Source of the DNA: Actinomycetota bacterium
Lineage (GTDB): Bacteria; Actinomycetota; Thermoleophilia; Solirubrobacterales; Solirubrobacteraceae
Length of the DNA stretch: 64,000 bases
Direction: 5' to 3'
Assembly (NCBI GenBank): GCA_005884115.1
Contig: VAXW01000005.1
Coordinates: 558,001-622,000 of the forward strand
Shown: positions 1 through 64,000 of the stretch, in pieces
Layout of the letters: each line of letters starts with the position of its first letter
Position numbering within the stretch: the first letter of the stretch is position 1
Position numbers and translations under genes: made by a program
Notes under the pieces: model-generated
Told to the model about the DNA's origin: nothing
Databases searched by the model: none
The model's input: only the letters and a program-made list of their open reading frames with translations

Positions 1-245
1 AGCTCGCCGGTGGGCTTGTACGTGACGCGGAAGTGCTCGATCATGTCGTCGCGCTTGTCCTCGTCGACGGGCAGCTCCTCTGAGATCTGGACCCACTCCG
101 TCTCGTCGAATTCCTCCGTGGCGAAGATTTCCTGATCGACCTCGGGCGAGTCGTCGACCACGATCAGGACCTCGGTCTGAGGGTTGTAGTACGTGCCGGG
201 CCGGATGCTGAGCTCGTCGAGTGCTATGCGGCGCGCGCTGCTCAT
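1..245 (-). CDS. hypothetical acidic protein (3' end outside window)
   Basis: The frame opens with ATG at 245 and runs leftwards off the window edge, so only the first 81 or so residues are visible. The peptide begins MSSARRIALDELSIRPGTYY and continues as a short hydrophobic strand (VLIVVDD) followed by a strongly acidic stretch. No signal peptide, membrane segment or known motif is visible and I do not recognise the family. Codon use is G/C-ending like the neighbours and there is no internal stop. It lies just downstream of the small membrane protein on the same strand, about 35 bases away, so the two may be co-transcribed. Confidence 0.6.
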   Translation of the reverse strand, partial: MSSARRIALDELSIRPGTYYNPQTEVLIVVDDSPEVDQEIFATEEFDETEWVQISEELPVDEDKRDDMIEHFRVTYKPTGE

Positions 246-280
246 TTCGTGCGTTTATACCCGACCGGCAGCGTCATGAC

Positions 281-721
281 TCACGGCTCGAGTTCGGCCA
301 GCGTTCGCGCGACCTCGCTGTCGACGTCCAGCTGCTCGAGGCCCTGGCGGGCGCGCCGTTCGTTGCGTGCGACGACGAGCTGGCGAACCTCCTCCGTCAG
401 GCCCGCCTCGTGCGCCGGCGGCGGCTCCTCGGCGAGCAGTCGCTCGACCTCGGCCTCGATGTCGAGCTCCGGCTCACCGCGGCGGCGCATGCGTTCGCTG
501 CGCGCGCTGAGCATCTGGCGGATCTCGAGCTCGCGTTCTGCGCGCCCGGCCGGCGAGTTGGGGGCCGGCAGATGCCAGCCGCCGCTCGCATCACGTTCGG
601 GCGCCAGCCCGCCTTTCCCGATCTCGTCATAGGCGCTGCCGCGGCCGAGCAGGAAGAAGATCGACATCACGACCGAGAACGCGACCGCTCCGAACACGAC
701 GATCGGAAAGACGCTCTGCAC
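281..721 (-). CDS. small single-pass membrane protein with internal repeat
   Basis: 146 residues starting at ATG 721. Residues about 5-27 form one hydrophobic segment (VVFGAVAFSVVMSIFFLLG), so the protein is probably anchored with the charged remainder in the cytoplasm. The soluble part contains two copies of a roughly 31-residue unit, one beginning RQMLSARSER and one RQLVVARNER, each carrying a G-x3-LD-x3-EV pattern; 16 of 31 aligned positions match. I do not recognise the family. It is divergent from the acyl-CoA dehydrogenase gene, and the shared 127-base intergenic region holds a perfect inverted repeat. The frame could be co-transcribed with the partial gene at the window edge. Confidence 0.65.
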   Translation of the reverse strand: MQSVFPIVVFGAVAFSVVMSIFFLLGRGSAYDEIGKGGLAPERDASGGWHLPAPNSPAGRAERELEIRQMLSARSERMRRRGEPELDIEAEVERLLAEEPPPAHEAGLTEEVRQLVVARNERRARQGLEQLDVDSEVARTLAELEP

Positions 722-772
722 GCTGAGATTGTTGCCGATCGGCCAGCGCTCCGCTACTCTGCTGGGCCGAGG

Positions 773-788
773 TTGACTGACCAGTCAA
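773..788. promoter_or_regulatory. TetR-type operator candidate
   Basis: TTGACTGACCAGTCAA is a perfect 7+7 inverted repeat with a 2-base centre. It lies 60 bases before the acyl-CoA dehydrogenase start and 51 bases before the divergent membrane-protein start. Length, symmetry and position between divergent genes fit operators of TetR-family fatty-acid regulators. No regulator gene is encoded nearby, so the binding protein is unknown. Confidence 0.6.
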
Positions 789-848
789 TCGAGATCGGGG
801 GCCGCCCGTCCTCCGGGGCCGGTGAGCGCCAGTTAGGAGGGCAACAAA

Positions 849-2021
849 ATGGTCGATTTCACGCTCACTGACGAGCAGCGGAACCTCCGCGAGATGGCCC
901 ACGACTTTGCGGTCGGGGAGATTCGCCCAGTCGCCTGGGAGTACGACCGCGACGCGACCTGGCCGCAGGAGATCATCGAGAAGGCGTGGGAGGTGGGTCT
1001 CATGAACTCCCACATCCCCGAGGAGTACGGCGGCGCGGGGGCCGGCTACCTCGACGGCTGCCTGATCGAGGAGGAGCTCTCGTGGGGCTGCTCGGGCATC
1101 CAGACAACCCTCGGATGCAACGGGCTGGCCACCGCGCCGGTCATCATCGGCGCCTCAGAGGCCGTGAAGCAGGACTACCTCGGGCGCTTGACCGAGGCGC
1201 CCTTGCTCGCCTCCTTCTGCCTGACCGAGCCAGACGCGGGCTCAGACGTTTCGAGCATGCGCACGACGGCTGTCAGGCGCGGCGACAAGTACGTGATCAA
1301 CGGCTCGAAGTGCTTCATCACGAACGGCGGCCACGCCAACTGGTACACGGTTTACGCCAAGACCGACAAGGACGCTGGGCACCGCGGCATCTCGGCTTTC
1401 GTCGTGCCGCGCGACGCGGGCGTGGTCGTGGACAAGAAGGAGGACAAGCTCGGCCAGCGCGCATCGAACACCGCGACCATCTCCTTCAACGACGTGGAGG
1501 TCCCGGCCGAGAACCTGATCGGCGAGGAGAACCAGGGCTTCAAGATCGCGATGATGACGCTCGACCGCACGCGCCCTGGGGTTGCGGCGATGGCCGTCGG
1601 TATCGCGCGCGCCGCGTTCGAGTTCGCGACCGACTACTCGCGCGAGCGCGTCCAGTTCGGCGTGCCGATCGCCATGCACCAGGCGATCCAGTTCATGATC
1701 GCCGACATGGCCACCGAGATCGAGGCGGCGCGCCTGCTGACGTGGAAGTCGGCCGTGACGCTCGACCAGGGAGAGCGCAACACGCTGATCTCCTCGCATG
1801 CCAAGCGCTTCGCGGCTGACACGGCGATGAAGGTGGCGACCGACGCGGTACAGGTCTACGGCGGCTACGGCTTCATCAAGGAGTACCCGGTGGAGAAGCT
1901 GTTCCGCGACGCCAAGATCATGCAGCTGTACGAGGGCACCTCGCAGATCCAGCGCCTCGTGATCGCGCGCGAAACACTCTTGCCGCGACGCGCGGAGGAG
2001 CCGACGGCGGTGGCCGCCTAG
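849..2021 (+). CDS. acyl-CoA dehydrogenase
   Basis: 390 residues, the usual length of a short/medium-chain acyl-CoA dehydrogenase. These FAD enzymes form the trans-2,3 double bond in acyl-CoA and pass electrons to ETF. The start ATG follows a good ribosome binding site (TTAGGAGGG, about 7 bases upstream). The order is the helical N-terminal domain, the FAD-binding middle domain (CLTEPDAGSD around residue 125; FITNGGHANW) and the C-terminal helical domain with YGGYGFIKEYPVEKLFRD. The catalytic glutamate is in QLYEGTSQIQR near residue 366. Together with the downstream hydratase/dehydrogenase fusion it suggests beta-oxidation. Substrate chain length cannot be told from sequence; a branched-chain or butyryl-CoA enzyme is possible. 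Confidence 0.95.
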   Translation: MVDFTLTDEQRNLREMAHDFAVGEIRPVAWEYDRDATWPQEIIEKAWEVGLMNSHIPEEYGGAGAGYLDGCLIEEELSWGCSGIQTTLGCNGLATAPVIIGASEAVKQDYLGRLTEAPLLASFCLTEPDAGSDVSSMRTTAVRRGDKYVINGSKCFITNGGHANWYTVYAKTDKDAGHRGISAFVVPRDAGVVVDKKEDKLGQRASNTATISFNDVEVPAENLIGEENQGFKIAMMTLDRTRPGVAAMAVGIARAAFEFATDYSRERVQFGVPIAMHQAIQFMIADMATEIEAARLLTWKSAVTLDQGERNTLISSHAKRFAADTAMKVATDAVQVYGGYGFIKEYPVEKLFRDAKIMQLYEGTSQIQRLVIARETLLPRRAEEPTAVAA

Positions 2022-2090
2022 CGCGGCTGGCTACCTGACGCCTTCAGGATCCGACGAGTCGCGAGCGGTCCGGGCTGCGCGGCGCCTGCC

Positions 2091-3020
2091 TCAGCCGATC
2101 ACGAGCGGCTGCCCGTAGTTGGACACCTGCGCGCCGCTCACTAGCACGAGCACCCGGTAGACGCCCCGGCGCACGTCCACGGTCTTGCTGTAGCGCGAGC
2201 TGCTCGCGTTGCGTGGACGAAGCACGGTCCCGCCCCGGCGCACGAGCACGCCACGCCCGTGCGTGATGCGAAGGATGCCGACCTGGGCGCCGTTCTCGGC
2301 GGGCGTCACGGTGCCGCTGAAGCGAGCGCGGTGACGGCCGACGTGCTTGACGTGGCTGGACACGCGCACGGCCACGTTCTCGAGCGCGACAGGGCTGATG
2401 ACCGGCGGCTTGGTCGTCGTCACGACGCGAAACTGCGAGACCACGCTCAGCCCGAGCACGGGGAAGGAGAAGCTCCCGCTCGCGGTCGTGAGCTCGGGGT
2501 TGCCAAGGTTCTGGAAGCCGACGGTGAACGGGAACGCACTCGCTTGCAGGACGACCGTGCGGCCGCCGTTGTTGGTTCCCGACAGCGTTCCCTGCACGAC
2601 CACCGTGCCGCCGAACAGCACGGGGTTGGGCGAAGCGAGGATCTGGATCGACAGCGGCACCTTCGTCGTCAGCAGCACGCGGTCGGCTCCGATCGAGGCG
2701 CCGGCGGCGTTGACCGCGACGAGCCGGTAGTGGTAGATCGTGATCGGCTGAAGCCCGCTGATCGCGATGCGCACGCTCACGGGATGCGTGCCTGAGCCGG
2801 CGTCTGCGATCGCGCTCTGGCTGCCATAGGCCCTCGTGGGCCCGTACTGGAAGTAGTAGGAGGTATTGCTGCCGTTCGGCGTCACCGTGCCGGTTAGCAC
2901 CGCCGAGCTAAAGCTCACGTTGCGCGCTTTGCCGGTCGACACGCCCGGTTTGCTCACCGCCGCAGCTGCCGACGGAGCGGCGAGCACGGCGAGCGCGAGG
3001 AAGGTCGCCGCCCGCGCCAT
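2091..3020 (-). CDS. secreted Fn3-like repeat protein
   Basis: I chose the internal ATG at 3020 because it begins directly with a signal peptide (MARAATFLALAVLAAPSAAA). The in-frame ATG at 3107 would add 29 Arg-rich residues that do not look like an export signal. The mature part of about 285 residues starts with a fibronectin-III-like domain (residues about 25-115) containing YYFQYGPT and YHYRLVAVNAAG, typical of extracellular Fn3 domains in this group. Two further Ig-like beta domains with GTVTP/GTLSG motifs follow. No catalytic residues or cell-wall anchor were found. It probably has a structural or adhesive role outside the cell. The gene is convergent with the acyl-CoA dehydrogenase. Confidence 0.75.
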   Translation of the reverse strand: MARAATFLALAVLAAPSAAAAVSKPGVSTGKARNVSFSSAVLTGTVTPNGSNTSYYFQYGPTRAYGSQSAIADAGSGTHPVSVRIAISGLQPITIYHYRLVAVNAAGASIGADRVLLTTKVPLSIQILASPNPVLFGGTVVVQGTLSGTNNGGRTVVLQASAFPFTVGFQNLGNPELTTASGSFSFPVLGLSVVSQFRVVTTTKPPVISPVALENVAVRVSSHVKHVGRHRARFSGTVTPAENGAQVGILRITHGRGVLVRRGGTVLRPRNASSSRYSKTVDVRRGVYRVLVLVSGAQVSNYGQPLVIG

Positions 3021-3257
3021 GCGCGATCGCCGCCTCCCGCGCACGCAGCTTGGCGCCCGCGCCCGCGATCGATCCAGTGGGCCTTCGCCTGCTGCTGTGC
3101 CGTTCATCGGTGCCTCCCGGTGCGCGCTCGCGTTGGCCTGTCTCCCTTAAGAACTCTCTTACCCGCCGAGAGGTGCGCCGTTACCCCAGCGGCGCCGCGC
3201 CCGTCGGCGCCACTCGACTAGGCTGCCGCAACGGTAGTCGTAGAGGAGATCTGAAGC

Positions 3258-5264
3258 ATGTTCGTATTCAAGGCCGCTGTCGTGGGCGCCGGCACGATGG
3301 GAGGGCAGATCGCGCAGACGATCGCCGCGGCGGGCATCCCGGTGGTGCTCAAGGACATCGATCAGGAGCTCGTGCAGGCGGGCCTGCAGGAGGCTCGCAA
3401 CGTGACGGAGGGCCAGCTCTCCAAGCTCGCCGAGCGTGGCAAGCTCACGGCCGAGGAGGCCGCCTCGCAGCTGGAGGCGGTGGTGGGGCGCATCCAAGGA
3501 ACGACCTCCTATGAGGGCTTCGGTGAGGTGGACTTCGTGATCGAGGCCGTTCCGGAGAAGATGGAGATCAAGCTCGAGGTCTTCTCGCAGCTTGACGCGG
3601 TCACGCCCTCGCACGCGATCCTCGCTTCCAACACCTCCTCGCTCTCGATCACGGAGATCGGCGAGGCCACCCTGCGCCCCGAAAAGGTCGTCGGCTTCCA
3701 CTACTTCTATCCCGCGTCGATCATGCCCTTGATCGAGATCGTCGAGAGCGAAGACACCTCGCCGGAAACTGTGTGTGCGGCTGTGACCTTCGCGCAGGCG
3801 ATCCGCAAGCAGCCGATCACGTGTGCCGAGGTCCCGGGGTTCGTGGTCAACCGCATCCTCAACGCCGGCACATCGGAGGTGTGGCGCGAGCAGGAGGAGA
3901 AGGGGCTCTCGATCAAGAAGATCGACGAGGGCCTCGGCGCGGCGGGGATCATCCCGGTCGGCCCCTATCACCTCGTCAACCTGCTCGGGCTGGACACGGT
4001 GCTGCACGTCGCCGAACACCTCGCCCAGTCCTACGGCGAGGAGCGCTTCTACGTGCCCAAGGGCATGCAGAAGCTCGTCTCCGAGGGCAAGCTCGGAGCC
4101 AAGACCGGCGGCGACGGCTTCTACGACCCGCAGGGCGAGCCAAACCTCGCCGGCGAGGGCGAGCCCGACGTCGAGCAGCTCGTCGAGCTGCTGTCCCTGA
4201 AGACGCTGATCGAGGCGTGCCTGGTCGTGGAGGAGGGCGTGGCCACGCATCGGGACATCGACTTCGCGATGATGGCGGGCGCCGGGCTCGATCCGCGACG
4301 GGGCCTTCTGCCTCCGTTCATGAAGGCCGACTCAGAGGGTCTCGATCAGATCCTCGAGCGCATGGAGCGCGCGCGCGAGCGCTACGGCGAGCGCTTTGCC
4401 GCACCCACGCTGCTGCGCCGCATGATCGCGCAGGGCCGCCTGGGACAGAAGAGCGGGCAGGGCTTCTACCCGTACCCGCAGCCCGATGCCGAGCAGCCGG
4501 CGGAGCTGGTGAAGCTCGAGACGCGCGGCGATGGGGTGGCGATCGCATGGCTGGCGCACGGGCAGATGAACGCGATCTCCCCCCAGCTCGCCGGTGACCT
4601 CGCGAAGGTGTGGCGCGGCGTCAAGGAGGCGGGCGTGCGCGCGCTGGTGATCGCGTCCTCAAACCCGTTCCTGTTCTCGGCGGGGGCGGACATCAAGGCG
4701 TTCACCTCGCTCGACGCCGCCTCGGGCGCGCAGCTGCTCGATGAGACCCACGCGCTGTTTCGCGAGATGGGCTCGGACGGCACCGCGACCATCGCCGCGG
4801 TCAACGGCCTCGCGTTCGGCGGTGGCTGCGAGCTCGCGATGGCCTGTGACGTGCGCATCGCCGCGCGCGCCGCCCTGTTCGGGCAACCCGAGATCAAGCT
4901 CGGGATCATCCCCGGCTTCGGCGGCACGCAGCGGCTACCGCGCCTGGCCGGCTCGGGCAAGGCGCTCGAGATGAACATCGTCGGCGACCCGATCCTGGCT
5001 GACGAAGCCTTCGAGCTGGGGCTCGTCAACCGCGTGGTCGACGATCACGAGCTGCTCGACACGGCGCTGGCGTGGGCGCGCAAGCTCGCAAGCCAGGCCC
5101 CGCTGGCGCTCGAGCAGATCAAAAAGGTCTCCGCCGCGGGCGACCTCGACGCGGGCATCGAGGCCGAGAAGCGGGCGTTTGCTTCGGTCTTTCAGAGCGC
5201 CGACGCCCGCGAGGGGATCGCTGCGTTTCTCGCCAAACGGACGCCCCGCTTTGAAGGCCGCTAG
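3258..5264 (+). CDS. 3-hydroxyacyl-CoA dehydrogenase / enoyl-CoA hydratase fusion
   Basis: 668 residues preceded by an AGAGGAG ribosome binding site. The N-terminal half is a 3-hydroxyacyl-CoA dehydrogenase: the NAD-binding loop GAGTMGG is at residues 9-15, followed by EAVPEKMEIK, SNTSSLSI, the catalytic region GFHYFYPA and C-terminal helical domains (VPGFVVNRIL). The last 250 residues are a crotonase-type hydratase with oxyanion-hole segments FLFSAGADIKAF and GLAFGGGCELAMACD, and both expected catalytic glutamates (GGGCE and GQPEIKLG). The enzyme would hydrate enoyl-CoA and oxidise the hydroxyacyl product. The domain order is the reverse of E. coli FadB, whose hydratase is N-terminal. The 3' end overlaps the sirtuin gene. 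Confidence 0.95.
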   Translation: MFVFKAAVVGAGTMGGQIAQTIAAAGIPVVLKDIDQELVQAGLQEARNVTEGQLSKLAERGKLTAEEAASQLEAVVGRIQGTTSYEGFGEVDFVIEAVPEKMEIKLEVFSQLDAVTPSHAILASNTSSLSITEIGEATLRPEKVVGFHYFYPASIMPLIEIVESEDTSPETVCAAVTFAQAIRKQPITCAEVPGFVVNRILNAGTSEVWREQEEKGLSIKKIDEGLGAAGIIPVGPYHLVNLLGLDTVLHVAEHLAQSYGEERFYVPKGMQKLVSEGKLGAKTGGDGFYDPQGEPNLAGEGEPDVEQLVELLSLKTLIEACLVVEEGVATHRDIDFAMMAGAGLDPRRGLLPPFMKADSEGLDQILERMERARERYGERFAAPTLLRRMIAQGRLGQKSGQGFYPYPQPDAEQPAELVKLETRGDGVAIAWLAHGQMNAISPQLAGDLAKVWRGVKEAGVRALVIASSNPFLFSAGADIKAFTSLDAASGAQLLDETHALFREMGSDGTATIAAVNGLAFGGGCELAMACDVRIAARAALFGQPEIKLGIIPGFGGTQRLPRLAGSGKALEMNIVGDPILADEAFELGLVNRVVDDHELLDTALAWARKLASQAPLALEQIKKVSAAGDLDAGIEAEKRAFASVFQSADAREGIAAFLAKRTPRFEGR

Positions 5265-6072
5265 CCGCTCAGCGCCCGAGCAACCTTCGCGCTTGCCGCG
5301 CCTGGCACGCCTCGCCGAGCTGGTGCAGGGTGCGAGCTCGGTTGTCGCGCTGACCGGCGCCGGCATCTCGGTGCCGTCGGGGATCCCCGACTTCCGCACG
5401 CCCGGCAGCGGCCTGTGGGAGAGGGTCGACCCGATGGAGGTGGCGCACATCGACGCCTTCCACGCCGACCCGGTGCGCTTCTGGCGCTTCTACGGCGAGC
5501 GCTTTGCGACGCTCGGCGAGAAGCAGCCCAACGCGGCTCACCGCGCGCTCGCCGCGCTGGAGCGCGCCGGGCGACTTGACGCGGTGATCACCCAGAACAT
5601 CGATCTGCTGCACCGCAAGGCGGGCACGCAGGAGCTCGTGGAGGTGCACGGCAGCATCGCCGGTTGCTCGTGCCTGAGCTGCGGCGCGAGCGTCACGGCC
5701 GAGCGGGCGCGCGCGCTGATGGCGGCGGACCCCGACGGGGTGCCCCGCTGCGAGGGTTGTGAGACGCCGCTCAAGCCCGACGTGGTGCTGTTCGGCGAGC
5801 TTCTGCCCGAAGCCGCCCTCAGGCGCGCCGAGCAGCTGTGCGCCGGGGCCGAGCTGTTGCTGTGCATCGGCTCATCGCTCGAGGTCTATCCGGTCGCGGC
5901 GCTGCCCGAGCTCACCCTGCGGTCCGGCGGTGCGATCGCCATCGTTACGCAGGGGGCCACGCCGCTGGATGAGCTCGCGAGCGTGCGCCTGCACGGCGAC
6001 GTTGTGCACGAGCTGCAGGTGCTGCTGGGCGCGCTCGAGCTGCCAGTGCCCTGGGAGCATCTGATCACGTGA
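5251..6072 (+). CDS. cobB: Sir2-family NAD-dependent protein deacylase
   Basis: About 273 residues. The start is uncertain: TTG 5251 is used because it gives a normal N-terminus and a 14-base overlap with the preceding gene. The frame remains open to an ATG at 5179, which would add 24 non-conserved residues. Sirtuin motifs are complete: GAGISVPSGIPDFR for NAD binding, TQNIDLLHRKAG, the catalytic histidine in VEVHGS, a four-cysteine zinc site (CSCLSC and CEGC), and GSSLEVYP. The product should remove acyl groups from lysines, releasing nicotinamide. Overlap with a beta-oxidation gene suggests a role in acyl-CoA metabolism control, as for CobB-regulated acyl-CoA enzymes elsewhere; this link is inferred. 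Confidence 0.92.
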   Translation: MKAASRSAPEQPSRLPRLARLAELVQGASSVVALTGAGISVPSGIPDFRTPGSGLWERVDPMEVAHIDAFHADPVRFWRFYGERFATLGEKQPNAAHRALAALERAGRLDAVITQNIDLLHRKAGTQELVEVHGSIAGCSCLSCGASVTAERARALMAADPDGVPRCEGCETPLKPDVVLFGELLPEAALRRAEQLCAGAELLLCIGSSLEVYPVAALPELTLRSGGAIAIVTQGATPLDELASVRLHGDVVHELQVLLGALELPVPWEHLIT

Positions 6073-6075
6073 TCA
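6062..6075. repeat. 14-base perfect palindrome over the sirtuin stop codon
   Basis: TGATCACGTGATCA is self-complementary and spans the TGA stop of the sirtuin gene in the short gap before the convergent aldo/keto reductase. It could be part of a bidirectional transcription end, but there is no T-run, so its role is unknown. Confidence 0.4.
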
Positions 6076-6089
6076 CGTCCTGACGGGGC

Positions 6090-6932
6090 TCAGGGACTAA
6101 GGAACGTGTCGGGGTCCGGGCCGATGCGCTCGCGGCGCTCGAGCGAGGCGATGGCACGCATCTGCTCCTCGCCGAGGTCGAAGTCGAAGACCTCGAAGTT
6201 GGCACGGATGCGCTCGGGCGTGACGGACTTCGGGATCACGACGTTTCCGATCTGCAGGTGCCAGCGGATCACGACCTGGGCGGGCGTGCGCGAGTGCGCC
6301 TCGGCGATCCGCTCGATCACCGCGTCGTCCAGCTCGCGGCCCTGACCCAACGGGCTCCAGGCCTCGGTAACGATCTCGAGGCGCTCGTGCTCGCGCCGCA
6401 GCGCCTCCTGCTGGAAGTAGGGGTGCAGCTCGACCTGGTTGATCGCAGGCGTCACGCCGGTCTCCTCAATGACGCGCCGCAGGTGGGCGGGCTGGAAGTT
6501 CGAGACCCCGATCGCGCGCGCGAGGCCTTCCTGCTGGAGCTCGATGAGCGATCGCCAGGTGTCGACGTAGAGATCCTGCGACGGCGCCGGCCAGTGGATG
6601 AGGTAGAGATCGACGTAGTCGAAGCCCAGGCGCTCGAGGCTGCGGCCTAGCGCCCGCTTGGCTCGCTCGTACCCCTGCTGGCTGTTCCAGCACTTGGTCG
6701 TGACGAACACCTGCTCGCGCTCGAGGCCGAAGCTGCGCACGGCCTCGCCCACGCCCTGCTCGTTCTGGTAGGCGGCGGCGGTGTCGATGTGCCGGTACCC
6801 GGCCGCGAGCGCCTCGAGCACGACCTCGGCGGTCTCCTCCGGCGGCACCTGAAAAACACCGAAGCCCAGCTGTGGGACCTCGACGCCGCCCCGCAGCGGA
6901 ACTCGCGCGACGCGCTCGGTGGGCGTGCTCAT
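6090..6932 (-). CDS. aldo/keto reductase
   Basis: 280 residues, typical for the NADPH-dependent AKR superfamily (2,5-diketo-gluconate reductase-like, AKR5 group). The TIM-barrel signatures are present: GYRHIDTAAAYQNEQGVGEA carries the catalytic Asp and Tyr, VTTKCWN the catalytic Lys, and YLIHWP the catalytic His. The cofactor region includes GVSNF and, near the C-terminus, IPKSVTPERIRAN, a standard NADP-binding segment. The full catalytic tetrad is therefore visible. The substrate cannot be predicted. It is followed upstream on the same strand by a second, divergent AKR-like gene, so the two may be an operon with promoter beyond 8172 or 9097. Confidence 0.93.
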   Translation of the reverse strand: MSTPTERVARVPLRGGVEVPQLGFGVFQVPPEETAEVVLEALAAGYRHIDTAAAYQNEQGVGEAVRSFGLEREQVFVTTKCWNSQQGYERAKRALGRSLERLGFDYVDLYLIHWPAPSQDLYVDTWRSLIELQQEGLARAIGVSNFQPAHLRRVIEETGVTPAINQVELHPYFQQEALRREHERLEIVTEAWSPLGQGRELDDAVIERIAEAHSRTPAQVVIRWHLQIGNVVIPKSVTPERIRANFEVFDFDLGEEQMRAIASLERRERIGPDPDTFLSP

Positions 6933-6981
6933 GCCCGCCCTTATTCCCCTGACGGCCGCGTCCGAATCATCACGCGGGCAA

Positions 6982-8172
6982 TCAGCGGGCGCCCGACAGC
7001 TCCGTGCGCGCGAGGTCGAGCTCTGGATCGATCTCCCAGCGCGCGGCCACGGCGGCGAGCGAGGGGTCTAGCTGCCAGCGGTCGGGCGCCTCGGCGCCCG
7101 CGTGTTCGGGGCTTGCGCCCTTCAGCGCCATGCAACCGGAGTTGTCGCCGATGGCCCGGATCGCCTGCACCTCCTCGGCGCCGAGGATGCCGCAGCCGGG
7201 GCCGGCGTCGGGACGGTCGGACCGCCGCGCGGCGAGCGCGCGCGCGAACGCGGCGAGCTCGGCGCGCTTGTCCTCCACCGCTCGAGCGCTTGAGCCGCGC
7301 TCCTGGATCAGCGTCGGAGCGGCGCAGCGGACCGGATCGTGGGCGAGGTTCCAGGCGCACGCGAGCTGCAGCATCGTCAGCTGATGGCGCTCGGCGATCG
7401 GGCGCATGCGCTCGAGCTTTGCGCGGCCGTCCTCGACCCAGCCGGCGGGGCGAAAGGCGCGGTGGTCGCGCTCTGAGAACTCGTGGCCGGGGAGCACGTC
7501 GTCGTGGAAGAGTCCCCCGTAGTCGACCACGCGCGTGATCAGCTTGACCTCGTGCTCGCGCGCCGCCGCCAGCGCGAGCTCGCCTGGCCACGGCTCGAGC
7601 GGGTTGAGGATGATCATCGCCCAGTCGATGTGCGCGGAGAAGCGCTCCAGGCAGGCGATGAGATCCAGCGTGAACCCGTTGGCTGGCCCGGGCGCCACGC
7701 CGAGCATGCGTGCCAGCCCAGCCTCGCGCACGCGCTCGAGCCCCTCCCACACGGCCGCGCACTGATACCCGCGCCGGTCCGGGTTGTGCAGCAGCAGCAG
7801 GTCGAAGCGCTCGGCGCCGCAGCGCTCGAGGCTGCGCTCGGTGGCCATGCGGATGTAGTCGGCGTAGGAGCTCTCTTGGCGCAGCCTGGGATCGGTGAAG
7901 CGCGGGTAGCCCTTGGCGCCCTCGCGCGCGCCCTCGTAGAAGTCGTGGCCGATGGCGCCCACGAGGCAGTAGTCCTCGCGGTCGATCCCAGCGAGCGCCT
8001 CGCCGAGCGCCCGATCGGCCTCGCCGGCGCCGTAGGCGTCGGCGGTGATCACCGTGTCGATGCCATCGCCCGGTCGCAGCAGCGCGCGCAGCCTGCCGTC
8101 GTCGAGGGGCTCGCCGAAGCTCATGAAGCGTCCGCCGCTCCACGTGCCGATCGCGGTCGGGCCGGGATCCAT
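6982..8172 (-). CDS. aldo/keto reductase-like protein
   Basis: 396 residues, longer than a standard AKR. Barrel features are recognisable: ITADAYGAGEADRALGEAL corresponds to the Asp/Tyr segment, DLLLLHNPDRRG to the His segment, and QLACAWNLAHDPV to the substrate-loop helix of the AKR fold. The usual catalytic-Lys segment is replaced by YCLVGAIGHDF, with no Lys at the expected place, so activity may differ from classical AKRs. The C-terminal 90 residues contain GPGCGILGAEE and form an extension. Codon use supports this frame over a long overlapping frame on the same strand. It lies 49 bases upstream of the second AKR gene. Confidence 0.8.
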   Translation of the reverse strand: MDPGPTAIGTWSGGRFMSFGEPLDDGRLRALLRPGDGIDTVITADAYGAGEADRALGEALAGIDREDYCLVGAIGHDFYEGAREGAKGYPRFTDPRLRQESSYADYIRMATERSLERCGAERFDLLLLHNPDRRGYQCAAVWEGLERVREAGLARMLGVAPGPANGFTLDLIACLERFSAHIDWAMIILNPLEPWPGELALAAAREHEVKLITRVVDYGGLFHDDVLPGHEFSERDHRAFRPAGWVEDGRAKLERMRPIAERHQLTMLQLACAWNLAHDPVRCAAPTLIQERGSSARAVEDKRAELAAFARALAARRSDRPDAGPGCGILGAEEVQAIRAIGDNSGCMALKGASPEHAGAEAPDRWQLDPSLAAVAARWEIDPELDLARTELSGAR

Positions 8173-8197
8173 GCTGCGCTCAGACTAGCTGCGGTCC

Positions 8198-9097
8198 CTA
8201 CCGGCCTCCAATCGTTCGCGCGCGCAGCGCGGCCTCGAGGCGCTCGAGCGCGTGCCGCACGATCTCCTCGTTCGGGAGCTCGCCGTCTGCGGCGAGCGCC
8301 CGACGCGCCTGGGCGGCGACCCCGTCGCCCAGCTTCTCGAGCTCAGCCATGCGGATCTCCAGGTCTGGCCGCTGCTCGGCGCGCAGCTCCGCGGTTGCTG
8401 CTGAGAACGCCGCCTGGAGCTCTACGGCGGCGAGCGCGAGGCGAGAATGATCGAGGTCGAGCCGCGAGCGCAGCGCGAAGCTCTCGCACAACAGCGCTGA
8501 TCCACGCGCTCCGAGCAGCTCGGCGAAGCGCTCCTGCGGGCGCAGCGCGGCGGTGCGCGCCCTGCCCCGGCCCAGGCCCGGCCGCGGCCCGCTCCGCCAT
8601 GAGATCTCACGGGCGTGCAGCCAGCGGCCGTCCGCGACGTGCTCGCCCTCGCCCCACCCGGCACGGATCACGAGCGCTTGATCGGCAGATACCTCATGGA
8701 CGTAGGGGTCGGCGGCCGCGATCCGGTGCAGGTGCAGCACGCGGTTGAGCACGCCGAACGCGTCGCGCGTCGCCTCTTCGGGGTCGAGGTCCTCGAGCCA
8801 CGCGCGTGCCTGGCGCTCGGCCGATACCGGCACGGGGTCGATGATCGACGCTCGGGAGGTGGCGACCAGCGCGGGCTCGGGCGCCGCATTGGGCTGCGCG
8901 GCGAGCGGCCGCGAGCGAACCGCTCCGGGCCAGCTGCGACCGCGGCCGGGCCCGCGCCGGCTGGCGGCGAGCGTGGCGAGCACGATCACGTGTTCAGCCT
9001 CGCCGCCGGGCTCTGCGCGCAGCAGGTAGCGCCCGTCGGGCGGCCCCAGCTCCCACGGGAACTCCATCTGCATGAAGAGGAACAGCGACTGTGCCAT
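8198..9097 (-). CDS. hypothetical protein
   Basis: 299 residues from ATG 9097, starting MAQSLFLFMQMEFPWELGPP. I do not recognise a known family. A proline/arginine/alanine-rich stretch (residues about 45-85) separates a short N-terminal beta-rich part (DGRYLLRAEPG, HVIVLATLA) from a mostly alpha-helical C-terminal domain with SWRSGPRPGLGRG and a long charged helix. There is no signal peptide or membrane segment. The stop is 26 bases upstream of the AKR-like gene start, so both could be read from one promoter in the divergent 84-base gap with the phasin-like gene. Confidence 0.6.
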   Translation of the reverse strand: MAQSLFLFMQMEFPWELGPPDGRYLLRAEPGGEAEHVIVLATLAASRRGPGRGRSWPGAVRSRPLAAQPNAAPEPALVATSRASIIDPVPVSAERQARAWLEDLDPEEATRDAFGVLNRVLHLHRIAAADPYVHEVSADQALVIRAGWGEGEHVADGRWLHAREISWRSGPRPGLGRGRARTAALRPQERFAELLGARGSALLCESFALRSRLDLDHSRLALAAVELQAAFSAATAELRAEQRPDLEIRMAELEKLGDGVAAQARRALAADGELPNEEIVRHALERLEAALRARTIGGR

Positions 9098-9181
9098 CGC
9101 TGCACCGTATCCTTCCGCTCAAGCCTCGGGCGGCGACCCGCGCGGGTGTGCTGGCCCTGATCTCAAGTACAGGAGACGCGG

Positions 9182-9664
9182 ATGTCTGACAGCAGCAATC
9201 TCGCCAAGAGGGTTCGCGAGCGCCTCGGTGACACGACCGAGGACCGTCTCGGGAAGGCGCTGTCGGATCTACTCGAAAACCCGCTCGTCACCGGGGCGAT
9301 CGGGCGCGCATTCGACGCTCGCGAGAAGGCGTCGCAGGCCCAGGAGGTCGCGATGGGCGCCCTCAACATCCCGTCTTCGACCGACATCGAAAGGCTGACG
9401 CGCCGCCTGCGCACCGTCTCGCAGCGCCTCGAGGGAATCGAGGACGCGGTCGCGCGCCTGGAGCGCTCGCTGGCGTCCTCGGCGCTCGAAGGCCGCCTGG
9501 CTGCGATCGAGCAGCGGCTCGCGGATGTGGCCGAAGCGCTCGAGCGGCTCGCCGCTCCCGAGCCCCCAGCGGCTGGCGCCTCGGCCGGCGCGTCCGATGC
9601 GAAGCAGAAGCCGGCGCGAGCGAAGCGCCCGAAGGCGCAGGCCGCGGGCAAGGCCAAGGGCTGA
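9182..9664 (+). CDS. phasin-like coiled-coil protein
   Basis: 160 residues with a good ribosome binding site (CAGGAG, 6 bases before ATG). Residues 1-50 are a charged helix containing LENPLVTGAIGRAFDAREKA. Residues 60-125 form a heptad-rich coiled coil (LTRRLRTVSQRLEGIEDAVA). The last 35 residues are an Ala/Pro/Lys tail (KQKPARAKRPKAQAAGKAKG). Coiled coil plus basic Lys/Ala/Pro tail is the arrangement of polyhydroxyalkanoate granule proteins (PhaF/PhaI-like) and of small nucleoid-binding proteins. No PHA synthase is in the window. The function is inferred from architecture only. Confidence 0.7.
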   Translation: MSDSSNLAKRVRERLGDTTEDRLGKALSDLLENPLVTGAIGRAFDAREKASQAQEVAMGALNIPSSTDIERLTRRLRTVSQRLEGIEDAVARLERSLASSALEGRLAAIEQRLADVAEALERLAAPEPPAAGASAGASDAKQKPARAKRPKAQAAGKAKG

Positions 9665-9754
9665 GGAAGCCCCGCCGGCCACGCCGGCGATCAGTCGACG
9701 CCAGCCCGCGGAGCCCCGCTGCACCGTGAGCGGACCGCGGCCTGCTGGGCGGCC

Positions 9755-10483
9755 TCACGACGAGCCAGCTTGGCCCCGGGGCCCGAGCGCGCGCAGCGCG
9801 AGCGCCCCCATCTTCTCGGCGGCGTCGCGCAGGAGGTGGTCCTCGATGCGCGTGCGCGCGCCGTGGGCGTCGAACGTGTCGGTGACGGCGAGCACGCAGG
9901 CGACGGGTACTTTTTCGTTTGAGCCCAGCGCGAACAGCGCCGCCGCCTCCATGTCGACGGCGATCGCGCCGTGCTCGCGTGAGCGCCGCAGATCGTCGTA
10001 GAAGAGGTCGACGCTCATCACGGTCCCCGCGCGCGTTGAGCCGGCTGCCGCCTCGAGTGCGTGCGTGAGCGCCCCATCGGCGGCCACGCGCTCAGCGAAG
10101 CCGAGCGCCCTGGAGGTCCCGTCGGCGCAGATCGACTCGCGCGCGATCAGCAGCTCGCCCAAGGCGAGCGAGGCGTCGAGCGCGCCGCACGTTCCCACGC
10201 GGATCGCACGCCGCGCGCCGAGCGCGATCAGCTCGCTGAGCACGATTGCGGCCGAGGGCCCGCCCATCCCCGTGGCCTGGATCGTGAGCGGCTCGCCGTC
10301 GCCCGCGGCCCCGGTGTAGCCCCAGAGGCCGCGATGATGGTTGAACATGCGCGGCTCGGCGAGCAGCGCCTGGGCCAGGGCCAGGGCCCGGCCGGGGTCG
10401 CCGGGCAGCAGCACGCGCTCGGCGAGCGGGGCCGTGGGTCGCAGATGCAGCGCGGCGCCGGCGGCTGGCTCCGGGAGGGACAA
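9755..10483 (-). CDS. nucleoside phosphorylase (PNP/UDP family)
   Basis: 242 residues, the length of DeoD/Udp-type phosphorylases, which split purine nucleosides or uridine with phosphate in salvage. Motifs in order are LLPGDPGRA (phosphate site), TGMGGPSAAIVLSEL, RVGTCGAL (base/phosphate loop) and VDMEAAALF, the family signature with the ribose-binding Met-Glu pair. The C-terminal segment LAVTDTFD resembles the purine-type SD(T/H) loop. Purine versus uridine specificity is not decided. The start is ATG 10483, 54 bases from the divergent MerR-cyclase gene. Purine salvage is also served by hpt further along. Confidence 0.88.
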   Translation of the reverse strand: MSLPEPAAGAALHLRPTAPLAERVLLPGDPGRALALAQALLAEPRMFNHHRGLWGYTGAAGDGEPLTIQATGMGGPSAAIVLSELIALGARRAIRVGTCGALDASLALGELLIARESICADGTSRALGFAERVAADGALTHALEAAAGSTRAGTVMSVDLFYDDLRRSREHGAIAVDMEAAALFALGSNEKVPVACVLAVTDTFDAHGARTRIEDHLLRDAAEKMGALALRALGPRGQAGSS

Positions 10484-10536
10484 GGGGGGCGACTTTAAAC
10501 TGGCGGCTATGGAAACGCGACAGCGATGGGCGCGGC

Positions 10537-11763
10537 GTGGCTGAGAGGCGCTCGAGCCCTGAAGGCACCGGCGACGACACGCAGCTCACGCTCGCGCAGG
10601 TCGCCGCGCGCGCGGGGGTGTCGGTCTCGACGGTCAGACGCTGGGTGCAGAAGGGCCTGGTGCCGGGCTACGACGGGCGCTGGACAGCTGCAACGGCGGC
10701 GTACGTGCGGGTGATCGAGCGCCTGCGCGCGCGCGGGCACACGCTCGAGGAAATCAAGCGGGCGGGCGACCAGGGCCAGCTGGCGGTCGGGCCGATCGAG
10801 AACCTGCTAAGCGCGTCGGAGGGCCGCTACACGCTGCGCGAGCTCACGCGCGCGACGGGCCTTCAGGCGTCGGTGATCGAACGCATCTTCGCGGCCATGG
10901 GCATGGCGAGGCTGCCGTCGGAGCTCCTGTCCGAGGAGGACCTGGAGATGCTGCGCTACGTGGCCGCGATGCTCGACGCGGGGCTCCCGCCGGAGGCGTT
11001 CTTGCAGCTCGCTCGCGTCTACGGCCACGCCCTGGCGCAGATCGCCGACGCGGAGGTGCGCTTGGTCCACCTCTACGTGCACGAGCCGCTCATGCGCGCG
11101 GGCGTCGCGAACGTGGAGATCGCCGAGCAGATGGAGGCGCTGGCACGGCAGCTGATGCCGTTCGTGGTGCCGTTGCTCAGCTACATGCACACGCGGCTTC
11201 TGGGACAGTTCGTCGAGCAGGACGTGATCGGCCACATGGAGAGCGATCTCTCCGACGGCGCTCCCGAAGAAGGCCGGCTGCGGGTCGCGATCGTGTTCGC
11301 TGACCTGGCCGGATATGCGCGCCTGACGGTCGAGCAGGGCGACGAGGAGGCGCTGGGGGTGGTCGAGCGCTTCGTCGAGGCGGTGGAGCAGAGCCTGCCG
11401 GCCGACGCGCGCGTGATCAAGACGCTGGGCGATGAGGTGATGATCGTCGGCCCCGACCCGGCCGCGCTGGCGGCCTGGGCGGTGCGGCTGGGCGCGATGA
11501 TCGACGACGACGGGCCGCCGCCGCGCATCGGCATCCACTACGGCGAGGCGCTGTACCGCGACGGGGACTATTACGGGCGCGACATCAACCAGGCCGCGCG
11601 CGTGGTCGCGCGGGCGAGCGGCGGCGAGGTGCTGGCCACGCGATCCGTCGTCGAGGAGGCGGCGGGACTCGACGGCGTCACCTTCGAGCGCATCGGGGAG
11701 GTGGGCTTGAAGGGCTTCTCGGAGCCCACGGAGCTGTTCATCGCTGCCTCCGGGCGCGGGTAG
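10537..11763 (+). CDS. MerR-type HTH fused to class III adenylate cyclase
   Basis: 408 residues from a GTG start. Residues about 17-75 are a MerR-type winged HTH (LAQVAARAGVSVSTVRRWVQ, then RARGHTLEEIKRA). Residues 90-190 resemble the regulatory helical domain seen in front of mycobacterial cyclases such as Rv1264 (RYTLRELTRATG, LSEEDLEMLRY). From about 245 comes a class III cyclase domain: metal-binding aspartates in VFADLAGY and TLGDEVMIV, the adenine-selecting Lys in IKTLGDE and Asp in DGDYYG, and the transition-state Asn/Arg pair in INQAARVV. All catalytic positions appear intact, so cAMP synthesis is likely. It lies 6 bases from tilS. Confidence 0.88.
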   Translation: MAERRSSPEGTGDDTQLTLAQVAARAGVSVSTVRRWVQKGLVPGYDGRWTAATAAYVRVIERLRARGHTLEEIKRAGDQGQLAVGPIENLLSASEGRYTLRELTRATGLQASVIERIFAAMGMARLPSELLSEEDLEMLRYVAAMLDAGLPPEAFLQLARVYGHALAQIADAEVRLVHLYVHEPLMRAGVANVEIAEQMEALARQLMPFVVPLLSYMHTRLLGQFVEQDVIGHMESDLSDGAPEEGRLRVAIVFADLAGYARLTVEQGDEEALGVVERFVEAVEQSLPADARVIKTLGDEVMIVGPDPAALAAWAVRLGAMIDDDGPPPRIGIHYGEALYRDGDYYGRDINQAARVVARASGGEVLATRSVVEEAAGLDGVTFERIGEVGLKGFSEPTELFIAASGRG

Positions 11764-11769
11764 GTCCGC

Positions 11770-12777
11770 ATGGGCGCCGATGAGGTGCTCGCCACGGTGC
11801 GTGCCTCGGGGCTCCTGCAGCGCGGGCAGCCCGTGGTGGCGATGCTGTCGGGAGGCCGCGACTCGGTCTGCCTGCTCGATCTCGCCGTGCGCTTCTGCGG
11901 CCCCGAGCACGTTGGCGCGCTGCACCTCAACTACGGGCTGCGCGAAGAGGCGGACGGGGACGAGCGCCACTGCGTGCAGCTGTGCAAGCGCCTGGGAGTC
12001 GAGCTCGAGGTCGTGCGTGCGAGCCGCGCGCCGGCGCCGGCTGGTGGCGCGCGCAGAAGCGGTCCCGAGCCCTCGGGAAACCTGCAGGCGTGGGCGCGCG
12101 AGGTGCGCTACGCGGAGGCCGAGCGCCTGGCTCAGAAGCGCGATGCGCTGATCGCGGCCGGCCACACCGCTTCAGACCAGGTGGAGACGATCCTCTACCG
12201 CCTCGCGGCCTCGCCGGGGCGCCGCGCGCTGCTCGGGATGCCGGCCAGCGAGGGCCGCCTTATCCGCCCCCTGCTGCACGTCACGCGCGAGCAGACGGGT
12301 GCCTACTGCCAGGAGCGCGGCCTGCGCTGGCGCGATGACTCCTCGAACGAGGATCAGCGCTACGCGCGCACGCGCGTGCGCCATGACCTGGTGGCGGCTC
12401 TGCGCGCCGTGCACCCGGCCGCCCAGGCCAACGTGCTGCGCACGGCGGAGCTGCTGCGGGCGGAGACGGAGCTGCTTGACGCCCTCGTGAGCGAGGAGCT
12501 CGGCGGGCGAGGCAGCATCACGCTCGAGCGCCTCGAGGCTCTACCCGCGGCCCTGGCTCGCATGGTGGTGGTGCGCCTGGCCGAGGACGCAGCGGGCGCA
12601 TACGTGCCGCAGGCCGGCGAGCGCGTCGAGGAGCTGATCGAGCTGAGCCGTCGCGGCGGGCGTCACGAGCTTCACCTCGGCGGGCATGCGGGCGCGGTGA
12701 TCGAGGGGGGAGTGCTCGAGATGGTGCGGCTGCCGGCGCGCGCGCCGCGCGAGAGCCGCGGGGACGCGCGCGACTAG
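11770..12777 (+). CDS. tilS: tRNA(Ile)-lysidine synthetase
   Basis: 335 residues. The N-type ATP pyrophosphatase P-loop SGGRDS is at about residue 29, followed by LHLNYGLR and the lysidine-synthetase signatures AAGHTASDQVET and RPLLHVTREQT. WRDDSSNEDQRYARTRVR is the classical TilS tRNA-contact motif. The enzyme attaches lysine to C34 of tRNA-Ile(CAU) so it reads AUA, an essential step. It is shorter than E. coli TilS (432) and lacks most of the C-terminal domain, as is common in Actinobacteria. The gene lies 6 bases after the cyclase and 10 before hpt, and tilS-hpt-ftsH is a widely conserved order. Confidence 0.95.
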   Translation: MGADEVLATVRASGLLQRGQPVVAMLSGGRDSVCLLDLAVRFCGPEHVGALHLNYGLREEADGDERHCVQLCKRLGVELEVVRASRAPAPAGGARRSGPEPSGNLQAWAREVRYAEAERLAQKRDALIAAGHTASDQVETILYRLAASPGRRALLGMPASEGRLIRPLLHVTREQTGAYCQERGLRWRDDSSNEDQRYARTRVRHDLVAALRAVHPAAQANVLRTAELLRAETELLDALVSEELGGRGSITLERLEALPAALARMVVVRLAEDAAGAYVPQAGERVEELIELSRRGGRHELHLGGHAGAVIEGGVLEMVRLPARAPRESRGDARD

Positions 12778-12787
12778 ACTCTCGGCG

Positions 12788-13336
12788 GTGGCCAGTATCT
12801 CGCGCGCCGACGTAGAGGCCCCGATCGGAGAGGTGCTCGTGAGCGCCGATGAACTGCAGCGCCGCGTGCGCGAGCTGGGGGCGGAGATCTCGCGCGACTA
12901 CGCGGGCCGCTCGCTGCTGCTCGTGGGCGTGCTCAAGGGCGCGGTGTTCTTCCTCTCAGACCTCATGCGCTCCATCGAGATCCCCGTGGAGCTCGACTTC
13001 ATGGCCGTCGCCTCCTACGGCTCGGCAACCGACTCCTCGGGCGTGGTGCGGATCCTCAAGGACCTCGATGTGGTGATCGAAGGGCGCGACGTGCTGATCG
13101 TGGAGGACATCGTCGACTCGGGCCTGACGCTGCAGTACCTGATCCGCAACCTCGGCTCGCGCAACCCGCGCACGCTGGAGGTGTGCGCGCTGCTGACCAA
13201 GCCCGAGCGGCGCAAGGTGGACCTGCCGACGCGCTACGTCGGCTTCGAGATCCCCGACCGCTTCGTCGTGGGCTACGGGCTCGACTACGCCGAGCGCCAT
13301 CGCAACCTCCCCTACGTGGCGGCGTTCGAGCGTTAA
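12788..13336 (+). CDS. hpt: hypoxanthine phosphoribosyltransferase
   Basis: 182 residues from a GTG start. The PRPP-binding loop VLIVEDIVDSGLTL (residues about 100-113) with two acidic residues is diagnostic. LLVGVLKGAVFF near residue 45 carries the PPi loop, and VGYGLDYAERHRNLPYVA is the conserved C-terminal purine-site signature. The enzyme converts hypoxanthine or guanine plus PRPP to IMP or GMP. The length matches bacterial Hpt. It sits between tilS and ftsH, the same order as in B. subtilis and many Actinobacteria. Confidence 0.95.
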   Translation: MASISRADVEAPIGEVLVSADELQRRVRELGAEISRDYAGRSLLLVGVLKGAVFFLSDLMRSIEIPVELDFMAVASYGSATDSSGVVRILKDLDVVIEGRDVLIVEDIVDSGLTLQYLIRNLGSRNPRTLEVCALLTKPERRKVDLPTRYVGFEIPDRFVVGYGLDYAERHRNLPYVAAFER

Positions 13337-13500
13337 AGGGGCCGCGCGGCGCGCCTGTTGCGGCGCTTGCGCGGCTGGGTTGGTCGCGCGTGAGAGGCCC
13401 GTGCGGGGCGCGGAAACGCCCGGATTTTGGGCTGCCTCATGGTACGCTAGGGGACTGGCGACCACTGCGTCACACGGCGCGGGACGTTCAGGATTACGCC

Positions 13501-15480
<1,980 letters not shown>

Positions 15481-15741
15481 TTGGCCGTCAAGCTGCACCG
15501 CTGCCGCACGATGTGGATCAAGGGTCCGCACCCGTGCTGGAAGGTGCAGAAGGCACTCGAGGACGCGGGCGTCGAGTACGAGGTCGTAAAGCACCCTGTC
15601 CGCCGCGGCAAGCGCGCGGAGTACGTGGCGCTCACGGGCCAGAAGCTGTTCCCGGCCGTCGAGCTCGAGGATGGCCGCGTGATCCGCGAAGAATCGAAGG
15701 ACCTCGTGGCGCGCATTCGTGAGGGCCGACTGAGCGCTTGA
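15481..15741 (+). CDS. small GST-N/glutaredoxin-fold protein
   Basis: 86 residues from a TTG start adjoining the ftsH stop codon. The layout of a short first strand (VKLHRCR), a CxxxW helix (HPCWKVQKALEDAG), a second strand VEYEVVKHP, and then PAVELEDGRVIRES-like turns with the cis-proline of the thioredoxin fold matches the N-terminal domain of glutathione S-transferases. It has no C-terminal helical domain. Cys residues at about 8 and 19 could be redox-active, but a CxxC motif is absent. It shares a TTGA overlap with folP, so it is translated in the same operon. Its substrate is unknown. Confidence 0.75.
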   Translation: MAVKLHRCRTMWIKGPHPCWKVQKALEDAGVEYEVVKHPVRRGKRAEYVALTGQKLFPAVELEDGRVIREESKDLVARIREGRLSA

Positions 15742-16610
15742 GCATCCCCGGCGAGCCCCCCCGCGGCGTGCGCGTGATGGGGATCTTGAACGTGACGCCG
15801 GATTCGTTCTCCGACGGCGGTCGCTTCCTGGAGCCGCAGACGGCGATCGAGCACGGCCGCGAGTTGATCGCCGAAGGCGCCGACATCGTCGACGTTGGCG
15901 GCGAGTCCACGCGCCCGGGCGCGCGCGAGGTCTCCGCGCGTGAGGAGCTCGCGCGCGTGCGGCCCGTGATAGAGGGCCTCATGGCCGAGCGCGACGAGAG
16001 CGGCGCGGTGATTTCGGTCGACACCTCCAAGGCGTCGGTGGCGGCGGCGGCGCTGCGGGCGGGGGCGAGCTTCATAAACGACGTCACCGCCCTGCGCGGC
16101 GACGCGCAAATGGTCGGCGTGGTGGCTGACAGCGGCGCCCAGTGCTGCCTCATGCACATGCTCGGCGATCCGCGCACGATGCAGCGCGACCCGCGCTACG
16201 AGGACGTCGTGAGCGAGGTCAAGTCGTTTCTGGAGGAGCGCCTTGCCTTCGCCGTGCGCGAGGGCGTGCGCGAGCAGCAGGTGCTGCTCGACCCGGGCAT
16301 AGGCTTCGGCAAGACGGTGGCGCACAACCTGGCGCTGCTCGCGCGCCTGGACGAGCTCGTGAGCATCGGGCGCCCGATCGTGGTGGGGACCTCGCGCAAG
16401 AGCTTTCTCGCGCGCCTTACGACGCGTCCCTCCGAGCCCCACGAGCGGCTGGCGGGCACGCTCGCGACGAGCGTGCTCGCGTTCGAGCGCGGGGCCAGCG
16501 TCTTGCGCGTCCACGACGTGGCGCCCGCGCGCGAGGCGCTCGAGGTGGCGGCTGCTACCTTGGGCGGGCGATGGACGGCGAGCAGCCCGCCGAAGACCCC
16601 GACGAGCTAG
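15738..16610 (+). CDS. folP: dihydropteroate synthase
   Basis: 290 residues from TTG 15738, overlapping the previous stop by four bases (TTGA). Both family signatures are present: MGILNVTPDSFSDGGRF near residue 15, and ADIVDVGGESTRPGA near 50. Downstream are ISVDTSKASVA, SFINDVTAL, LLDPGIGFGKT and GTSRKSFL, covering the pterin and p-aminobenzoate/phosphate sites. The enzyme condenses 6-hydroxymethyl-dihydropterin diphosphate with pABA in folate synthesis and is the sulfonamide target. folB overlaps its 3' end by 40 bases and folK lies 4 kb downstream, so the folate operon is split here. Confidence 0.96.
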   Translation: MSIPGEPPRGVRVMGILNVTPDSFSDGGRFLEPQTAIEHGRELIAEGADIVDVGGESTRPGAREVSAREELARVRPVIEGLMAERDESGAVISVDTSKASVAAAALRAGASFINDVTALRGDAQMVGVVADSGAQCCLMHMLGDPRTMQRDPRYEDVVSEVKSFLEERLAFAVREGVREQQVLLDPGIGFGKTVAHNLALLARLDELVSIGRPIVVGTSRKSFLARLTTRPSEPHERLAGTLATSVLAFERGASVLRVHDVAPAREALEVAAATLGGRWTASSPPKTPTS

Positions 16611-17008
16611 ACGAGGAGCCTTCCGCCGACGAGGACGCGCCCGAATCGGTCACGATCGAGATCACGGGCCTCTCGCTCTACACCCACCACGGGGTCAGCG
16701 AGGCAGAGCGCGAGGTGGGCCAGCGGCTGGTCGTGGACGTGCGCCTTGACATGGGCGAGTGCGACGCCACCGCCACCGACTCGATCGAGGACACGATCGA
16801 CTACGTGCAGGTGTGCCAGCTGATCGCGCTGGTCGCCCAGCAGCGCTCGCACAGCACGCTCGAGCGCCTGTGCAGCACGATCGCCAACCGCCTGCTGAGC
16901 GACTACGAGCTGGAAGCCGTGTGGGTGAAGGCGTCCAAGCCCGAGCCGCCGATCGCGCTGAGCGTGGAGGAGGTCTCGGTGGAGGTGTGGCGCGAGGCCG
17001 AGGCCTGA
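16571..17008 (+). CDS. folB: dihydroneopterin aldolase
   Basis: 145 residues from ATG 16571, inside the end of folP. The catalytic domain begins at about residue 28 (VTIEITGLSLYTHHGVSEAE), includes DTIDYVQVCQLI with the conserved active-site Tyr, LERLCSTIANRLL with the Glu that binds the pterin, and ends with VWVKASKPEPPI, where the conserved Lys is found. The first 27 residues are an acidic, probably disordered extension (about half Asp/Glu) that most FolB proteins lack; it arises from the overlap with folP. The enzyme converts dihydroneopterin to 6-hydroxymethyl-dihydropterin. Confidence 0.93.
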   Translation: MDGEQPAEDPDELDEEPSADEDAPESVTIEITGLSLYTHHGVSEAEREVGQRLVVDVRLDMGECDATATDSIEDTIDYVQVCQLIALVAQQRSHSTLERLCSTIANRLLSDYELEAVWVKASKPEPPIALSVEEVSVEVWREAEA

Positions 17009-17092
17009 GCCGTCGGGGCTTGGCGGCCATGCGCGGTCGTATGAACGTCGAGCCGCGGTAACGCGGTGGGCAGACGGGGCATCCGTTGGGGC

Positions 17093-17317
17093 ATGGGAAA
17101 ATACTCGTGCCCCGTCTGCCGCGAGGACCTGCCGCCCGCTGGCTACAGCCGAATCGTGGATGGCGAGAAGAGCGTTCGAGGACCACACGACTTGCCCATT
17201 GAAAGAAGGCGCTGCGCTGAGTGCGGTGAAAGCCTCGAACGCGAACCGCTAGGTCACTGGCTCATGGCAGGTTCTCTGGTGTCCACTGGGGAGCTGGCGA
17301 GCCCCGAGTCTCGCTAG
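17093..17317 (+). CDS. small zinc-ribbon protein
   Basis: About 74 residues from ATG 17093; an in-frame GTG at 17066 would add nine residues. Two CxxC pairs, CPVC near the N-terminus and CAEC about 35 residues later, form a probable zinc ribbon. The rest is short and polar with no membrane segment. I cannot assign a function. It lies 84 bases after folB on the same strand and its codon use is slightly less GC-rich, so it may be an independent small gene. It is convergent with the kelch gene. Confidence 0.5.
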   Translation: MGKYSCPVCREDLPPAGYSRIVDGEKSVRGPHDLPIERRRCAECGESLEREPLGHWLMAGSLVSTGELASPESR

Positions 17318-17376
17318 TCCTCGCGCCGCGCCCTCCGAGCCTAGGCGCACGCCTGAGGCAGGGCTCGACGACGCGC

Positions 17377-17399
17377 GAGCCGCGGCGCTGCTGCGGCTC
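17377..17399. terminator. hairpin between convergent genes
   Basis: GAGCCGC, a 9-base loop, then GCGGCTC form a perfect 7-bp stem just beyond the stop of the minus-strand kelch gene. No T-run follows in either direction, so it is a terminator candidate only by position. Confidence 0.4.
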
Positions 17400-18462
17400 A
17401 GCGCACCCTGATTCGGAGGATCTCCCCGCGCACGTGGCCGCCGGAGTCGCGGCCGCCTGCCAGCAGCGCTTCTTCGCCTAGCGTGACGGCGGCGAGGTCG
17501 GACAGAGCCCGCGGCAGCTCTCCGGCGAGGCTCACCGCGCCGCTGGGCGAGATCGCGAGGATCTGGCGCGTCTGAGCGTTCAGTTCGGCTCCCCGGCCCC
17601 CGATCACGAGCACGCTGCCGCGCACCCTGACCGCGGCCGCGTGCGTGAGCGGGTGGGGCAGCCTCGCGAGCAGCGCGACCCTGCCGCTTGCGGGGTCGAA
17701 GCGGTAGACGTCGCGATCTGCGGTGGTGCCGGTCGTCCCCCCCGCGATCACGAGGCCGCCGCGCTGGGCGGCGACGGCGGCGTAGCGAACGGGTTGGGGC
17801 AGCAGCGCCGCGATCCGTGGCGGCTGGCCGGGACGCCAGGCGAGGATCGTGCGCAGCGGCACCTGTCCGGTGTAGCCGCCGACGATGTAGATGGTGCCGT
17901 CGATCTGCGCGCTGGCGACGTCGGACGCCGGCGTGGGGAGGCGGCCCGCCGGCTGTGCCTGGCCGCCGGCGGAGACGCGCAGGATACTCGCGAACGATTC
18001 CAGCGAGCCGCCGCCGAGCAGGAACACGGCGCCGCCGAGCGCGCTCGCCGTGGCGTCGTGCAGCGGGGCCGCCAGCGAGCCGATGCGCTGGCCCTGAGAG
18101 CCGCCCAGGCGCACTATCTGCGTGCTCGATCGATCGCTCTGATCGAGCCCCCCGATGAGCAGGGCGCTGGAGGCGCTGCTCGCGGCCACGGCCGCATCCT
18201 GGATCGGCTGCGGGAGCTGACCGGCGTACGTGACCAGCGCCCTCGGTGCCTGCGCTCGGGCTGCTGCCTGGTCGCTGCGCCGCGACGAGCGCCGCGAAGC
18301 GCCTTCGGAAGCGCCGTGGCGAGAGCTCCCCTGGGAGGCGAGCAGAACCGCGATCAGGATCGCGAGCAGAGCCCCGGCGGCCGCCGCGCGCCTGCGCCTG
18401 ACCGTGCGCCGGCGCGAGGCGGCTCCCGTCCGCCTCGCACGATCTGCGTGCGCGTCGCTCAT
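17398..18462 (-). CDS. membrane-anchored kelch-type beta-propeller protein
   Basis: 354 residues. A basic N-terminus (RRRTVRRRRAAAAG) is followed by one membrane segment (ALLAILIAVLLAS, residues 30-43), giving a type II anchor with the domain outside. From residue 80 on there are about six kelch-like repeats, seen as recurring GG pairs after hydrophobic strands: ALLIGGLDQ, FLLGGGSLE, YIVGGYTG, LVIAGGTTG, LVIGGRGAE, LLAGGRDSG. These would form a six-bladed propeller. No catalytic residues are seen; ligand binding outside the membrane is likely. The gene lies 3 bases downstream of a second anchored propeller gene, so the two are very probably one operon. Confidence 0.82.
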   Translation of the reverse strand: MSDAHADRARRTGAASRRRTVRRRRAAAAGALLAILIAVLLASQGSSRHGASEGASRRSSRRSDQAAARAQAPRALVTYAGQLPQPIQDAAVAASSASSALLIGGLDQSDRSSTQIVRLGGSQGQRIGSLAAPLHDATASALGGAVFLLGGGSLESFASILRVSAGGQAQPAGRLPTPASDVASAQIDGTIYIVGGYTGQVPLRTILAWRPGQPPRIAALLPQPVRYAAVAAQRGGLVIAGGTTGTTADRDVYRFDPASGRVALLARLPHPLTHAAAVRVRGSVLVIGGRGAELNAQTRQILAISPSGAVSLAGELPRALSDLAAVTLGEEALLAGGRDSGGHVRGEILRIRVR

Positions 18463-18465
18463 CCC

Positions 18466-19761
18466 CTAGGGGTGGACGACGGCGGCGTAGTCGGGGCCGC
18501 CGCGTGGCCCGATCGGAACGAAGTCCATTCCGTCGGGAATGTTGAGGTAGCCGGCGGCGGTTCCGGGGATGTCTGTGTGCCCGTACTGCCACACGATCCG
18601 TTTGGCGCGTGGTTCGATCACGATCACGCGGTGGCGGTAGTCGTCGTTGACGGCGATGTTCCCGTTGGGCAGCGGCAGCGCAAGCGAGGGATGGTCGAGC
18701 CGCCCGGGGCCACGCGCCGGGCCGTAGCGCCACAGCGTCTTCCCGCGGTGGTCGACGATCAGCACGTGGCCGGGGTTTGCGTAGTCGGAGAGGAGTATGC
18801 GCCCGCCCGGGAGCGGCTGCGGGTCCGAGGGATAGCTGACGGGTGCCTTGAGCGAGAACACGAGGCGCCCGTCCGGGCCGATTTCGTCGACCCAGCTGCC
18901 GTTGATCTCGCTCACCAGCACTCCTCCGCTCGGCGTCGGGGTATCGCCGTTGACCGCCGCCAGGTAGCGCGGGGGGTCATGCACGCACACTCCGGAGTGG
19001 CCGTACTGGCGAATGATGCGCCGGTTGCGGACGAACAGGATGCGGCAGGCGTACGCGTCGGCGACCGTGAAGGATCCGTCGGGCAGCGCGTAGGCGTCAT
19101 CGGGCGTATGCAGGTGCGTGCTGTCGTTTCCCGCTACGCCGGGGTGTCCGAACAGCACGTGCAGCTTGCGGTCGGCGAGCGTCACCTCGACGACCGCGTT
19201 GTTGTCCTCCTCGTTGGCGATCATCGCCGCCCCGCCGGGCACGACGAAGGTGTCGTCGTTGTAGACCAGGCGCCGGCCCATCCTGCGCTCGGCGGGCGTC
19301 GGGTACAGGAACACGACCTTCCCGGTGCGGTCCAGCACGAGGATGCGGTTGTTGCCCCGGTCGGCCACGAGCAGGTAACCGGCGGGGCCGGGGATCCTCG
19401 AAGCCGCTTCATACGCGGCCGCCGTCGCGGGCTGCGCAGCGACGACGTTCTGCGGCGCCCACAGGGCCGCCAGCCCGCCGATGGAAGCGGGCGCGAGCGG
19501 CCCGCCGGGGACGATCTGCTTGGCGCGCCGCGCCCCCGCGTGCTTGGCCCGGCGCGAGCTGTGCTCGCTCGAGCCGCCTGAGGTGAGCGCGACGACGAGC
19601 ACCACGACGATCGCGACCAGGCCGCCGGCAGCGCCCGCCAGGCGCTGCCGGCGCACTCTGCGCTGGCTCGCTGCTCGGCGTCTCGCTCGGGCGATGTCCA
19701 TAGGTCTGGCGGCGGCTGCCTCGGCGCCGGCGCGGCGCCGCGGAGCCTGCCTTGCGGGCAT
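18466..19761 (-). CDS. membrane-anchored NHL/PQQ-type beta-propeller protein
   Basis: 431 residues from ATG 19761, chosen because GAGGGG lies about 4 bases upstream; the frame is open to an ATG at 19830 inside a likely promoter. A basic stretch precedes a single membrane segment (GLVAIVVVLVVALT). The outside part carries repeated strand motifs typical of NHL or arylsulfotransferase-like propellers: LLVADRGNNRILVLDRTGK, GSFTVADAYACRILF, GGVLVSEINGSWVDEI, RILLSDYANPGHVLIVD and NIAVNDDYRHRVIVIEP, about one every 45 residues. The role is unknown. It is the first gene of a two-gene propeller operon and is divergent from the SnoaL gene. Confidence 0.8.
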   Translation of the reverse strand: MPARQAPRRRAGAEAAAARPMDIARARRRAASQRRVRRQRLAGAAGGLVAIVVVLVVALTSGGSSEHSSRRAKHAGARRAKQIVPGGPLAPASIGGLAALWAPQNVVAAQPATAAAYEAASRIPGPAGYLLVADRGNNRILVLDRTGKVVFLYPTPAERRMGRRLVYNDDTFVVPGGAAMIANEEDNNAVVEVTLADRKLHVLFGHPGVAGNDSTHLHTPDDAYALPDGSFTVADAYACRILFVRNRRIIRQYGHSGVCVHDPPRYLAAVNGDTPTPSGGVLVSEINGSWVDEIGPDGRLVFSLKAPVSYPSDPQPLPGGRILLSDYANPGHVLIVDHRGKTLWRYGPARGPGRLDHPSLALPLPNGNIAVNDDYRHRVIVIEPRAKRIVWQYGHTDIPGTAAGYLNIPDGMDFVPIGPRGGPDYAAVVHP

Positions 19762-19823
19762 AACGCCCCTCGAAAGCGCCGATGAGAATAGTCTCAGGCT
19801 TCCGGCTTGACAGCCTGACCGGC

Positions 19824-19853
19824 TTGACAACTTAGTTAGCAGTCACTTATAAT
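19824..19853 (+). promoter_or_regulatory. sigma70 consensus promoter with palindromic operator in spacer
   Basis: TTGACA at 19824-19829 and TATAAT at 19848-19853 are both perfect consensus hexamers with an 18-base spacer, in an AT-rich island unusual for this genome. The spacer region 19832-19849 (TTAGTTAGCAGTCACTTA) is an imperfect palindrome, TnAGTnA-n4-TnACTnA, like a TetR-family operator. Transcription would start near 19860 and read through the MMPL remnant into the SnoaL gene. Confidence 0.75.
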
Positions 19854-19859
19854 TTCTCC

Positions 19860-20087
19860 GTGGACTCTTGCTCAGCGACTACGATCGACGCCACCATCGT
19901 GCGCGCGCTGTTCGCGCCGTCGATCACGGGTCGCCTAGGCGAGAGCGCCTGGTGCGCTCCGGGCGCGCTGCGTCGCCTGCACGGCCGCGTCGGCCTCAGC
20001 GAGCGCAGCTCGCGCGAGGGCTCGCGGGGGCGCCCTGCGGGCGAGCGCGGGCGTCGCGCAGGAGGGCTGGGGCAGGCGCGCACATGA
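19860..20087 (+). pseudogene. C-terminal remnant of an MMPL/RND-family transporter
   Basis: The frame from GTG 19860 encodes IDATIVRALFAPS followed by GALRRLHGRVGLSE, a close match to the last membrane helix and cytoplasmic end of MMPL-type exporters (family pattern DATIVRxLLVPA ... PRPLRRLHxRFGLSE). An Arg/Gly-rich tail follows to the TGA at 20085. Only about 50 recognisable residues remain; the upstream 700 or so are gone, and the frame hits a stop at 19833. Its TGA overlaps the ATG of the SnoaL gene (ATGA), so the two once formed a coupled operon. It might still be translated as a 75-residue leader peptide. Confidence 0.75.
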
Positions 20088-20479
20088 GTACCGCGCAGCG
20101 TTTCAGGGCGGCGGTCCAGAACGGCGACATCGGCGCCGTGGCCGAGCTGCTGGCTGCGGACATCGTCTTTCACAGCCCCGTCACGTTCCATCCGTTCGTG
20201 GGACGCGAGACGGTCGTCGGGCTGCTCGAACAGGTGGCCCAGGTGTTCGAGGACTTCCGCTACACCGACGAGCTGCAGGCGGGCGGCGCGCATGCGCTCA
20301 TCTTCTGCGCGAGGGTGGGCGATCGCGAGATCGAGGGCATTGACCTGCTGCGCTTCGACGAGCACGGGCTGATCTGCGATTTCACCGTGATGCTGCGCCC
20401 GCTCTCGGGCCTGATCCCGTTTGCGCAGGAGATGGGGGAGCGGGCGGCGAGCCAGGGCCTGCAGACGTCGCGGCCATGA
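20084..20479 (+). CDS. SnoaL/NTF2-like protein
   Basis: 131 residues from ATG 20084, which overlaps the remnant's stop as ATGA. The fold pattern is that of SnoaL-like polyketide cyclase/NTF2 proteins: helix AQRFRAAVQNGDIGAVAELL, strand ADIVFHSPVTF, PFVGRETVVGLL, then VFEDFRYTDEL, a sheet HALIFCARVGDREIEGIDLL and the last strand LICDFTVMLRPLSGL. Members bind small hydrophobic ligands; the activity cannot be predicted. A longer in-frame start at 19868 would add 72 Arg-rich residues from the remnant region read in another frame, and is rejected. Expression probably comes from the consensus promoter 230 bases upstream. Confidence 0.82.
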   Translation: MSTAQRFRAAVQNGDIGAVAELLAADIVFHSPVTFHPFVGRETVVGLLEQVAQVFEDFRYTDELQAGGAHALIFCARVGDREIEGIDLLRFDEHGLICDFTVMLRPLSGLIPFAQEMGERAASQGLQTSRP

Positions 20480-20522
20480 GCCCGGCTCCGGGCGTACGCT
20501 GAGCCCGGCTCCGGGCGTACGC
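20477..20522. repeat. 23-bp perfect tandem duplication with hairpins
   Basis: Two identical 23-base units lie end to end (20477-20499 and 20500-20522). The first includes the SnoaL stop codon. Each carries the self-complementary core GCCCGGCTCCGGGC, so the transcript would form two adjacent GC-rich hairpins just before folK. They may act as a transcription end, though no T-run follows. Confidence 0.8.
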
Positions 20523-20539
20523 GCGTGTAGCGTCAGGCC

Positions 20540-21055
20540 ATGCCCGTGCGCGTCGGACTGCTGGGGCTCGGCTCCAACGTAGGCGATAGGCGCGCCAACC
20601 TGCAGGCGGCCGTCGAGGCGCTGCCAGCGAGCGGCGTGCAGGTCGTGCGCTGCTCCTCGACGTACGACACCGACCCAGTCGGCGAGGTGCGCGAGCAGCC
20701 GAGCTTCCTCAACGCGTGCCTGCAGGTGCAGACGGTGCTCGAGCCGCTCGAGCTGCTGGACGCGGTCAAGCGGCTGGAGCGGGAACTCGGCCGGCGCTCG
20801 GGCGGGCGCCGGCATGGCCCGCGGCCCATCGACATCGACATCCTGCTGCTCGGTGATGTGCAGGTGCGCAGCGAGCGCATGTCGCTGCCTCATGAGCAGC
20901 TGCTGGAGCGCCGTTTCGTGCTGATCCCGGCGCTCGAGCTGAACTTCGAGGCGGCGCTGCCCGACGGCAGGCGCCTGGCCGACGCGCTGGCGGCGCTGCC
21001 CACCGCCGAGGGGGTGCGCTGGGCCGGCCCGCCGCTCGAGCTGCGCGCCGGCTGA
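20540..21055 (+). CDS. folK: 6-hydroxymethyl-dihydropterin diphosphokinase
   Basis: 171 residues, the family length. Motifs are GLGSNVGDRRANLQAAVEAL at the start, SSTYDTDPVG and PSFLNACLQVQT for pterin binding, ERELGRRSGGRRHGPRPIDI (ATP site and signature) and DILLLGD with the two magnesium-binding aspartates. The enzyme transfers pyrophosphate from ATP to the pterin alcohol just before FolP acts. It is separated from folP-folB by the propeller genes, the MMPL remnant and the SnoaL gene; in B. subtilis folP, folB and folK are adjacent, so the insertion is secondary. Confidence 0.95.
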   Translation: MPVRVGLLGLGSNVGDRRANLQAAVEALPASGVQVVRCSSTYDTDPVGEVREQPSFLNACLQVQTVLEPLELLDAVKRLERELGRRSGGRRHGPRPIDIDILLLGDVQVRSERMSLPHEQLLERRFVLIPALELNFEAALPDGRRLADALAALPTAEGVRWAGPPLELRAG

Positions 21056-21083
21056 GAGCGGCGCAGGCGCGCGCGCGAGCCGA

Positions 21084-21479
21084 TCAGTGCACGACGATCT
21101 TGCCGCGCATGCCTTCCGCGACGTGAATCGAGCAGTGGTAGCTGAACGTGCCGGCGTGGGCGAAGCGCACCGTGTAGGAGCCGCTCCCCTGCGTTCGCGA
21201 ATGAAAGCGGTGGAAGGTGACGTTGTGTTCGGTTCCGCCGTCGCGCCACAGCCAGCGCACGCGATCGCCGCGCCTGATGCTGAGCGTCGCGGGGTGGAAG
21301 CGGATGTTCTTGAGCACGACGGTGTGCGTCGCGGCCGAGCGTGCCGTGGATGCCGCCGCCCCGGGGAGCGCGCCGGCGATGGCGAGTGCCAGCGCCGACG
21401 CTATGGCCAGAGTCGACGCTGCCGCCAGGCTGGCGCGCGCGCTTCCGGAACGGCGCTCAGGCGAGCGCACCGCGATCAC
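21084..21479 (-). CDS. secreted cupredoxin (plastocyanin-like)
   Basis: 131 residues. An Ala/Leu-rich signal peptide (about 20-45) precedes a single cupredoxin domain: VVLKNIRFHPATLSIRRGD, VRWLWRDGGTEHNVTF with the first copper-ligand His, and a C-terminal loop YHCSIHVAEGM with Cys, His and Met ligands. The type I copper site is therefore complete, so electron transfer outside the membrane is likely. The start overlaps the 3' end of the anti-sigma gene by 23 bases, so it is the last gene of a sigma/anti-sigma/cupredoxin operon. Confidence 0.88.
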   Translation of the reverse strand: MIAVRSPERRSGSARASLAAASTLAIASALALAIAGALPGAAASTARSAATHTVVLKNIRFHPATLSIRRGDRVRWLWRDGGTEHNVTFHRFHSRTQGSGSYTVRFAHAGTFSYHCSIHVAEGMRGKIVVH

Positions 21480-22158
21480 CCAGGGTCGCCAGACGCATCA
21501 GCGCTTGGGCGCTGATGCCGATGCCCGACATCACGCACAGATGCCCGCCGCGGCGCCAGCTCACCACGGCGACGCCGTCGCGGTTGAGCAGCCTGAAGTG
21601 CAAGCCGCGGTGCAGCCTGGTGACGCCTCCGCTCACCCTCGGGGGGGAGCCGGCGAAGATCGCATAGCCGATGCGCGCGCCCCGATCGTTGGAGTAGAAG
21701 ACCGTCCGCACCGCGCGCCCGTCGAGCCGGTCGCTGCGCGCGCCCACCGAGCGCCATCCGACCCGCTCTGCCCAGTAGGGGAAGGAGACACCCTGCACCG
21801 AGGCGGCCAGCTCGTCGCGGTTGCTCTTGCTCTCGCGCGGCGCCGCGGCCGTCGCCGGGCGAAGCGTGAGCGCGGAGGCGCTCTGCAGGCTCAGCGAGCG
21901 CCCGGGGCCTGTGCTCAACGCGACGATCGCCGCCACCGCGCCGGCCGCGACGGCCGCGGCGCCCGCGGCGGCGAGCGGGCCGCGCCCGCCGCTCAGCGCT
22001 CGCCCCAGAGCGCCGCTGACGCCCGCCCGCCGCCGGCGCTGTGAGTGAGCGAGCAGCATCGCGTCCACGCGCCGGTGCAGCGACTCCGGCGCGCGGACGT
22101 CTATCGAGCGCACCAGCTCGATCAGCTCGTCTTCAGTTTGGGGTCTTGGCTCGCTCAT
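21457..22158 (-). CDS. anti-sigma factor-like membrane protein
   Basis: 233 residues. The N-terminal 45 residues are a charged helical segment, then a membrane segment of Ala/Gly/Val (about 62-80), then an extracellular domain ending GVAVVSWRRGGHLCVMSG. The start codon overlaps the stop of the ECF sigma gene (ATGA), the classic layout for a cognate anti-sigma factor. The zinc anti-sigma signature HxxxCxxC is missing from the N-terminus, so it would be a non-zinc type sensing outside by its C-terminal domain. Assignment rests on position and topology rather than on recognised homology. Confidence 0.75.
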   Translation of the reverse strand: MSEPRPQTEDELIELVRSIDVRAPESLHRRVDAMLLAHSQRRRRAGVSGALGRALSGGRGPLAAAGAAAVAAGAVAAIVALSTGPGRSLSLQSASALTLRPATAAAPRESKSNRDELAASVQGVSFPYWAERVGWRSVGARSDRLDGRAVRTVFYSNDRGARIGYAIFAGSPPRVSGGVTRLHRGLHFRLLNRDGVAVVSWRRGGHLCVMSGIGISAQALMRLATLGDRGALA

Positions 22159-22784
22159 CGCGCTCGCCTACTGTCAAGGACTCCGCTGGATGGCAATCGT
22201 TCCCCGCCGTCGCGCTGGGAGGCGGCCTGCGGACGGGCGTTCTGTGATCCCGGCTGGGGCGCCGGCGCTTGTCCGCGCCGGTCAGGCGTGTCGGCGGAGG
22301 GATGAACGAGCCGCTGGGCGACCTGCTTGCGCGCCCGGAAGAGCCTCGTGGTGATCGTCGCCTCGCGCACGCGCAGGGCGCGAGCGGCTTCGCGGTAGGA
22401 GAGGCCGAGCACGTCGACGGCGACGAGCGCCAGGCGGAAGTCCTCCGGCAGCTCGGCGATCGTCGCGTAGACCTCCTGCACCTCGAGCGCCTCGTGCGGC
22501 CGGCCGATTGGCTTCGGGTCGGCAGCCACGATGTCGTCGAGCGTGGCGACGGTCACTGGCCTGCGGCTGGCGGTGCGGCGGCTCGAGAGGAACGTGTTTC
22601 GCAGCACCTTCATCAGGTAGTAGAGGTCGGCCTCGCCGTGCAGCAGGCGCGGTCGTGAGAGCACCCGCGCGAAGGTCTCCTGCACGAGGTCCTCGGCGTC
22701 CTCGCGCGAACCGCACAGGCCCAATGCGGCCCGGTAGAGCCGGTCGACGTGCCTGCCCAGCGATTGTGGATCGAGGATGCGCAT
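22155..22784 (-). CDS. ECF-type RNA polymerase sigma factor
   Basis: 209 residues. The sigma-2 region contains LYRAALGLCGSREDAEDLVQ and ETFARVL (-10 recognition helix next to it). The sigma-4 region contains LPEDFRLALVAVDVLGLSYR and the HTH EAARALRVREATITTRLFRA. The last 45 residues are a Pro/Arg/Gln-rich tail that ordinary ECF factors lack. No sigma-3 domain is present. The gene is divergent from a secreted cupredoxin gene that has a matching ECF promoter and is coupled to the putative anti-sigma gene. It most likely controls both cupredoxins in response to a cell-surface signal. Confidence 0.92.
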   Translation of the reverse strand: MRILDPQSLGRHVDRLYRAALGLCGSREDAEDLVQETFARVLSRPRLLHGEADLYYLMKVLRNTFLSSRRTASRRPVTVATLDDIVAADPKPIGRPHEALEVQEVYATIAELPEDFRLALVAVDVLGLSYREAARALRVREATITTRLFRARKQVAQRLVHPSADTPDRRGQAPAPQPGSQNARPQAASQRDGGERLPSSGVLDSRRAR

Positions 22785-22844
22785 TGGATTGCAGCGCTGG
22801 CCGCGCAGCGCTGCGATAGCCCGACCGTTGCGACTCTAGCGCCG

Positions 22845-22869
22845 GGAATGATTTCGATGCGCTGGCGTC
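22845..22869 (+). promoter_or_regulatory. ECF sigma promoter (GGAAT-N16-CGTC)
   Basis: GGAAT at 22845-22849 and CGTC at 22866-22869, separated by 16 bases, match the common ECF promoter pattern. The expected start site, about 7-10 bases after CGTC, falls at 22876-22880, the ATG of the cupredoxin gene. The transcript is therefore leaderless or nearly so. Confidence 0.7.
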
Positions 22870-22879
22870 CTGTCAGGAT

Positions 22880-23713
22880 ATGAGGACGCGCGGCCTGGTG
22901 CAGGGTGTGCTCGCGCTCGCGCTGGGCGCAGCCGTCGCGGCGCTGCCCGCCGTGGCTGGCTCGGAAACGGCCCCGACGATCGAAGCGGCGAACTACAGCG
23001 GCGGCGGTATCTACAAAGAAACGCACGCCTGGTCGCCGCCCGGCGCGACGGTCGGCGTGAGCGGTGTCGTCACGTTGGTGAACAACTCCTCGAGCGTCGA
23101 ACACGGAGTCGTGTGGTCGAGCGCGATCAGGCCGGCGTGCGAAGGCGTCCCCGAAAACCGTGGCGCCACGAGCTGGCGCGGGACGTGCACGTTCTCACAG
23201 CCGGGTACCTACACCTTCTACTGCTACGTGCACCCCACCGAAATGAAAGGCTCGATCACCGTCAACGCCAATGGGACCACGACCTCGACGACCTCGACCG
23301 GGACGACCACCACCTCGGGGGGCACGACGACCTCCCAGGGCACGCAGCCGGAAGGAGCCGCGCCGCTTGCGCGCGCGCTCAACGAAGCTCTCTCGCTCGC
23401 CCACGGCCAGCGCGGCACGCGCGTTCGCGGCTCGCTCAACGTGCCGCAGGCGGCCGTCGGCGGGCGCCTGTGGGTGCAGCTTCTGGCGAGGCGCGCGATG
23501 CTGGCCGTCTCCCATCGTCTCGTTGACGTGGGCCATCTCAGCCGTGTCTCGCTGCGCGCGGGGCGGCTGTCCTTCCAGGTGAGCGTCAACGCGAGGGCAC
23601 GCAGGGCGCTGCGCGCGCACCGCCGCCTGCCCCTGACGGTGAAGATCGCGTTGACGGACATGCACGGCTCGGTCGCGACGCGCACGCGAAGCGTCGTGCT
23701 GCACGCACGCTGA
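22880..23713 (+). CDS. secreted two-domain cupredoxin
   Basis: 277 residues with an N-terminal signal peptide (GVLALALGAAVAALPAVAG). Residues 35-130 are a cupredoxin: VNNSSSVEHGVVW supplies the first His, and FYCYVHPTEM supplies Cys, His and Met of a type I copper site. A Thr/Ser/Gly linker follows (residues about 135-155), then a C-terminal beta-rich domain of about 115 residues with no recognised motif. The combination suggests an exported copper protein tethered or extended by a linker. It starts within about 15 bases of a consensus ECF promoter and is transcribed divergently from the sigma gene. Confidence 0.88.
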   Translation: MRTRGLVQGVLALALGAAVAALPAVAGSETAPTIEAANYSGGGIYKETHAWSPPGATVGVSGVVTLVNNSSSVEHGVVWSSAIRPACEGVPENRGATSWRGTCTFSQPGTYTFYCYVHPTEMKGSITVNANGTTTSTTSTGTTTTSGGTTTSQGTQPEGAAPLARALNEALSLAHGQRGTRVRGSLNVPQAAVGGRLWVQLLARRAMLAVSHRLVDVGHLSRVSLRAGRLSFQVSVNARARRALRAHRRLPLTVKIALTDMHGSVATRTRSVVLHAR

Positions 23714-23737
23714 GCCGCTTTTCGTCGCCTTCGGCGA

Positions 23738-24490
23738 CTAGCTCGCGACCGCTGCCGGCATCCACTCCGAGGGCAGCACGCCCGCCTCGACTTCGCCCAC
23801 CGTCGCCGGGAAGTAGCGCGTCAGCTGGGCGGCTGGATGGTCCTCAAGGAGCGGGCGGACGTCGGCGATCGTCTGCAGCAGGCGCACGGTGCTGCCGATC
23901 TGCAGGTCGGCAGCGTTGGGACGCTCGCCCCCAAGGACGCCGTCTGCGACCCACGCGTCGACCTGCTCGAGCTGGCTCGGCAGCGCGGCGATGTCGGCGC
24001 GCGCGGCGGCATCGCTGGCGTGGTTTTTGAGCGCCATCAGGCGCGCCGTCAGCGGCGTCCCCGGGCGCCGCAGCGGGCGCGGCAGCGGCAGCTTCTCCTC
24101 GGCGGCGTAGCTTTCCATCGACGCCGGGCGGCGCAGGAAGGCGACGTCGAGGATGCGGCGGGGAACGTTCTGGAAGACCTCATCCCCCCAGCGCTCGGCC
24201 TCGAGCACCTTGGCGCGGGCGGCATCGTCGAGCGGCGGAAGCAGCGCGGGCTCGGGAGCGAGCGCGTCGAGGCGGCGCATGATCGGGCGCGAGCCGACGA
24301 TGCGCTCTGTGCCGAGGCGCATGCCCGGCACCGTCGTGCCGCCGTAGCGGAGCGTGCCGACGATGATCGGCACGATCGGCAGCAGGACAACGCGGTCGTA
24401 GTCGGTCGACTTGAGCTCGAGCGCCGCTTCAACGGCGGCGCAGGGATGTGAGCCCGGAAGCACGTACAGCCTTGGGCGCATGCTGGCCAT
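23738..24490 (-). CDS. glutathione S-transferase-like protein
   Basis: 250 residues from ATG 24490; ATG 24481 is equally possible. Upstream in-frame codons run into the divergent coaX gene and are rejected. The N-terminal part has a thioredoxin-like opening (RPRLYVLPGSHPCAAVEAAL), and GSRPIMRRLDAL resembles the glutathione-site ESxAI/IxxYL segment. The C-terminal half is all-helical with AADLQIGSTVRLL, matching the GST_C N-capping region. No glutathione synthesis is expected in most Actinobacteria, so another thiol or no thiol may be used. It is divergent from coaX with only 25 bases between. Confidence 0.75.
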   Translation of the reverse strand: MASMRPRLYVLPGSHPCAAVEAALELKSTDYDRVVLLPIVPIIVGTLRYGGTTVPGMRLGTERIVGSRPIMRRLDALAPEPALLPPLDDAARAKVLEAERWGDEVFQNVPRRILDVAFLRRPASMESYAAEEKLPLPRPLRRPGTPLTARLMALKNHASDAAARADIAALPSQLEQVDAWVADGVLGGERPNAADLQIGSTVRLLQTIADVRPLLEDHPAAQLTRYFPATVGEVEAGVLPSEWMPAAVAS

Positions 24491-24515
24491 CGCGTGCCGA
24501 GCATAATGGTCCGCG

Positions 24516-25283
24516 ATGCTGCTCGTCGTCGACGTCGGCAACACGCAGACCCACTTCGGGGCGTTTCGCGGGGAGCAGCTGCTGGAGCACTGGCGCTTCG
24601 CCACCGTGCGCCAGTCGACGGCCGATCAGCTGGGAGCGGCGCTGCGCAACCTGCTCGAGCTGCGCGGTCACGGGTTCGGCGACCTCGAGGCCTCGATCGT
24701 CTCCTCGACGGTGCCGCAGCTCGAGCCCGAGTGGACGGCGATGGCGCATCGCTACCTGGGACACGAGATGCTCGTCGTGGGGCCCGGGATCAAGACCGGC
24801 ATGGCGATCCGCTACGACAACCCGCGCGAGATCGGCGCCGACCGCCTGGTCAACGCCGTGGCCATCCGCGAGCGCTTCGGCGGGCCGGCCGTCTGCGTGG
24901 ACTTCGGAACGGCCACGACCTTCGATGTGCTCTCGCGCCAGGGCGAGTACGTGGGCGGGGCGCTCATGACCGGGATCGAGATCTCGCTCGAAGCCCTTTC
25001 CGAGCGCGGCGCGCGGCTGCCGAAGGTCGACCTCGCGCCGCCCAAGAGCGTGATTGGCAAGAACACGATCGACGCCATCCGCTCGGGCGTGGTGTTCGGC
25101 TATGCGGGCGCGATCGACGCGATCCTGCGGCGGCTCTTCGACGAGCTCGGCGGGCGCGCCTCCGTGATCGCCACGGGCGGGCTGTCTTCGCTGGTCGTGC
25201 CCTACTGCGAGGAGATCGAAGAGGTCGACGACCTGCTGACGCTGACGGGGCTGCGACTGCTGCACGAGCTCAACAGCAGCTAG
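24516..25283 (+). CDS. coaX: type III pantothenate kinase
   Basis: 255 residues, the typical CoaX length. The ASKHA-fold motifs are intact: MLLVVDVGNTQTHFG (phosphate 1, catalytic Asp), GPGIKTGMAIRYDNP, GADRLVNAVA (pantothenate binding), VDFGTATTFD (phosphate 2), GALMTGIEISLEAL and VIATGGLS (adenosine motif). It performs the first step of CoA synthesis and is insensitive to CoA feedback in this class. In B. subtilis coaX also lies in the tilS-hpt-ftsH-fol segment. It is followed by dus at 88 bases. Confidence 0.96.
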   Translation: MLLVVDVGNTQTHFGAFRGEQLLEHWRFATVRQSTADQLGAALRNLLELRGHGFGDLEASIVSSTVPQLEPEWTAMAHRYLGHEMLVVGPGIKTGMAIRYDNPREIGADRLVNAVAIRERFGGPAVCVDFGTATTFDVLSRQGEYVGGALMTGIEISLEALSERGARLPKVDLAPPKSVIGKNTIDAIRSGVVFGYAGAIDAILRRLFDELGGRASVIATGGLSSLVVPYCEEIEEVDDLLTLTGLRLLHELNSS

Positions 25284-25371
25284 CGGCGACGAGCGTCCGG
25301 GCAGCTTGACGATGCCGGCTGCGTGCGCGCTCGCTCAGCTGTAGAGCGCTTCCCGGCGTCGCGCGAGGATC

Positions 25372-26433
25372 GTGCTGATAATGGGGCCGATGGCAGCGCC
25401 CGCAAGCCTCACCGACCCGTGGATGCTCGGTCCCCTGCAGGTTCCCAACCGGGTGCTGCTCGCCCCGCTGGCTGGCATCGGCAACTGGTTCGTGCGCCTG
25501 CAGGCCAAGCGCTTCGGCGCCGGCATGGCGTTCTCGGAGATGGTCTCCTCGCACGCGATCCACTACCGCAACGCGAAGACGTGCACGGAGCTGCTGCGCA
25601 TCGACCCCCGCGAGCGCCGGGGCGGCCCGATCGCGATCCAGCTGTTCGGCGAAGACCCTCAGATCATGCGCGAGGCGGCCGCGCACGTGGCGCGCCTGGG
25701 AGCTGACGCGATCGATATCAACATGGGCTGCCCGGTGGCCAAGGTCTGCAAGACCGGCGCCGGCGCGGCGCTGCTCGACGACCCCGACCGCGCCGTCTCG
25801 GTCGCCCGCGCGGCTGTCGAAGGCGCTGCCGGCGAGCGCGGCGCGCTGCCGGTGACGGTGAAGCTGCGCTCGGGGCTTCGCGCGGGCGAGAGCAGCGGGT
25901 TCGCGCTCGCTCACCGCCTGGTCGCCGAGGCTCGCGTAGCGGCGATCGTCTTTCACCCCCGCTCGGCGGCCGTCCACCACAAGGGCGTGCCCGACTACAC
26001 GCTGGCGGCCGAGCTCGTGCGCACGCTGCCGGCGCCCGTGATCCTCACGGGTGGGATGCACGACGCTGCGAGTGCTCGCGCGGCATTTGCCCAGACGGGT
26101 GCCTGCGCGCTGCTGCTCGCGCGCGGAGCGCTGGGCAACCCGTGGCTGTTCGAGCAGCTGCTCGGCGGCCGCGAGCTCGAGCCGCGCCGCGAGGAGGTTC
26201 TCGGCGAGCTCAGCTGGACGATCGAGTGCGCCGTCGAGCACCTGGGGGAGGAGCGCGCCACGCGCTACCTGCGCAAGTTCTATCCCTGGTACGTCGGGCG
26301 TCTGAGGCTCGGCCCGGCGGGCGCCAAGGAGCTAGCGCAGGCACTTCAGTCGGCCGTCACGCTGGCGCGCGTGAAGGAGCTGCTCGACGGCCACGCGCAG
26401 CCGGCCTCGCGCGTCCCAGCGCCCGCCGCCTGA
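25372..26433 (+). CDS. dus: tRNA-dihydrouridine synthase
   Basis: 353 residues. The start may be GTG 25372, ATG 25381 or ATG 25390; the family core begins shortly after. Signatures are LAPLAGIGNWFVR (FMN site), INMGCPVAKVCKTGAGAALL with the catalytic Cys, VTVKLRSGLRAG, and HPRSAAVHHKGVPDY. GGMHDAASA and LLLARGALGNPWLF form the C-terminal FMN phosphate loop. It reduces uridines in tRNA D-loops using NADPH and FMN. Its place before lysS matches dusB (yacF) in B. subtilis, although greA intervenes here. Confidence 0.94.
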   Translation: MLIMGPMAAPASLTDPWMLGPLQVPNRVLLAPLAGIGNWFVRLQAKRFGAGMAFSEMVSSHAIHYRNAKTCTELLRIDPRERRGGPIAIQLFGEDPQIMREAAAHVARLGADAIDINMGCPVAKVCKTGAGAALLDDPDRAVSVARAAVEGAAGERGALPVTVKLRSGLRAGESSGFALAHRLVAEARVAAIVFHPRSAAVHHKGVPDYTLAAELVRTLPAPVILTGGMHDAASARAAFAQTGACALLLARGALGNPWLFEQLLGGRELEPRREEVLGELSWTIECAVEHLGEERATRYLRKFYPWYVGRLRLGPAGAKELAQALQSAVTLARVKELLDGHAQPASRVPAPAA

Positions 26434-26499
26434 GCGCCCTGGAGGCGTCACGGGCCTCGCTATACTGCTGCGCTCTTAAAGGGCCCGCGGATCAGATCA

Positions 26500-26525
26500 G
26501 CCCCGCTTGACCGGCGGGGCGTTTG
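26500..26525 (+). terminator. hairpin after dus
   Basis: GCCCCGC, a 7-base loop, then GCGGGGC form a perfect 7-bp stem, followed by GTTTGT. It lies between the dus stop and greA, so it probably ends the dus transcript; the short T-run makes it modest. Confidence 0.55.
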
Positions 26526-26558
26526 TACGTCGGCGGGGTCACAGCCAACGAGAGTCAG

Positions 26559-27044
26559 ATGCCGAAGGACGTCATTCTCACCCCCGAAGGACTGAAGAAG
26601 CTCAAAGACGAGCTTGAGCTGCTCTCGACCGACAGGCGGCGAGAGGTAGCCGAGCGCATCAAGGAGGCGCGGGAGTTCGGGGACATCGCCGAGAACTCCG
26701 AGTACGACGACGCCAAGAACGAACAGGCGATGCTCGAGAGCCGCATCGCGCAGCTGCAGGAGAAGCTGCGCATGGCCACGGTCATCCAGACCAAGGACCT
26801 CTCCACCGACGTCGTGCAGATCGGCTCCGTCGTGCACGTCAAAGACGAAAAGACCGGCAAGTCCGTCAAGTACACGATCGTCGGCTCGGCCGAGGCCCGC
26901 CCGCATGAGCACAAGCTCTCCAACGAGTCGCCCGTCGGCCGCGCGCTGATCGGGCGCAAGCGCAACGAGACCGTCGCCGTCAAGGTGCCGCGCGGCCCTG
27001 CGCGCAAGCTCAAGATCACCAAGATCGACGTCGGGCTGAAGTAA
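26559..27044 (+). CDS. greA: transcription elongation factor GreA
   Basis: 161 residues from ATG 26559, giving the standard length; the frame is open 12 codons further. The N-terminal coiled coil (LTPEGLKKLKDELELLSTDR ... REFGDIAENSEYDDAKNEQA) contains the tip acidic residues in DIAENSEYDDAK, which enter the RNA polymerase secondary channel. The C-terminal FKBP-like domain has VQIGSVVHVKDE, and ESPVGRALIGRKRNE is diagnostic. GreA rescues backtracked polymerase by stimulating transcript cleavage. It is followed by lysS after 10 bases, so both are probably co-transcribed. Confidence 0.96.
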   Translation: MPKDVILTPEGLKKLKDELELLSTDRRREVAERIKEAREFGDIAENSEYDDAKNEQAMLESRIAQLQEKLRMATVIQTKDLSTDVVQIGSVVHVKDEKTGKSVKYTIVGSAEARPHEHKLSNESPVGRALIGRKRNETVAVKVPRGPARKLKITKIDVGLK

Positions 27045-27054
27045 TCTCGCCGCC

Positions 27055-28548
27055 ATGAGCGGAACCGAGGAGGACCCCGGCGCCGGGTCAACGGTCCGAC
27101 ACGGCCTGCCCGAGCTGATCGGCGAGCGCCGCGAGAAGGCGCGGCGGCTCAGAGAGGCCGATGATCAGGCGTTCCCCTACCACTTCCGGGGCTCCGAGCC
27201 CATTGCGGAGATCCTCTCGCAGTACGAGCGCCTGTCCGCGGGCGATGAGACCGAGGACAAACACAGGGTTGCCGGGCGCCTCGTGGCGCGGCGTGAAGGC
27301 GGGGGTGCCGCGTTCCTGGATGTGGTCGACCGCACCGGCAAGATCCAGCTGCACGCGCGCATGGACGTGCTGGGAGAGCAGCGCTTCGCCGAGCTGACCT
27401 CGCTCGACATCGGCGATCTCATCGGCGTCGACGGAGCCGCGCTGCGCTCGCGGCGGGGAGAGATATCGCTGCGCGTGGACAGCTTCGCGCTGCTCGCAAA
27501 GGCGCTGCGACCCCCTCCCGACACGCACCGGGGCCTCGCCGATGTCGAGACGCGCCACCGGCGGCGCGAGCTCGATCTGATCGCCAACGAGGACGTGCGC
27601 AGGGTGTTCCTCGACAGAGCTCAGATCGTGCGCGCAGTGCGCGCCTATCTCGACTCCGAGGGCTTCGTTGAGGTCGAGACGCCGGTGCTGCAGCCACTGT
27701 ACGGCGGCGCGCTGGCGCGCCCCTTCACGACCCACCACAACCTGCTCGAGCGCACGCTCTACCTGCGCATAGCCACCGAGCTGTACCTCAAGCGCCTGCT
27801 CGTCGGAGGCCTCGAGCGCGTGTATGAGCTGGGCAAGGATTTCCGCAACGAGGGCGTCTCCAGCAAGCACAACCCCGAGTTCACGATGGTCGAGTTCTAC
27901 GAGGCCTACGCCGACTATGAGGACGCGGCCGCGCGTCTGGAAGCGCTCGTGGGGGCCGCCGCGAGCGCCGTCGCATATGCGGGAGAGCTCGACTTCACGG
28001 TGCCGTGGAAGCGGGTCGGCTTCATGCGCGCGATCGCCGAGGCGACGGGCGTCGACCTGCGCGCGGCCGCCAACGCGCCCGCCCTCGCGCGCGAGATCAC
28101 GGCGCGCCAGCTCGCGCTCGCGACCGAGGGGGCGAGCTGGGGGCAGATGGCCGACGGCCTGCTCGCCAAGTACGTGGAGCCCACCTTGAACGAGCCCACC
28201 TTCGTGCTCGACTACCCCGTCGAGCTCTCGCCCTTCGCTCGCGAGCACCGCTCAGAGCCCGGCCTGGTCGAGCGCTGGGAGGCGTTTGCGGGCGGGATCG
28301 AGATCGCCAACGCCTTCACCGAGCTCAACGACGCCGACGCGCAGAGGCAGCGTTTCCAGGCCCAGCGCGAGGCCGCCGAGGGTGGCGACGAGGAGGCCCA
28401 GCCCTTCGATGAGCCCTTCCTGCAGGCGCTCGAGCAGGGCATGCCGCCGGCCGGCGGGGTGGGCGTGGGGATCGACCGGCTGGTGATGCTCTTGACCGGC
28501 CGCGACTCGATTCGCGAGGTCGTGCTGTTCCCCGCGATGCGCGACTGA
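27055..28548 (+). CDS. lysS: lysyl-tRNA synthetase (class II)
   Basis: 497 residues. An OB-fold anticodon-binding domain (HRVAGRLVARREGGGAAFLD, IQLHARMDVLGE) precedes the class II catalytic core: motif 1 around YLDSEGFVEVETPVLQPLYG, motif 2 GKDFRNEGVSSKHNPEFTM with EFYEAY, and motif 3 GVGIDRLVMLLTG. Lysine-specific pocket residues (TELYLKRLLVGG; EIANAFTELNDA) are present. No LysX-type membrane domain is attached. The order greA-lysS-clpC parallels B. subtilis dusB-lysS-(ctsR-mcsAB)-clpC. Confidence 0.97.
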   Translation: MSGTEEDPGAGSTVRHGLPELIGERREKARRLREADDQAFPYHFRGSEPIAEILSQYERLSAGDETEDKHRVAGRLVARREGGGAAFLDVVDRTGKIQLHARMDVLGEQRFAELTSLDIGDLIGVDGAALRSRRGEISLRVDSFALLAKALRPPPDTHRGLADVETRHRRRELDLIANEDVRRVFLDRAQIVRAVRAYLDSEGFVEVETPVLQPLYGGALARPFTTHHNLLERTLYLRIATELYLKRLLVGGLERVYELGKDFRNEGVSSKHNPEFTMVEFYEAYADYEDAAARLEALVGAAASAVAYAGELDFTVPWKRVGFMRAIAEATGVDLRAAANAPALAREITARQLALATEGASWGQMADGLLAKYVEPTLNEPTFVLDYPVELSPFAREHRSEPGLVERWEAFAGGIEIANAFTELNDADAQRQRFQAQREAAEGGDEEAQPFDEPFLQALEQGMPPAGGVGVGIDRLVMLLTGRDSIREVVLFPAMRD

Positions 28549-28732
28549 GAGGGCTTCGATTGAGAGGCCTTCTAAACTGCTGCGATCCCCGGGCTGTAGT
28601 CCTCAAGTAGCGCCGCCCGGCTGACGATTCACCCCCACGGGGCCGTTTAGCCGGTTGGTAGACTGCCCGGGGAGAAGCGACCAGACCACATAGCTCTCGA
28701 GGACGCGCCCCCTCGCAGGAAGGAAGCACACC

Positions 28733-31330
<2,598 letters not shown>

Positions 31331-31388
31331 CCGAGCGGCGCCGGCCGCGCTGCGCCGTGGATCCCGAAGCTGTCCGCATGGGTCGCCG

Positions 31389-31786
31389 ATGACGCGCGAG
31401 AACGTCGAGATCGTGTGGCGGGCGATAGCGGCTTCCAGCGCGCGGCCGCCGGACTTCGAGGCGGTCAACGCGCTCTATCACCCCGAGCACGTGCTCACCA
31501 GCGACTGGGGAGTGGAGGGGAGGAGCTATCGCGGCGCCGAGGGCCTCGCCGAAGCCATATCGCCGACCTCGACACGGCCTGGCAGGAGTGGCGCCAGGAG
31601 GTTGAGCAGGTACTCGACGCAGGCGAGCGCGGCGTGGTCGTGTTAGTTCGCCTGAAGGCGCGCGGCAAGGAGAGCGGCGCGCCCATCGATCGACCCTGGG
31701 CGATGGTCATCACGCTCCGCGACGGCAAGCTCGTGAGCTCGCGCACGTTCCTCGATCGAGACGCGCGCTCGAGTTCGCGGGGCTAA
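31389..31786 (+). pseudogene. frameshifted SnoaL-like protein
   Basis: The first frame begins MTRENVEIVWRAIAA and runs through FEAVNALYHPEHVLTSDWGV and YRGAEGLAEAI, a typical SnoaL/NTF2 N-terminal half. The second half continues in another frame from about 31563: ADLDTAWQEWRQEVEQVLDA, VVVLVRLKARGKESG and WAMVITLRDGKLVSSRTFLD. The two halves join to one normal protein of about 130 residues if a single base is restored near 31556-31563. It is either a true decay mutation or an assembly error. It directly follows clpC and precedes another broken gene. Confidence 0.8.
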
Positions 31787-31800
31787 ACGAGTAGCGGGCG

Positions 31801-32884
31801 TGCGAGAGACTTCCGCGCGAGCAGCGAGAGCCGTTCTACGGACCGGCGCCTGGGGGCCGCGGGGGTCTGCGATGCCGTCCTCGGGCGGCTTGCCCGCCGC
31901 GGCTTCTACACGGTCGCGGTTGACCTTTTTCGCATCGCCACAGCCGCCGAGTTCGCTGAGGCGCTAGTGGCGGCGACGATCTCCAACCGCTCCCCGCTGC
32001 GACGTGCGCTTCACCAGACACGCCGAGCGGGACGCTTCGTCGCCGACGCCCTCCACACCTCCGCGGTGCTGAAATCCAAGGCGCAGCTCGGCGAGGAGCT
32101 GGAGATCGCGTTCAGCCCAGGCCTGGCCGCGCGCGATCCCGAGCGCTATCTGGACTACGCGCTCGCCCTCCCCGGCAAGATCGCCGCCGCCGACGGCAAG
32201 GAGGTCGTCGTCTTCTTCGACGAGTTTCAGGAGATCGCGAGCCCGCCACAGGCCTACGGCGACGCCGATCGACTGACCAAGCGAATGCGGTCGATCTTTC
32301 AGCGCACGGCTGGCGTCAGCTACCTGTTCGCTGGCTCGCTCGCCCACCTGATGCACGACCTCTTCACGCCCGCGCACCGCGCGCTGCACCAGTTCGGCGG
32401 CTTTCACGACCTTCGTCCAATCGACCGCGAGGCATGGCTGGCCGGGCTCGCCGAGCGCTTCTCGGCCGATGCGTGCGAGGCCGGCGAGGAGCCGCTGTCG
32501 CGCATCGTCGACTACGGTGACGGCCACCCGCGCACGACGATGCTGGTCGCGCAAAAGACGCACCTGGCGAGCGTGGAACTGGACATCAGGGCGATTGACC
32601 TCGCGCTCGTCGAGCAGGGCCTGGTGGCGGCCCTCAGCGCCGACCGGCTCAGCCACGAACAGGCGCTCGAGCGCATCCGCGGACTGCACAAACTCGGCCT
32701 CGTGGTCGCCGAGCGCGTCGCGCGAGGAGAGCCCGTCTACGCGCGGCTGCCTCGAGGCGCAGTTCGGCGCGCGCTCGAGGCGCTGCGGGACGCGTCCATT
32801 ATCGAAAGCCGTGGGCGCGGCGAGTGGCGCTTCGCCAACCCACTCTTGCGCCGTTTCCTCGCGGGCTTGGGAGCGTTTACCTAG
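31801..32884 (+). pseudogene. decayed AAA/archaeal-type ATPase (P-loop lost)
   Basis: Residues from GTG 31967 encode the body of an ATPase_2-type protein: Walker B VVVFFDEFQEIASPP, sensor region SYLFAGSLAHLMHDLF, and a C-terminal winged helix (LGLVVAERVARGEPVYARLP). Reading upstream, GVCDAVLGRLARRGFYTVAV and DLFRIATAAEFAEAL continue the family pattern. The Walker A site (expected YGPRRLGKTS) appears as FYGPAPGG in one frame and RRLGAAGV in another, so it is frameshifted and its Lys-Thr are replaced. The 5' half is missing beyond a stop at 31784. A short active product from 31967 cannot be excluded but could not bind ATP normally. Confidence 0.7.
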
Positions 32885-32933
32885 CGCCGCGCGCGGCGCA
32901 CGATGCGCCAGATCTGACGCATTCGAAGGCTCC

Positions 32934-32981
32934 GCGAAGGGGCGACGCTGCGTGAAGGCCGCGAAGTGGGCGACGCTGTGT
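32934..32981. repeat. imperfect 20-bp direct repeat
   Basis: GCGAAGGGGCGACGCTGCGT (32934-32953) recurs as GCGAAGTGGGCGACGCTGTGT, shifted by about 27 bases. It lies in the 220-base gap between the broken ATPase and radA, where I see no gene. Confidence 0.5.
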
Positions 32982-33103
32982 CACGGCTGATGGCCGCTCG
33001 CTAACGCGCGGGGAGGAGCATGGGATTCACCACCGGCTACGGCGGCTGAAGCGCGCCAGCGCGGCGAGGCTGAGCCGTCCCCCTCGAGCCGTAGGCTGCG
33101 TTC

Positions 33104-34519
33104 TTGGCTCGCAACAACGCCCACACCTGCACCAGCTGCGGCGCTCAGTCGGCGCAGTGGCTCGGGCAGTGCCCCGGCTGCGGGCAGTGGAACACGCTCG
33201 AGCAGCAGGCAGCGCCGGCCTCGCGCCGCACGGCGAGGGGCGAGCGGCAGCCGCGGGCTGTCGTGCCGCTGCGCGAGGTGCGCGAGCTCTCGCTGCAGCG
33301 CCTCTCCACAGGCATCGGCGAGCTCGACCGCGTGCTCGGCGGCGGACTCGTGCCGGGATCGCTCGTGTTGCTCGGAGGCTCGCCCGGGATCGGCAAGTCG
33401 ACGCTCACCAACATGGCCCTCGGCCACCTGCAGCGGTCCGGGCGGCGGACGCTGTACGTGAGCGGCGAGGAGTCAGCCGAGCAGGTGCGACTGCGCGCCG
33501 AGCGCCTTCCGCCGGGCGCGCTCGATGTCCCCGTGCTCGCCGAGACCGACCTCGAGGCCGTTCTCAGCGCGCTCGCCGAGCTTCGCCCTGACGCCTGCGT
33601 GATCGACTCCGTGCAGACGCTCAGCGCCGAGAGCTTGGCCGGTGCGCCGGGCTCGGTCGGCCAGGTGCGCGAGGTCGCCGGTCGCCTGATGGAGCTGGCC
33701 AAGCGCAGCGCCACCGCCATCGTGCTCGTCGGCCACGTGACCAAGGACGGCGCGCTCGCCGGGCCGCGCGTGCTCGAACACCTCGTCGACTGCGTGCTCC
33801 AGTTCGAGGGCGAGCGCGAGCGCCCATACCGCGAGCTGCGCGCGCTGAAGAACCGCTTCGGCTCCACCAACGAGGCGGGCCTGTTCGAGATGCGCCAGGG
33901 CGGGCTCGTCGAGGTGCTCGATGCGTCCGCGCGCTTCGTCGCCGAGGCCACGCGCGCGCCTGGCAGCGTCGTGCTCGCGGCCATGGAGGGCTCGCGTCCG
34001 CTGCTCGTCGAGGTCCAGGCGCTCGTCGCGCCGTCCGAGCTCGAGCAGCCCCGCAGGGTCGTCTCGGGCCTCGATCGCAACCGGCTCGCGCTCGTGCTCG
34101 CGATCCTCGCCCGCCACGGGCGCATCGGCACCGGCGCGGCCGACGTGTTCGTCAACGTCGTCGGCGGCGTGCGCACAGATGAGCCCGGATGCGACCTCGC
34201 AGTCGCGCTCGCGCTCGCCAGCGCAAGCCGTGGCGTCGCGCTCGCGGGGGCGCCGCGCGCGTGCTTCGGCGAGCTCGGCCTCACCGGCGAGCTGCGCTGG
34301 GTGGGCCATCCCGAGCGCCGTCTCGCCGAGGCCGCCAAGCACGGCTGTGCCGACGTCCTGGCCCCGCCCGGCAGCGGCGCGCCGTGTGAGGTGGCGACGC
34401 TCAAAGACGCGCTCGCCGTGGCCCTCCCGCGCTCCGAAGCCTCACCACAGAGCCCGTCCGAGCGCCGCGCGACCCCTCTGGCCGCCGGGCCGCGGATAGC
34501 GGCCGAGGCGGCCGCATAA
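33104..34519 (+). CDS. radA: DNA repair protein RadA/Sms
   Basis: 471 residues from a TTG start. The N-terminal four-Cys zinc finger is CTSCGAQSAQWLGQCPGCGQ. The RecA-like ATPase has Walker A GGSPGIGKST and Walker B-region ACVIDSVQTL. The RadA-specific KNRFGST motif is present and the C-terminal Lon-protease-like domain (VFVNVVGGVRTDEPGCDLAV) lacks protease residues, as is normal. RadA drives branch migration in recombination. It is followed by disA at 62 bases, the same pair as radA-disA in B. subtilis, where RadA restrains DisA activity. Confidence 0.96.
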   Translation: MARNNAHTCTSCGAQSAQWLGQCPGCGQWNTLEQQAAPASRRTARGERQPRAVVPLREVRELSLQRLSTGIGELDRVLGGGLVPGSLVLLGGSPGIGKSTLTNMALGHLQRSGRRTLYVSGEESAEQVRLRAERLPPGALDVPVLAETDLEAVLSALAELRPDACVIDSVQTLSAESLAGAPGSVGQVREVAGRLMELAKRSATAIVLVGHVTKDGALAGPRVLEHLVDCVLQFEGERERPYRELRALKNRFGSTNEAGLFEMRQGGLVEVLDASARFVAEATRAPGSVVLAAMEGSRPLLVEVQALVAPSELEQPRRVVSGLDRNRLALVLAILARHGRIGTGAADVFVNVVGGVRTDEPGCDLAVALALASASRGVALAGAPRACFGELGLTGELRWVGHPERRLAEAAKHGCADVLAPPGSGAPCEVATLKDALAVALPRSEASPQSPSERRATPLAAGPRIAAEAAA

Positions 34520-34581
34520 CGGCTTCCCGGGCCTGTGTAGGAGGCGCTAAAGGTTTGCTAAATGCCCTAGAATGCGGGGTC

Positions 34582-35691
34582 GTGGCCCTGCGATCCGGCG
34601 AAGATTCAGACACCGAGGTAAGGGCAGAGCCGGGGTTGATGAGGGCACTGGAGATGATCGCTCCCGGCACCTCGCTGCGGGAGGGCATCGACAGCATCGT
34701 CCACGCTCGCACCGGCGGTCTGATCGTGATCGGCGAGCCCGAGGACCTCAGCTTCCTGTTCTCGGGCGGCATCAAGCTCGAGCTCGACTACACGCCCGCG
34801 TTCCTCTACCAGGTGGCGAAGATGGACGGCGCGATCATCCTCAACGCGAACGCCACCAAGATCACGATGGCCAACGTCCAGCTGATGCCGGACCCCACGA
34901 TCCTCTCGCACGAGACCGGCACCCGGCACCGGACCGCCGAGCGCGTCTCCAAGCAGACCGAAGCGCTCGTGATCGCCATCTCGCAGCGCCGCGACGTGGT
35001 TTCGGTGTACGTCGATGGGACCAAGTACATCCTCGAGCACATCCCCGTCGTGCTCGCCAAGGCCAACCAGGCGCTGGCGACGCTCGACAAGTACCGCACG
35101 CGCCTGGATCAGGTCTCCACGCGGCTCACAGCGCTCGAGTTCGAGGGCGGTGCCACGCTACACGACGTGCTCACCGTGCTGCAGCGCTCCGAGCTGGTGA
35201 CGCGCATGGCCGTCGAGATCGAGCGCTACATCGTCGAGCTCGGCTCAGAGGGGCGACTGATCGAGATGCAGCTCGAGGAGACGACGGTCGGCACCGCCGC
35301 CGAGAAGGCCGCGCTCGTGCGCGACTACCTCTCCGAGTACTCCGACGAGGCCTTCGCCGCCGCGCTCGAGGAGATCGCCCGCCTGCCCCACCAGGACCTG
35401 CTCGACTTCGGGCGCATGGCCGAGCTGCTCGGCTACGACCGCAAGCTGAACACGCTCGACTACCCCGTCTCGCCGCGCGGCTACCGCGTGCTCGGGCGCG
35501 TCCCGCGCCTGCCCAAGCTCGTCGTGGCTCAGATCGTGGAGGAGTTCGGGGGCCTCGACGAGCTGCTCGCCGCGACCGACGCGGAGCTCGAGACCGTCGA
35601 GGGCGTCGGCGAGCTCAGGGCCAAGGACATACGCGAGGGCCTGCGGCGGCTGCAGGAGATCAACCTGGTCGACCGCTTCCTACAGACTTGA
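34582..35691 (+). CDS. disA: DNA integrity scanning diadenylate cyclase
   Basis: 369 residues from GTG 34582; the frame is open to 34555 but the GTG start gives the family length. The DAC domain has the catalytic DGAIIL and GTRHRTAERVSKQT (ATP-binding RHR) motifs. A linker helix bundle and a C-terminal helix-hairpin-helix domain (GLDELLAATDAELETVEGVG) that binds branched DNA follow. The product is c-di-AMP. TAGAAT at 34568-34573 could be a -10 element for a nearly leaderless message, though no good -35 is visible. A TTGA sequence joins its stop to the possible carD frame. Confidence 0.96.
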   Translation: MALRSGEDSDTEVRAEPGLMRALEMIAPGTSLREGIDSIVHARTGGLIVIGEPEDLSFLFSGGIKLELDYTPAFLYQVAKMDGAIILNANATKITMANVQLMPDPTILSHETGTRHRTAERVSKQTEALVIAISQRRDVVSVYVDGTKYILEHIPVVLAKANQALATLDKYRTRLDQVSTRLTALEFEGGATLHDVLTVLQRSELVTRMAVEIERYIVELGSEGRLIEMQLEETTVGTAAEKAALVRDYLSEYSDEAFAAALEEIARLPHQDLLDFGRMAELLGYDRKLNTLDYPVSPRGYRVLGRVPRLPKLVVAQIVEEFGGLDELLAATDAELETVEGVGELRAKDIREGLRRLQEINLVDRFLQT

Positions 35692-35732
35692 CCAAGAGCC
35701 GCCCGACGGTGGCTGGAAAAAAGGAGGACACC

Positions 35733-36323
35733 ATTCCGACGGAATCAATGCAGGAGAACGAGCTCGACGGGGAGTGTGAGGTCGCGACGCGCGAGGTCGA
35801 GTGCGTCGAGTTCGAGCTCGGCGACCACGTCGTCTATCCGCATCACGGCGCCGGCAAGGTGCTCAAGAAGGAGGAGATGGAGATGCTCGGCGAGCGGCGC
35901 GAGTACCTCACCATCAAGATCCTCCACAACGACATGACCGTGCGCGTTCCCACCGAGAACGCCGCGCTTGCCGGCCTGCGCAGAGTGATCGACGAGGAAA
36001 CCGTGCACAAGGTGCTTGACGTGCTGCGCGACGCCGTCTCCGAGATGCCCAAGAACTGGAACCGCCGCTTCAAGCACAACCGCGACAAGATCAAGACCGG
36101 CGACATCTACGAGCTCGCCGAGGTCGTGCGCAACCTGTCATTGCGGGAGAACGAGAAGGGGCTCTCGACGGGCGAGAAGCAGATGTTCACGCGGACCAAG
36201 AAGATCCTCGCCTCCGAGCTCATGTACGCGCTGGACAAGGACGAGGACGAGGCTGAGACCTACCTCGACGAACTGCTAGCGGACTCGGCCACCAGCCAGA
36301 TGGCCGGCGCCGCCGCCAAGTAG
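35733..36323 (+). CDS. carD: CarD-family transcription regulator
   Basis: 196 residues if started at ATT 35733. The CarD RNA-polymerase interaction domain starts at FELGDHVVYPHHGAGKV, with RREYLTIKILHNDMTVRVP, and the DNA-binding helical domain holds NWNRRFKHNRDKIKTGDIYE and GLSTGEKQMFTRTKKIL, close to mycobacterial CarD. It stabilises promoter open complexes, especially at rRNA genes. The start is unsettled: a perfect AAGGAGG (35721-35727) lies 5 bases before ATT 35733, while ATG 35748 is 20 bases away; GTG 35709 and TTG 35688 (TTGA overlap with disA) are in frame without a ribosome binding site. Confidence 0.93.
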   Translation: MPTESMQENELDGECEVATREVECVEFELGDHVVYPHHGAGKVLKKEEMEMLGERREYLTIKILHNDMTVRVPTENAALAGLRRVIDEETVHKVLDVLRDAVSEMPKNWNRRFKHNRDKIKTGDIYELAEVVRNLSLRENEKGLSTGEKQMFTRTKKILASELMYALDKDEDEAETYLDELLADSATSQMAGAAAK

Positions 36324-36331
36324 CCGACTCA

Positions 36332-36373
36332 GCGCACGCTCCCGCGGGGGGCGGTTCCCGGGGGAGCGTGCGC
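36332..36373. terminator. 12-bp perfect hairpin between carD and ispD
   Basis: GCGCACGCTCCC (36332-36343) pairs perfectly with GGGAGCGTGCGC (36362-36373) across an 18-base loop. The stem ends 10 bases before the ispD start codon and no T-run follows. It may end the disA-carD transcript or control ispD translation. Confidence 0.65.
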
Positions 36374-36383
36374 GATCGCCGTC

Positions 36384-37085
36384 ATGGCTCTCGCCCTGAT
36401 CGTGGCAGCCGGCAGCGGTGAGCGCCTCGGCGCCGACCGCCCGAAGGCGCTCGTCGAGCTGGCCGGGCGGCCGCTGCTGCAGTACAGCCTCGAGGCCCTC
36501 TCCCGCGTCGAGCTCCTCGAGCGCATCGTCGTCGCGCTGCCCGCCGGCGTGGCCGCGCCCGCCGGCGTGGTCGCCGTTGAGGGAGGCGCCGTGCGCTCGG
36601 CGTCCGTCAAGCGCGCGCTGGCCGCCGCCGTCGAGGGCAAGAGCGAAGGCACAGGCGAGAGCGATCTCGTGCTCGTGCACGACGCCGCGCGGCCGCTGCT
36701 CACCCCGGAGCTCGCGCGCGAGGTGCTCGAAGCGCTCAGCACCGATCCCCGCGCCGATGCGGCCATCGCGGCCGTCCCCGTCACCGACACGATCAAGCGC
36801 GTGGCCGACGGACGCGTGGTGGCCGAGACGCTCGACCGGCGCAGCCTGTGGGCCGTGCAGACGCCGCAGGTGTTCCGCCGTGGCGCGCTCGAGCGCGCTC
36901 TCGACGTCTCCGAGGAGGTGCTCGCGCAGGCGACCGACGACGCCTGGCTCATCGAGCGCGCCGGCGGCAGGGTGATCGTCGTTCCCTCCAGCGATGAGAA
37001 CATCAAGGTCACGACCGCGCGCGACCTGCGCACGGCGGAGCTGCTGCTGGAGCGACGAGCCTCAAGCGAAGGCGATCCTGCTTGA
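36384..37085 (+). CDS. ispD: MEP cytidylyltransferase
   Basis: 233 residues. ALIVAAGSGERLGADRPKAL is the CTP-binding signature, VLVHDAARPLLTPEL the second motif and IAAVPVTDTIKRV the catalytic-Thr region, followed by LWAVQTPQVFRR and the C-terminal VPSSDENIKVTTARDL. The enzyme makes CDP-methylerythritol in the non-mevalonate isoprenoid pathway. No ribosome binding site is visible because a stable hairpin occupies the space upstream. In many bacteria ispD and ispF are adjacent or fused; here a PHP gene lies between. Confidence 0.96.
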   Translation: MALALIVAAGSGERLGADRPKALVELAGRPLLQYSLEALSRVELLERIVVALPAGVAAPAGVVAVEGGAVRSASVKRALAAAVEGKSEGTGESDLVLVHDAARPLLTPELAREVLEALSTDPRADAAIAAVPVTDTIKRVADGRVVAETLDRRSLWAVQTPQVFRRGALERALDVSEEVLAQATDDAWLIERAGGRVIVVPSSDENIKVTTARDLRTAELLLERRASSEGDPA

Positions 37086-37100
37086 ATCGCTCACCGCGAC

Positions 37101-37952
37101 GTGCTCACCGACTACCACCTACACCTGCGCAGCGACGCGCACGAGGCCAGCGCGCGCGAGCACTTCACGGAGGCAAACGCACAGCGCTACCGCAGCGCCG
37201 CCTCAGAGCGCGGCATCGAGGAGCTCGGCGTCTCCGAGCACATCTACCGCTTCGCACAAGCGCTCTCAATCTGGCAGCACCCGTTCTGGGCCTCCTACGC
37301 GCACGACGATCTCGACGCCTACTGCTCCTTCGTGCGCGAGCACACCGACCTGCGCCTCGGCATCGAGGCCGACTTTCTCGCCGGCCGCGAGGAGCAGACG
37401 GCCAACGTGCTGCAAGCGCGCGCCTTCGACTACGTGGTCGGCTCCGTGCACTTCACCTCAGACGGGGCCCTCGACATGGACGAGTTCGGGGTCTGGGGGC
37501 CCGGTCGCAGCCCCGAGCAGATCTGGCGGCGCTACTTCCAGACGCTCGGCGAGGCCGCGCGCAGCGGGCTCTTTGACGTGCTTGCGCACCCCGACCTCGT
37601 CAAGTACTGGGGCAGCGCGCGTCCGCTGCCCGAGGGCGACCTGCGCCGCTACTACGAGCTCGCCATCGATGGCATCGCCGAGTCTGGAATCGCGGTAGAG
37701 GTATCGACCGCGGGGCTGCGCAAGCCCGTGAAGGAGATCTATCCCGCGCCCGCGTTCCTGGCGATGTGCCTCGAAGCCGGCGCCCCGGTCGCGCTCTCCA
37801 GCGACGCGCACAGCCCAGAGGACGTCGGTGCCGGCTACGAGCGCGCGCTCGAGCTGCTCGACGAGCTCGGCGTGCGCGAGCTGTGCGTCTTCGAGCGCCG
37901 CCAGCGCACGCTCGCGCCGATCGGGGCGCAGCAAGCGACCGAGCGGGGGTGA
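37101..37952 (+). CDS. PHP-family phosphatase (histidinol-phosphatase-like)
   Basis: 283 residues from a GTG start. Metal-binding motifs of the PHP superfamily are all present: [45 protein letters not shown] and [12 protein letters not shown]. These match the HisK/HisJ-type histidinol phosphate phosphatase fold, in which three metals sit in a distorted barrel. Whether it acts on histidinol phosphate or another phosphate ester is not decided; no other his genes are near. It shares a TGATG junction with ispF and is 15 bases after ispD, so it belongs to the same operon. Confidence 0.88.
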
Positions 37953-38434
37953 TGAGCACGCTCTGCGGAATCGGCTATGACTCCCACCGCCTGGTCGCAG
38001 GCCGCCCCCTGCTGCTCGGCGGCGTTCAGATCCCGCACGAGCGCGGCGCCAGCGGGCACTCCGACGCCGACGTCCTCGCGCACGCCGTCATCGACGCGCT
38101 GCTCGGCGCCGCCGGGCTTGGAGACATCGGCGAGCACTTTCCCGACACAGACGAGCGCTTCTCGGGCGCCGACTCCATGGGCCTGCTCGGCGAAGTCGTG
38201 GCGATGCTCGAGGCGCGCGGCCTCGCGCTCGTGAACGTCGACTGCACCGTGCTGCTCGAGCAGCCCAAGCTCGGAGCCAACCGCTCCGCGATCCGCAGCT
38301 CGCTCGCCGAGGCGCTCGGCCTGGAGCCCCAGCGCGTGAACGTCAAGGCGAGCACCGGCGAGGGCATCGGCTTTGTGGGGCGCGGCGAGGGCGTCGCTGC
38401 GCTGGCCATCGCGAGCGTGCAGCCCGCCGGCTGA
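37952..38434 (+). CDS. ispF: MECDP synthase
   Basis: 160 residues from ATG 37952, overlapping the PHP stop by one base. [20 protein letters not shown] contains the first zinc ligands, [20 protein letters not shown] the signature with the His ligand, and IGEHFPDTD the substrate loop. [20 protein letters not shown] near the end is the CDP-binding region. It cyclises the CDP-methylerythritol phosphate to 2-C-methyl-D-erythritol 2,4-cyclodiphosphate. The length is standard and it is not fused to IspD. Confidence 0.96.
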
Positions 38435-38436
38435 AG

Positions 38437-39810
38437 ATGCGCAGCGTGCGCCTCCACGACACCGCCAGCGGGGAGCTGCTCGAGCTCGAGCCGCGCGACC
38501 CCGGACGCGTCGGGATCTACGCCTGCGGGCCGACCGTTTACGCGCGCATCCACATCGGCAACGCGCGTCCCTTCGTCATCTTCACCCTGCTGGCGCGCTT
38601 CCTCGAGCACGAGGGCTACGCCGTCACGCTCGCCATGAACGTCACGGACGTCAACGACAAGATCTATGAAGCGGCCGAGGCCCAGGGCCGCCCGAGCGCC
38701 GAGCTCGCCTCCGAGATGACCGCCCACTACCTCGCCGACACCGACGCGCTCGGCCTCGGCCGTCCCGACCACGAGCCGCTGGCGTCGCAGAGCATGGAGG
38801 CGATCACGGACTACATCGCCGCGCTCGTCGACTCAGGCCACGCCTATGCCTCCGCGGGCGACGTGTACTTTCGCGTGCGCTCCGATCCACGCTACGGCGG
38901 GCTCTCCAACCGGCGCCTCGAGGATATGGACCAGGGCGAGGGCATCGAGGGCGCCGAGCGCAAGGAGGATCCACTCGACTTCGCCTTGTGGAAGGCGCGA
39001 AAGCCCAGCGAGGACACCTTCTGGCCCTCGCCCTGGGGCAGCGGCAGGCCCGGCTGGCATATCGAGTGCTCGGCCATGGCCGAGCGCGCTCTCGGCGTCG
39101 GCTTCGACATCCACGGCGGCGGCTCAGACCTGATCTTCCCCCACCACGAGAACGAGGCCGCGCAGACTCGTGCAGCGCGCGGAGATGAGCTCGCGCAGCT
39201 TTGGGTGCACAACGGGATGATCCAGGCCACCGGCGAGAAGATGGCCAAGTCGGTGGGCAACATCGCGCCCCTGCACGAGGTGCTCGCCAGCCACGGCGCG
39301 CAGGCCGTGGTCATGTATCTCGTCTCCGGCCACTACCGCCAGCCGCTCGCGTTCTCCTCCGCCGAGCTCAACGACGCGCAGCGGCGCATCGAGCGCCTGC
39401 GAGAGGCGCTCGGCAGGCTCGACGCCGGCCGCCCCAGCCCGAGCGACATGGCGCAGCACAAGGAGGCGTTCTTCGAGGCCCTCGCCAACGACTTCAACAC
39501 GCCCGCCGCGCTCGACGCGATGTTCAAATGGGTACGCGAGGCAAACCGACGCGGCGCCGGCGTGGGCGACGGGGACCTGCGCGAGATGCTCTCAGTTCTC
39601 GGCCTCCAGCAGCTGACGCCCGCAAAGGCGCTCGAGGACCTCGAGGCGCTCGACGCCGAGGCCGCAGCGCTGCTGGCCGCGCGCGAGCGCGCGCGCGAGC
39701 AGCGCGACTTCGAGACCGCCGACCGTGTCCGCGAGCAGCTGCGCGCTCGTGGGTGGGAGATCCGCGACGGGCCCGAAGGGCCAGAGCTGATCCCCCGCCC
39801 GCCACCATGA
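38437..39810 (+). CDS. cysS: cysteinyl-tRNA synthetase
   Basis: 457 residues, two bases after ispF. Class I motifs are the HIGH equivalent HIGNAR within YACGPTVYARIHIGNARPF, zinc ligands including the Cys there and GWHIECSAMA with FPHHENE, and KMAKSVGN for KMSKS. The DALR-type anticodon domain follows, ending in EIRDGPEGPELIPRP. It charges tRNA-Cys. The ATGA overlap with rlmB indicates translational coupling, and ispF-cysS-rlmB order is conserved in Firmicutes and Actinobacteria. Confidence 0.97.
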   Translation: MRSVRLHDTASGELLELEPRDPGRVGIYACGPTVYARIHIGNARPFVIFTLLARFLEHEGYAVTLAMNVTDVNDKIYEAAEAQGRPSAELASEMTAHYLADTDALGLGRPDHEPLASQSMEAITDYIAALVDSGHAYASAGDVYFRVRSDPRYGGLSNRRLEDMDQGEGIEGAERKEDPLDFALWKARKPSEDTFWPSPWGSGRPGWHIECSAMAERALGVGFDIHGGGSDLIFPHHENEAAQTRAARGDELAQLWVHNGMIQATGEKMAKSVGNIAPLHEVLASHGAQAVVMYLVSGHYRQPLAFSSAELNDAQRRIERLREALGRLDAGRPSPSDMAQHKEAFFEALANDFNTPAALDAMFKWVREANRRGAGVGDGDLREMLSVLGLQQLTPAKALEDLEALDAEAAALLAARERAREQRDFETADRVREQLRARGWEIRDGPEGPELIPRPPP

Positions 39811-40541
39811 TCCTGTACGGGCGAAACCCAGTGCACGAGGCCCTGCGCGGGCGCCGCGCGGCGAGCGTGGGGGACGTGTGGACGACGGAGCGCGCCGCCC
39901 GCGAGCCCTGGCTCGCCGACCGGCGCCCGCTGATCGCGAGCGCCGAGGAGATAGAGCGCCGCTGCGACTCTGCCGCGCACCAGGGGGTCTGCGCGCGCGC
40001 CGGCGCGTACCCGTACGCCGACGCCGCAGAGCTGCTCGCGCAGCAGGACTCGCTGATCCTGGCGCTCGATCAGGTGCAAGACCCCCAGAACCTGGGAGCG
40101 ATCTGCCGCACCGCCGAGTGCGCGGGCGCCGCCGGAGTCGTGATCGGCGAGCGCCGCGCCGCAGAGGTGACGCCGGCCGTCTGCAAGGCCTCCGCCGGCG
40201 CCGTCGAGCACCTCTCGCTCGCCCGCGTGCGCAACGTGGCGGACTTCCTCAAAGACGCCCGCCGCGCGGGCTTCTGGTGCTACGGGGCGAGCGCCCTCGA
40301 GACGCCGCGCGGGCCGCGCACGGTCCCCTACGACCGCCCCGGCTACGCCGGCGCGGGCGTCGTGCTGGTGCTCGGCAGCGAGGGGCGCGGGCTTCGCCCG
40401 CGGGTCGCCGGCGCGTGCGACCAGCTCGTGGCGCTGCCGCTGCGCGGGCGCATCGGCTCGCTCGGCGTGAGCGCCGCGGCCGCCGCGATCGTGTACGAGA
40501 TCTTGCAGCAGCGCGACGCTGCCCTTGACAACTCTCCATAA
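39807..40541 (+). CDS. rlmB: 23S rRNA (guanosine-2'-O-)-methyltransferase, TrmH family
   Basis: 244 residues from ATG 39807, coupled to cysS by ATGA. An N-terminal substrate-binding domain (YGRNPVHEALRGRR) precedes the SPOUT knot: motif 1 QDPQNLGAICRTAECAGAAG with the catalytic Arg, motif 2 VLVLGSEGRGL, and motif 3 LPLRGRIGSLGVSAAAAAI. In motif 3 the usual Asn of SLNVSVA is Gly, a departure from the family. The family methylates G2251 of 23S rRNA in E. coli or related positions. Its position before sigH matches B. subtilis yacO. Confidence 0.92.
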   Translation: MILYGRNPVHEALRGRRAASVGDVWTTERAAREPWLADRRPLIASAEEIERRCDSAAHQGVCARAGAYPYADAAELLAQQDSLILALDQVQDPQNLGAICRTAECAGAAGVVIGERRAAEVTPAVCKASAGAVEHLSLARVRNVADFLKDARRAGFWCYGASALETPRGPRTVPYDRPGYAGAGVVLVLGSEGRGLRPRVAGACDQLVALPLRGRIGSLGVSAAAAAIVYEILQQRDAALDNSP

Positions 40542-40572
40542 CTGTGAGAGGCTCGCGCCGACATAACGCTTA

Positions 40573-40597
40573 ACCTAAGGTTGAAGAAGCCTTAGGT
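40573..40597. promoter_or_regulatory. 8-bp inverted repeat upstream of sigH
   Basis: ACCTAAGG and CCTTAGGT form a perfect inverted repeat with a 9-base spacer, in an AT-richer island 90 bases before the sigma gene. It could be an operator or an RNA hairpin; no T-run follows directly. Confidence 0.55.
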
Positions 40598-40687
40598 ATG
40601 AAGAGCTTTGGCGCCGGGGGAGGAGTGCGCCACTGAGCAAATTGAGGCCTGGCCGCGCCGCGGAAACGGGCCAGAAAGGATCTGCTC

Positions 40688-41335
40688 GTGGCACGAATCT
40701 CCCACCACCCTAACTCTGAAGTAAAGGTAGATGACGGCTACCTGATCGCGCTCGCCAAGCTCGGCGACCGCCATGCCTACGATCGCCTCGTCCGCCGCTA
40801 CTACGGCTTCGTGCGCTTGAAGGCGTCCTCCTACTTTCTCGCCGGCGGCGACTCCGACGACCTCATCCAGGAGGGGCTCGTGGGCCTCTACAAGGCCGTG
40901 CGCGACTTCCGCAGCGACCGCGAGTCGAGCTTTCGCAACTTCGCCGAGCTGTGCATCACACGCCAGATCATCACCGCCGTGAAGACCGCCACGCGCAACA
41001 AGCACACGCCGCTGAACCAGTACGTGTCCTTCTCATCAACGCCCGCCGGGGCCGGCGAGGACGTGCCCACGCTGGATCAGATGCTGCCCGGGCCCAGCGT
41101 GCACGATCCCGTCAACCAGGTCATCTCCTCCGAGGAGCTGCGCTCGCTCGTGGGCTGCCTCTCGAGCGCCCTGTCCGAGCTCGAGAGCCGCGTGCTCTCG
41201 CTGTACCTCGACGGCTACTCCTACGAGCAGGTGGGCGAACGCCTCGACTGCGACACGAAGACCGTCGACAACGCGCTGCAGCGGGTCAAGCGCAAGGTCG
41301 GCGCGCACCTGCAGGCGCGCGCCGTCGTCGCCTGA
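40688..41335 (+). CDS. sigH: sigma-70 family factor, SigH-like
   Basis: 215 residues from GTG 40688 with an AAAGGAT ribosome binding site. Sigma-2 contains YDRLVRRYYGFVRLKASSYF and GDSDDLIQEGLVGLYKAVRD, with the -10 helix FRNFAELCITRQIITAVKTA. Sigma-4 contains LSELESRVLSLYLDGYSYEQ and the HTH VGERLDCDTKTVDNALQRVK. The 60-residue linker and KAVRDF motif are those of Bacillus SigH rather than of ECF factors, and the place after cysS-rlmB is also that of sigH. The stationary-phase/sporulation role known in Bacillus may not carry over. An inverted repeat upstream may control it. Confidence 0.93.
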   Translation: MARISHHPNSEVKVDDGYLIALAKLGDRHAYDRLVRRYYGFVRLKASSYFLAGGDSDDLIQEGLVGLYKAVRDFRSDRESSFRNFAELCITRQIITAVKTATRNKHTPLNQYVSFSSTPAGAGEDVPTLDQMLPGPSVHDPVNQVISSEELRSLVGCLSSALSELESRVLSLYLDGYSYEQVGERLDCDTKTVDNALQRVKRKVGAHLQARAVVA

Positions 41336-41487
41336 GCGCTCAGCGGTCGCACGCGCGGCTGCAGACCGAATCAAACCGCCTGCGGCGCGTGTTTCGGGGG
41401 CTGTCAGGTAGCTCGCGGAGGCATTTGGCGAGGCCAGATGCAAGACGCAGCGAAGCCCACACGACCATGCAACAAGGAGGCGCACAG

Positions 41488-42858
41488 ATGCGTTCAATCA
41501 AGCTGACCTCGGCGCTGGCCGCGGTGGCCATGTCGGTGGCAGTGGCACCGTCTGGCGCCTTGGCGATCAAACACCACCGCCACGCGCACGCGCTGAGCGC
41601 AAGACACTGTCGCGTCGGCTTCAACGCGGCGCCGCGCTTCGTCGAAGCCGGCGAAACAGCGCTCACCTTCGGCGTGCTGCTGTGCCCCGCCGGCACGAAC
41701 GTCTCCGGGCAGGCCGTGACCATCTTCCAGCACACCGCCGGCACTGGCGGCGCGAGCGCAGCGGGCACGACGAGCACCGACACCACCGGCCGCTTCCAGC
41801 TCCCGACCGCGCCGCTGTTCACGAACAGCACCTTCTACGCCACGGCGGCGGGCGCGAAAAGCCCTAAGAGGGCCGTGAAAGTGTCGCCCAAAGTGACGTT
41901 CACCGGTCCGCCCGACGGATCGACGCTGTTCACGCGCGGCGGACCGTTCACGCACGTCCCGCACAACGCGCTCTCGAACCGCGTCATATTCGCCGGCACC
42001 GTCAGCCCGGCTGACGTGGGAGCGCAGGTGTTCCTGCAGCGCGAGAACGCCGTGGGGCCCGAAGAATGGCACCGGATTGGCCGCGGCCTGGTGGGGCCGG
42101 GCGGCATCTACTCGATACCGCACACGTTCGTCTTTCCCGGCGAGGCAAACATCCGCGTGATCGTGCGCGCCACCAAGCGGCACGCGCGCGGCGCCTCCGA
42201 ACCGCTCTCCTACCAGATCCTGCAGGCGCAGAACCCGGTGCTGACGATCGAAAGCTCGGCTGACCCGATCTTCTACGGCCAGTCCGCGACGATCCACGGA
42301 ACGATCGCGACCGGGCCGGGCGCGACGCTCACGCTGCTCGCGCGCGGGCGCAGGCAGCACGGCTTCCTGCCCATCGCGACGACCACCAGCACGACAGGTG
42401 GGGCCTACACCTTCGCCGCGCAGACGCCACTGGCCAACACGATCTACAGGGTCACCGGCGGCGGCAAAGCCTCGGCCGTGCTGTTCGAGGGAGTCAAATA
42501 CCTCGTCACCGCGAGCGCCTCCACGAGCACCGTGCAGGCCGGCCAGCCGTTCACCATCTCCGGCACCGTCTCACCCGCGGTCGCCGGCCACCCGGTGTAC
42601 CTGCAGCAGCAGAACGCCGGCGGCATCGGCTACCACCCGGTGCAGATCGGCGTCGTGAGCGCAGGCGGCACCTACTCGATCACGCATGTCCCGTTCAACG
42701 CCGGCATGCGCAAGTACCGCATTAAGGTCCCCGGCGACCCGGCCAACCAGGGCGCAGCCACCGCGGCGATCGCGATCCTGGTGACGCCGGCCACCACCTC
42801 GCTGCTGAAACCCGAAGCCCCCGGCAACAGCTCGTTGCCGAGCGAAGGTCACGTGTAG
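41488..42858 (+). CDS. secreted protein with Ig-like repeats
   Basis: 456 residues from ATG 41488, preceded by a perfect AAGGAGG with 7-base spacing; longer in-frame starts overlap sigH and are rejected. The signal peptide is MRSIKLTSALAAVAMSVAVA-like with a cut after SGALA. The mature part holds about three bacterial Ig-like beta domains, recognised by GTVSPADVGAQVFLQRENA, GTIATGPGATLTLLARG and GTVSPAVAGHPVYLQQQNA. The first and last are clearly related copies. Two Cys near the N-terminus (HCRVGF, LLCPAG) may pair. No anchor is seen. The strong ribosome binding site suggests high expression of a surface protein. Confidence 0.82.
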   Translation: MRSIKLTSALAAVAMSVAVAPSGALAIKHHRHAHALSARHCRVGFNAAPRFVEAGETALTFGVLLCPAGTNVSGQAVTIFQHTAGTGGASAAGTTSTDTTGRFQLPTAPLFTNSTFYATAAGAKSPKRAVKVSPKVTFTGPPDGSTLFTRGGPFTHVPHNALSNRVIFAGTVSPADVGAQVFLQRENAVGPEEWHRIGRGLVGPGGIYSIPHTFVFPGEANIRVIVRATKRHARGASEPLSYQILQAQNPVLTIESSADPIFYGQSATIHGTIATGPGATLTLLARGRRQHGFLPIATTTSTTGGAYTFAAQTPLANTIYRVTGGGKASAVLFEGVKYLVTASASTSTVQAGQPFTISGTVSPAVAGHPVYLQQQNAGGIGYHPVQIGVVSAGGTYSITHVPFNAGMRKYRIKVPGDPANQGAATAAIAILVTPATTSLLKPEAPGNSSLPSEGHV

Positions 42859-42863
42859 GGCTC

Positions 42864-42933
42864 CTCCACTCCACGCCAACTCCACTACAGGAGTCAGCTC
42901 CAATCCGAGAGCCAACTCCAATCCAAGAGTCAT
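42864..42933. repeat. about four imperfect 16-18-bp tandem repeats
   Basis: Units begin with CTCCA: 42864-42879, 42880-42897, 42898-42915 (CTCCAATCCGAGAGCCAA) and 42916-42933 (CTCCAATCCAAGAGTCAT). They start six bases after the stop codon of the Ig-like gene and end just before its terminator, so they are part of the 3' untranslated RNA. The 370 bases to the next gene hold no other coding sequence. Confidence 0.75.
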
Positions 42934-42936
42934 GAG

Positions 42937-42962
42937 CTGCGGCCGCCTCCGGGCGGCCGCAG
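42937..42962 (+). terminator. strong 11-bp hairpin terminator
   Basis: CTGCGGCCGCC, loop TCCG, GGCGGCCGCAG form a perfect 11-bp stem with a stable tetraloop, followed by TGTTTGGG. It ends the Ig-like gene transcript after the tandem repeats. Confidence 0.8.
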
Positions 42963-43071
42963 TGTTTGGGGGCTCCGCTTGCGAACGTCCTCCACGGCCG
43001 CCACGTCCGCGGACGCAGGGACGCGCATAGGAGGAAATGCGCAGCGTTGAGGAGGATTACCTCCAGATCTG

Positions 43072-43101
43072 TTGCAATTTGCAGGGTTTCGCAGATATAG
43101 T
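43072..43101 (+). promoter_or_regulatory. sigma70-type promoter candidate
   Basis: TTGCAA (43072-43077) and TATAGT (43096-43101) lie 18 bases apart in an AT-richer stretch. Transcription would begin near 43108 and give a leader of about 120 bases before the secreted protein gene at 43228. Confidence 0.55.
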
Positions 43102-43227
43102 CACGGTCGGTCGCCTCCGCTTCCCAGTTCCGGGGATATTCCGGCCGCACTTTGCAATGCAACGCGCGAAGGGGGTTGCGGGGGTGCTTGCGGCGCCGGA
43201 ATGACTCCACGGCGAACGAAAGGAATC

Positions 43228-43773
43228 ATGATGAGGAAGTTCGTACGGATGAGGACGTTCCTATGGCTCAGCGGAGCAGCGATGCTCGCTGGTGCCTTTA
43301 TGGCCTCGATTGCACTGGCAGCAGTCAACGTGAAGTCGGAACCCTCCGCCAGCTTCAGTGGAGCGTCGGTGACTGTGACGGGCGGCAACTTCAGTGGACT
43401 GGGGAGCACCCCAGCGATCGCCAACCTGACGGTCACGGGGGAAGCGACCTACACGTGCACGAACCCGCAAGGTCATGCGTCCCCCGGCCAGAATCCGGTG
43501 CCGGCGGAAGAAGGGTCGTCGGGACCATTCAACCTGGGCAACAGCGACCACAATGGGCGCGGCACGATCACGAGCATCACTGCATCGGTGAAAGCCCCCC
43601 CAACTCCCTCGGCAAAAGAAGTTGGATGCGGAGGAACGGGAAGCACGAAATGGTCGGTCACGCTCAACAGCCTGACCGCCACAGCCGCGCATCTCACGAT
43701 CACAGAGGGCGAAACGCTCGTCTTCTGCCGCAACTACACCAAGGGCGGCCCAGCGAACGGGACCGAATGCTGA
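43228..43773 (+). CDS. secreted protein of unknown function
   Basis: 181 residues from ATG 43228 (AAAGGAATC upstream). The signal peptide is MMRKFVRMRTFLWLSGAAML plus AGAFMASIALA. The mature protein has a beta-rich composition with SFSGASVTVTGGNFSGLGST, a likely disulfide set of four Cys (TCTNP, VGCGG, VFCRN, and the C-terminal TEC) and ends at the last Cys. No known domain was recognised. Codon use is clearly less GC-biased than in the housekeeping genes. It has its own promoter candidate and a terminator hairpin downstream, so it is monocistronic. Confidence 0.75.
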   Translation: MMRKFVRMRTFLWLSGAAMLAGAFMASIALAAVNVKSEPSASFSGASVTVTGGNFSGLGSTPAIANLTVTGEATYTCTNPQGHASPGQNPVPAEEGSSGPFNLGNSDHNGRGTITSITASVKAPPTPSAKEVGCGGTGSTKWSVTLNSLTATAAHLTITEGETLVFCRNYTKGGPANGTEC

Positions 43774-43792
43774 TAACCACCTAACCGGAGGG

Positions 43793-43823
43793 ACGGCGGC
43801 GATTCCACCGGGATCGCCGCCGT
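43793..43823 (+). terminator. 11-bp hairpin after secreted protein gene
   Basis: ACGGCGGCGAT, a 9-base loop, and ATCGCCGCCGT form a perfect stem 20 bases beyond the stop codon. There is no T-run, as for most terminators in this window. Confidence 0.65.
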
Positions 43824-43963
43824 TGGGTGGCGCCGAGAGGCTCCAGCAGCCAGCCTGTCACGCGGCTACGAGCAGGCTGTCGTCGAAGGATGGCAGCGGC
43901 TTGATCAGGTCCTCGAGCAGCTTCAGCCGCTTCGGCCTGGCGCGCAACCGCGGCTGTTGGCGC

Positions 43964-44941
43964 TCATGGAAGCTCCACCTGCGCTCCCCGGTACTCGGCG
44001 ATCACGTCGCAGATGATCTCATCCAGCGAGCGCGACGGTGACCAGCCAGTCCAGCTCTTGATCTTGGCGATGTCGGGCACGCGCCGGAACATGTCCTCGA
44101 AGCCCGCGCCGTAGACCTCTTCGTAGGGGATCATGCTGATCTCGGAGCTCGAGCCGGTGTGCTCGACGATGCGGCGAGCGAGCTCAGCAATCGAGACCTC
44201 CTCGGTGGAGCCGACGTTGAATACGTTGCCGGCCGCACGCGGCTCAGAGAGGAGCCCAGAGAGCGCTCCGACGACATCTGCGACGTGGCAGAAGCAGCGC
44301 ATCTGGCGCCCGTCGCCGTAGACCGTAAGCGGCTCGCCCGCGAGCGCCTGGCCGACGAGGCGCGGCACGACCATCCCGTAGCTCCCAGTCTGGCGCGGGC
44401 CCACGGTGTTGAACAGGCGCACGACCGTGACCGGCAGGCTGCGCTCCCGCCAGTAGGCCATCGCCAGGAACTCGTCGATCGCCTTCGAGCATGCATACGC
44501 CCATCGAGCCTTGCTCGTGGCGCCCATCTGCAGGTCGCCGTCCTCGCGAAAGGGCAGCGCCTCGCTCTTGCCGTAGACCTCGCTCGTGGAGGCGACCATC
44601 ACGGGCTTCTGCTGCTCATCGGCGTGCGCGAGCACCACCTCGGTGCAGTGCACGTTGGTCTCGATCGCCCGCACCGGGCGCTCGACCACCAGCCGCACGC
44701 CCACGGCAGCGGCGAGATGCACGATCGCATCCGCGTCCGCCACGAGCTCGGCCACCAGTCGCTCGTCGGCGACTGAGCCGACGGTGCATCGAAAGTGGGG
44801 GTGCTCCTGAAGGTGTGTGACGTTCTCCAGGCTGCCGGTCGAGAGGTCGTCGAGGACCTGCACCGCATGCCCCTGCTCGAGCAGCAGGTCGCTCAGATGC
44901 GAGCCGATGAAGCCGGCGCCGCCCGTGATCAGGTAGCGCAT
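43964..44941 (-). CDS. NAD-dependent sugar-nucleotide epimerase/dehydratase
   Basis: 325 residues, extended SDR family. The Rossmann loop MRYLITGGAGFIGSHL, then VLDDLSTGSLENV, HLAAAVGV, the catalytic Ser/Thr region ASTSEVYGKSE and YACSKAIDEFL with the YxxxK dyad are present. RLFNTVGPRQTGSYGMVVPR and VYGDGRQMRCFCHVADVV bind the sugar nucleotide. The closest pattern is UDP-glucuronate decarboxylase or a UDP-glucose/GalNAc 4-epimerase; the exact reaction is not decided. It opens the surface-glycan island and probably supplies a precursor. The next gene upstream on its strand ends only 14 bases away. Confidence 0.92.
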   Translation of the reverse strand: MRYLITGGAGFIGSHLSDLLLEQGHAVQVLDDLSTGSLENVTHLQEHPHFRCTVGSVADERLVAELVADADAIVHLAAAVGVRLVVERPVRAIETNVHCTEVVLAHADEQQKPVMVASTSEVYGKSEALPFREDGDLQMGATSKARWAYACSKAIDEFLAMAYWRERSLPVTVVRLFNTVGPRQTGSYGMVVPRLVGQALAGEPLTVYGDGRQMRCFCHVADVVGALSGLLSEPRAAGNVFNVGSTEEVSIAELARRIVEHTGSSSEISMIPYEEVYGAGFEDMFRRVPDIAKIKSWTGWSPSRSLDEIICDVIAEYRGAQVELP

Positions 44942-44955
44942 CTAGCGCTCGCTGC

Positions 44956-45474
44956 TCATGCCTGAGGCGTGGGGCGGCGGTTATGGCGGAGCACCGTTCC
45001 ACCGAATCCGCCCAGCACGAGGATCGCGACGCCGCCGCCGATCAGCGCGAGCGTCGAGCCGTCGCCACCCGAGCTGCGCGAACGCTCGGCGCGCAGCACG
45101 CCCGCGGGCACGCTGGCTTCGAGCCCGCTCAGCTGCGCCGCGAGGCCAGGCGAGGAGCGGCCACGCCCGCCGTGGTGGCCGCGGGCTTTGGACCCGGCAC
45201 GGCCCGATTTCGAGGAGCCGCCCGATGCCGGGGGCTTGATGCCGGCGCCGAAGAGCGTTTCCGAGGGGCCGCTGCGCGCGGAGGGCCGAGACGCGGAGCC
45301 CGAGCCCGTGCGGCGCGCCTGCGTCAAGGCGAGCGCGTATTCGTGCGCGGCCGGCGAGCCCGGATCGACGTGGACGCCTTCTTCGATCGAAGCTGCGGCG
45401 CTCGCGCCGGAGGCGAAGCAGAGCAGCGTGAGCGCCACGAGCACTCCGGCGAACGACACGCCTCTAACCCCCAT
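44956..45474 (-). CDS. exported membrane-anchored Ser/Gly-rich protein
   Basis: 172 residues. A signal peptide (VSFAGVLVALTLLCFASGASA) leads to a Ser/Gly/Arg-rich disordered middle, then a C-terminal membrane segment (LALIGGGVAILVLGGFGGTVL) and a short basic tail RHNRR. There is no LPxTG sorting motif. The layout, signal plus C-terminal anchor, places the middle region outside the cell. No family was recognised. It is between the epimerase and the large fusion gene, on the same strand and tightly spaced, so it is likely part of the same transcript. Confidence 0.65.
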   Translation of the reverse strand: MGVRGVSFAGVLVALTLLCFASGASAAASIEEGVHVDPGSPAAHEYALALTQARRTGSGSASRPSARSGPSETLFGAGIKPPASGGSSKSGRAGSKARGHHGGRGRSSPGLAAQLSGLEASVPAGVLRAERSRSSGGDGSTLALIGGGVAILVLGGFGGTVLRHNRRPTPQA

Positions 45475-45513
45475 AGCCTGACGATAACCCGTAAAACGGG
45501 AATTGCCTAGAGC

Positions 45514-48504
45514 CTAAGAGGGCGGCGCGTGGGGGTTCCGGGCCAGCTGGGAGAGCGTCGCGTTGCGCGGGTTGAGCTGATGGGCTCGAACGTAGTAGCG
45601 CTGGGCGAGGGCGAACCGCTGGCGCCGGACGGCGATGTCGCCGAGCAGTGCCCACGTGACAAAGTTGTCACGCTCGCGCGCTAGCGCCTGTCCAAGCGCG
45701 GCTTCGGCGTCGCGCGGCTGATTGAAGCGCGCAAGCGCAGCGGCCTTGATGTAGTAGCTCTGCAGCGAGTCGGAGTCGATGTCCAGCGAGCGGTTGACGT
45801 CGGCGAGAGCCGCCGCAGGGTGCGCGGCGAGCTCGTCTTGGGCGCGCGAGCGGTAGATCTGAGCCAGACCCTGCCGGCTGAGGCTCGCGCCGGCGACGAT
45901 CAGCGTCACGATCACCGAGGAGATCCCGAGCGCTAGCGCCCGGCGTCCGCCGAGGGCGCGGCCGAGCCGCGAGCGCGCGAGCTCCGAAGCGCCTACCCGC
46001 GCGCGGCGAACGGGCCAGACGAGCGCCACCGCTGCCGCCAGCGCAATCGCGGTGACGCCCGGTAGCAGATGCATCCAGTCGACGCTCGCCTGCGTGAGCC
46101 ACGCCGTGAACATTCCCAACGCCGCGACCATCAACGCGCGGCGCAGCGGGAAGCGCAATGCGCTGCGGCGCATCCGCACCGCGCCCCAGCCGACGCCGGC
46201 GACGAAAGCTCCGAGCAGCAGAATGCCGGGAAGGCCGAGCTCCGACAGCGCCTGCATCTCCAGCGAGTGCGGCTGTTGCACGTCCTCGGTGGTTGATCGT
46301 CGCTGGAAGTAAGAGCGCGGGTAGTTCCCAGCTCCGACGCCGCCGGCCGGGTTGTCGGCGAATAGGCGCCAGGCTACACGCCAGTAGTCGTAACGGTTGC
46401 CACCTCCCGAGAGCAGCCGCGAGCGACTCGCCGAGGCTGCCGAGGGCAGGTTTTCGCCGGGTTCTGTCAGGTGAACGAATGCATGCCATTGGGTTTTCAG
46501 GTCTCTTTCGATGTGAGCGGCGGAGCTAGCTGCGAGCACGAGCGCTATCAGAATCGGCACCGCCAGCAGCCAAGATCCGGCCCGCGCCAGGCCGCGTCGC
46601 GCGTCGCTCCGGTCCCAGGCGAGGGTCGCAACGGCCCAGAGAATCCCAACCACGAGCGACGCCAGCAGCGCTGCGTACCCGGCAGAGTGACCGATCGCCG
46701 CAGGGATCGACGCGGCCGTGTGGTGGTCGTAGACGTGCAGCAGGCTCGGCCCCGCGACCGCGACGCCGCCAGCGACGAGCACAACGCCCCATGCGCGTCG
46801 CGTGCGCCCAGGGGCGAGCGCCAGCACGGCGATCAGCGAGACGGCCATGGCGAGCGCGGTGCCGCGGGACTGCGATAGCACCGCCAGGCAGCCCATGAGC
46901 GTGGCAATCGCTGCGCCGATGCCGGCGAGCACGTGACGGCGGGTCTCCGCAAGAGCGATGCACGGCCAGACGCCCATCGCGAACAGGCAGCCCTCACCAT
47001 TGATGTAGCCGAGCGGCGCGTTCAGCCGGCCGGTGAGAAACAGCGAGGCGGGATCGCTCTCCAGCAGCCGAGCGAGCACCGAGACCGCGACCGCCGCGAT
47101 CCCAAGACCGGCGGACGCGAGCAGCACGGCGGCGCGCCGCTCGTGGCTGACGAGCGCCAGAAGGAGCAGCGTCAGGGCCCCGTAGACGAGCCAGCGGTTG
47201 CCGCTGACGACCGCATTCTCGACCGATTCCGACCACGCCGTCGAGAGCAGCGAGAAGACGCCCAGGCCGAGCAGCCCGCTGAGCGTCAGCGTGGCGGGCC
47301 CGCCCGGCCGGCGAGGTCGGATGACGATGGCGACGGCGCAGACGAGCGTGATCGCAAGGCCGATCGGGACCCACTTCGTCGCGTCGTAGTAGGCAAAGAA
47401 GAACGGGCTGAGACCAGCGCCGAGGCCGAGCACGCCGAGCGCCACCACTGCGCGTTTGCTCAGGGTACGGCTGCCGATCGTCAGACCCTCGACGCCGAAC
47501 TCTTCGATCTTCTGCGTGTCGAGCGCGATGATCGCGAGGCTCGCCACCAGCACGTACAGGCCCGCGCTGATCACGAGCAGAGCCGAGCCGCCCTGGCTTG
47601 CAAGCACGGCGAGCACGGACAATGCCGCCTGGATCGCAGCGAGCGAAAGCACTACAGCGCGCGCACTTGGCAGGAAGCGCCTCGCCCGGTGAGTGAGGTG
47701 ATCGCGGCCGCCGCTGAGCACGGACACACCTCGTCGCCTGCGTGAGAAGACCACGAGGCTGGTGTCCAGCGCGGGGATCGCGATCAGCAGCAGCGCCACG
47801 AGCAGCGATCGCCAGGTGGCGGTGGCCGTGTCGGCAGCGACCATGACGAGCACGGCAACGGTGAATCCCACCGGCATGCTTCCTCCGTCGCCGAGGAAGA
47901 TCCGTGCGGCGGGCAGCGAGAGATTGCGCGGGAGGAACCCGAGGCAGGCACCGCAGAGCGACGCAGCTCCCACCGCCAGCCAGGCGTCCCCTCGTACGAC
48001 CCCGATCGTCGCCGCACCGGCTGTGACGACCAGCGCCATCGTCGCCGCGGCGCCGTCCATGTTGTCGAAGAGGTTGAAGGCGTTGACGACGGCTAGGACC
48101 CACAGGCAGGTCAGCGCCAGGTCGAGGCCGGTGCCCGCGTGAAGCTTCCAGCCCAGGTCCGTTGCCCAAACGAGAACTGCGAGTGCGAGCTCGATCAAGA
48201 CGCGCGGGGCAGCGCCGAGCGAACGGCGATCGTCGATCGTGCCGAGGATGAACATCACGGCCGCGCCGCCCAGCAGGGGCGCTGTCTTAGACGCGTGACC
48301 CGCCGCGAGCAGGACCGCGGCCACAAATCCCACCATCACCGCTGCGCCACCGAGGTAGGGCGTGGCGCGCTCGTGACCCTTGTAGCCGGTGGGCTCGTCG
48401 TGGAACCGAAGACGGTTCGCCACGGCGATCGCGCGCGGGGTGGCGAGGTAGGTGAGGGCGCCTGCCAGCGCGAAACCGCTCAGGATGCGCTCAGCGAGGG
48501 TCAC
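45514..48504 (-). CDS. WecA-like phosphoglycosyltransferase / O-antigen ligase / TPR fusion
   Basis: 996 residues from GTG 48504, preceded by GGGAAGG; an ATG at 48717 would add 71 non-hydrophobic residues. Residues about 5-310 are a multi-pass WecA/TagO-type sugar-phosphate transferase: FILGTIDDRRSLG, NAFNLFDNMDGAA, FLGDGGSMPVGF and the cytoplasmic DHLTHR. Residues about 350-850 are an O-antigen ligase/polymerase with about ten helices, SQSRGTALAMAVSLIAVLAL, a large outer loop (GNRYDYWRVAWRLFADNPAG; QPHSLEMQALSELG) and further helices. The last 120 residues have TPR-like helices (ALADVNRSLDIDSDSLQSYY). One chain would thus start a lipid-linked glycan and transfer or polymerise it. Confidence 0.88.
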   Translation of the reverse strand: MTLAERILSGFALAGALTYLATPRAIAVANRLRFHDEPTGYKGHERATPYLGGAAVMVGFVAAVLLAAGHASKTAPLLGGAAVMFILGTIDDRRSLGAAPRVLIELALAVLVWATDLGWKLHAGTGLDLALTCLWVLAVVNAFNLFDNMDGAAATMALVVTAGAATIGVVRGDAWLAVGAASLCGACLGFLPRNLSLPAARIFLGDGGSMPVGFTVAVLVMVAADTATATWRSLLVALLLIAIPALDTSLVVFSRRRRGVSVLSGGRDHLTHRARRFLPSARAVVLSLAAIQAALSVLAVLASQGGSALLVISAGLYVLVASLAIIALDTQKIEEFGVEGLTIGSRTLSKRAVVALGVLGLGAGLSPFFFAYYDATKWVPIGLAITLVCAVAIVIRPRRPGGPATLTLSGLLGLGVFSLLSTAWSESVENAVVSGNRWLVYGALTLLLLALVSHERRAAVLLASAGLGIAAVAVSVLARLLESDPASLFLTGRLNAPLGYINGEGCLFAMGVWPCIALAETRRHVLAGIGAAIATLMGCLAVLSQSRGTALAMAVSLIAVLALAPGRTRRAWGVVLVAGGVAVAGPSLLHVYDHHTAASIPAAIGHSAGYAALLASLVVGILWAVATLAWDRSDARRGLARAGSWLLAVPILIALVLAASSAAHIERDLKTQWHAFVHLTEPGENLPSAASASRSRLLSGGGNRYDYWRVAWRLFADNPAGGVGAGNYPRSYFQRRSTTEDVQQPHSLEMQALSELGLPGILLLGAFVAGVGWGAVRMRRSALRFPLRRALMVAALGMFTAWLTQASVDWMHLLPGVTAIALAAAVALVWPVRRARVGASELARSRLGRALGGRRALALGISSVIVTLIVAGASLSRQGLAQIYRSRAQDELAAHPAAALADVNRSLDIDSDSLQSYYIKAAALARFNQPRDAEAALGQALARERDNFVTWALLGDIAVRRQRFALAQRYYVRAHQLNPRNATLSQLARNPHAPPS

Positions 48505-48753
48505 GCACGCCTTCCCGCGCACCCGCCCTCCATGAGGCGCCGGTTCCGGGCGCGGGGCGGAATCGGCCCAACGAACGGCGTTGTCAGCTGTAGCTCCACG
48601 CAATCTCGGCTTCGCTGCGGCTTCGGCGCGGAGCAGGCGATCGAGATAGTTGCCCTGCAGCGCGCTCGCCCGCTCGCCCTGCCGCACCGCTTCCGCAGCC
48701 GAAGTCGAGGATCGCATCCATCTCCTCCAACGGGCGTCGGGTGCGGGCGCATC

Positions 48754-49129
48754 ATGCGCAGGCTTTCAGATCTGAGGAGCACCGGGATCGACGCCTCCGA
48801 CCATAAGCGCCAGCTGGTCGTTTGGTGCGACGCCAACCTGCCGTCGTGAACGCACGCGCATCCGGACTTGGCCCACCCTGCGCGGTGAGAGCTATCGGGA
48901 GCGGCTGCGTGTTGAGGAGAAGGGGCGCTTCGATGCCGGTGAGATCGTCGTCTGGCTGCCTGAGGTGCAGGGCACCAACCTGTGCGGCGCCTACTGGCCC
49001 GAAGCGTCGGTCAAGCGCATGCTCGGCGACCGCTTCGAGCTGCTGGAGCACTTCGATCCACGCGACGACCATGCCGCCGCCGAAGGGATAAAGCTCGCCT
49101 ACGATGCCTACCTCGCCCGACGGCCCTAG
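48754..49129 (+). pseudogene. remnant of a SAM-dependent methyltransferase
   Basis: The frame 48857-49129 encodes about 90 residues resembling the end of class I methyltransferases: LRGESYRERLRVEEKGRFDA, GEIVVWLPEVQGTNLCGAYW, PEASVKRMLGDRFELLEHFD. A stop cuts the frame just upstream. In another frame, 48754-48846 (MRRLSDLRSTGIDASDHKRQ) could be the start of the SAM-binding domain, the core between having been deleted. The C-terminal part is the firmer evidence. It lies between the fusion gene and the glycosidase, in the 700-base stretch that otherwise holds no intact gene. Confidence 0.55.
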
Positions 49130-49200
49130 CGTTTCGCGGGGGACAGAGGGCGGGTGCTGAAGTGGATCGTGGGACGGTCTCCGCCGATACGGTGTGAAGC

Positions 49201-50307
49201 ATGAGGGAGTCGAGCGAGGGCATTGGCCGCCGGAGGCTTGCGCGTACCGTGCTGACGCCAGTCGCGCTTTGCGTGCTTGGCTGCTGGCTCGCATCCCAGC
49301 CGGCGAGCGCTCGCGGCCTGAAGGGCATATGGGGACCGGGCGTGCGCAACGGCGTCTCGCTGTTCCCCACCTACCGCGAACTGGGCGTCCAGCTCTATGA
49401 GGACAAGCTGGAATGGAACCTCATCGCCCGCCGGCGGCCGCGCCACTCGCGCAACCCCAACGATCCCGCCTACAAGTGGCCCCCCGAGGTCACCCGCGCC
49501 GTCGCCGAAGCCAAGAGCTACGGCATGCCGGTCGCACTCATGCTCATCGGCGCGCCCCGCTGGGCGAACGGCAACAAGCCCCCCAAATGGGCGACGTTCA
49601 GACGCCCAGACTTCGCCGACTTCGCTGTGGCGGCATCGAGGCGTTACCCGTCGGTGCACCTCTGGATGATCTGGGGCGAGCCGTCGCGATCAAAGAACTT
49701 TCGCCCACTGACGCCCGCGTTCGCGTACGTGAAGCTCCGCCACAACCAGTTGATCGCGCCTCACCTGTATTCGAAAATCCTCGACTCGGCCTACGGCGCG
49801 CTCAAGTCCGCCGACCCCGCGAACCTGATCATCGGCGGAATGACCGACCCGGCTGCGAGCATCACTCCGCAGCAGTGGATCGAAAACATGCGCCTTCCCG
49901 ACGGCCGGCCGCCACGGCTTGACATGTACGGGCACAACCCCTTCTCTATCCGCGCTCCCGACCTCTCAAATCCGCCGTCGATCAACCAGCAGTTCGACTT
50001 CTCGGACCTGCGCCGTCTGAGCGAATTCGTCGCCAAGAACCTCGGCCGTCCCGCAAACCCCGAACCCAAGCTGTTCCTCTCGGAGTGGACGATCCCCACG
50101 GCCCAGGACCAAGAGTTCAACTACCACGTGGAACAGAGAGTCCAAGCCCTGTGGATCACCGACGGGCTGCGCATCGCGCGCGAACTCCCGAGCGTCTACG
50201 CGCTCGGCTGGATCCATCTGTATGACGAACTGCCCCAGCAGGCCGGCGGACTGATCAAGGCTGACGGCACCAAGAAGCTCGGGTACTTCGCGTGGAAGAA
50301 AGGATGA
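49201..50307 (+). CDS. secreted PslG-like glycoside hydrolase
   Basis: 368 residues. A signal peptide (ARTVLTPVALCVLGCWLASQ, cut near PASA) precedes a TIM-barrel domain. PSVHLWMIWGEPS corresponds to the strand carrying the acid/base Glu (usually NEP, here GEP), and KLFLSEWTIPTA to the nucleophile Glu. VALMLIGAPRWANGN and YALGWIHLYDE also match the clan A barrel of GH39/PslG-type enzymes that cut exopolysaccharide during synthesis. The substrate is unknown, presumably the glycan of this island. It stands at the start of a plus-strand run continued by three methyltransferases. Confidence 0.82.
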   Translation: MRESSEGIGRRRLARTVLTPVALCVLGCWLASQPASARGLKGIWGPGVRNGVSLFPTYRELGVQLYEDKLEWNLIARRRPRHSRNPNDPAYKWPPEVTRAVAEAKSYGMPVALMLIGAPRWANGNKPPKWATFRRPDFADFAVAASRRYPSVHLWMIWGEPSRSKNFRPLTPAFAYVKLRHNQLIAPHLYSKILDSAYGALKSADPANLIIGGMTDPAASITPQQWIENMRLPDGRPPRLDMYGHNPFSIRAPDLSNPPSINQQFDFSDLRRLSEFVAKNLGRPANPEPKLFLSEWTIPTAQDQEFNYHVEQRVQALWITDGLRIARELPSVYALGWIHLYDELPQQAGGLIKADGTKKLGYFAWKKG

Positions 50308-50398
50308 GCGGGCAGGCGCTCCGTCACAGATAACACCCCCCCAACTTCCCATGCGCGAGAGTTGCTAGGGTGGCCCGACGGAGGCTGATCGCCGCGCA

Positions 50399-51094
50399 AT
50401 GTCAACACACGAGCTCGAGACTCCGCCCGCTGACCTATCCAGCGTAGCCGACATCTATTGGCGCTTGGTAGAAGTCCGGGCAAGGTTTCCTGGTGCTCCC
50501 CTGATACGGATTTCCCCGGACTGGCGAGAGCGCAGGATCCCCTCCGGCCCCGCGGCACGACTGCTCCTCAAGCACTTTGCCGGAGTGAGAACGGTGCTGG
50601 ACGTGGGTGCCGGCGACCGGTACTGGTCGGACGTCCTACGCCGACTGGGAATCGAGGCGCGTTATCGATCGGCGGACCTGGAGACGCATCACAAGCACGA
50701 CTACGGCGACTTCTTGAGAGTCGAGGACAACGTGGATGCAGTCCTAATGCTTGAGCTGATCGAGCATCTTCCACTTGAAACGGGCCTGCGATTTATCCAG
50801 CACGCGATCAAGCTCTTGAACCCAGGAGGGGTGCTGGTCATCGGGACTCCGAATGCCCACCACCCGAACTGGGTGTGGAGCAGCTGCATGACCCACGTAC
50901 GACCGTGGCCGGTTCAGGACCTATGGGCGGTGTGCACTCTGGCTGGGCTGGCCCCAGTCGAGGCATATCGACAGATGTTGGTGACACCGCGGCGCCGGAT
51001 CGTTCTTCCCGCGCAGCTCGCGCTGTCCAAGTTCATAGGCATCGATCCGGCGCAAGGGCTGATGCTGTTCGCGCGCAAGCCTGCGCCCTCGTAG
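50399..51094 (+). CDS. class I SAM-dependent methyltransferase
   Basis: 231 residues. The SAM-binding motif I is VRTVLDVGAGDRYWSDVLRR, followed by YRSADLETHHKHDYGDF (motif II region), DAVLMLELIEHLPLE (motif IV/post-I) and LLNPGGVLVIGTPNAHHP (motif V), as in UbiG/COQ3-like methyltransferases. It likely methylates a sugar or lipid acceptor in the glycan pathway, inferred from context. The next methyltransferase gene begins 3 bases after its stop, so both are co-transcribed. A/T-ending codons are more frequent than in the housekeeping genes. Confidence 0.88.
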   Translation: MSTHELETPPADLSSVADIYWRLVEVRARFPGAPLIRISPDWRERRIPSGPAARLLLKHFAGVRTVLDVGAGDRYWSDVLRRLGIEARYRSADLETHHKHDYGDFLRVEDNVDAVLMLELIEHLPLETGLRFIQHAIKLLNPGGVLVIGTPNAHHPNWVWSSCMTHVRPWPVQDLWAVCTLAGLAPVEAYRQMLVTPRRRIVLPAQLALSKFIGIDPAQGLMLFARKPAPS

Positions 51095-51097
51095 TCG

Positions 51098-51811
51098 GTG
51101 GGAAGGCCGTATGATCGCGCCGTCCGCCGGGCGAGGCTCGAGTACCGCGCGCACCTGGCAGACCGGGTTGATCCACTCCTCGCTGTCAAAGACGACCCGG
51201 AATTCCGCAGCGCGTGGGCCGCTGTAAGTGCGGGCCTCACGTGGACCCATCGACCAAGTGCACGGCGGCTATGGCGTCTGGCGCAGCTCCGACGCCCAGG
51301 CACGATTGTTGAGGTCGGCTCCTACCTCGGGAACAGCACGATCTACCTGGCGATGGCCGGAGGGATCGTTCACGCCGTCGATCCCCATACGCCGGATTCC
51401 ATGCAGCAACTCATGCCGTCAGCAGGCGCGGGTGGCTCCCTGCCTCCTCTCGACCCGGACCCGAGTCAGGCTTTCTTGCGGAATCTTGAGCGGTTTGGGG
51501 TGCGGGATTGCGTCATCTACCACCGCGCACCTTCCGTGGAGGTTGCCGCCAGGTGGCGTGGCGAGCGCGTGAGGCTCCTGTACATAGATGGGCTGCACAC
51601 GTATGACGCGGTTCGGGACGATTACAACGCGTGGAAGCCATTCCTTGCCGACGAGCACGTGGTGCTATTTGACGACTACCTCTGGGAGGCCGTCGGACGC
51701 GCCGTGGATGACCTGCGTCCCCAGGCAGCATCGCGGTTCTTCTATGTGCGAGGAGGCCATGCAATCTTTTCGACGACGCGACTTGCGACCTGCATCATCG
51801 GCTTGCCCTGA
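51098..51811 (+). CDS. class I methyltransferase (Methyltransf_24-like)
   Basis: 237 residues from a GTG start 3 bases after the preceding gene. Motif I is GTIVEVGSYLGNSTIYLAMA, then IVHAVDPHTPDS (acidic residue for SAM ribose), LLYIDGLHTYDAVRDDYNAW and VVLFDDYLWEAVGRAVDDLR. The DGLHTY motif with the downstream DDY is characteristic of the Methyltransf_24/cephalosporin hydroxylase-like group, often metal-dependent O-methyltransferases of surface sugars. The residues preceding motif I are helical. Substrate unknown. Confidence 0.86.
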   Translation: MGRPYDRAVRRARLEYRAHLADRVDPLLAVKDDPEFRSAWAAVSAGLTWTHRPSARRLWRLAQLRRPGTIVEVGSYLGNSTIYLAMAGGIVHAVDPHTPDSMQQLMPSAGAGGSLPPLDPDPSQAFLRNLERFGVRDCVIYHRAPSVEVAARWRGERVRLLYIDGLHTYDAVRDDYNAWKPFLADEHVVLFDDYLWEAVGRAVDDLRPQAASRFFYVRGGHAIFSTTRLATCIIGLP

Positions 51812-51876
51812 GCGCAGGCGTTGCGATGTCTAGACGGTCCGGTTACGGATCGCAACTGCGGAGCTAACATCGGGAA

Positions 51877-52572
51877 ATGGGGACGGCGCGGGTGCTTGTT
51901 GGACCGGCTCGGGGACACCGCTTTCAGCTGGAATCGCGGTCGGGTATTGGTCAGTTGTGGCGCCGTGCGTCGATCGCGATTGGGCGTTACGAGCCACGTG
52001 TCACATCGTTTCTTGCCGAAAACCTCCGATCCTGTCGGGTGTTCTTTGACATTGGCGCGTCGACGGGCTACTACACCCGCATCGCCCTTCGGCTAATGGA
52101 TCCGACCTCAAGGATCGTTGCGCTGGAGCCCGACCCACGGCTAGCAACACATTTGCGCAGCGCGTTCCAGGACGCTCGCTTGAGTGTGCGACCGGAAGCA
52201 GCGGGACGCGACGACCACGAGGCGGTCCTCGAGCACAGCCACGGTCTGGCTTCGCGCATTCGGAGCGAGTCGCTGCTGGGTCCAGGCTTCGTTGCCGGCG
52301 GGATTGTCAAGGTGCGCTCTCTTGACGGAATGGTCGAGCGAGGCGAATTGCCCTCGCCCGACGTGGTGAAGATCGATGTCGAGGGCGGCGAGTTACTGGT
52401 TCTCGAAGGGATGTCGAGGTTGCTTGAGCACCAACCGGCGCTTGCGGTGGAGTGCCACTCGATGTCGCTTCTCGGCGAGGTGCTGCGCACGGTCAACGAC
52501 CGAGCCTACAACCGGGTGGAGGTCACCCGCGGGGGCGACGGGATCGGTCCCTCTACGGTGCTCGCGAGATAG
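51877..52572 (+). CDS. FkbM-family methyltransferase
   Basis: 231 residues. The FkbM pattern is clear: VFFDIGASTGYYTRIALRLM (motif I), IVALEPDPRLATHLRSAF, VRSLDGMVERGELPSPDVVK with IDVEGGELLVLEGM (the FkbM hallmark DVEG), and ALAVECHSMSLLGEV. These enzymes O-methylate hydroxyls of sugars or polyketides. It ends 15 bases before the convergent glycosyltransferase. It is the third methyltransferase in a row in the glycan island, suggesting a heavily methylated product. Confidence 0.9.
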   Translation: MGTARVLVGPARGHRFQLESRSGIGQLWRRASIAIGRYEPRVTSFLAENLRSCRVFFDIGASTGYYTRIALRLMDPTSRIVALEPDPRLATHLRSAFQDARLSVRPEAAGRDDHEAVLEHSHGLASRIRSESLLGPGFVAGGIVKVRSLDGMVERGELPSPDVVKIDVEGGELLVLEGMSRLLEHQPALAVECHSMSLLGEVLRTVNDRAYNRVEVTRGGDGIGPSTVLAR

Positions 52573-52587
52573 CCCCGACCGCGCCGC

Positions 52588-53655
52588 TCAGTTCTTGACC
52601 AGCAGCTCGCGATATACGTCAAGTGTTCGCCGTGCGACCTGCTCCCAGCTGAACTCGGAGGCCCGGCGCAAACCCGCCGCCCTTAGCGAGGCCCGAAGCG
52701 TCTCATCGCACAGTGCCCGCTCGAGCGCGTTCTCCAGGTCGTCGACGCTCCCCGGCTCCACAAGCACCGCGCCTCCTGAAGCAACCTCCTCGGTGCTCCC
52801 GGCTCTAGTCGCAACGACGGGCGTTCCACTCGCAAAGGCCTCGAGGATGGGGAAACCAAATCCCTCCATGTCCGTGGGGTAGGCGACAACCCAGGCACGT
52901 CGATAGAGGCGTGCGAGCTCTTCATCCTCAAGATAACCAGTGATCGTTACGGCGTCGTGGAGCTCGCGCCGCGCCCGCTCGACAAGAGACGATGGCGGAT
53001 GCCCCGTCAGGAGCAGCCGAACTGCGGGCACGCGCGCACGGAGCCTTGAGACAGCCTCGATCAGATCCGACGTCCGCTTGCGGGGATCGAACCCGCCCGT
53101 GTAAAGAATCGTCGGTACCGGGGTTCGCGGCTCCGCCTCCACGGCTCGAAACCACGGATCGACCGCAAGCGGGATCTGGCGATATCGCTTGTTTGGCCAT
53201 CGCGCGCGAGCGAGCTCGAGTGTTGCGCGAGAAGTAACGATCACCGCGGCCGCACTGCGCACATGCGCGCGGAGTAGCGTGGGGTAGTAGAGGCGATATC
53301 CAACTCCGTAGGAAGAAGCGTTGTCGAGGGTCGCGAGATCGAAGAGGGTGATTACTGTTGGACACAGCGGGCGCACCGGACCCTCGCTCCAGGGGAGGTG
53401 GAGCAGGTCGAGGTGCCGAGTCAGCGCGGCCATGCATGTCTGCTCCTGGAGGGCCCGGCGCCATGCTGGCGTCGCTCTGCCGAGCGTGATCGCATCGGGC
53501 CATCGCGAGACGCGTCCCGCATCGAGGGCGCGCACCCGGACGTCGCTTGGTTGCAGCTCAGCGATAGCGCTAAGCAGGTTTCGGCTGTAGCGCGCAATGC
53601 CGGTTTGTGGCCAAAGGGTCGCTCGCCTTAGGTCGATTCCGACGACGGGTGTCAC
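52588..53655 (-). CDS. glycosyltransferase family 4 (GT-B)
   Basis: 355 residues from a GTG start that overlaps the upstream gene's stop as GTGA. The C-terminal nucleotide-sugar domain carries ILYTGGFDPRKRTSDLIEAV, RLLLTGHPPSS and GFPILEAFASGTPVVATRAG with the E-x7-E-like donor motif. The N-terminal domain has TGIARYSRNLLSAI, the usual acceptor-side opening. It is a retaining transferase of the GT4 type. It is the last gene of a six-gene minus-strand operon joined by four-base overlaps. Confidence 0.92.
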   Translation of the reverse strand: MTPVVGIDLRRATLWPQTGIARYSRNLLSAIAELQPSDVRVRALDAGRVSRWPDAITLGRATPAWRRALQEQTCMAALTRHLDLLHLPWSEGPVRPLCPTVITLFDLATLDNASSYGVGYRLYYPTLLRAHVRSAAAVIVTSRATLELARARWPNKRYRQIPLAVDPWFRAVEAEPRTPVPTILYTGGFDPRKRTSDLIEAVSRLRARVPAVRLLLTGHPPSSLVERARRELHDAVTITGYLEDEELARLYRRAWVVAYPTDMEGFGFPILEAFASGTPVVATRAGSTEEVASGGAVLVEPGSVDDLENALERALCDETLRASLRAAGLRRASEFSWEQVARRTLDVYRELLVKN

Positions 53656-54821
53656 TCGAGCTCTCCCAAGAGCGAGTAGTAGAGCTCGCGATACCGATCG
53701 AGCACCAGTGAGCGGCCGTGCGTTTTACGAACGCCGTCGAGGGAGTCCTCGCTCAGGGGGGCGCTGAGCGCCGGTGTGTCCAGCACGGCGGTGGCGGCGC
53801 GCGTCAACTCATCGGGCATGCGTGGGGCGACGATGTATCCAGTACGTCCGGGCTCGATCAGCTCCTCGGTGCCGCTGGTCTTGGCTGCAACAACAGGGAC
53901 CCGCTCAGCAAGCGCCTCCTGTATCACGATTGGCTGGCCCTCCCAGCGGCTCGGATGCAAGAGCACATCGAAGGCCGGCATCAGTGCGCGCGCGTCGTGA
54001 ACCACACCCGTGAACCTGACCCTGTCCTCGATCCCAGCACCCCGCACGACTTGTTCGACCTGGGCCCGATGCGGACCGTCGCCGATCAGCACCGCTTGAG
54101 CCTCTGCGCGAGCCAGCAGCAAGGACACCAAAGCCTCGGACAGCGTCTCCGGATCCTTTTGCACTACGAAACGACCGACCCACCCGACCACCTCCCCGGC
54201 TTGATCGATGCCCAGCGTCGCCCGGGCGCGCTCACGACTGGCGGAAAAGTCGGGATCGAGCGGTTGGAGCTCGACAACCTCCGGGATCACCCGATAGAGA
54301 TTGGGAAGGCCGATGTGGTGGCGGATGCCCTCTTGACGATTGTCTTCCGAGACTGCCACGAGCGCGTCGCAGTGGCGGGCCGCCAGTCGCTCCAACGCAA
54401 TGAACACCGTTCGTCGCAGCCGGCTGTCTGCGGGTGTATGTCCCCAACCGTGAACCGTGTGGACAACACGAGCGCGTAACGGCGCCGCAGCGAGACGTCC
54501 AACAATGCCGGCCTTGGAGCTGTGGGTATGCACGATGTCGGCATCTAGCCGTCGCAGCACCCTACGCAACGAGTGCACCGCGACCGGATCCCAGCGGGGG
54601 CTAATCTCGCGACGTAGGGACTCGACGACCGTGAGGGGGACGGTCTCAGCGGCACGGCGGTGTAGCGAGCCCTCGGGGCCAGTCTGGGGACCCGACACGA
54701 CATAGACGTCGAAGTCCGCGTTCAGCCCTTCGCATAGAGACACGACGCTTGTCTGGGCGCCCCCAACGATCAGGCGTGTGATCACATGCACAATCCGCGG
54801 CCGACGCGGTGCAGGGGTCAT
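53652..54821 (-). CDS. glycosyltransferase family 4 (GT-B)
   Basis: 389 residues. RIVHVITRLIVGGAQTSVVS is the typical N-terminal GG(A/T)Q loop of GT4 enzymes; HTHSSKAGIVGRLAA and VVHTVHGWG are the acceptor-domain strands. The C-terminal domain holds VVGWVGRFVVQKDPETLSEA, AVLIGDGPHRAQVEQ and EGQPIVIQEALAERVPVVAA with the donor-binding acidic pair, then GTEELIEPGRTGYIV. ATGA and GTGA overlaps on both sides link it to its neighbours. The sugar donor is unknown. Confidence 0.94.
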   Translation of the reverse strand: MTPAPRRPRIVHVITRLIVGGAQTSVVSLCEGLNADFDVYVVSGPQTGPEGSLHRRAAETVPLTVVESLRREISPRWDPVAVHSLRRVLRRLDADIVHTHSSKAGIVGRLAAAPLRARVVHTVHGWGHTPADSRLRRTVFIALERLAARHCDALVAVSEDNRQEGIRHHIGLPNLYRVIPEVVELQPLDPDFSASRERARATLGIDQAGEVVGWVGRFVVQKDPETLSEALVSLLLARAEAQAVLIGDGPHRAQVEQVVRGAGIEDRVRFTGVVHDARALMPAFDVLLHPSRWEGQPIVIQEALAERVPVVAAKTSGTEELIEPGRTGYIVAPRMPDELTRAATAVLDTPALSAPLSEDSLDGVRKTHGRSLVLDRYRELYYSLLGELE

Positions 54822-55975
54822 CGGTTTGCTGTCGCGAACTCGACGAGGGCGTGCCCAATAGTGTCGCGCGCGTCCGGACGCTGACCAAATCGCTCCGTAG
54901 CTTGCGCTCTGGCGCTCCGGCCGATTTCCGCACAGAGCTTGTCGTCACGAACTATCGCGAGCAGTGCGGCGAAGACCGCCTCGGGCTCCCCAGGTGGTCT
55001 AAGGAATCCGGTCCTTGCGTCATCGATGAGCTCGCTCACGCCTCCGTGGTCGTATGCGATGACAGGCCGGCCCGCAGCCATAGCCTCTACGCAGACTCGC
55101 CCGAAACTCTCGGGCACGCTGGACAAGTGCAGCAGCACGTCGATCTGGCCGATGATTTCCGGCATTCCCTCCGGGGTGGTTGACACGAGCTCCACTCCCG
55201 GCGTCTTCGCCGCGATTTGGCGTAGCCGCTCGGCATACTCGCGGGCGCGGGGGACGCTACTGCTCACGTCGCGACCGACGAGAAGGACCGAAACGTCCTC
55301 ACCCACGGCCCTAAGGCGCCGTGCAAGCTCGACCGCGAGCAGGTGGTTCTTGATCTCCACGAGATCGCCGACGAGGCCGATCGTACGCACGCGCTTGACA
55401 TCTGCGATCGCGCAATAGCGAGAGAGATCGAAGCGGACCGCTCGCACCTCTGCGCCGCGATCCCGAAGCGCAGGCTGTGATGCGGCGCAGAGCGAGTACG
55501 TGACGATTCGCCCCGCTCGCCTCGAGGCTGCCCTCCAGAGTCGTGCGGGAGCTCCCGTCGGCACGACCTCATGAACCACCCAGATCCCTCGGCGTCGAGG
55601 CCGAAGCGCGGCAGCTACTGCGAGCTGACTGCGGAACCCGAAGGAGCAGACGGGGCCGGGTGAACGTCCGAGCGCGCGCGCGAGGCGGGGGAGGTAAGAG
55701 CCAAGGGCGCACGCGCGCCGCGGCAGCCTCGACGGCTCGATTCCAGGCTGGAATCGCGACATCGAGACGAGCGCGGCGGGGATGGGAATCGTCGCGATGT
55801 TGACCGCGAGCGGCTCGAGAGCACGCGCCAGAGGACCGTCGCCCGGGACTAGCGCGTGTATTCGGATCTCTGCCTCACGCACGATGTCGAGGAATTCGAG
55901 GTTGAACAACTCGCTCCCACCCAGTGCGTCGGAGCTGAAGACGACCGTCAGGTCAGAACGACCCAGATCGCTCAT
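54818..55975 (-). CDS. glycosyltransferase family 4 (GT-B)
   Basis: 385 residues from ATG 55975, chosen because it overlaps the preceding stop (ATGA); the longer open frame upstream lies in the lipoprotein gene. The N-terminus has SSDALGGSELFNLEFLDIV, with GGSE in place of GGAQ. The C-terminal half contains TIGLVGDLVEIKNHLLAVEL, VLLVGRDVSSSV and PESFGRVCVEAMAAGRPVIA, then YDHGGVSELIDDARTGFL. It is a standard GT4 enzyme. Donor and acceptor are unknown. Confidence 0.93.
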   Translation of the reverse strand: MSDLGRSDLTVVFSSDALGGSELFNLEFLDIVREAEIRIHALVPGDGPLARALEPLAVNIATIPIPAALVSMSRFQPGIEPSRLPRRACALGSYLPRLARALGRSPGPVCSFGFRSQLAVAAALRPRRRGIWVVHEVVPTGAPARLWRAASRRAGRIVTYSLCAASQPALRDRGAEVRAVRFDLSRYCAIADVKRVRTIGLVGDLVEIKNHLLAVELARRLRAVGEDVSVLLVGRDVSSSVPRAREYAERLRQIAAKTPGVELVSTTPEGMPEIIGQIDVLLHLSSVPESFGRVCVEAMAAGRPVIAYDHGGVSELIDDARTGFLRPPGEPEAVFAALLAIVRDDKLCAEIGRSARAQATERFGQRPDARDTIGHALVEFATANR

Positions 55976-57024
55976 TCGCCGTGAGCAGGGCCCGCTAACC
56001 ACTGAGCAAGCGCGAGCGCGAAGTACGCCTGGCTCACCGTATCGTCGGCGCGTGCGAGCCGAATCGTGCCGTCTGGACGCCGAAGCTTGATGAATTCGCC
56101 ATACGCCCTGTTCGCGAGTGTCGTGTCTTCCCAGCCGCCGAGCGCTCTGAGGGCAAGCGCGACCCCTATGGGCTGTGCGCGGGTCTGTCCGTTCTGCAAT
56201 AGCTTCCCGCTCGCAGCGAATGCGTTGGCGTACAGTCCCGGGACACCCGCCCCTAGTACCCCCAGGGATTCTCTCGAGCCGTCGGCGCTGAGATCGTAGA
56301 GCGTGGTGCCCCATTCGGCCAAGGTCATCGGCTGGCGTCCTCCGACGCTTGCGTACCACCGGCCGACGGCAGCTTGCGAGGCGTAGATGGTGTGAAAAGC
56401 CGCCCGCGATCTAGGTGCGAGCGAGGTTTCGCCCAATGCTGCGACCCGCTTGAGCAGCAGCGCAGCGTTTGCTGTCAGCGCGACGTTTGGGCCGGCGCTT
56501 GCTTCTAGCACTCGCACCCCATCTCCAATCGGGGAGGAAACCCAGCCCAGGGCCGGGCTGGTCACATGAACCGCAGCGGCGCGGGCGGCCGCCTGGTATC
56601 TGCGATCACGACTGGCCGCATAGGCTTGGACGAGGGCGAGCCCGGAGAGTGCGGTGTTCTGTGCGCGTGGGACTGTGCTGCCCGACGCGCCGAAGAACCC
56701 GGAGACTCCACCACGTGTTATTTGGGCCGACAGGAGACCGCCGGCGAACTGCCGCACAAGCGCAACGGCGCGCGTCGAGCCCGTATGCATGAACACGATA
56801 CTGGCGGCTTCGGTGAGGGGGGCAAGCGCGTCGCTCGACAGCAGATCCGCCCGGCTCGACTCATCGTTCAAGAGCGATATGGCGATCGAAGCCAATTCCG
56901 CGTGGCTAATCGTCGAGAGTCCCTGCGGAGGTGCGTTTGCCTCAAGATCGTTTCTGTGCGTGCTGCAGCCGGAGAAAACGCAGCACGACGCAAGCGCGGC
57001 CAAGATTGCGGAAAGGGCCTTCAT
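55972..57024 (-). CDS. lipoprotein with alpha/alpha-barrel-like domain
   Basis: 350 residues from ATG 57024, overlapping the Wzy stop as ATGA. MKALSAILAALASCCVFSGC is a lipoprotein signal with a lipobox ending at Cys 20, so the protein is anchored outside. The body is nearly all helical with repeating pairs such as NTALSGLALVQAYAASRDRR followed by YQAAARAAAVHVTSP, and ALTANAALLLKRVAALGE, the arrangement of six-hairpin (alpha/alpha)6 barrels found in glycan lyases, epimerases and glucoamylase-like proteins. A catalytic site is not recognised. Being inside a glycosyltransferase operon, it may bind or modify the exported glycan. Confidence 0.7.
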   Translation of the reverse strand: MKALSAILAALASCCVFSGCSTHRNDLEANAPPQGLSTISHAELASIAISLLNDESSRADLLSSDALAPLTEAASIVFMHTGSTRAVALVRQFAGGLLSAQITRGGVSGFFGASGSTVPRAQNTALSGLALVQAYAASRDRRYQAAARAAAVHVTSPALGWVSSPIGDGVRVLEASAGPNVALTANAALLLKRVAALGETSLAPRSRAAFHTIYASQAAVGRWYASVGGRQPMTLAEWGTTLYDLSADGSRESLGVLGAGVPGLYANAFAASGKLLQNGQTRAQPIGVALALRALGGWEDTTLANRAYGEFIKLRRPDGTIRLARADDTVSQAYFALALAQWLAGPAHGE

Positions 57025-58481
57025 CGGCCGACCAGCACGTGCGGCTCTTCCGGAGAGGAAATCAGGAAGACGCCGATGATTAGCGGGATGAGACCCTCCA
57101 CGAGCGCCAGGCGATCCAGCGTGAGCGACGCAATCACGAGCCCTGCCACGATCATCGCCCCGCTCAGCGTTTGAACCTGATCTCGGGCAGCATGCAGACG
57201 ACGGACGACTCGGCGGGCGAGCACGCAAAGTGCCAGCACAGCACATATCAGACCCAGCACCCCCGCCTTGAGTGCGATCCATACGGGCAGCTCGTGTGCC
57301 CATCCAGCTACGACCGGCCGCCCGTTGATGTCCTTCCCCATGAAGCGCCCGCCGAGTCCCTGACCGAGATACTTTGTGGAGGCAGACGATCGCAAGAAAC
57401 TTTTGATCTCGTCCTTGCGGAAGTTGAGACCGACATGCGGGGCATCCGCGTGGGTCAGGCGTGACGCTGCCCCGCCGAGCAGAGCGACCGCGACAAGGAC
57501 GATCGCGATCACTGCTGTCGCGCCGATCACGCGGCCAGACAGCGGTGGGCGAGCGAGAATCGCCACTGCGAGGGCCGCACTCACAACGAGTCCAAGTGCG
57601 ACGAGGACGCTTGTTCGGGTGGCCGAAAGCCCAAGCGCCCACAGGCAGCCCAGTACACACGCCCCGAGCAACACCTTGAGCGCGGTTCTATGCGTTGCGT
57701 TCAAGAGGAGAACGGCGACTGCCGGGGCAAGAATCATCACAGTGTCCCCGCCGTCGAGAATCGTGCGCAAATGGCCTGAAACGTAGTAGTTGGATGCCTG
57801 AAGTCGATCGAACGACCCGATGCCGTATACACCGCTCAGGTGAATCGCGGCGGCCTTGATTGCCGCTAGCAGTCCCACAGCGACGAATGCCCACAAGATC
57901 GTCGCAGTCCCTCCGCGCCTGCACGTCACCGCTATCAGCCAGAGAAGCAGCGCCAGGGCGAGCAGTCGCACATCGGCGCGGACCAGGCTGTCGGTCCTGT
58001 CGCCTTCCATCGACCACCGAAGTGCAGCGTAACTCGCTGCCACAAAGCTGAGCACGGCGAGCGCGCCGGGTCGTCGCAAGCGCGCCAACGATTTTCTCGA
58101 CGACCGCACGGCGAGCGCGATGGCTGGCAGTGCGCCGGTCAGGGTAGCGGCGTCGACGAGGCGTAATGAGCCGAGCGGTGGATTGCCGGCCCCGAGCGTC
58201 CCGTTCGCATCCGGTCCAACGAGCGCTACCAGCGCGAGGATGTAGCCGGCGAGCAAGCTGCTGCGCGCAATCGCGAGGCTCGCAGCGACGATGCTGGCCG
58301 CGACAAGCGCAACTACATAGCTCGTCTGGCTGCCGGTGGACACGAACAACGACCACGCGATCGCGAGTCCGAGTACTGCGGAGAAGAACCATGCGTACTC
58401 CCACCTCGACGCAGTCAACGCCCAGCGGATATCCATCTCGAAAATCGAGGGGATCGCACGAGGACTATCCATCGGAGTCAC
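57021..58481 (-). CDS. O-antigen ligase/polymerase (Wzy-like) membrane protein
   Basis: 486 residues from a GTG start. About 11-12 hydrophobic segments can be counted, for example YAWFFSAVLGLAIAWSLFV, VVALVAASIVAASLAIA and ALLLWLIAVTC. The long outer loop between the later helices includes LNFRKDEIKSFLRSSASTKY and GQGLGGRFMGKD, with the conserved ligase/polymerase Arg and Gly-rich features; a further helix pair ends the chain. This is the second Wzy/WaaL-type protein in the island, besides the large fusion. It is joined by 4-base overlaps to the lipoprotein and to a glycosyltransferase. Confidence 0.85.
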   Translation of the reverse strand: MTPMDSPRAIPSIFEMDIRWALTASRWEYAWFFSAVLGLAIAWSLFVSTGSQTSYVVALVAASIVAASLAIARSSLLAGYILALVALVGPDANGTLGAGNPPLGSLRLVDAATLTGALPAIALAVRSSRKSLARLRRPGALAVLSFVAASYAALRWSMEGDRTDSLVRADVRLLALALLLWLIAVTCRRGGTATILWAFVAVGLLAAIKAAAIHLSGVYGIGSFDRLQASNYYVSGHLRTILDGGDTVMILAPAVAVLLLNATHRTALKVLLGACVLGCLWALGLSATRTSVLVALGLVVSAALAVAILARPPLSGRVIGATAVIAIVLVAVALLGGAASRLTHADAPHVGLNFRKDEIKSFLRSSASTKYLGQGLGGRFMGKDINGRPVVAGWAHELPVWIALKAGVLGLICAVLALCVLARRVVRRLHAARDQVQTLSGAMIVAGLVIASLTLDRLALVEGLIPLIIGVFLISSPEEPHVLVGR

Positions 58482-59401
58482 GCGAGTGTGCGCTCAAGAT
58501 CGGACCAGAACCGCTCGGCGTTGGCGCCCACGCGGGTGGGGTCTTGCCAATCGCGCGGCGGGTAGCTGGTCACCCCGACCCGATCGTTCAGGACGAGCTC
58601 GCAGCCGCAAAGGGCAGCCTCGACCACGGTGCGACCCATCGGCTCGATCCACTCCGGGAGGTGCGCGAAGATCCTCGCCCTGTTGTAGACGGTGGGCAAC
58701 AGCTCCTGGGACACCGGTCCAAGCCAGTTCCCCTGCACTGGCTTACCGAGATAGTTCGGACCCACGAAGGTCAGTCGATCGGCCCCGAAGCGGGCTATCA
58801 GATTCTCGTAACCCTTGGCCTTGTTGATCGACCCGACGTAGAGTACGTCGATGTCGCGTGGCAGGCCGAGAGGCCGGAACCTCGACGTATCGATCTGCGG
58901 TCGGCTGTAGACGACGCTCTGGGGCAGGGGAACACCGATCACCGCCTCGATCAGACGCCGATGCATTGGAGACACGAAGACCGCTACCCGCGCCTGTCGG
59001 TAGATCCGATTTGCGAAGTTGCGTGAGCAGGTTGCCGGACAGCTGGCTACGTCGCCGTCGCACGGCAGGTCGAGCGAGCAGACGTCGATCCAGGCATCCG
59101 AGAGGACGATCGCGCGACCAGTCGACAGGGCCCGCTCAACGACTGCGGCGGGAAAGCGATCCCGTCGGAGCCCGTGATTTCTGATGTTGGCAAGCACAAA
59201 CCACTCGGCATCCCAATCAACCTCCAATCGCCGGGCGAGTCGGCTTCGGCGCATCAAACGTTGGGGGCGACGCCTGAGCCACGGTGCGACCGTAATGTCG
59301 TGGTTGCGCCGTCGCCCGACTTCGATCAAGAGACGGTTGTGCAGCTCTCCACCTCCGGAGAACACAAATGGGTCAAGGTATGTCAGCCAGCTAATCCTCA
59401 A
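58478..59401 (-). CDS. glycosyltransferase (GT-B, GT4-like)
   Basis: 307 residues, shorter than the other transferases. The N-terminus is MRISWLTYLDPFVFSGGGEL, with the GGGE acceptor loop. The donor domain has DVLYVGSINKAKGYENLIAR, LTFVGPNYLGKP and LPEWIEPMGRTVVEAALCGC with the catalytic acidic residues. A Cys cluster (CSLDLPCDGD, CPATCSRN) in the middle might bind a metal or form disulfides. It is the first gene of the six-gene operon; transcription probably starts in the 197-base gap before 59599. Confidence 0.85.
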   Translation of the reverse strand: MRISWLTYLDPFVFSGGGELHNRLLIEVGRRRNHDITVAPWLRRRPQRLMRRSRLARRLEVDWDAEWFVLANIRNHGLRRDRFPAAVVERALSTGRAIVLSDAWIDVCSLDLPCDGDVASCPATCSRNFANRIYRQARVAVFVSPMHRRLIEAVIGVPLPQSVVYSRPQIDTSRFRPLGLPRDIDVLYVGSINKAKGYENLIARFGADRLTFVGPNYLGKPVQGNWLGPVSQELLPTVYNRARIFAHLPEWIEPMGRTVVEAALCGCELVLNDRVGVTSYPPRDWQDPTRVGANAERFWSDLERTLA

Positions 59402-59598
59402 AGCTGGGCAGGAACTCCGCCGTCGAGCGTGGCATCTCGTTGCTGGGCACCAAATTACTCCGTCTGTAGGCGTGCATTCTGGGATGATATGTTCACGCCC
59501 TGGCGGCGCGCGAATGAGCGCCGCGCGACGAGTCGCACGCTTTACGGGCGGCGATGGGCTCGCAGATTGGAGCGCTAACCGAGTCTTGATCTCTCCCG

Positions 59599-60396
59599 GT
59601 GCACGACCGCGGCATCGCTAATCAGCCGGAGGGTCCGGATATCTCCGTGTGCGTTGCTGTTTACAAGCGGCACGGTCCTCCTAACCTGAGGTCGCTCGCG
59701 GCGAGCCTGACCGCGGCGCTGGGGGGACTGACCGCAGAGCTAGTCGTCGCGCTAAACGGGGTGCCGCCTGATGATGCTGACGTTCCTGAAGACGCGAGCG
59801 TGGTCGTCTTCGAGTGCAACCGCGGTGTTCCCGTGGCATGGAACGCCGCGTCGCGCGCGGCACGAGCATCTGTCTTGTGCATAGTCAACGACGACGTGCT
59901 GCTGGGACCTGGCTCTCTGCGTCTTCTCTATGACGCCCTCACGCGTGATCCGACAGCCGGGGTGGTAGGTCCTGTCGGCACCCGGTGGGACATCGCCCGG
60001 GCTCAGCATCTCTCTTATCTGGATCTCAAGGGCCTTGCTCCTGGCTCACGATCTGAGTGCGAGGTCATATCGGGGTTTCTCCTGGTCACTCCGAGGCGGG
60101 TATTTGATGACGTGGGCGGCTTCGACGAGGCGTATGCGCCCTGCGGTTTCGAGGAGGTTGACTACTGCACCGGCGTGCGGCGACTCGGGCTCCGATGCTA
60201 CGCCGTCGCTGGCGTTGACGTGGTGCACGAGTTCACTATCTCAAGCGCTCGACCGTGGAGGCGCATCAGGTACAACGGACGAAGCGAGACGATCAAGAGC
60301 ATTTCGCGGCGCAACAAGCGTTACTTCCTAGAGAAGTGGTCGGCCATAGGTGGTTTACCCGTGATCGCGTCCGCCGTGCGCACGTCCGACCAGTAG
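59599..60396 (+). CDS. glycosyltransferase family 2 (GT-A)
   Basis: 265 residues from a GTG start. ISVCVAVYKRHGPPNLRSL is the opening strand, FECNRGVPVAWNAASRAARA the nucleotide-side helix, VLCIVNDDVLLGPGSLRLLY holds the DxD equivalent (NDDV), and GGFDEAYAPCGFEEVDYCTG is the acceptor region with the catalytic acid. It resembles rhamnosyl- or dTDP-sugar transferases of GT2. It runs against the Wzx gene and overlaps its end by 76 bases. Confidence 0.9.
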   Translation: MHDRGIANQPEGPDISVCVAVYKRHGPPNLRSLAASLTAALGGLTAELVVALNGVPPDDADVPEDASVVVFECNRGVPVAWNAASRAARASVLCIVNDDVLLGPGSLRLLYDALTRDPTAGVVGPVGTRWDIARAQHLSYLDLKGLAPGSRSECEVISGFLLVTPRRVFDDVGGFDEAYAPCGFEEVDYCTGVRRLGLRCYAVAGVDVVHEFTISSARPWRRIRYNGRSETIKSISRRNKRYFLEKWSAIGGLPVIASAVRTSDQ

Positions 60397-61886
60397 AGCC
60401 GAGCACGATTGCTGCCTATCAGCAGCGATCCCTCGCATGCCAGGCAAGCGAGCGCTGCTGCGCCGACAAGGCCCAGGAGCTGCCAAGACGGGATCGCCGA
60501 TCCGACCGTTATTACGAGCACGGTGGGAACCGTGATTTGCACAGCGGCAAGAGCCGCGACGATAACGCGGATCCGGGTTGTCGCGACTGCACCGCTCAGA
60601 CCAAGGTCCCGGACGGCACGGCGATTGAACGTCATTGCCGGAAGCAAAAGTGCTACGCACATCGCAGTGGCGACCGCAGCGAGGCCGATAGGTCCGGCGA
60701 TAGCGAGCAGGGCGAGCGCCAGTAAGAGCTGGCGGCCCTTGTACACGAGCACCGGATTCGCCTCGCCGCGCGCGAGGCGGGCCGACGTCAGCAGTCCAGT
60801 CGACGCATGAGCCGCGGTGCCGATCAAAACGAGCGCGGCAACAAGCGGGCTGAACCCGTCAACTGACCGGCCAGTCCAGACAGCTAGCGCTGGAACCTCG
60901 ATCGGCGCCGCCATGCACGTGCCAGCGACTACAAGCGTCAGGCCTACCGCGTAAAGGGGCTGCAAGAAGTTGCGCAGTGCCGGAGCGCCTCCGCGCGCCA
61001 GTAGCGACGCTGCCCTGGGAAGTACAGTTGGGTAGAACGCAAAGAGCGGGGCGACGACAAACTGAGCCGCCCGGATTGCGACGTCGAGCTCGACGACATC
61101 ACCACTGGCCAACGTAAAGCCTGCAACAAAGCGCGGCAGCTGGAAGGTCGCAAAGTCGGCTAGCGCCGAGACCTGCCAGCGGGCTCCGAACGAGAACATC
61201 TCGCGGAGTCGAGGCACGGGAACCATGCCTTGGCGCACAGAGCGAAGTCCAGATCTCAGCGATCGGCCTAGGAGCAGGAGCTGAAGCGTGTAGGCGCCCA
61301 CCCACGCCGCCCCCACTGCTTGCGCCGAAGAACTCACGCTGATGCCGACTATCAGCAGCGGCAGATAGCTCAACCACCCGATCGTCTGATCCCGATAAGC
61401 CGCACCGACGCGATCGACGCCCTGTAAGACTGAAGCTGCAACGAGTGTGACGTTCGTTAGCACAAACGCCACGACCGACCACCGTACGATTACAACCGCA
61501 GAGCCGACCTCGGTTGGCTTCAGGGAGTGCACCAATTCCGCTAACGATCGGGCGTCGAACCAGACTGGGAAGAAAACGGCGGCTGACAGGCCGATGTAAA
61601 AAATCATCGCTCTGCGTGCGACGACAATCACGGCCGAACGGGCGCCCTCGGGGGCAGCGGCCATTTGTGCGACGTAGCGGACAAGCGCCGACGCCACGCC
61701 AAGATCGAAGAGGCTTTGGATCATGACCAAGGCCCCTGCGAGCACCCACACGGCGTAGAGGTCGGCCCCTATGCTGTGCAGCACGATGGGCACCGCAGCG
61801 ATCGTGCTTGCGCGTGTGACGAGCAGGAATGCGGTAGACCATCCGAACCCGTGGAGCATTCGGCGGCGTGGGCTCGAGGATGCCAC
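60321..61886 (-). CDS. polysaccharide flippase Wzx-like (MOP superfamily)
   Basis: 521 residues with about 12-14 membrane segments beginning GFGWSTAFLLVTRASTIAAV. Typical MOP-exporter features are ALVMIQSLFDLGVASALVRY near the N-terminus and LLTSARLARGEANPVLVYKG later. It would move lipid-linked oligosaccharides across the membrane for the Wzy-type proteins. The C-terminal 25 residues (RLYWSDVRTADAITGKPPMA) are hydrophilic and coded in the overlap with the convergent GT2 gene. It follows the next GT2 gene on the same strand by four bases. Confidence 0.9.
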   Translation of the reverse strand: MASSSPRRRMLHGFGWSTAFLLVTRASTIAAVPIVLHSIGADLYAVWVLAGALVMIQSLFDLGVASALVRYVAQMAAAPEGARSAVIVVARRAMIFYIGLSAAVFFPVWFDARSLAELVHSLKPTEVGSAVVIVRWSVVAFVLTNVTLVAASVLQGVDRVGAAYRDQTIGWLSYLPLLIVGISVSSSAQAVGAAWVGAYTLQLLLLGRSLRSGLRSVRQGMVPVPRLREMFSFGARWQVSALADFATFQLPRFVAGFTLASGDVVELDVAIRAAQFVVAPLFAFYPTVLPRAASLLARGGAPALRNFLQPLYAVGLTLVVAGTCMAAPIEVPALAVWTGRSVDGFSPLVAALVLIGTAAHASTGLLTSARLARGEANPVLVYKGRQLLLALALLAIAGPIGLAAVATAMCVALLLPAMTFNRRAVRDLGLSGAVATTRIRVIVAALAAVQITVPTVLVITVGSAIPSWQLLGLVGAAALACLACEGSLLIGSNRARLYWSDVRTADAITGKPPMADHFSRK

Positions 61887-61890
61887 TAGC

Positions 61891-62907
61891 TCACATCCGC
61901 CCGGTGGGTCGCGCGCGTCCTCGTCGTCTTACGCTCACGATCGCCCGCCGGATTTGGCGCGGAAGGCAACTTACTGCGAGCGTCACCAGGCCCTCAAGCG
62001 TTGGTCTTGCCCGGAGGGATGATCGCGCCGCGGTTCGCGCGTGCGCTGGTCTGTCCGCTCGCAGCCAGTAGCGCGCAGTGCGAGCGCGCATGATCGCGCG
62101 GGCCCTCCGCACGAGGGCCTGCGGAGCGCCGGTCGCGGCGAAGCGGTCAATGACCAACTCCCGGTCACTCTCCAAGTCCTTGAGTGCGTGCACGGTTCGC
62201 TCCCGGTCGCGGCCGTCATGGACGACGTAGACCGCTGCCGGCTTCTTGACTCCAACGCAAGCACCCAGCGCTGCGACTCGCCACCACAGGTCGAGATCCT
62301 CCACCCCCGCCTTACGCCTGAACCCTTCAAAGAAGCCGCCGCACTCAAGCAGAGCGTCGCGACGCACGAGCGTTGCGCATGTACTGGGAACAATGCGCCC
62401 CGACACGAGGTCCTCGAGCGTCACGAGCTCTCGGACGTCGTGGCGACCGATAATCTGGCCTAAGTCATTAACTGGAACTGCGGCTGCGAAGCATGCGACC
62501 GCTCCGGCAGCTTCGCGGATCCTTAGTCGCGCGAGCTGCAAGAATTCAGGTCGCCAGTAGTCATCGCCGTCAAGGAAAGCAATCCACTCGCCACTCGCCC
62601 GAGCGATCCCTGCGTTACGCGCGGCGGAAACCCCTCGGCCCTCGCCATGAACTAAGAGGACTCGGTCGCTCACCAGCGACAGAACACGGTTGACGGTTTG
62701 ATCGGCCGACATGTCGTCAACGACGATCACCTCGTCGGCGCGACTGCTCTGGTCAAGCGCGCTTCGCATCGCCCGCTCGATTGTTTGCTCGCAATTGCGC
62801 GCTGCGATGAGGACGGAAATCGTCGGAGCGGCGGTGAGCATCAAGGGGCTAGCTGAAGCACTCGAGAGATCATGCAGGCACAGGGCCCGAATCTCGAGCG
62901 CCTCCAC
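61891..62907 (-). CDS. glycosyltransferase family 2 (GT-A)
   Basis: 338 residues from GTG 62907, supported by GAGG seven bases upstream; an ATG at 62841 would also keep the core. ISVLIAARNCEQTIERAMRS, EVIVVDDMSADQT, GRGVSAARNAGIARASGEWI and AFLDGDDYWRPEF (DxD motif DGDD) define a GT2 catalytic domain. LEDLVSGRIVPSTCATLVRR and GVEDLDLWWRVAALG cover the acceptor side. About 90 Arg-rich residues at the C-terminus have no known motif. It is the first gene of the GT2-wzx pair and the outer end of the island. Confidence 0.9.
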   Translation of the reverse strand: MEALEIRALCLHDLSSASASPLMLTAAPTISVLIAARNCEQTIERAMRSALDQSSRADEVIVVDDMSADQTVNRVLSLVSDRVLLVHGEGRGVSAARNAGIARASGEWIAFLDGDDYWRPEFLQLARLRIREAAGAVACFAAAVPVNDLGQIIGRHDVRELVTLEDLVSGRIVPSTCATLVRRDALLECGGFFEGFRRKAGVEDLDLWWRVAALGACVGVKKPAAVYVVHDGRDRERTVHALKDLESDRELVIDRFAATGAPQALVRRARAIMRARTARYWLRADRPAHARTAARSSLRARPTLEGLVTLAVSCLPRQIRRAIVSVRRRGRARPTGRM

Positions 62908-62993
62908 TGATGTCCTCGCCGACTGCGACTACAAGATTTCGCAAATCGATCCCAGCGCAAGCGTAGCGGCCGAGTAACGGGGCAGGTTGACGC

Positions 62994-63809
62994 TTAAGGT
63001 GATTCCTGCTCCCCCTCCGCCTCCGTCAAGAAACCCTCGAGGCACTCGTTGTACGGCGCGCCCGTGAGCGGGATCGTGTGGCCGCGCCCCGCGATCACCT
63101 CCCTTCGGGCCCGCATGCGTTCGGCGACGGCATCGCACACGGCCTCGAACACCGGTGAGTGCCCGCCGGAGATGACCAGCTTTGCGAACGGCGCGTCGCG
63201 CAGCGCGGCGAGCGGGGGCTCGGACTCCCACGGCGGTCGTTCACGCGCGAGCAGCGCGGCACCGCGGGCCAGCTCGCCCTCGAGCTGATCGGGCGTGTGG
63301 TGCGTGGAGCCCACGCCGCCGCGGAACGCGCGCAGGAACTCGAGCGGAGAGAGCTCGCTGGCGCGCGCGTACAGCAGCTCTCCGCCCGCGATCTGCTGAT
63401 CGACGACCGGGTTGCCCGCCGCGACCCGCATGCAGCCCGGCTCGGACACCGTCAGCGAGCGCACCGCGTGCGGGCGCAGCGCGGCCGCGTGCAGCGCGAT
63501 CACGGCCCCGTAGGAGTGTCCGACCAGGTGCGCGCCTTCGCCCAGCAGCTCGGCGAACAGCGGCGCCTCGGTCTCGAAGTCCCCGCGGGCGAGCGGGGCG
63601 CTGGCCCCGAAGCCCGGGCGATCGGGGAGCAGCAGGGTCCAGCGGGAGGCGAGCTCGAGCTGGTGGCGCCAGGTCCGATCGGCGCCGACGACGCTTCCGT
63701 GGATGAACAGCACCGGCGGGCCGGTTCCGGCGCGCTTGCAATGCAGGGGGCCGGGGCTTATGGAATGCGCAGGTTTGAGCCGATATTTGAGCCCAAGAGA
63801 CGGCCCCAC
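62994..63809 (-). CDS. alpha/beta hydrolase
   Basis: 271 residues; the GTG at 63809 lacks a ribosome binding site, so the true start may be a little further in. VLFIHGSVVGADRTW is the oxyanion-hole HG segment, AHLVGHSYGAVIALHAAAL holds the nucleophile Ser in GHSYG, and AGRGHTIPLTG carries the catalytic His. ISGGHSP is near the expected position of the acid. The cap domain is short. The substrate is unknown. High GC codon use, unlike the glycan island next to it, suggests the ordinary chromosome resumes here. Confidence 0.9.
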   Translation of the reverse strand: MGPSLGLKYRLKPAHSISPGPLHCKRAGTGPPVLFIHGSVVGADRTWRHQLELASRWTLLLPDRPGFGASAPLARGDFETEAPLFAELLGEGAHLVGHSYGAVIALHAAALRPHAVRSLTVSEPGCMRVAAGNPVVDQQIAGGELLYARASELSPLEFLRAFRGGVGSTHHTPDQLEGELARGAALLARERPPWESEPPLAALRDAPFAKLVISGGHSPVFEAVCDAVAERMRARREVIAGRGHTIPLTGAPYNECLEGFLTEAEGEQESP

Positions 63810-63912
63810 CTAGACCAAGGTCCAACGCGAACAGGCCCAAGGTCCAGTACAGCTCGCGCGTCCCCGGACCGACCATGGTCATGCAACGAAATGCACATGA
63901 GGTGGAACAGCA

Positions 63913-64000
63913 ATGACACGCTATCTACTACGGGTGTATCGGGGGTCGGCTTACTACCCCGACAAGAAGTTGCAGAGCGTCAGCCGCGGGCGTCTGGAAC
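63913..64000 (+). CDS. partial open frame at window end
   Basis: ATG 63913 (GGAACAG upstream) opens a frame of 29 codons that runs off the window. The peptide begins MTRYLLRVYRGSAYYPDKKL. Too little is visible to identify it or to be sure it is a gene. Confidence 0.35.
   Translation, partial: MTRYLLRVYRGSAYYPDKKLQSVSRGRLE

Follow-up and report, generated by a model that had tools for sequence, protein, structure and literature searches.

The four genes considered here lie within a 64 kb window (the whole stretch of DNA that was analysed, 64,000 nucleotides) from a 3.14 Mb genome, 88% complete, whose closest named relatives are uncultured Solirubrobacteraceae and Solirubrobacterales genomes from metagenomes. 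The host belongs to an uncultured Solirubrobacterales-type genus. Three of the genes run along the minus strand, encoding an ECF sigma factor of 209 aa (22155-22784), a membrane anti-sigma factor of 233 aa (21457-22158), and an exported single-domain type 1 cupredoxin of 131 aa (cup1, 21084-21479). Their open reading frames overlap by 4 bases (sigma/anti-sigma) and 23 bases (anti-sigma/cup1), in keeping with the original prediction that a sigma factor, a non-zinc membrane anti-sigma factor, and a cupredoxin form one operon. Divergent from sigma, and separated from its start by 95 bases, is cup2 (22880-23713, plus strand), which encodes an exported protein of 277 aa. The genes around the locus are housekeeping genes: Pfam matches identify folP and folK on the left and a glutathione-S-transferase-like gene and coaX on the right, while those past coaX are, on our reading, presumably dus, greA, and lysS.

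Both cupredoxins fit type 1 (blue) copper proteins by their ligands and by the Copper-bind family (PF00127), which is matched in cup1 at 1.6e-9; in cup2 the match covers residues 57-129, in the N-terminal part, at 2.9e-4, barely above the curated cut-off. All 11 cup1 orthologues and 14 of 18 cup2 orthologues retain the predicted copper ligands (His...Cys-x-x-His...Met). Cup2 had been taken for a two-domain cupredoxin; its divergent orientation stands, but only one cupredoxin domain is recognised, after which come a linker rich in Thr and a C-terminal domain (about 115 residues) that matches nothing in Pfam.

The sigma factor consists of regions 2 and 4 only (Pfam, 4.7e-11 and, for r4_2, 4.8e-12), and with no region 3 and a length near 200 aa it has the make-up of an ECF sigma factor. 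In NCBIfam, TIGR02937 scored above its cut-off, and none of the 25 matches listed (of 81) was a named sigma group above an equivalog cut-off. The nearest solved sequence is SigE of Mycobacterium tuberculosis (E 1.5e-20), and the sequence contains one cysteine.

The second gene of the operon has zero Pfam matches in the window protein, which is nevertheless best read as an anti-sigma factor because its orthologues have an N-terminus of the class I type, because their profile finds Bacillus subtilis RsiW (of the SigW-RsiW pair) as its best, albeit weak, solved match (E 0.047), and because zf-HC2 is matched in 3 of 39 orthologues. RsiW differs in having a zinc motif, according to the accessible part of PMC7406223, whereas the zinc anti-sigma (ZAS) motif HxxxCxxC is found in none of the 39 orthologues, and the label "non-zinc" therefore stands. 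At least 19 of these orthologues have an LADG N-terminal part, which the window protein lacks while keeping a short C-terminal part. Class I anti-sigma domains (ASDI) are described in the accessible text of PMC7406223 as four-helix structures in which helix 1 binds sigma4 and helix 4 binds sigma2, and by those helix roles the window protein probably retains just the sigma2-binding end.

This short cytoplasmic anchor is followed by a probable transmembrane helix (residues about 61-82; 21913-21978, minus strand), seen as a hydrophobic Ala/Val/Ile stretch in a part of the protein where model confidence is low, and by a predicted outer, extracytoplasmic domain (residues 104-233; 21460-21849, minus strand). 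An AlphaFold model built from the 39-member alignment has a pLDDT of 85 overall and of about 90-98 across most of the outer domain. In VIA-align the outer domain resembles the C-terminal domain of RseB (2p4b; Z 9.6 over 97 residues, rmsd 3.0, 18% identity) and MucB (Z 8.9); most other rows are at or below 5, and Tsi3, Dip2269, and TM1622 reach 8 too, while Foldseek returned nothing under E 0.001 (E only 0.008). The predicted match is one of fold and makes no statement on function. The outer domain also contains the only cysteine of the window protein, Cys208 (codon at 21535-21537, minus strand), whose position is kept in 39 of 39 orthologues, in 37 of them as the lone cysteine and in 33 within a G-H-x-C context. 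Redox or copper sensing by the anti-sigma factor is plausible, the sole pointer to it being this invariant residue. A lone invariant cysteine favours an oxidant or metal signal, but a signal from protein or lipid would suit an RseB-like fold just as well.

The gap between sigma and cup2 contains an orthologue-conserved box facing cup2, consisting of GGGAAGGATC, a spacer, and GGCGTCCT (GGGAAT...GGCGTC; 22843-22872, plus strand), 7 bases before the ATG. GGAA and CGTC elements are typical of ECF promoters, and the cup2 box has that look; the consensus is GGGAAGGwTC-N9-11-GGCGTC. A matrix trained on 17 sigma-divergent promoters, the cup2 site among them, ranked this predicted promoter first in the 64 kb window (28.2, as a training member). 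Second was a weaker promoter-like site outside the training set (19.3; GGGAAC...GGAGTC; 22176-22205, minus strand), located inside the sigma gene and ending 17 bases before the anti-sigma start. A score of 16, which 1.3% of random windows reach, is attained by an anti-sigma site at 15 of 32 loci, in most cases at a distance of 14-17 bases from the start. At 23 of 36 loci the divergent site scores 18 or more (17 of them make up the training set), though past the closest group many sigma loci have no site divergent from sigma. Relatives also carry copies between anti-sigma and cup1 (at least 18 in 8 of 10 orthologous loci), and in five distant loci (L061, L063, L069, L070, and L071) the site precedes sigma itself. 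From this common promoter sequence it is very likely that the sigma factor drives the cupredoxins, as had been proposed. Two bases from the cup2 site, on the minus strand upstream of sigma, is a further box, GCTAGAGTCG (22831-22840); GCTACAGTCG-like boxes precede sigma in 19 of 35 orthologous loci, compared with 7 of 3000 random windows, and perhaps represent a housekeeping -10 element.

At genus level, 18 of 24 genomes carry sigma; at family level, 78 of 146 encode the anti-sigma protein, and a profile search detected the latter in 51 of 199 genomes sampled from the class. Scanning species genomes turned up 53 loci; 35 of them (L039-L073) have an identity of at least 54%, and all of these are labelled Solirubrobacterales/Thermoleophilia or unplaced Actinobacteria. 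Fifteen loci share the slot between folK and coaX, three of which (L042, L046, and L051) end inside the region; where presence could be resolved, cup1 is found in 9 of 13 (4 without) and cup2 in 11 of 14 (3 without). Some relatives retain sigma and anti-sigma and lack one or both cupredoxins, L039 having neither. At L043, on a contig of genome G097, a PF03640 gene with its own promoter site occupies the cup1 position. The divergent gene encodes a PF03640 protein in distant loci L054, L056, L060, L065, L072, and L073 (E 4e-14 to 3e-30) and in L059 (contig and gene identical to L128), and a small secreted protein in L069. L060 has separate promoter sites before PF03640, anti-sigma, cup1, and cup2, and L068 has a ferritin-like gene with a promoter site downstream of anti-sigma. 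Neighbourhood comparison thus agrees with the prediction of a conserved module, whose neighbours, rather than varying freely, change within a small set under a common promoter. Given these swaps of the divergent gene, the constant elements are sigma, anti-sigma, and the promoter, and the cargo alternates within one set.

The same promoter sequence also occurs away from the locus. A strict pattern search of the host genome returned 18 sites, against 0 in the reversed control, and five of them (L094, L096, L103, L104, and L106) precede genes of named classes, namely cup2, a Tat ferritin-like protein (PF13668, 3.5e-12), and three PF03640 proteins. Two more, before a cupin regulator (L100) and an unassigned exported protein (L101), are uncertain, and the remainder looked chance-like or lay inside genes. 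Across the genus there were 66 strict matches, many inside genes, versus 26 in the reversed control, so that about four in ten may be chance. Within 600 bases upstream and on the same strand, a strict site was found at 11 of 62 PF03640 genes (expected 0.018) and 11 of 97 PF00127 genes (expected 0.028), and none was found on the other strand or downstream of genes of these two families in the genus. Nine of the 11 strict-site cupredoxins sit at the sigma locus, which makes that count partly circular, while 9 of the 11 strict-site PF03640 genes do not.

The promoter at PF03640 genes follows the presence of the sigma factor. Matrix scores of at least 15 were reached by 24 of 48 PF03640 genes in sigma-positive genomes versus 0 of 12 in sigma-negative genomes (Fisher p 0.0009), and on the wrong strand by 0 of 60. 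The contrast was similar at a cut-off of 17 (22 of 48 versus 0 of 12) and upon removal of one training overlap (23 of 47 versus 0 of 12), and weaker with the strict pattern (11 of 50 versus 0 of 12, p 0.07). Counted by genome, a site was present in 15 of 18 sigma-positive and 0 of 5 sigma-negative genomes (p 0.0017), where the genomes are related, the counts are not independent, and the sigma-negative genomes with PF03640 number only five; the three sigma-positive genomes without a site at 15 are G100, G103, and G107. Counting strict sites of any kind gave 61 across the 18 sigma-positive genomes and 5 across the 6 sigma-negative ones (p 0.0017), compared with 19 and 7 in the reversed control.

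Other exported proteins share this pattern to differing degrees. Among 29 Ferritin_2 matches, all three of the long Tat type (the host genome, G092, and G105) have sites scoring 21 to 31, as opposed to 0 of 26 others, none of which scores above 9 (for one of these, L277, only 4 bases of upstream sequence were available). Upstream scoring covered 63 of the 97 cupredoxin matches, and sites were present at 18 of 22 sigma-linked genes (partly circular), 8 of 36 unlinked genes in sigma-positive genomes, and 0 of 5 in sigma-negative genomes, with 2 of 63 on the wrong strand. In the host genome, cup2 is the only one of six cupredoxin matches directly preceded by a strong site; C2:516003 has a weak one (15.8), and transcription from the anti-sigma site would extend into cup1. 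A site precedes 3 of 6 PF03640 rows. The PF03640 proteins themselves have no solved sequence relative (best E 0.45), and a model with a pLDDT of 94 gave no Foldseek match under E 0.001 and a best VIA Z of 2.1 among 688 Foldseek-ranked chains. A missing match of this predicted structure is not proof of a new fold.

Taken with the cargo swaps, the promoter at unlinked PF03640 and ferritin-like genes argues that this is a control locus for a dispersed regulon and not a self-contained copper module. We consider it probable, though well short of certain, that the locus controls a dispersed ECF sigma regulon whose products are exported proteins, for the most part of metal or redox type. Genome comparison supplies the promoter and co-occurrence steps of this explanation, and sigma binding, release, and the signal are those that we infer. 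Sigma would be produced at a base level and, at rest, would be gripped by the membrane anti-sigma factor through its short cytoplasmic helix. An envelope signal acting on the RseB-C-like outer domain, possibly via the invariant cysteine, would release sigma, which would then transcribe cup2, anti-sigma, cup1, and the dispersed PF03640 and ferritin-like genes. As the anti-sigma gene is among the putative targets, the system would induce its own inhibitor and so provide negative feedback. Cupredoxins, PF03640 proteins, and the ferritin-like protein would thereby be loaded into the envelope, probably handling copper, iron, or oxidants.

The strongest alternative, which we regard as possible yet fairly unlikely, is a general envelope stress response of the RseA/RseB type, with an outer domain that detects misfolded protein or lipid, exported products that form a repair and protection set, and no more than an incidental link to copper or redox. 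The likeness of the outer domain to the C-terminal domains of RseB and MucB would suit such a role, as would the TatA genes that carry a promoter site in two genomes (G105 and L062). However, the modelled 233-residue protein comprises an anchor, a helix, and one outer domain with no RseB N-terminal domain, its cysteine is invariant, and the targets resemble metalloproteins rather than chaperones or proteases. Less probable still is a self-contained module that senses copper or redox state and exists to deploy the two blue copper proteins. Linked targets within the genus are cupredoxins with mostly intact ligands, and the invariant outer cysteine usually has a histidine nearby, but the cupredoxins are missing at some loci, some cup2 copies have lost their copper ligands, and PF03640 takes the place of cup2 in distant orthologues. 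We rejected a purely local copper operon when pattern sites in the host genome led to PF03640 and ferritin-like genes. The original prediction of a self-contained system is not supported, given these unlinked genes and the loci without cupredoxins, nor is its view of copper as the defining cargo, given PF03640 replacement of the divergent cupredoxin and unlinked non-cupredoxin genes with the promoter. It is very improbable that a different ECF sigma factor uses the promoter and that this one merely adjoins it, since despite eight further sigma-like matches in the host genome, one of them next to a PF03640 gene (L002), that gene has no site (score 1.5), the locus itself carries sites before anti-sigma, cup1, and in some relatives sigma, and sites track this sigma factor across genomes.

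The circuit of the dispersed regulon is in principle an ordinary ECF sigma/anti-sigma one. It shares with the sigmaE-RseA-RseB system of E. coli and AlgU-MucA-MucB of P. aeruginosa an ECF sigma factor, a single-pass non-zinc anti-sigma factor, and an RseB/MucB-C fold outside the membrane. RseB and MucB, however, are separate proteins with a large N-terminal domain, whereas here the predicted fold is built into the anti-sigma factor, which has no counterpart of that N-terminal domain, and the putative targets comprise exported cupredoxins, PF03640 proteins, and ferritin-like proteins. SigK-RskA of M. tuberculosis, so far as it is described in the accessible part of PMC7509140, has other targets, and the RskA C-terminal domain is not among the 11 Pfam families matched by the 39 anti-sigma orthologues at E 0.1. 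CorE of Myxococcus is likewise an ECF sigma factor linked to copper proteins; in the accessible text of PMC10141476 it has a Cys-rich C-terminal extension with a CxC motif and no anti-sigma control, in contrast to the single cysteine and adjacent membrane anti-sigma factor found here. CorE and the plastocyanin switch PetRP, both from that text, were set aside as models, their mechanisms being different. No description of the module, the sensor arrangement, or the regulon content was found in the open-licence literature searched, which lacks most subscription papers.

More broadly, and tentatively, as we give it less than an even chance, the locus may exemplify a Thermoleophilia-wide ECF pathway in which an RseB-C-like, lone-cysteine anti-sigma factor senses envelope redox or copper state and calls up interchangeable exported metal and electron-transfer proteins, with PF03640 as an unrecognised envelope redox or metal class working with cupredoxins. 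The anti-sigma factor, with its internal RseB-like domain and single invariant cysteine, is a candidate envelope redox or copper sensor. PF03640, a "secreted repeat" family of unknown function, gains a testable context, as one promoter ties it to blue copper proteins and Tat ferritin-like proteins, in a poorly studied soil lineage that includes named strains (Conexibacter).

The promoter studied here, an ECF-type site of the form GGGAAGGwTC-N9-11-GGCGTC, also precedes genes for small secreted proteins at four loci (L069, 3017-3250; L066, 4070-4408; L133; and L137). These proteins carry a common motif, IPQ(H/N)NGGDxDSDNxGGPSDGDGN, either internally or at their ends, which is perhaps a calcium-binding or anchoring tail. 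Some proteins of the secreted repeat family PF03640 (L158 and L182) also terminate in a near-identical tail.

A structure model of a PF03640 protein (L184, 1471-1851) was very confident (pLDDT 94, pTM 0.88), and a search of solved structures with this model returned no clear match. In the window's source genome, a further PF03640 gene (L002, C7:23050-26508; features at 501-998 on the minus strand and 1351-1986 on the plus strand) adjoins another ECF sigma gene and an apparent thioredoxin-like gene. Its product bears a Met/Lys-rich tail with GKMKA repeats, and the studied promoter is absent before the gene (matrix score 1.5). Other cupredoxin or PF03640 genes unlinked to the sigma locus (L219, L229, L231, and L237) have neighbours that, as named by sequence reading rather than family search, resemble cation-diffusion-facilitator transporters (source genome and relatives G105 and G106) or cytochrome bd oxidase (relative G102).

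At the sigma locus itself, the Cys and His that act as copper ligands have been lost from the divergent cupredoxin cup2 in L047 and L052, and the domain may therefore serve a different role there. Between folate genes on one side and the sigma locus on the other, window positions 17398-19830 encode a pair of exported repeat proteins that, judged by sequence reading, are kelch-like and NHL-like.

Finally, in two genomes (L138 and L157) strict promoter matches occur 5' of a gene for a primary-type sigma-70 factor, an arrangement that perhaps represents a sigma cascade.

What the first reader, a model, noticed from the sequence alone, without database searches (positions are those of the whole stretch)
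45514..48504. Single polypeptide combining WecA-type initiation, Wzy/WaaL-type transfer and TPR
A phosphoglycosyltransferase with NxxNxxDxxDG, LGDGGS and the HxxH-like loop is fused to an O-antigen ligase domain and C-terminal TPRs. These steps are normally separate proteins on opposite faces of the membrane. A fusion could channel an undecaprenyl-linked sugar from start to polymer, or mark a new surface-glycan or glycoprotein system.
Basis: partly seen in the sequence, partly recalled or inferred. Interest (0 to 1): 0.72.

Follow-up and report, generated by a model that had tools for sequence, protein, structure and literature searches.

The report
Two-face glycan enzyme plus surface partner
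A soil actinobacterium makes one membrane protein that carries both the enzyme that starts a surface sugar chain inside the cell and the enzyme that hands the finished chain over outside; the fusion is real and conserved in its order, and a small, apparently undescribed surface protein encoded beside the outer half is the likely recipient of the sugar.

Summary
Window 45514-48504 (minus strand) encodes one 996-aa protein: an MraY/WecA-fold phosphoglycosyltransferase (PGT), a Wzy_C (O-antigen-ligase-superfamily) domain and about three C-terminal TPRs. No stop or frameshift separates them. The fusion occurs in at least 16 genomes (10 genera, 2 families) of one order (Solirubrobacterales by record titles), with catalytic motifs invariant. 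None was found in about 270 genomes sampled outside the class. Close relatives keep the halves apart, so two ordinary glycan enzymes were fused. Topology puts the PGT loops in the cytoplasm and the Wzy_C loop and TPRs outside. Neighbouring clusters encode glycosyltransferases and mostly a Wzx-like flippase, so the protein joins first and last steps rather than making a polymer alone.

New here: the Wzy_C-TPR half is tightly linked to a small exported, C-terminally anchored protein (AxA|Q signal peptide, conserved ~25-residue peptide with an invariant Tyr, Ser/Gly-rich linker, TM, Arg tail). Of 33 genomes with it, 31 have this Wzy_C-TPR clade (p about 4e-30, uncorrected for phylogeny); 27 of 32 pairs lie within 300 bp, also where no PGT is fused. 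Best reading: the outer half is a WsfB-like O-oligosaccharyltransferase and the small protein its dedicated acceptor. This is inferred, not shown.

The parts
45514..48504 (-). Fusion gene, 996 aa: PGT - Wzy_C - TPR
   Evidence: One open frame; start supported by RBS and relatives' starts; Pfam; full-length relatives
47521..48504 (-). Polytopic phosphoglycosyltransferase half, residues 1-328, cytoplasmic catalytic loops DDR, NxxNxxDxxDG, LGDGGS, HLTHR
   Evidence: PF00953; AlphaFold model pLDDT 83, pTM 0.87; Foldseek best hits are MraY, then DPAGT1, E 1e-9 to 1e-6
47446..47520 (-). Cytoplasmic linker, residues 329-353 (fusion junction, variable)
   Evidence: Hydropathy and charge; variable in alignment
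45880..47445 (-). Wzy_C membrane half, residues 354-875
   Evidence: PF04932; weak fold match to WaaL 7tpg, E 5e-3
46240..46524 (-). Large extracytoplasmic loop, residues 661-755, with conserved GNRYDYWR and QPHS
   Evidence: R704, Y705, W708, R709 invariant, H746 nearly invariant; topology
45517..45879 (-). C-terminal TPR tail, residues 876-996, predicted extracytoplasmic
   Evidence: Profile against solved TPRs, E 9e-36; model helices; topology
44956..45474 (-). Small exported, C-terminally membrane-anchored partner protein, 172 aa (candidate glycan acceptor)
   Evidence: Conserved family; co-occurrence and adjacency with the Wzy_C-TPR half
43964..44941 (-). NAD-dependent nucleotide-sugar epimerase/dehydratase, 325 aa, conserved neighbour
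   Evidence: PF16363/PF01370; NCBIfam hits all below cut-off; matched in 11 of 15 neighbourhoods compared
50399..52572 (+). Three methyltransferase genes of the glycan cluster
   Evidence: PF13489, PF13578, PF05050 (FkbM)
52588..56359 (-). Three GT4-type glycosyltransferase genes of the cluster
   Evidence: PF00534/PF13692
57021..58481 (-). Second, TPR-less Wzy_C-type membrane protein; candidate chain polymerase
   Evidence: PF04932 E 8e-6, 26 bits, below the 31.7 cut-off
60321..61886 (-). Wzx-like membrane protein (about 10 TM); candidate flippase
   Evidence: Only a weak NCBIfam WZX_like hit, E 0.009; sequence and TM count; PF01943/PF13440 proteins in other clusters

Best explanation
The protein couples the two ends of a Wzx-dependent glycan pathway. 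The N-terminal half (11 predicted TM, N-out) puts a hexosamine-1-phosphate on undecaprenyl phosphate at the cytoplasmic face. Separate glycosyltransferases and modifying enzymes build the unit, a Wzx-type flippase turns it outward, and the Wzy_C half moves it from undecaprenyl diphosphate to an acceptor outside. The TPR tail faces outward beside that active site and most likely grips the conserved N-terminal peptide of the small anchored partner protein, which I take to be the glycan acceptor; the invariant Tyr of its PxxxxYxLP motif, or a Ser/Thr of its linker, would be the attachment site. Shown by computation: the fusion, its conservation, intact motifs, a consistent topology, TPR identity, and linkage of the partner to the Wzy_C-TPR half. 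Inferred: the enzymatic activities, the sugar, TPR-peptide binding, and that the partner is the acceptor rather than a regulator.
For: Fusion real and old: in at least 16 genomes, 10 genera, 2 families; a single fused PGT clade is not rejected (AU p 0.58). PGT half: PF00953, MraY fold, invariant motifs. Topology: positive-inside loops put all PGT motif loops inside and the 661-755 loop and TPRs outside. Pathway setting: glycosyltransferases, epimerase, methyltransferases, Wzx-type proteins. Partner: strong profile hits in 33 of 232 genomes, 31 of them with the Wzy_C-TPR clade (Fisher p 4e-30; 3e-20 without the 12 seed genomes); 27 of 32 same-contig pairs within 300 bp. It tracks the Wzy_C-TPR half, not the PGT: adjacent in G133, G136, G523, G524, G525, G559, G562, G605, G617, where that half is unfused. 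Precedents: O-OTase genes often lie beside their acceptor genes (21 of 31 beside or near pilin homologues, PMC3643930); WsfB and PglL carry Wzy_C plus TPR, and P. alvei, whose predicted O-OTase is WsfB, has a tyrosine-glycosylated S-layer protein (PMC2943079).
Against: No biochemistry. No PglL_A Pfam hit, so it is not a PglL-type O-OTase by sequence. Wzy_C alone cannot tell ligase, protein transferase and polymerase apart. The partner could be a co-polymerase, scaffold or regulator. Four partner genes lie 8-20 kb from the transferase half (G124, G087, G184, G540), and one fused genome (G226) gave no partner hit. The Tyr is invariant but so is a Pro and almost so an Arg, as a pure binding motif would also give.
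Confidence: 0.5

Rival explanations
1. The Wzy_C-TPR half is a polymerase of lipid-linked units and the small protein is a chain-length regulator or co-polymerase, comparable in role to Wzz. The fusion then ties initiation to polymerisation.
For: Wzy polymerases and ligases share Wzy_C-like features (established knowledge); the partner has a C-terminal TM and a hydrophobic N-terminus; TPRs occur in polysaccharide export scaffolds (reference 99 in PMC2943079).
Against: The partner's N-terminus looks like a cleaved signal peptide (AxA then Q or similar in 12 of 13), its outer part is low-complexity and Ser/Gly/Ala-rich rather than a folded Wzz domain, and it has no Pfam match. The window and G087 clusters hold a second Wzy_C protein without TPR.
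Confidence: 0.25
2. The Wzy_C half is a ligase for a non-protein acceptor (peptidoglycan, glycolipid or an anchor glycan). The small protein is a TPR-docked tether or activator that places the ligase at the wall.
For: Related organisms are actinobacteria in which no LPS core is known to me; anchored proteins with flexible linkers can act as tethers; TPRs mediate protein-protein contacts.
Against: Dedicated one-to-one gene linkage with an exported, Ser/Thr-containing low-complexity protein is a usual signature of an O-OTase and its acceptor (PMC3643930).
Confidence: 0.2
3. The junction is an assembly or annotation artefact, or the fusion is a pseudogene.
For: In G649 the junction falls in a run of N, in G184 an antiparallel gene lies between the halves, and in G540 the halves are overlapping tandem frames.
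Against: Full-length open frames with invariant motifs in many independent assemblies.
Confidence: 0.02

Closest known systems
WecA/TagO/MraY polytopic phosphoglycosyltransferases (PF00953; TIGR02380 WecA)
   Same: Fold (MraY and DPAGT1 best structural hits), 11-TM layout, catalytic motifs, and likely reaction on undecaprenyl phosphate.
   Different: Well below the WecA equivalog cut-off (103 against 326 bits); fused at the C-terminus to a Wzy_C-TPR protein.
WsfB of Paenibacillus alvei (predicted S-layer O-oligosaccharyltransferase with Wzy_C and TPR; PMC2943079)
   Same: Wzy_C followed by C-terminal TPR; works downstream of an initiating PGT in a glycan cluster of a monoderm bacterium.
   Different: Here the initiating PGT is on the same chain and is polytopic, whereas WsfP is of the WbaP type; the presumed acceptor is a small anchored protein, not an S-layer protein.
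PglL/PilO O-oligosaccharyltransferases beside their pilin acceptors (PMC3643930)
   Same: Wzy_C-type membrane enzyme encoded next to an exported acceptor candidate.
   Different: No PglL_A Pfam match; the partner is not a pilin; PGT fusion.
Stand-alone Wzy_C-TPR proteins of Actinomycetota
   Same: Clear homologues of the C-terminal half (about 30-36% identity over 600 aa).
   Different: No PGT, and for the more distant ones no partner motif within the roughly 1.4 kb flanks scanned.

Membership tests
Polytopic PGT superfamily (PF00953) | Pfam match above gathering score | tested here: met
   89 bits against 27
Polytopic PGT superfamily (PF00953) | Conserved acidic, NxxNxxDxxDG, LGDGGS and HxxH loops, all cytoplasmic | tested here: met
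   Invariant or nearly so in 12 sequences; loop charge
Polytopic PGT superfamily (PF00953) | MraY-like fold | tested here: met
   AlphaFold pLDDT 83; Foldseek E 1e-9, TM about 0.7 to MraY
WecA (TIGR02380 equivalog) | Score above equivalog cut-off | tested here: not met
   103 against 326.05 bits; not filed as WecA, sugar specificity open
Wzy_C / O-antigen ligase superfamily (PF04932) | Pfam match above gathering score | tested here: met
   53.7 against 31.7 bits
Wzy_C / O-antigen ligase superfamily (PF04932) | Essential Arg and His residues (WaaL R215, R288, H338; PglL R224, R298, H349; PMC3643930) | tested here: inconclusive
   R704, R709 invariant and H746 nearly so in the large loop, R493 and R547 invariant; residue-by-residue match to WaaL not established, fold hit to 7tpg weak
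PglL-type O-OTase | PglL_A / PglL_B motifs | tested here: not met
   No PglL_A hit in the Pfam scan at E 0.01; PglL_B not searched separately; PilO lacks the motifs too (PMC3643930)
WsfB-like Wzy_C-TPR transferase | TPR C-terminal to Wzy_C | tested here: met
WsfB-like Wzy_C-TPR transferase | Transfers glycan to a surface protein | not testable with these tools
   Needs glycoprotein analysis
WaaL LPS ligase | Acceptor is lipid A-core | not testable with these tools
   Related records are Solirubrobacterales, in which no LPS is known to me

The most novel reading that the evidence does not exclude
A bacterial protein-glycosylation system in which one polypeptide performs both the first and the last membrane steps on opposite faces, with TPRs that capture a dedicated small tethered acceptor and glycosylate its single invariant tyrosine, thereby planting a polysaccharide on the surface of an actinobacterium.
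Probability: 0.25. Interest if true: 0.8.

Novelty: new variant of a known kind. Interest (0 to 1): 0.6.

Why it matters
Initiation and transfer of lipid-linked glycans are treated as separate proteins that meet only through the shared lipid carrier. A natural fusion shows selection for joining them and gives a ready system for asking whether initiation and transfer communicate. The partner family, with one invariant Tyr and a fixed motif at the predicted mature N-terminus, turns an orphan Wzy_C-TPR group into a testable enzyme-acceptor pair in bacteria whose surface glycans are hardly studied, and could give a short acceptor tag for glycoengineering.

Tried and rejected
Lost stop or frameshift at the junction: rejected by conservation. 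Fusion widespread in the phylum: not seen in about 270 genomes outside the class; long frames there turned out to be PGT-DUF4012, PGT-GT4 or, probably, spurious extensions. Tandem unfused state in G649: uninformative, the junction is a run of N; G540 could be tandem genes or a frameshift. Exosortase-type processing of the partner's C-terminus: no PF09721 match in the own genome. A narrower DNA pattern for the partner was too strict and missed known members. A phylum search with the alignment failed on the server and was replaced by the single-protein search. Whole-protein fold search gave mainly TPR hits and a weak WaaL hit because the full model was only pLDDT 67.5. BLAST of the window's Wzx-like protein against a PF01943 protein of another cluster gave nothing. 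Literature searches for a PGT-Wzy_C fusion listed no paper that describes one by title or abstract; the library holds open-licence papers only.

Full report
Observation. The window encodes, on the minus strand at 45514-48504, a single 996-residue open frame. The GTG start at 48504 has a plausible ribosome site, and relatives begin at the same residue with ATG. Pfam finds Glycos_transf_4 and Wzy_C above their cut-offs and a sub-threshold TPR. A profile of eleven relatives matches designed TPR proteins at E 9e-36.

Is it an artefact? No. Full-length relatives at about 43-64% identity occur in many independent assemblies. Of 232 genomes of the order, at least 16 in 10 genera and 2 families carry the fusion, counting three contig-end cases that cross the junction. 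In about 270 genomes outside the class only separate PGTs or separate Wzy_C-TPR proteins were seen. The PGT tree does not reject one fused clade (AU p 0.58), and the Wzy_C half of the fused proteins falls in a fully supported clade. G184 falls inside that clade but has the halves as two genes, with an antiparallel gene between them that reads, by eye, as a nucleotide-sugar dehydrogenase, so it looks like a later split. Unfused relatives include G523, G524, G525 and G559.

Topology and fold. Alignment-averaged hydropathy lists 24 helices. By inspection of that output I add two weaker ones near residues 98-118 and 437-455, which makes 11 for the PGT half and 15 for the rest. With these, the DDR, NxxNxxDxxDG, LGDGGS and HLTHR loops are cytoplasmic, the linker 329-353 is cytoplasmic, and the 661-755 loop and the TPR tail are outside; the Lys/Arg-rich loops fall on the inside. 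This is a rule-based estimate, not a trained predictor. The PGT half alone models well (pLDDT 83, pTM 0.87), and its best structural matches are MraY and human DPAGT1. The full-length model is only moderate (pLDDT 67.5); its search recovers TPRs and, weakly, WaaL.

Setting. Around the gene lie a nucleotide-sugar epimerase, three methyltransferases, several GT4/GT2 glycosyltransferases, a second Wzy_C-type protein without TPR and a Wzx-like membrane protein. Related clusters hold Wzx-type flippases (PF01943/PF13440), asparagine-synthase-like enzymes and further epimerases. The fusion therefore covers the first and last steps of a longer pathway.

The partner. Immediately downstream in the window (44956-45474) is a 172-aa protein with a signal peptide, a conserved stretch at the predicted mature N-terminus (window IEEGVHVDPGSPAAHEYALALTQAR; family consensus roughly QEDGVxxDPGSPAxxEYxLPxxxAR), a Ser/Gly/Ala-rich linker, a C-terminal TM and an Arg tail. 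No library names it. In 249 class genomes a seven-sequence profile gave strong hits only in genomes with the fusion, the split pair or, in G133, an adjacent unfused Wzy_C-TPR gene. A DNA pattern drawn from the motif hit five of these genomes, all with the fusion. Order-wide, 33 genomes have a strong partner hit and 31 of them have the Wzy_C-TPR clade (Fisher p 4e-30; 3e-20 without the twelve genomes that seeded the profile). Of 32 same-contig pairs 27 lie within 300 bp, in the same or divergent orientation. These p-values ignore shared ancestry, and the profile search scored at most 14 candidates a genome, so absences are soft. The partner stays beside the Wzy_C-TPR gene where no PGT is fused (G133, G136, G523, G524, G525, G559, G562, G605, G617), so it belongs functionally to the outer half. 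Across 31 distinct motif windows the Pro at -5 and the Tyr are constant and Arg +8 nearly so. The Tyr was part of the search expression, but the two sequences that failed the expression do not contradict it: one has the Tyr, the other was a wrong frame.

Mechanism. Known O-OTases are often encoded next to their acceptors, with PglL homologues beside or near pilins in 21 of 31 cases (PMC3643930). WsfB of P. alvei combines Wzy_C with a C-terminal TPR, and S-layer glycans of that organism are linked to tyrosine (PMC2943079). By analogy I propose that the outer half transfers the glycan to the small anchored protein, with the TPRs holding its conserved peptide. The enzymatic steps and the acceptor identity are inferred. 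A polymerase plus co-polymerase, or a ligase plus tether, are the main rivals.

Novelty. Each half belongs to a known superfamily; the combination and the partner family are not described in anything I could find in an open-licence library, which is not proof of absence. I rate it a new variant of a known kind.

Noticed in passing
L065:5869-7767 (-), L066:6105-8291 (+): Another family of the class has a different PGT fusion: Glycos_transf_4 followed by a CoA_binding_3 (FlaA1/CapD-type) domain in one 600-730 aa frame; tree neighbours suggest it in several genomes.
   Followed up: partly
L113:2431-5331 (+), L114:88-2982 (-): PGT fused to DUF4012 in one ~966-aa frame in two genomes of another family of the phylum.
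   Followed up: partly
L118:2202-4568 (+): PGT fused to a GT4-type glycosyltransferase (789 aa frame) in one genome of the phylum.
   Followed up: partly
window 49201-50304 (+): Protein of about 368 aa without any Pfam or NCBIfam match, conserved near the fusion in L006, L009, L012, L014 and L069; L069's copy has a signal-peptide-like start.
   Followed up: partly
L069:14840-15769 (-); L144:2961-4034 (-): Extra truncated copies of the Wzy_C loop plus TPR region beside the full gene, in L069 with an epimerase gene nearby.
   Followed up: no
whole genome G000: About ten Wzy_C proteins in a 3.1-Mb genome, several in open frames of 690-900 aa, suggesting many parallel glycan systems.
   Followed up: no
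window 41488-42855 (+): Secreted-looking, beta-rich repeat-like protein of 456 aa without significant Pfam match, next to an ECF-type sigma factor gene (40688-41332).
   Followed up: no
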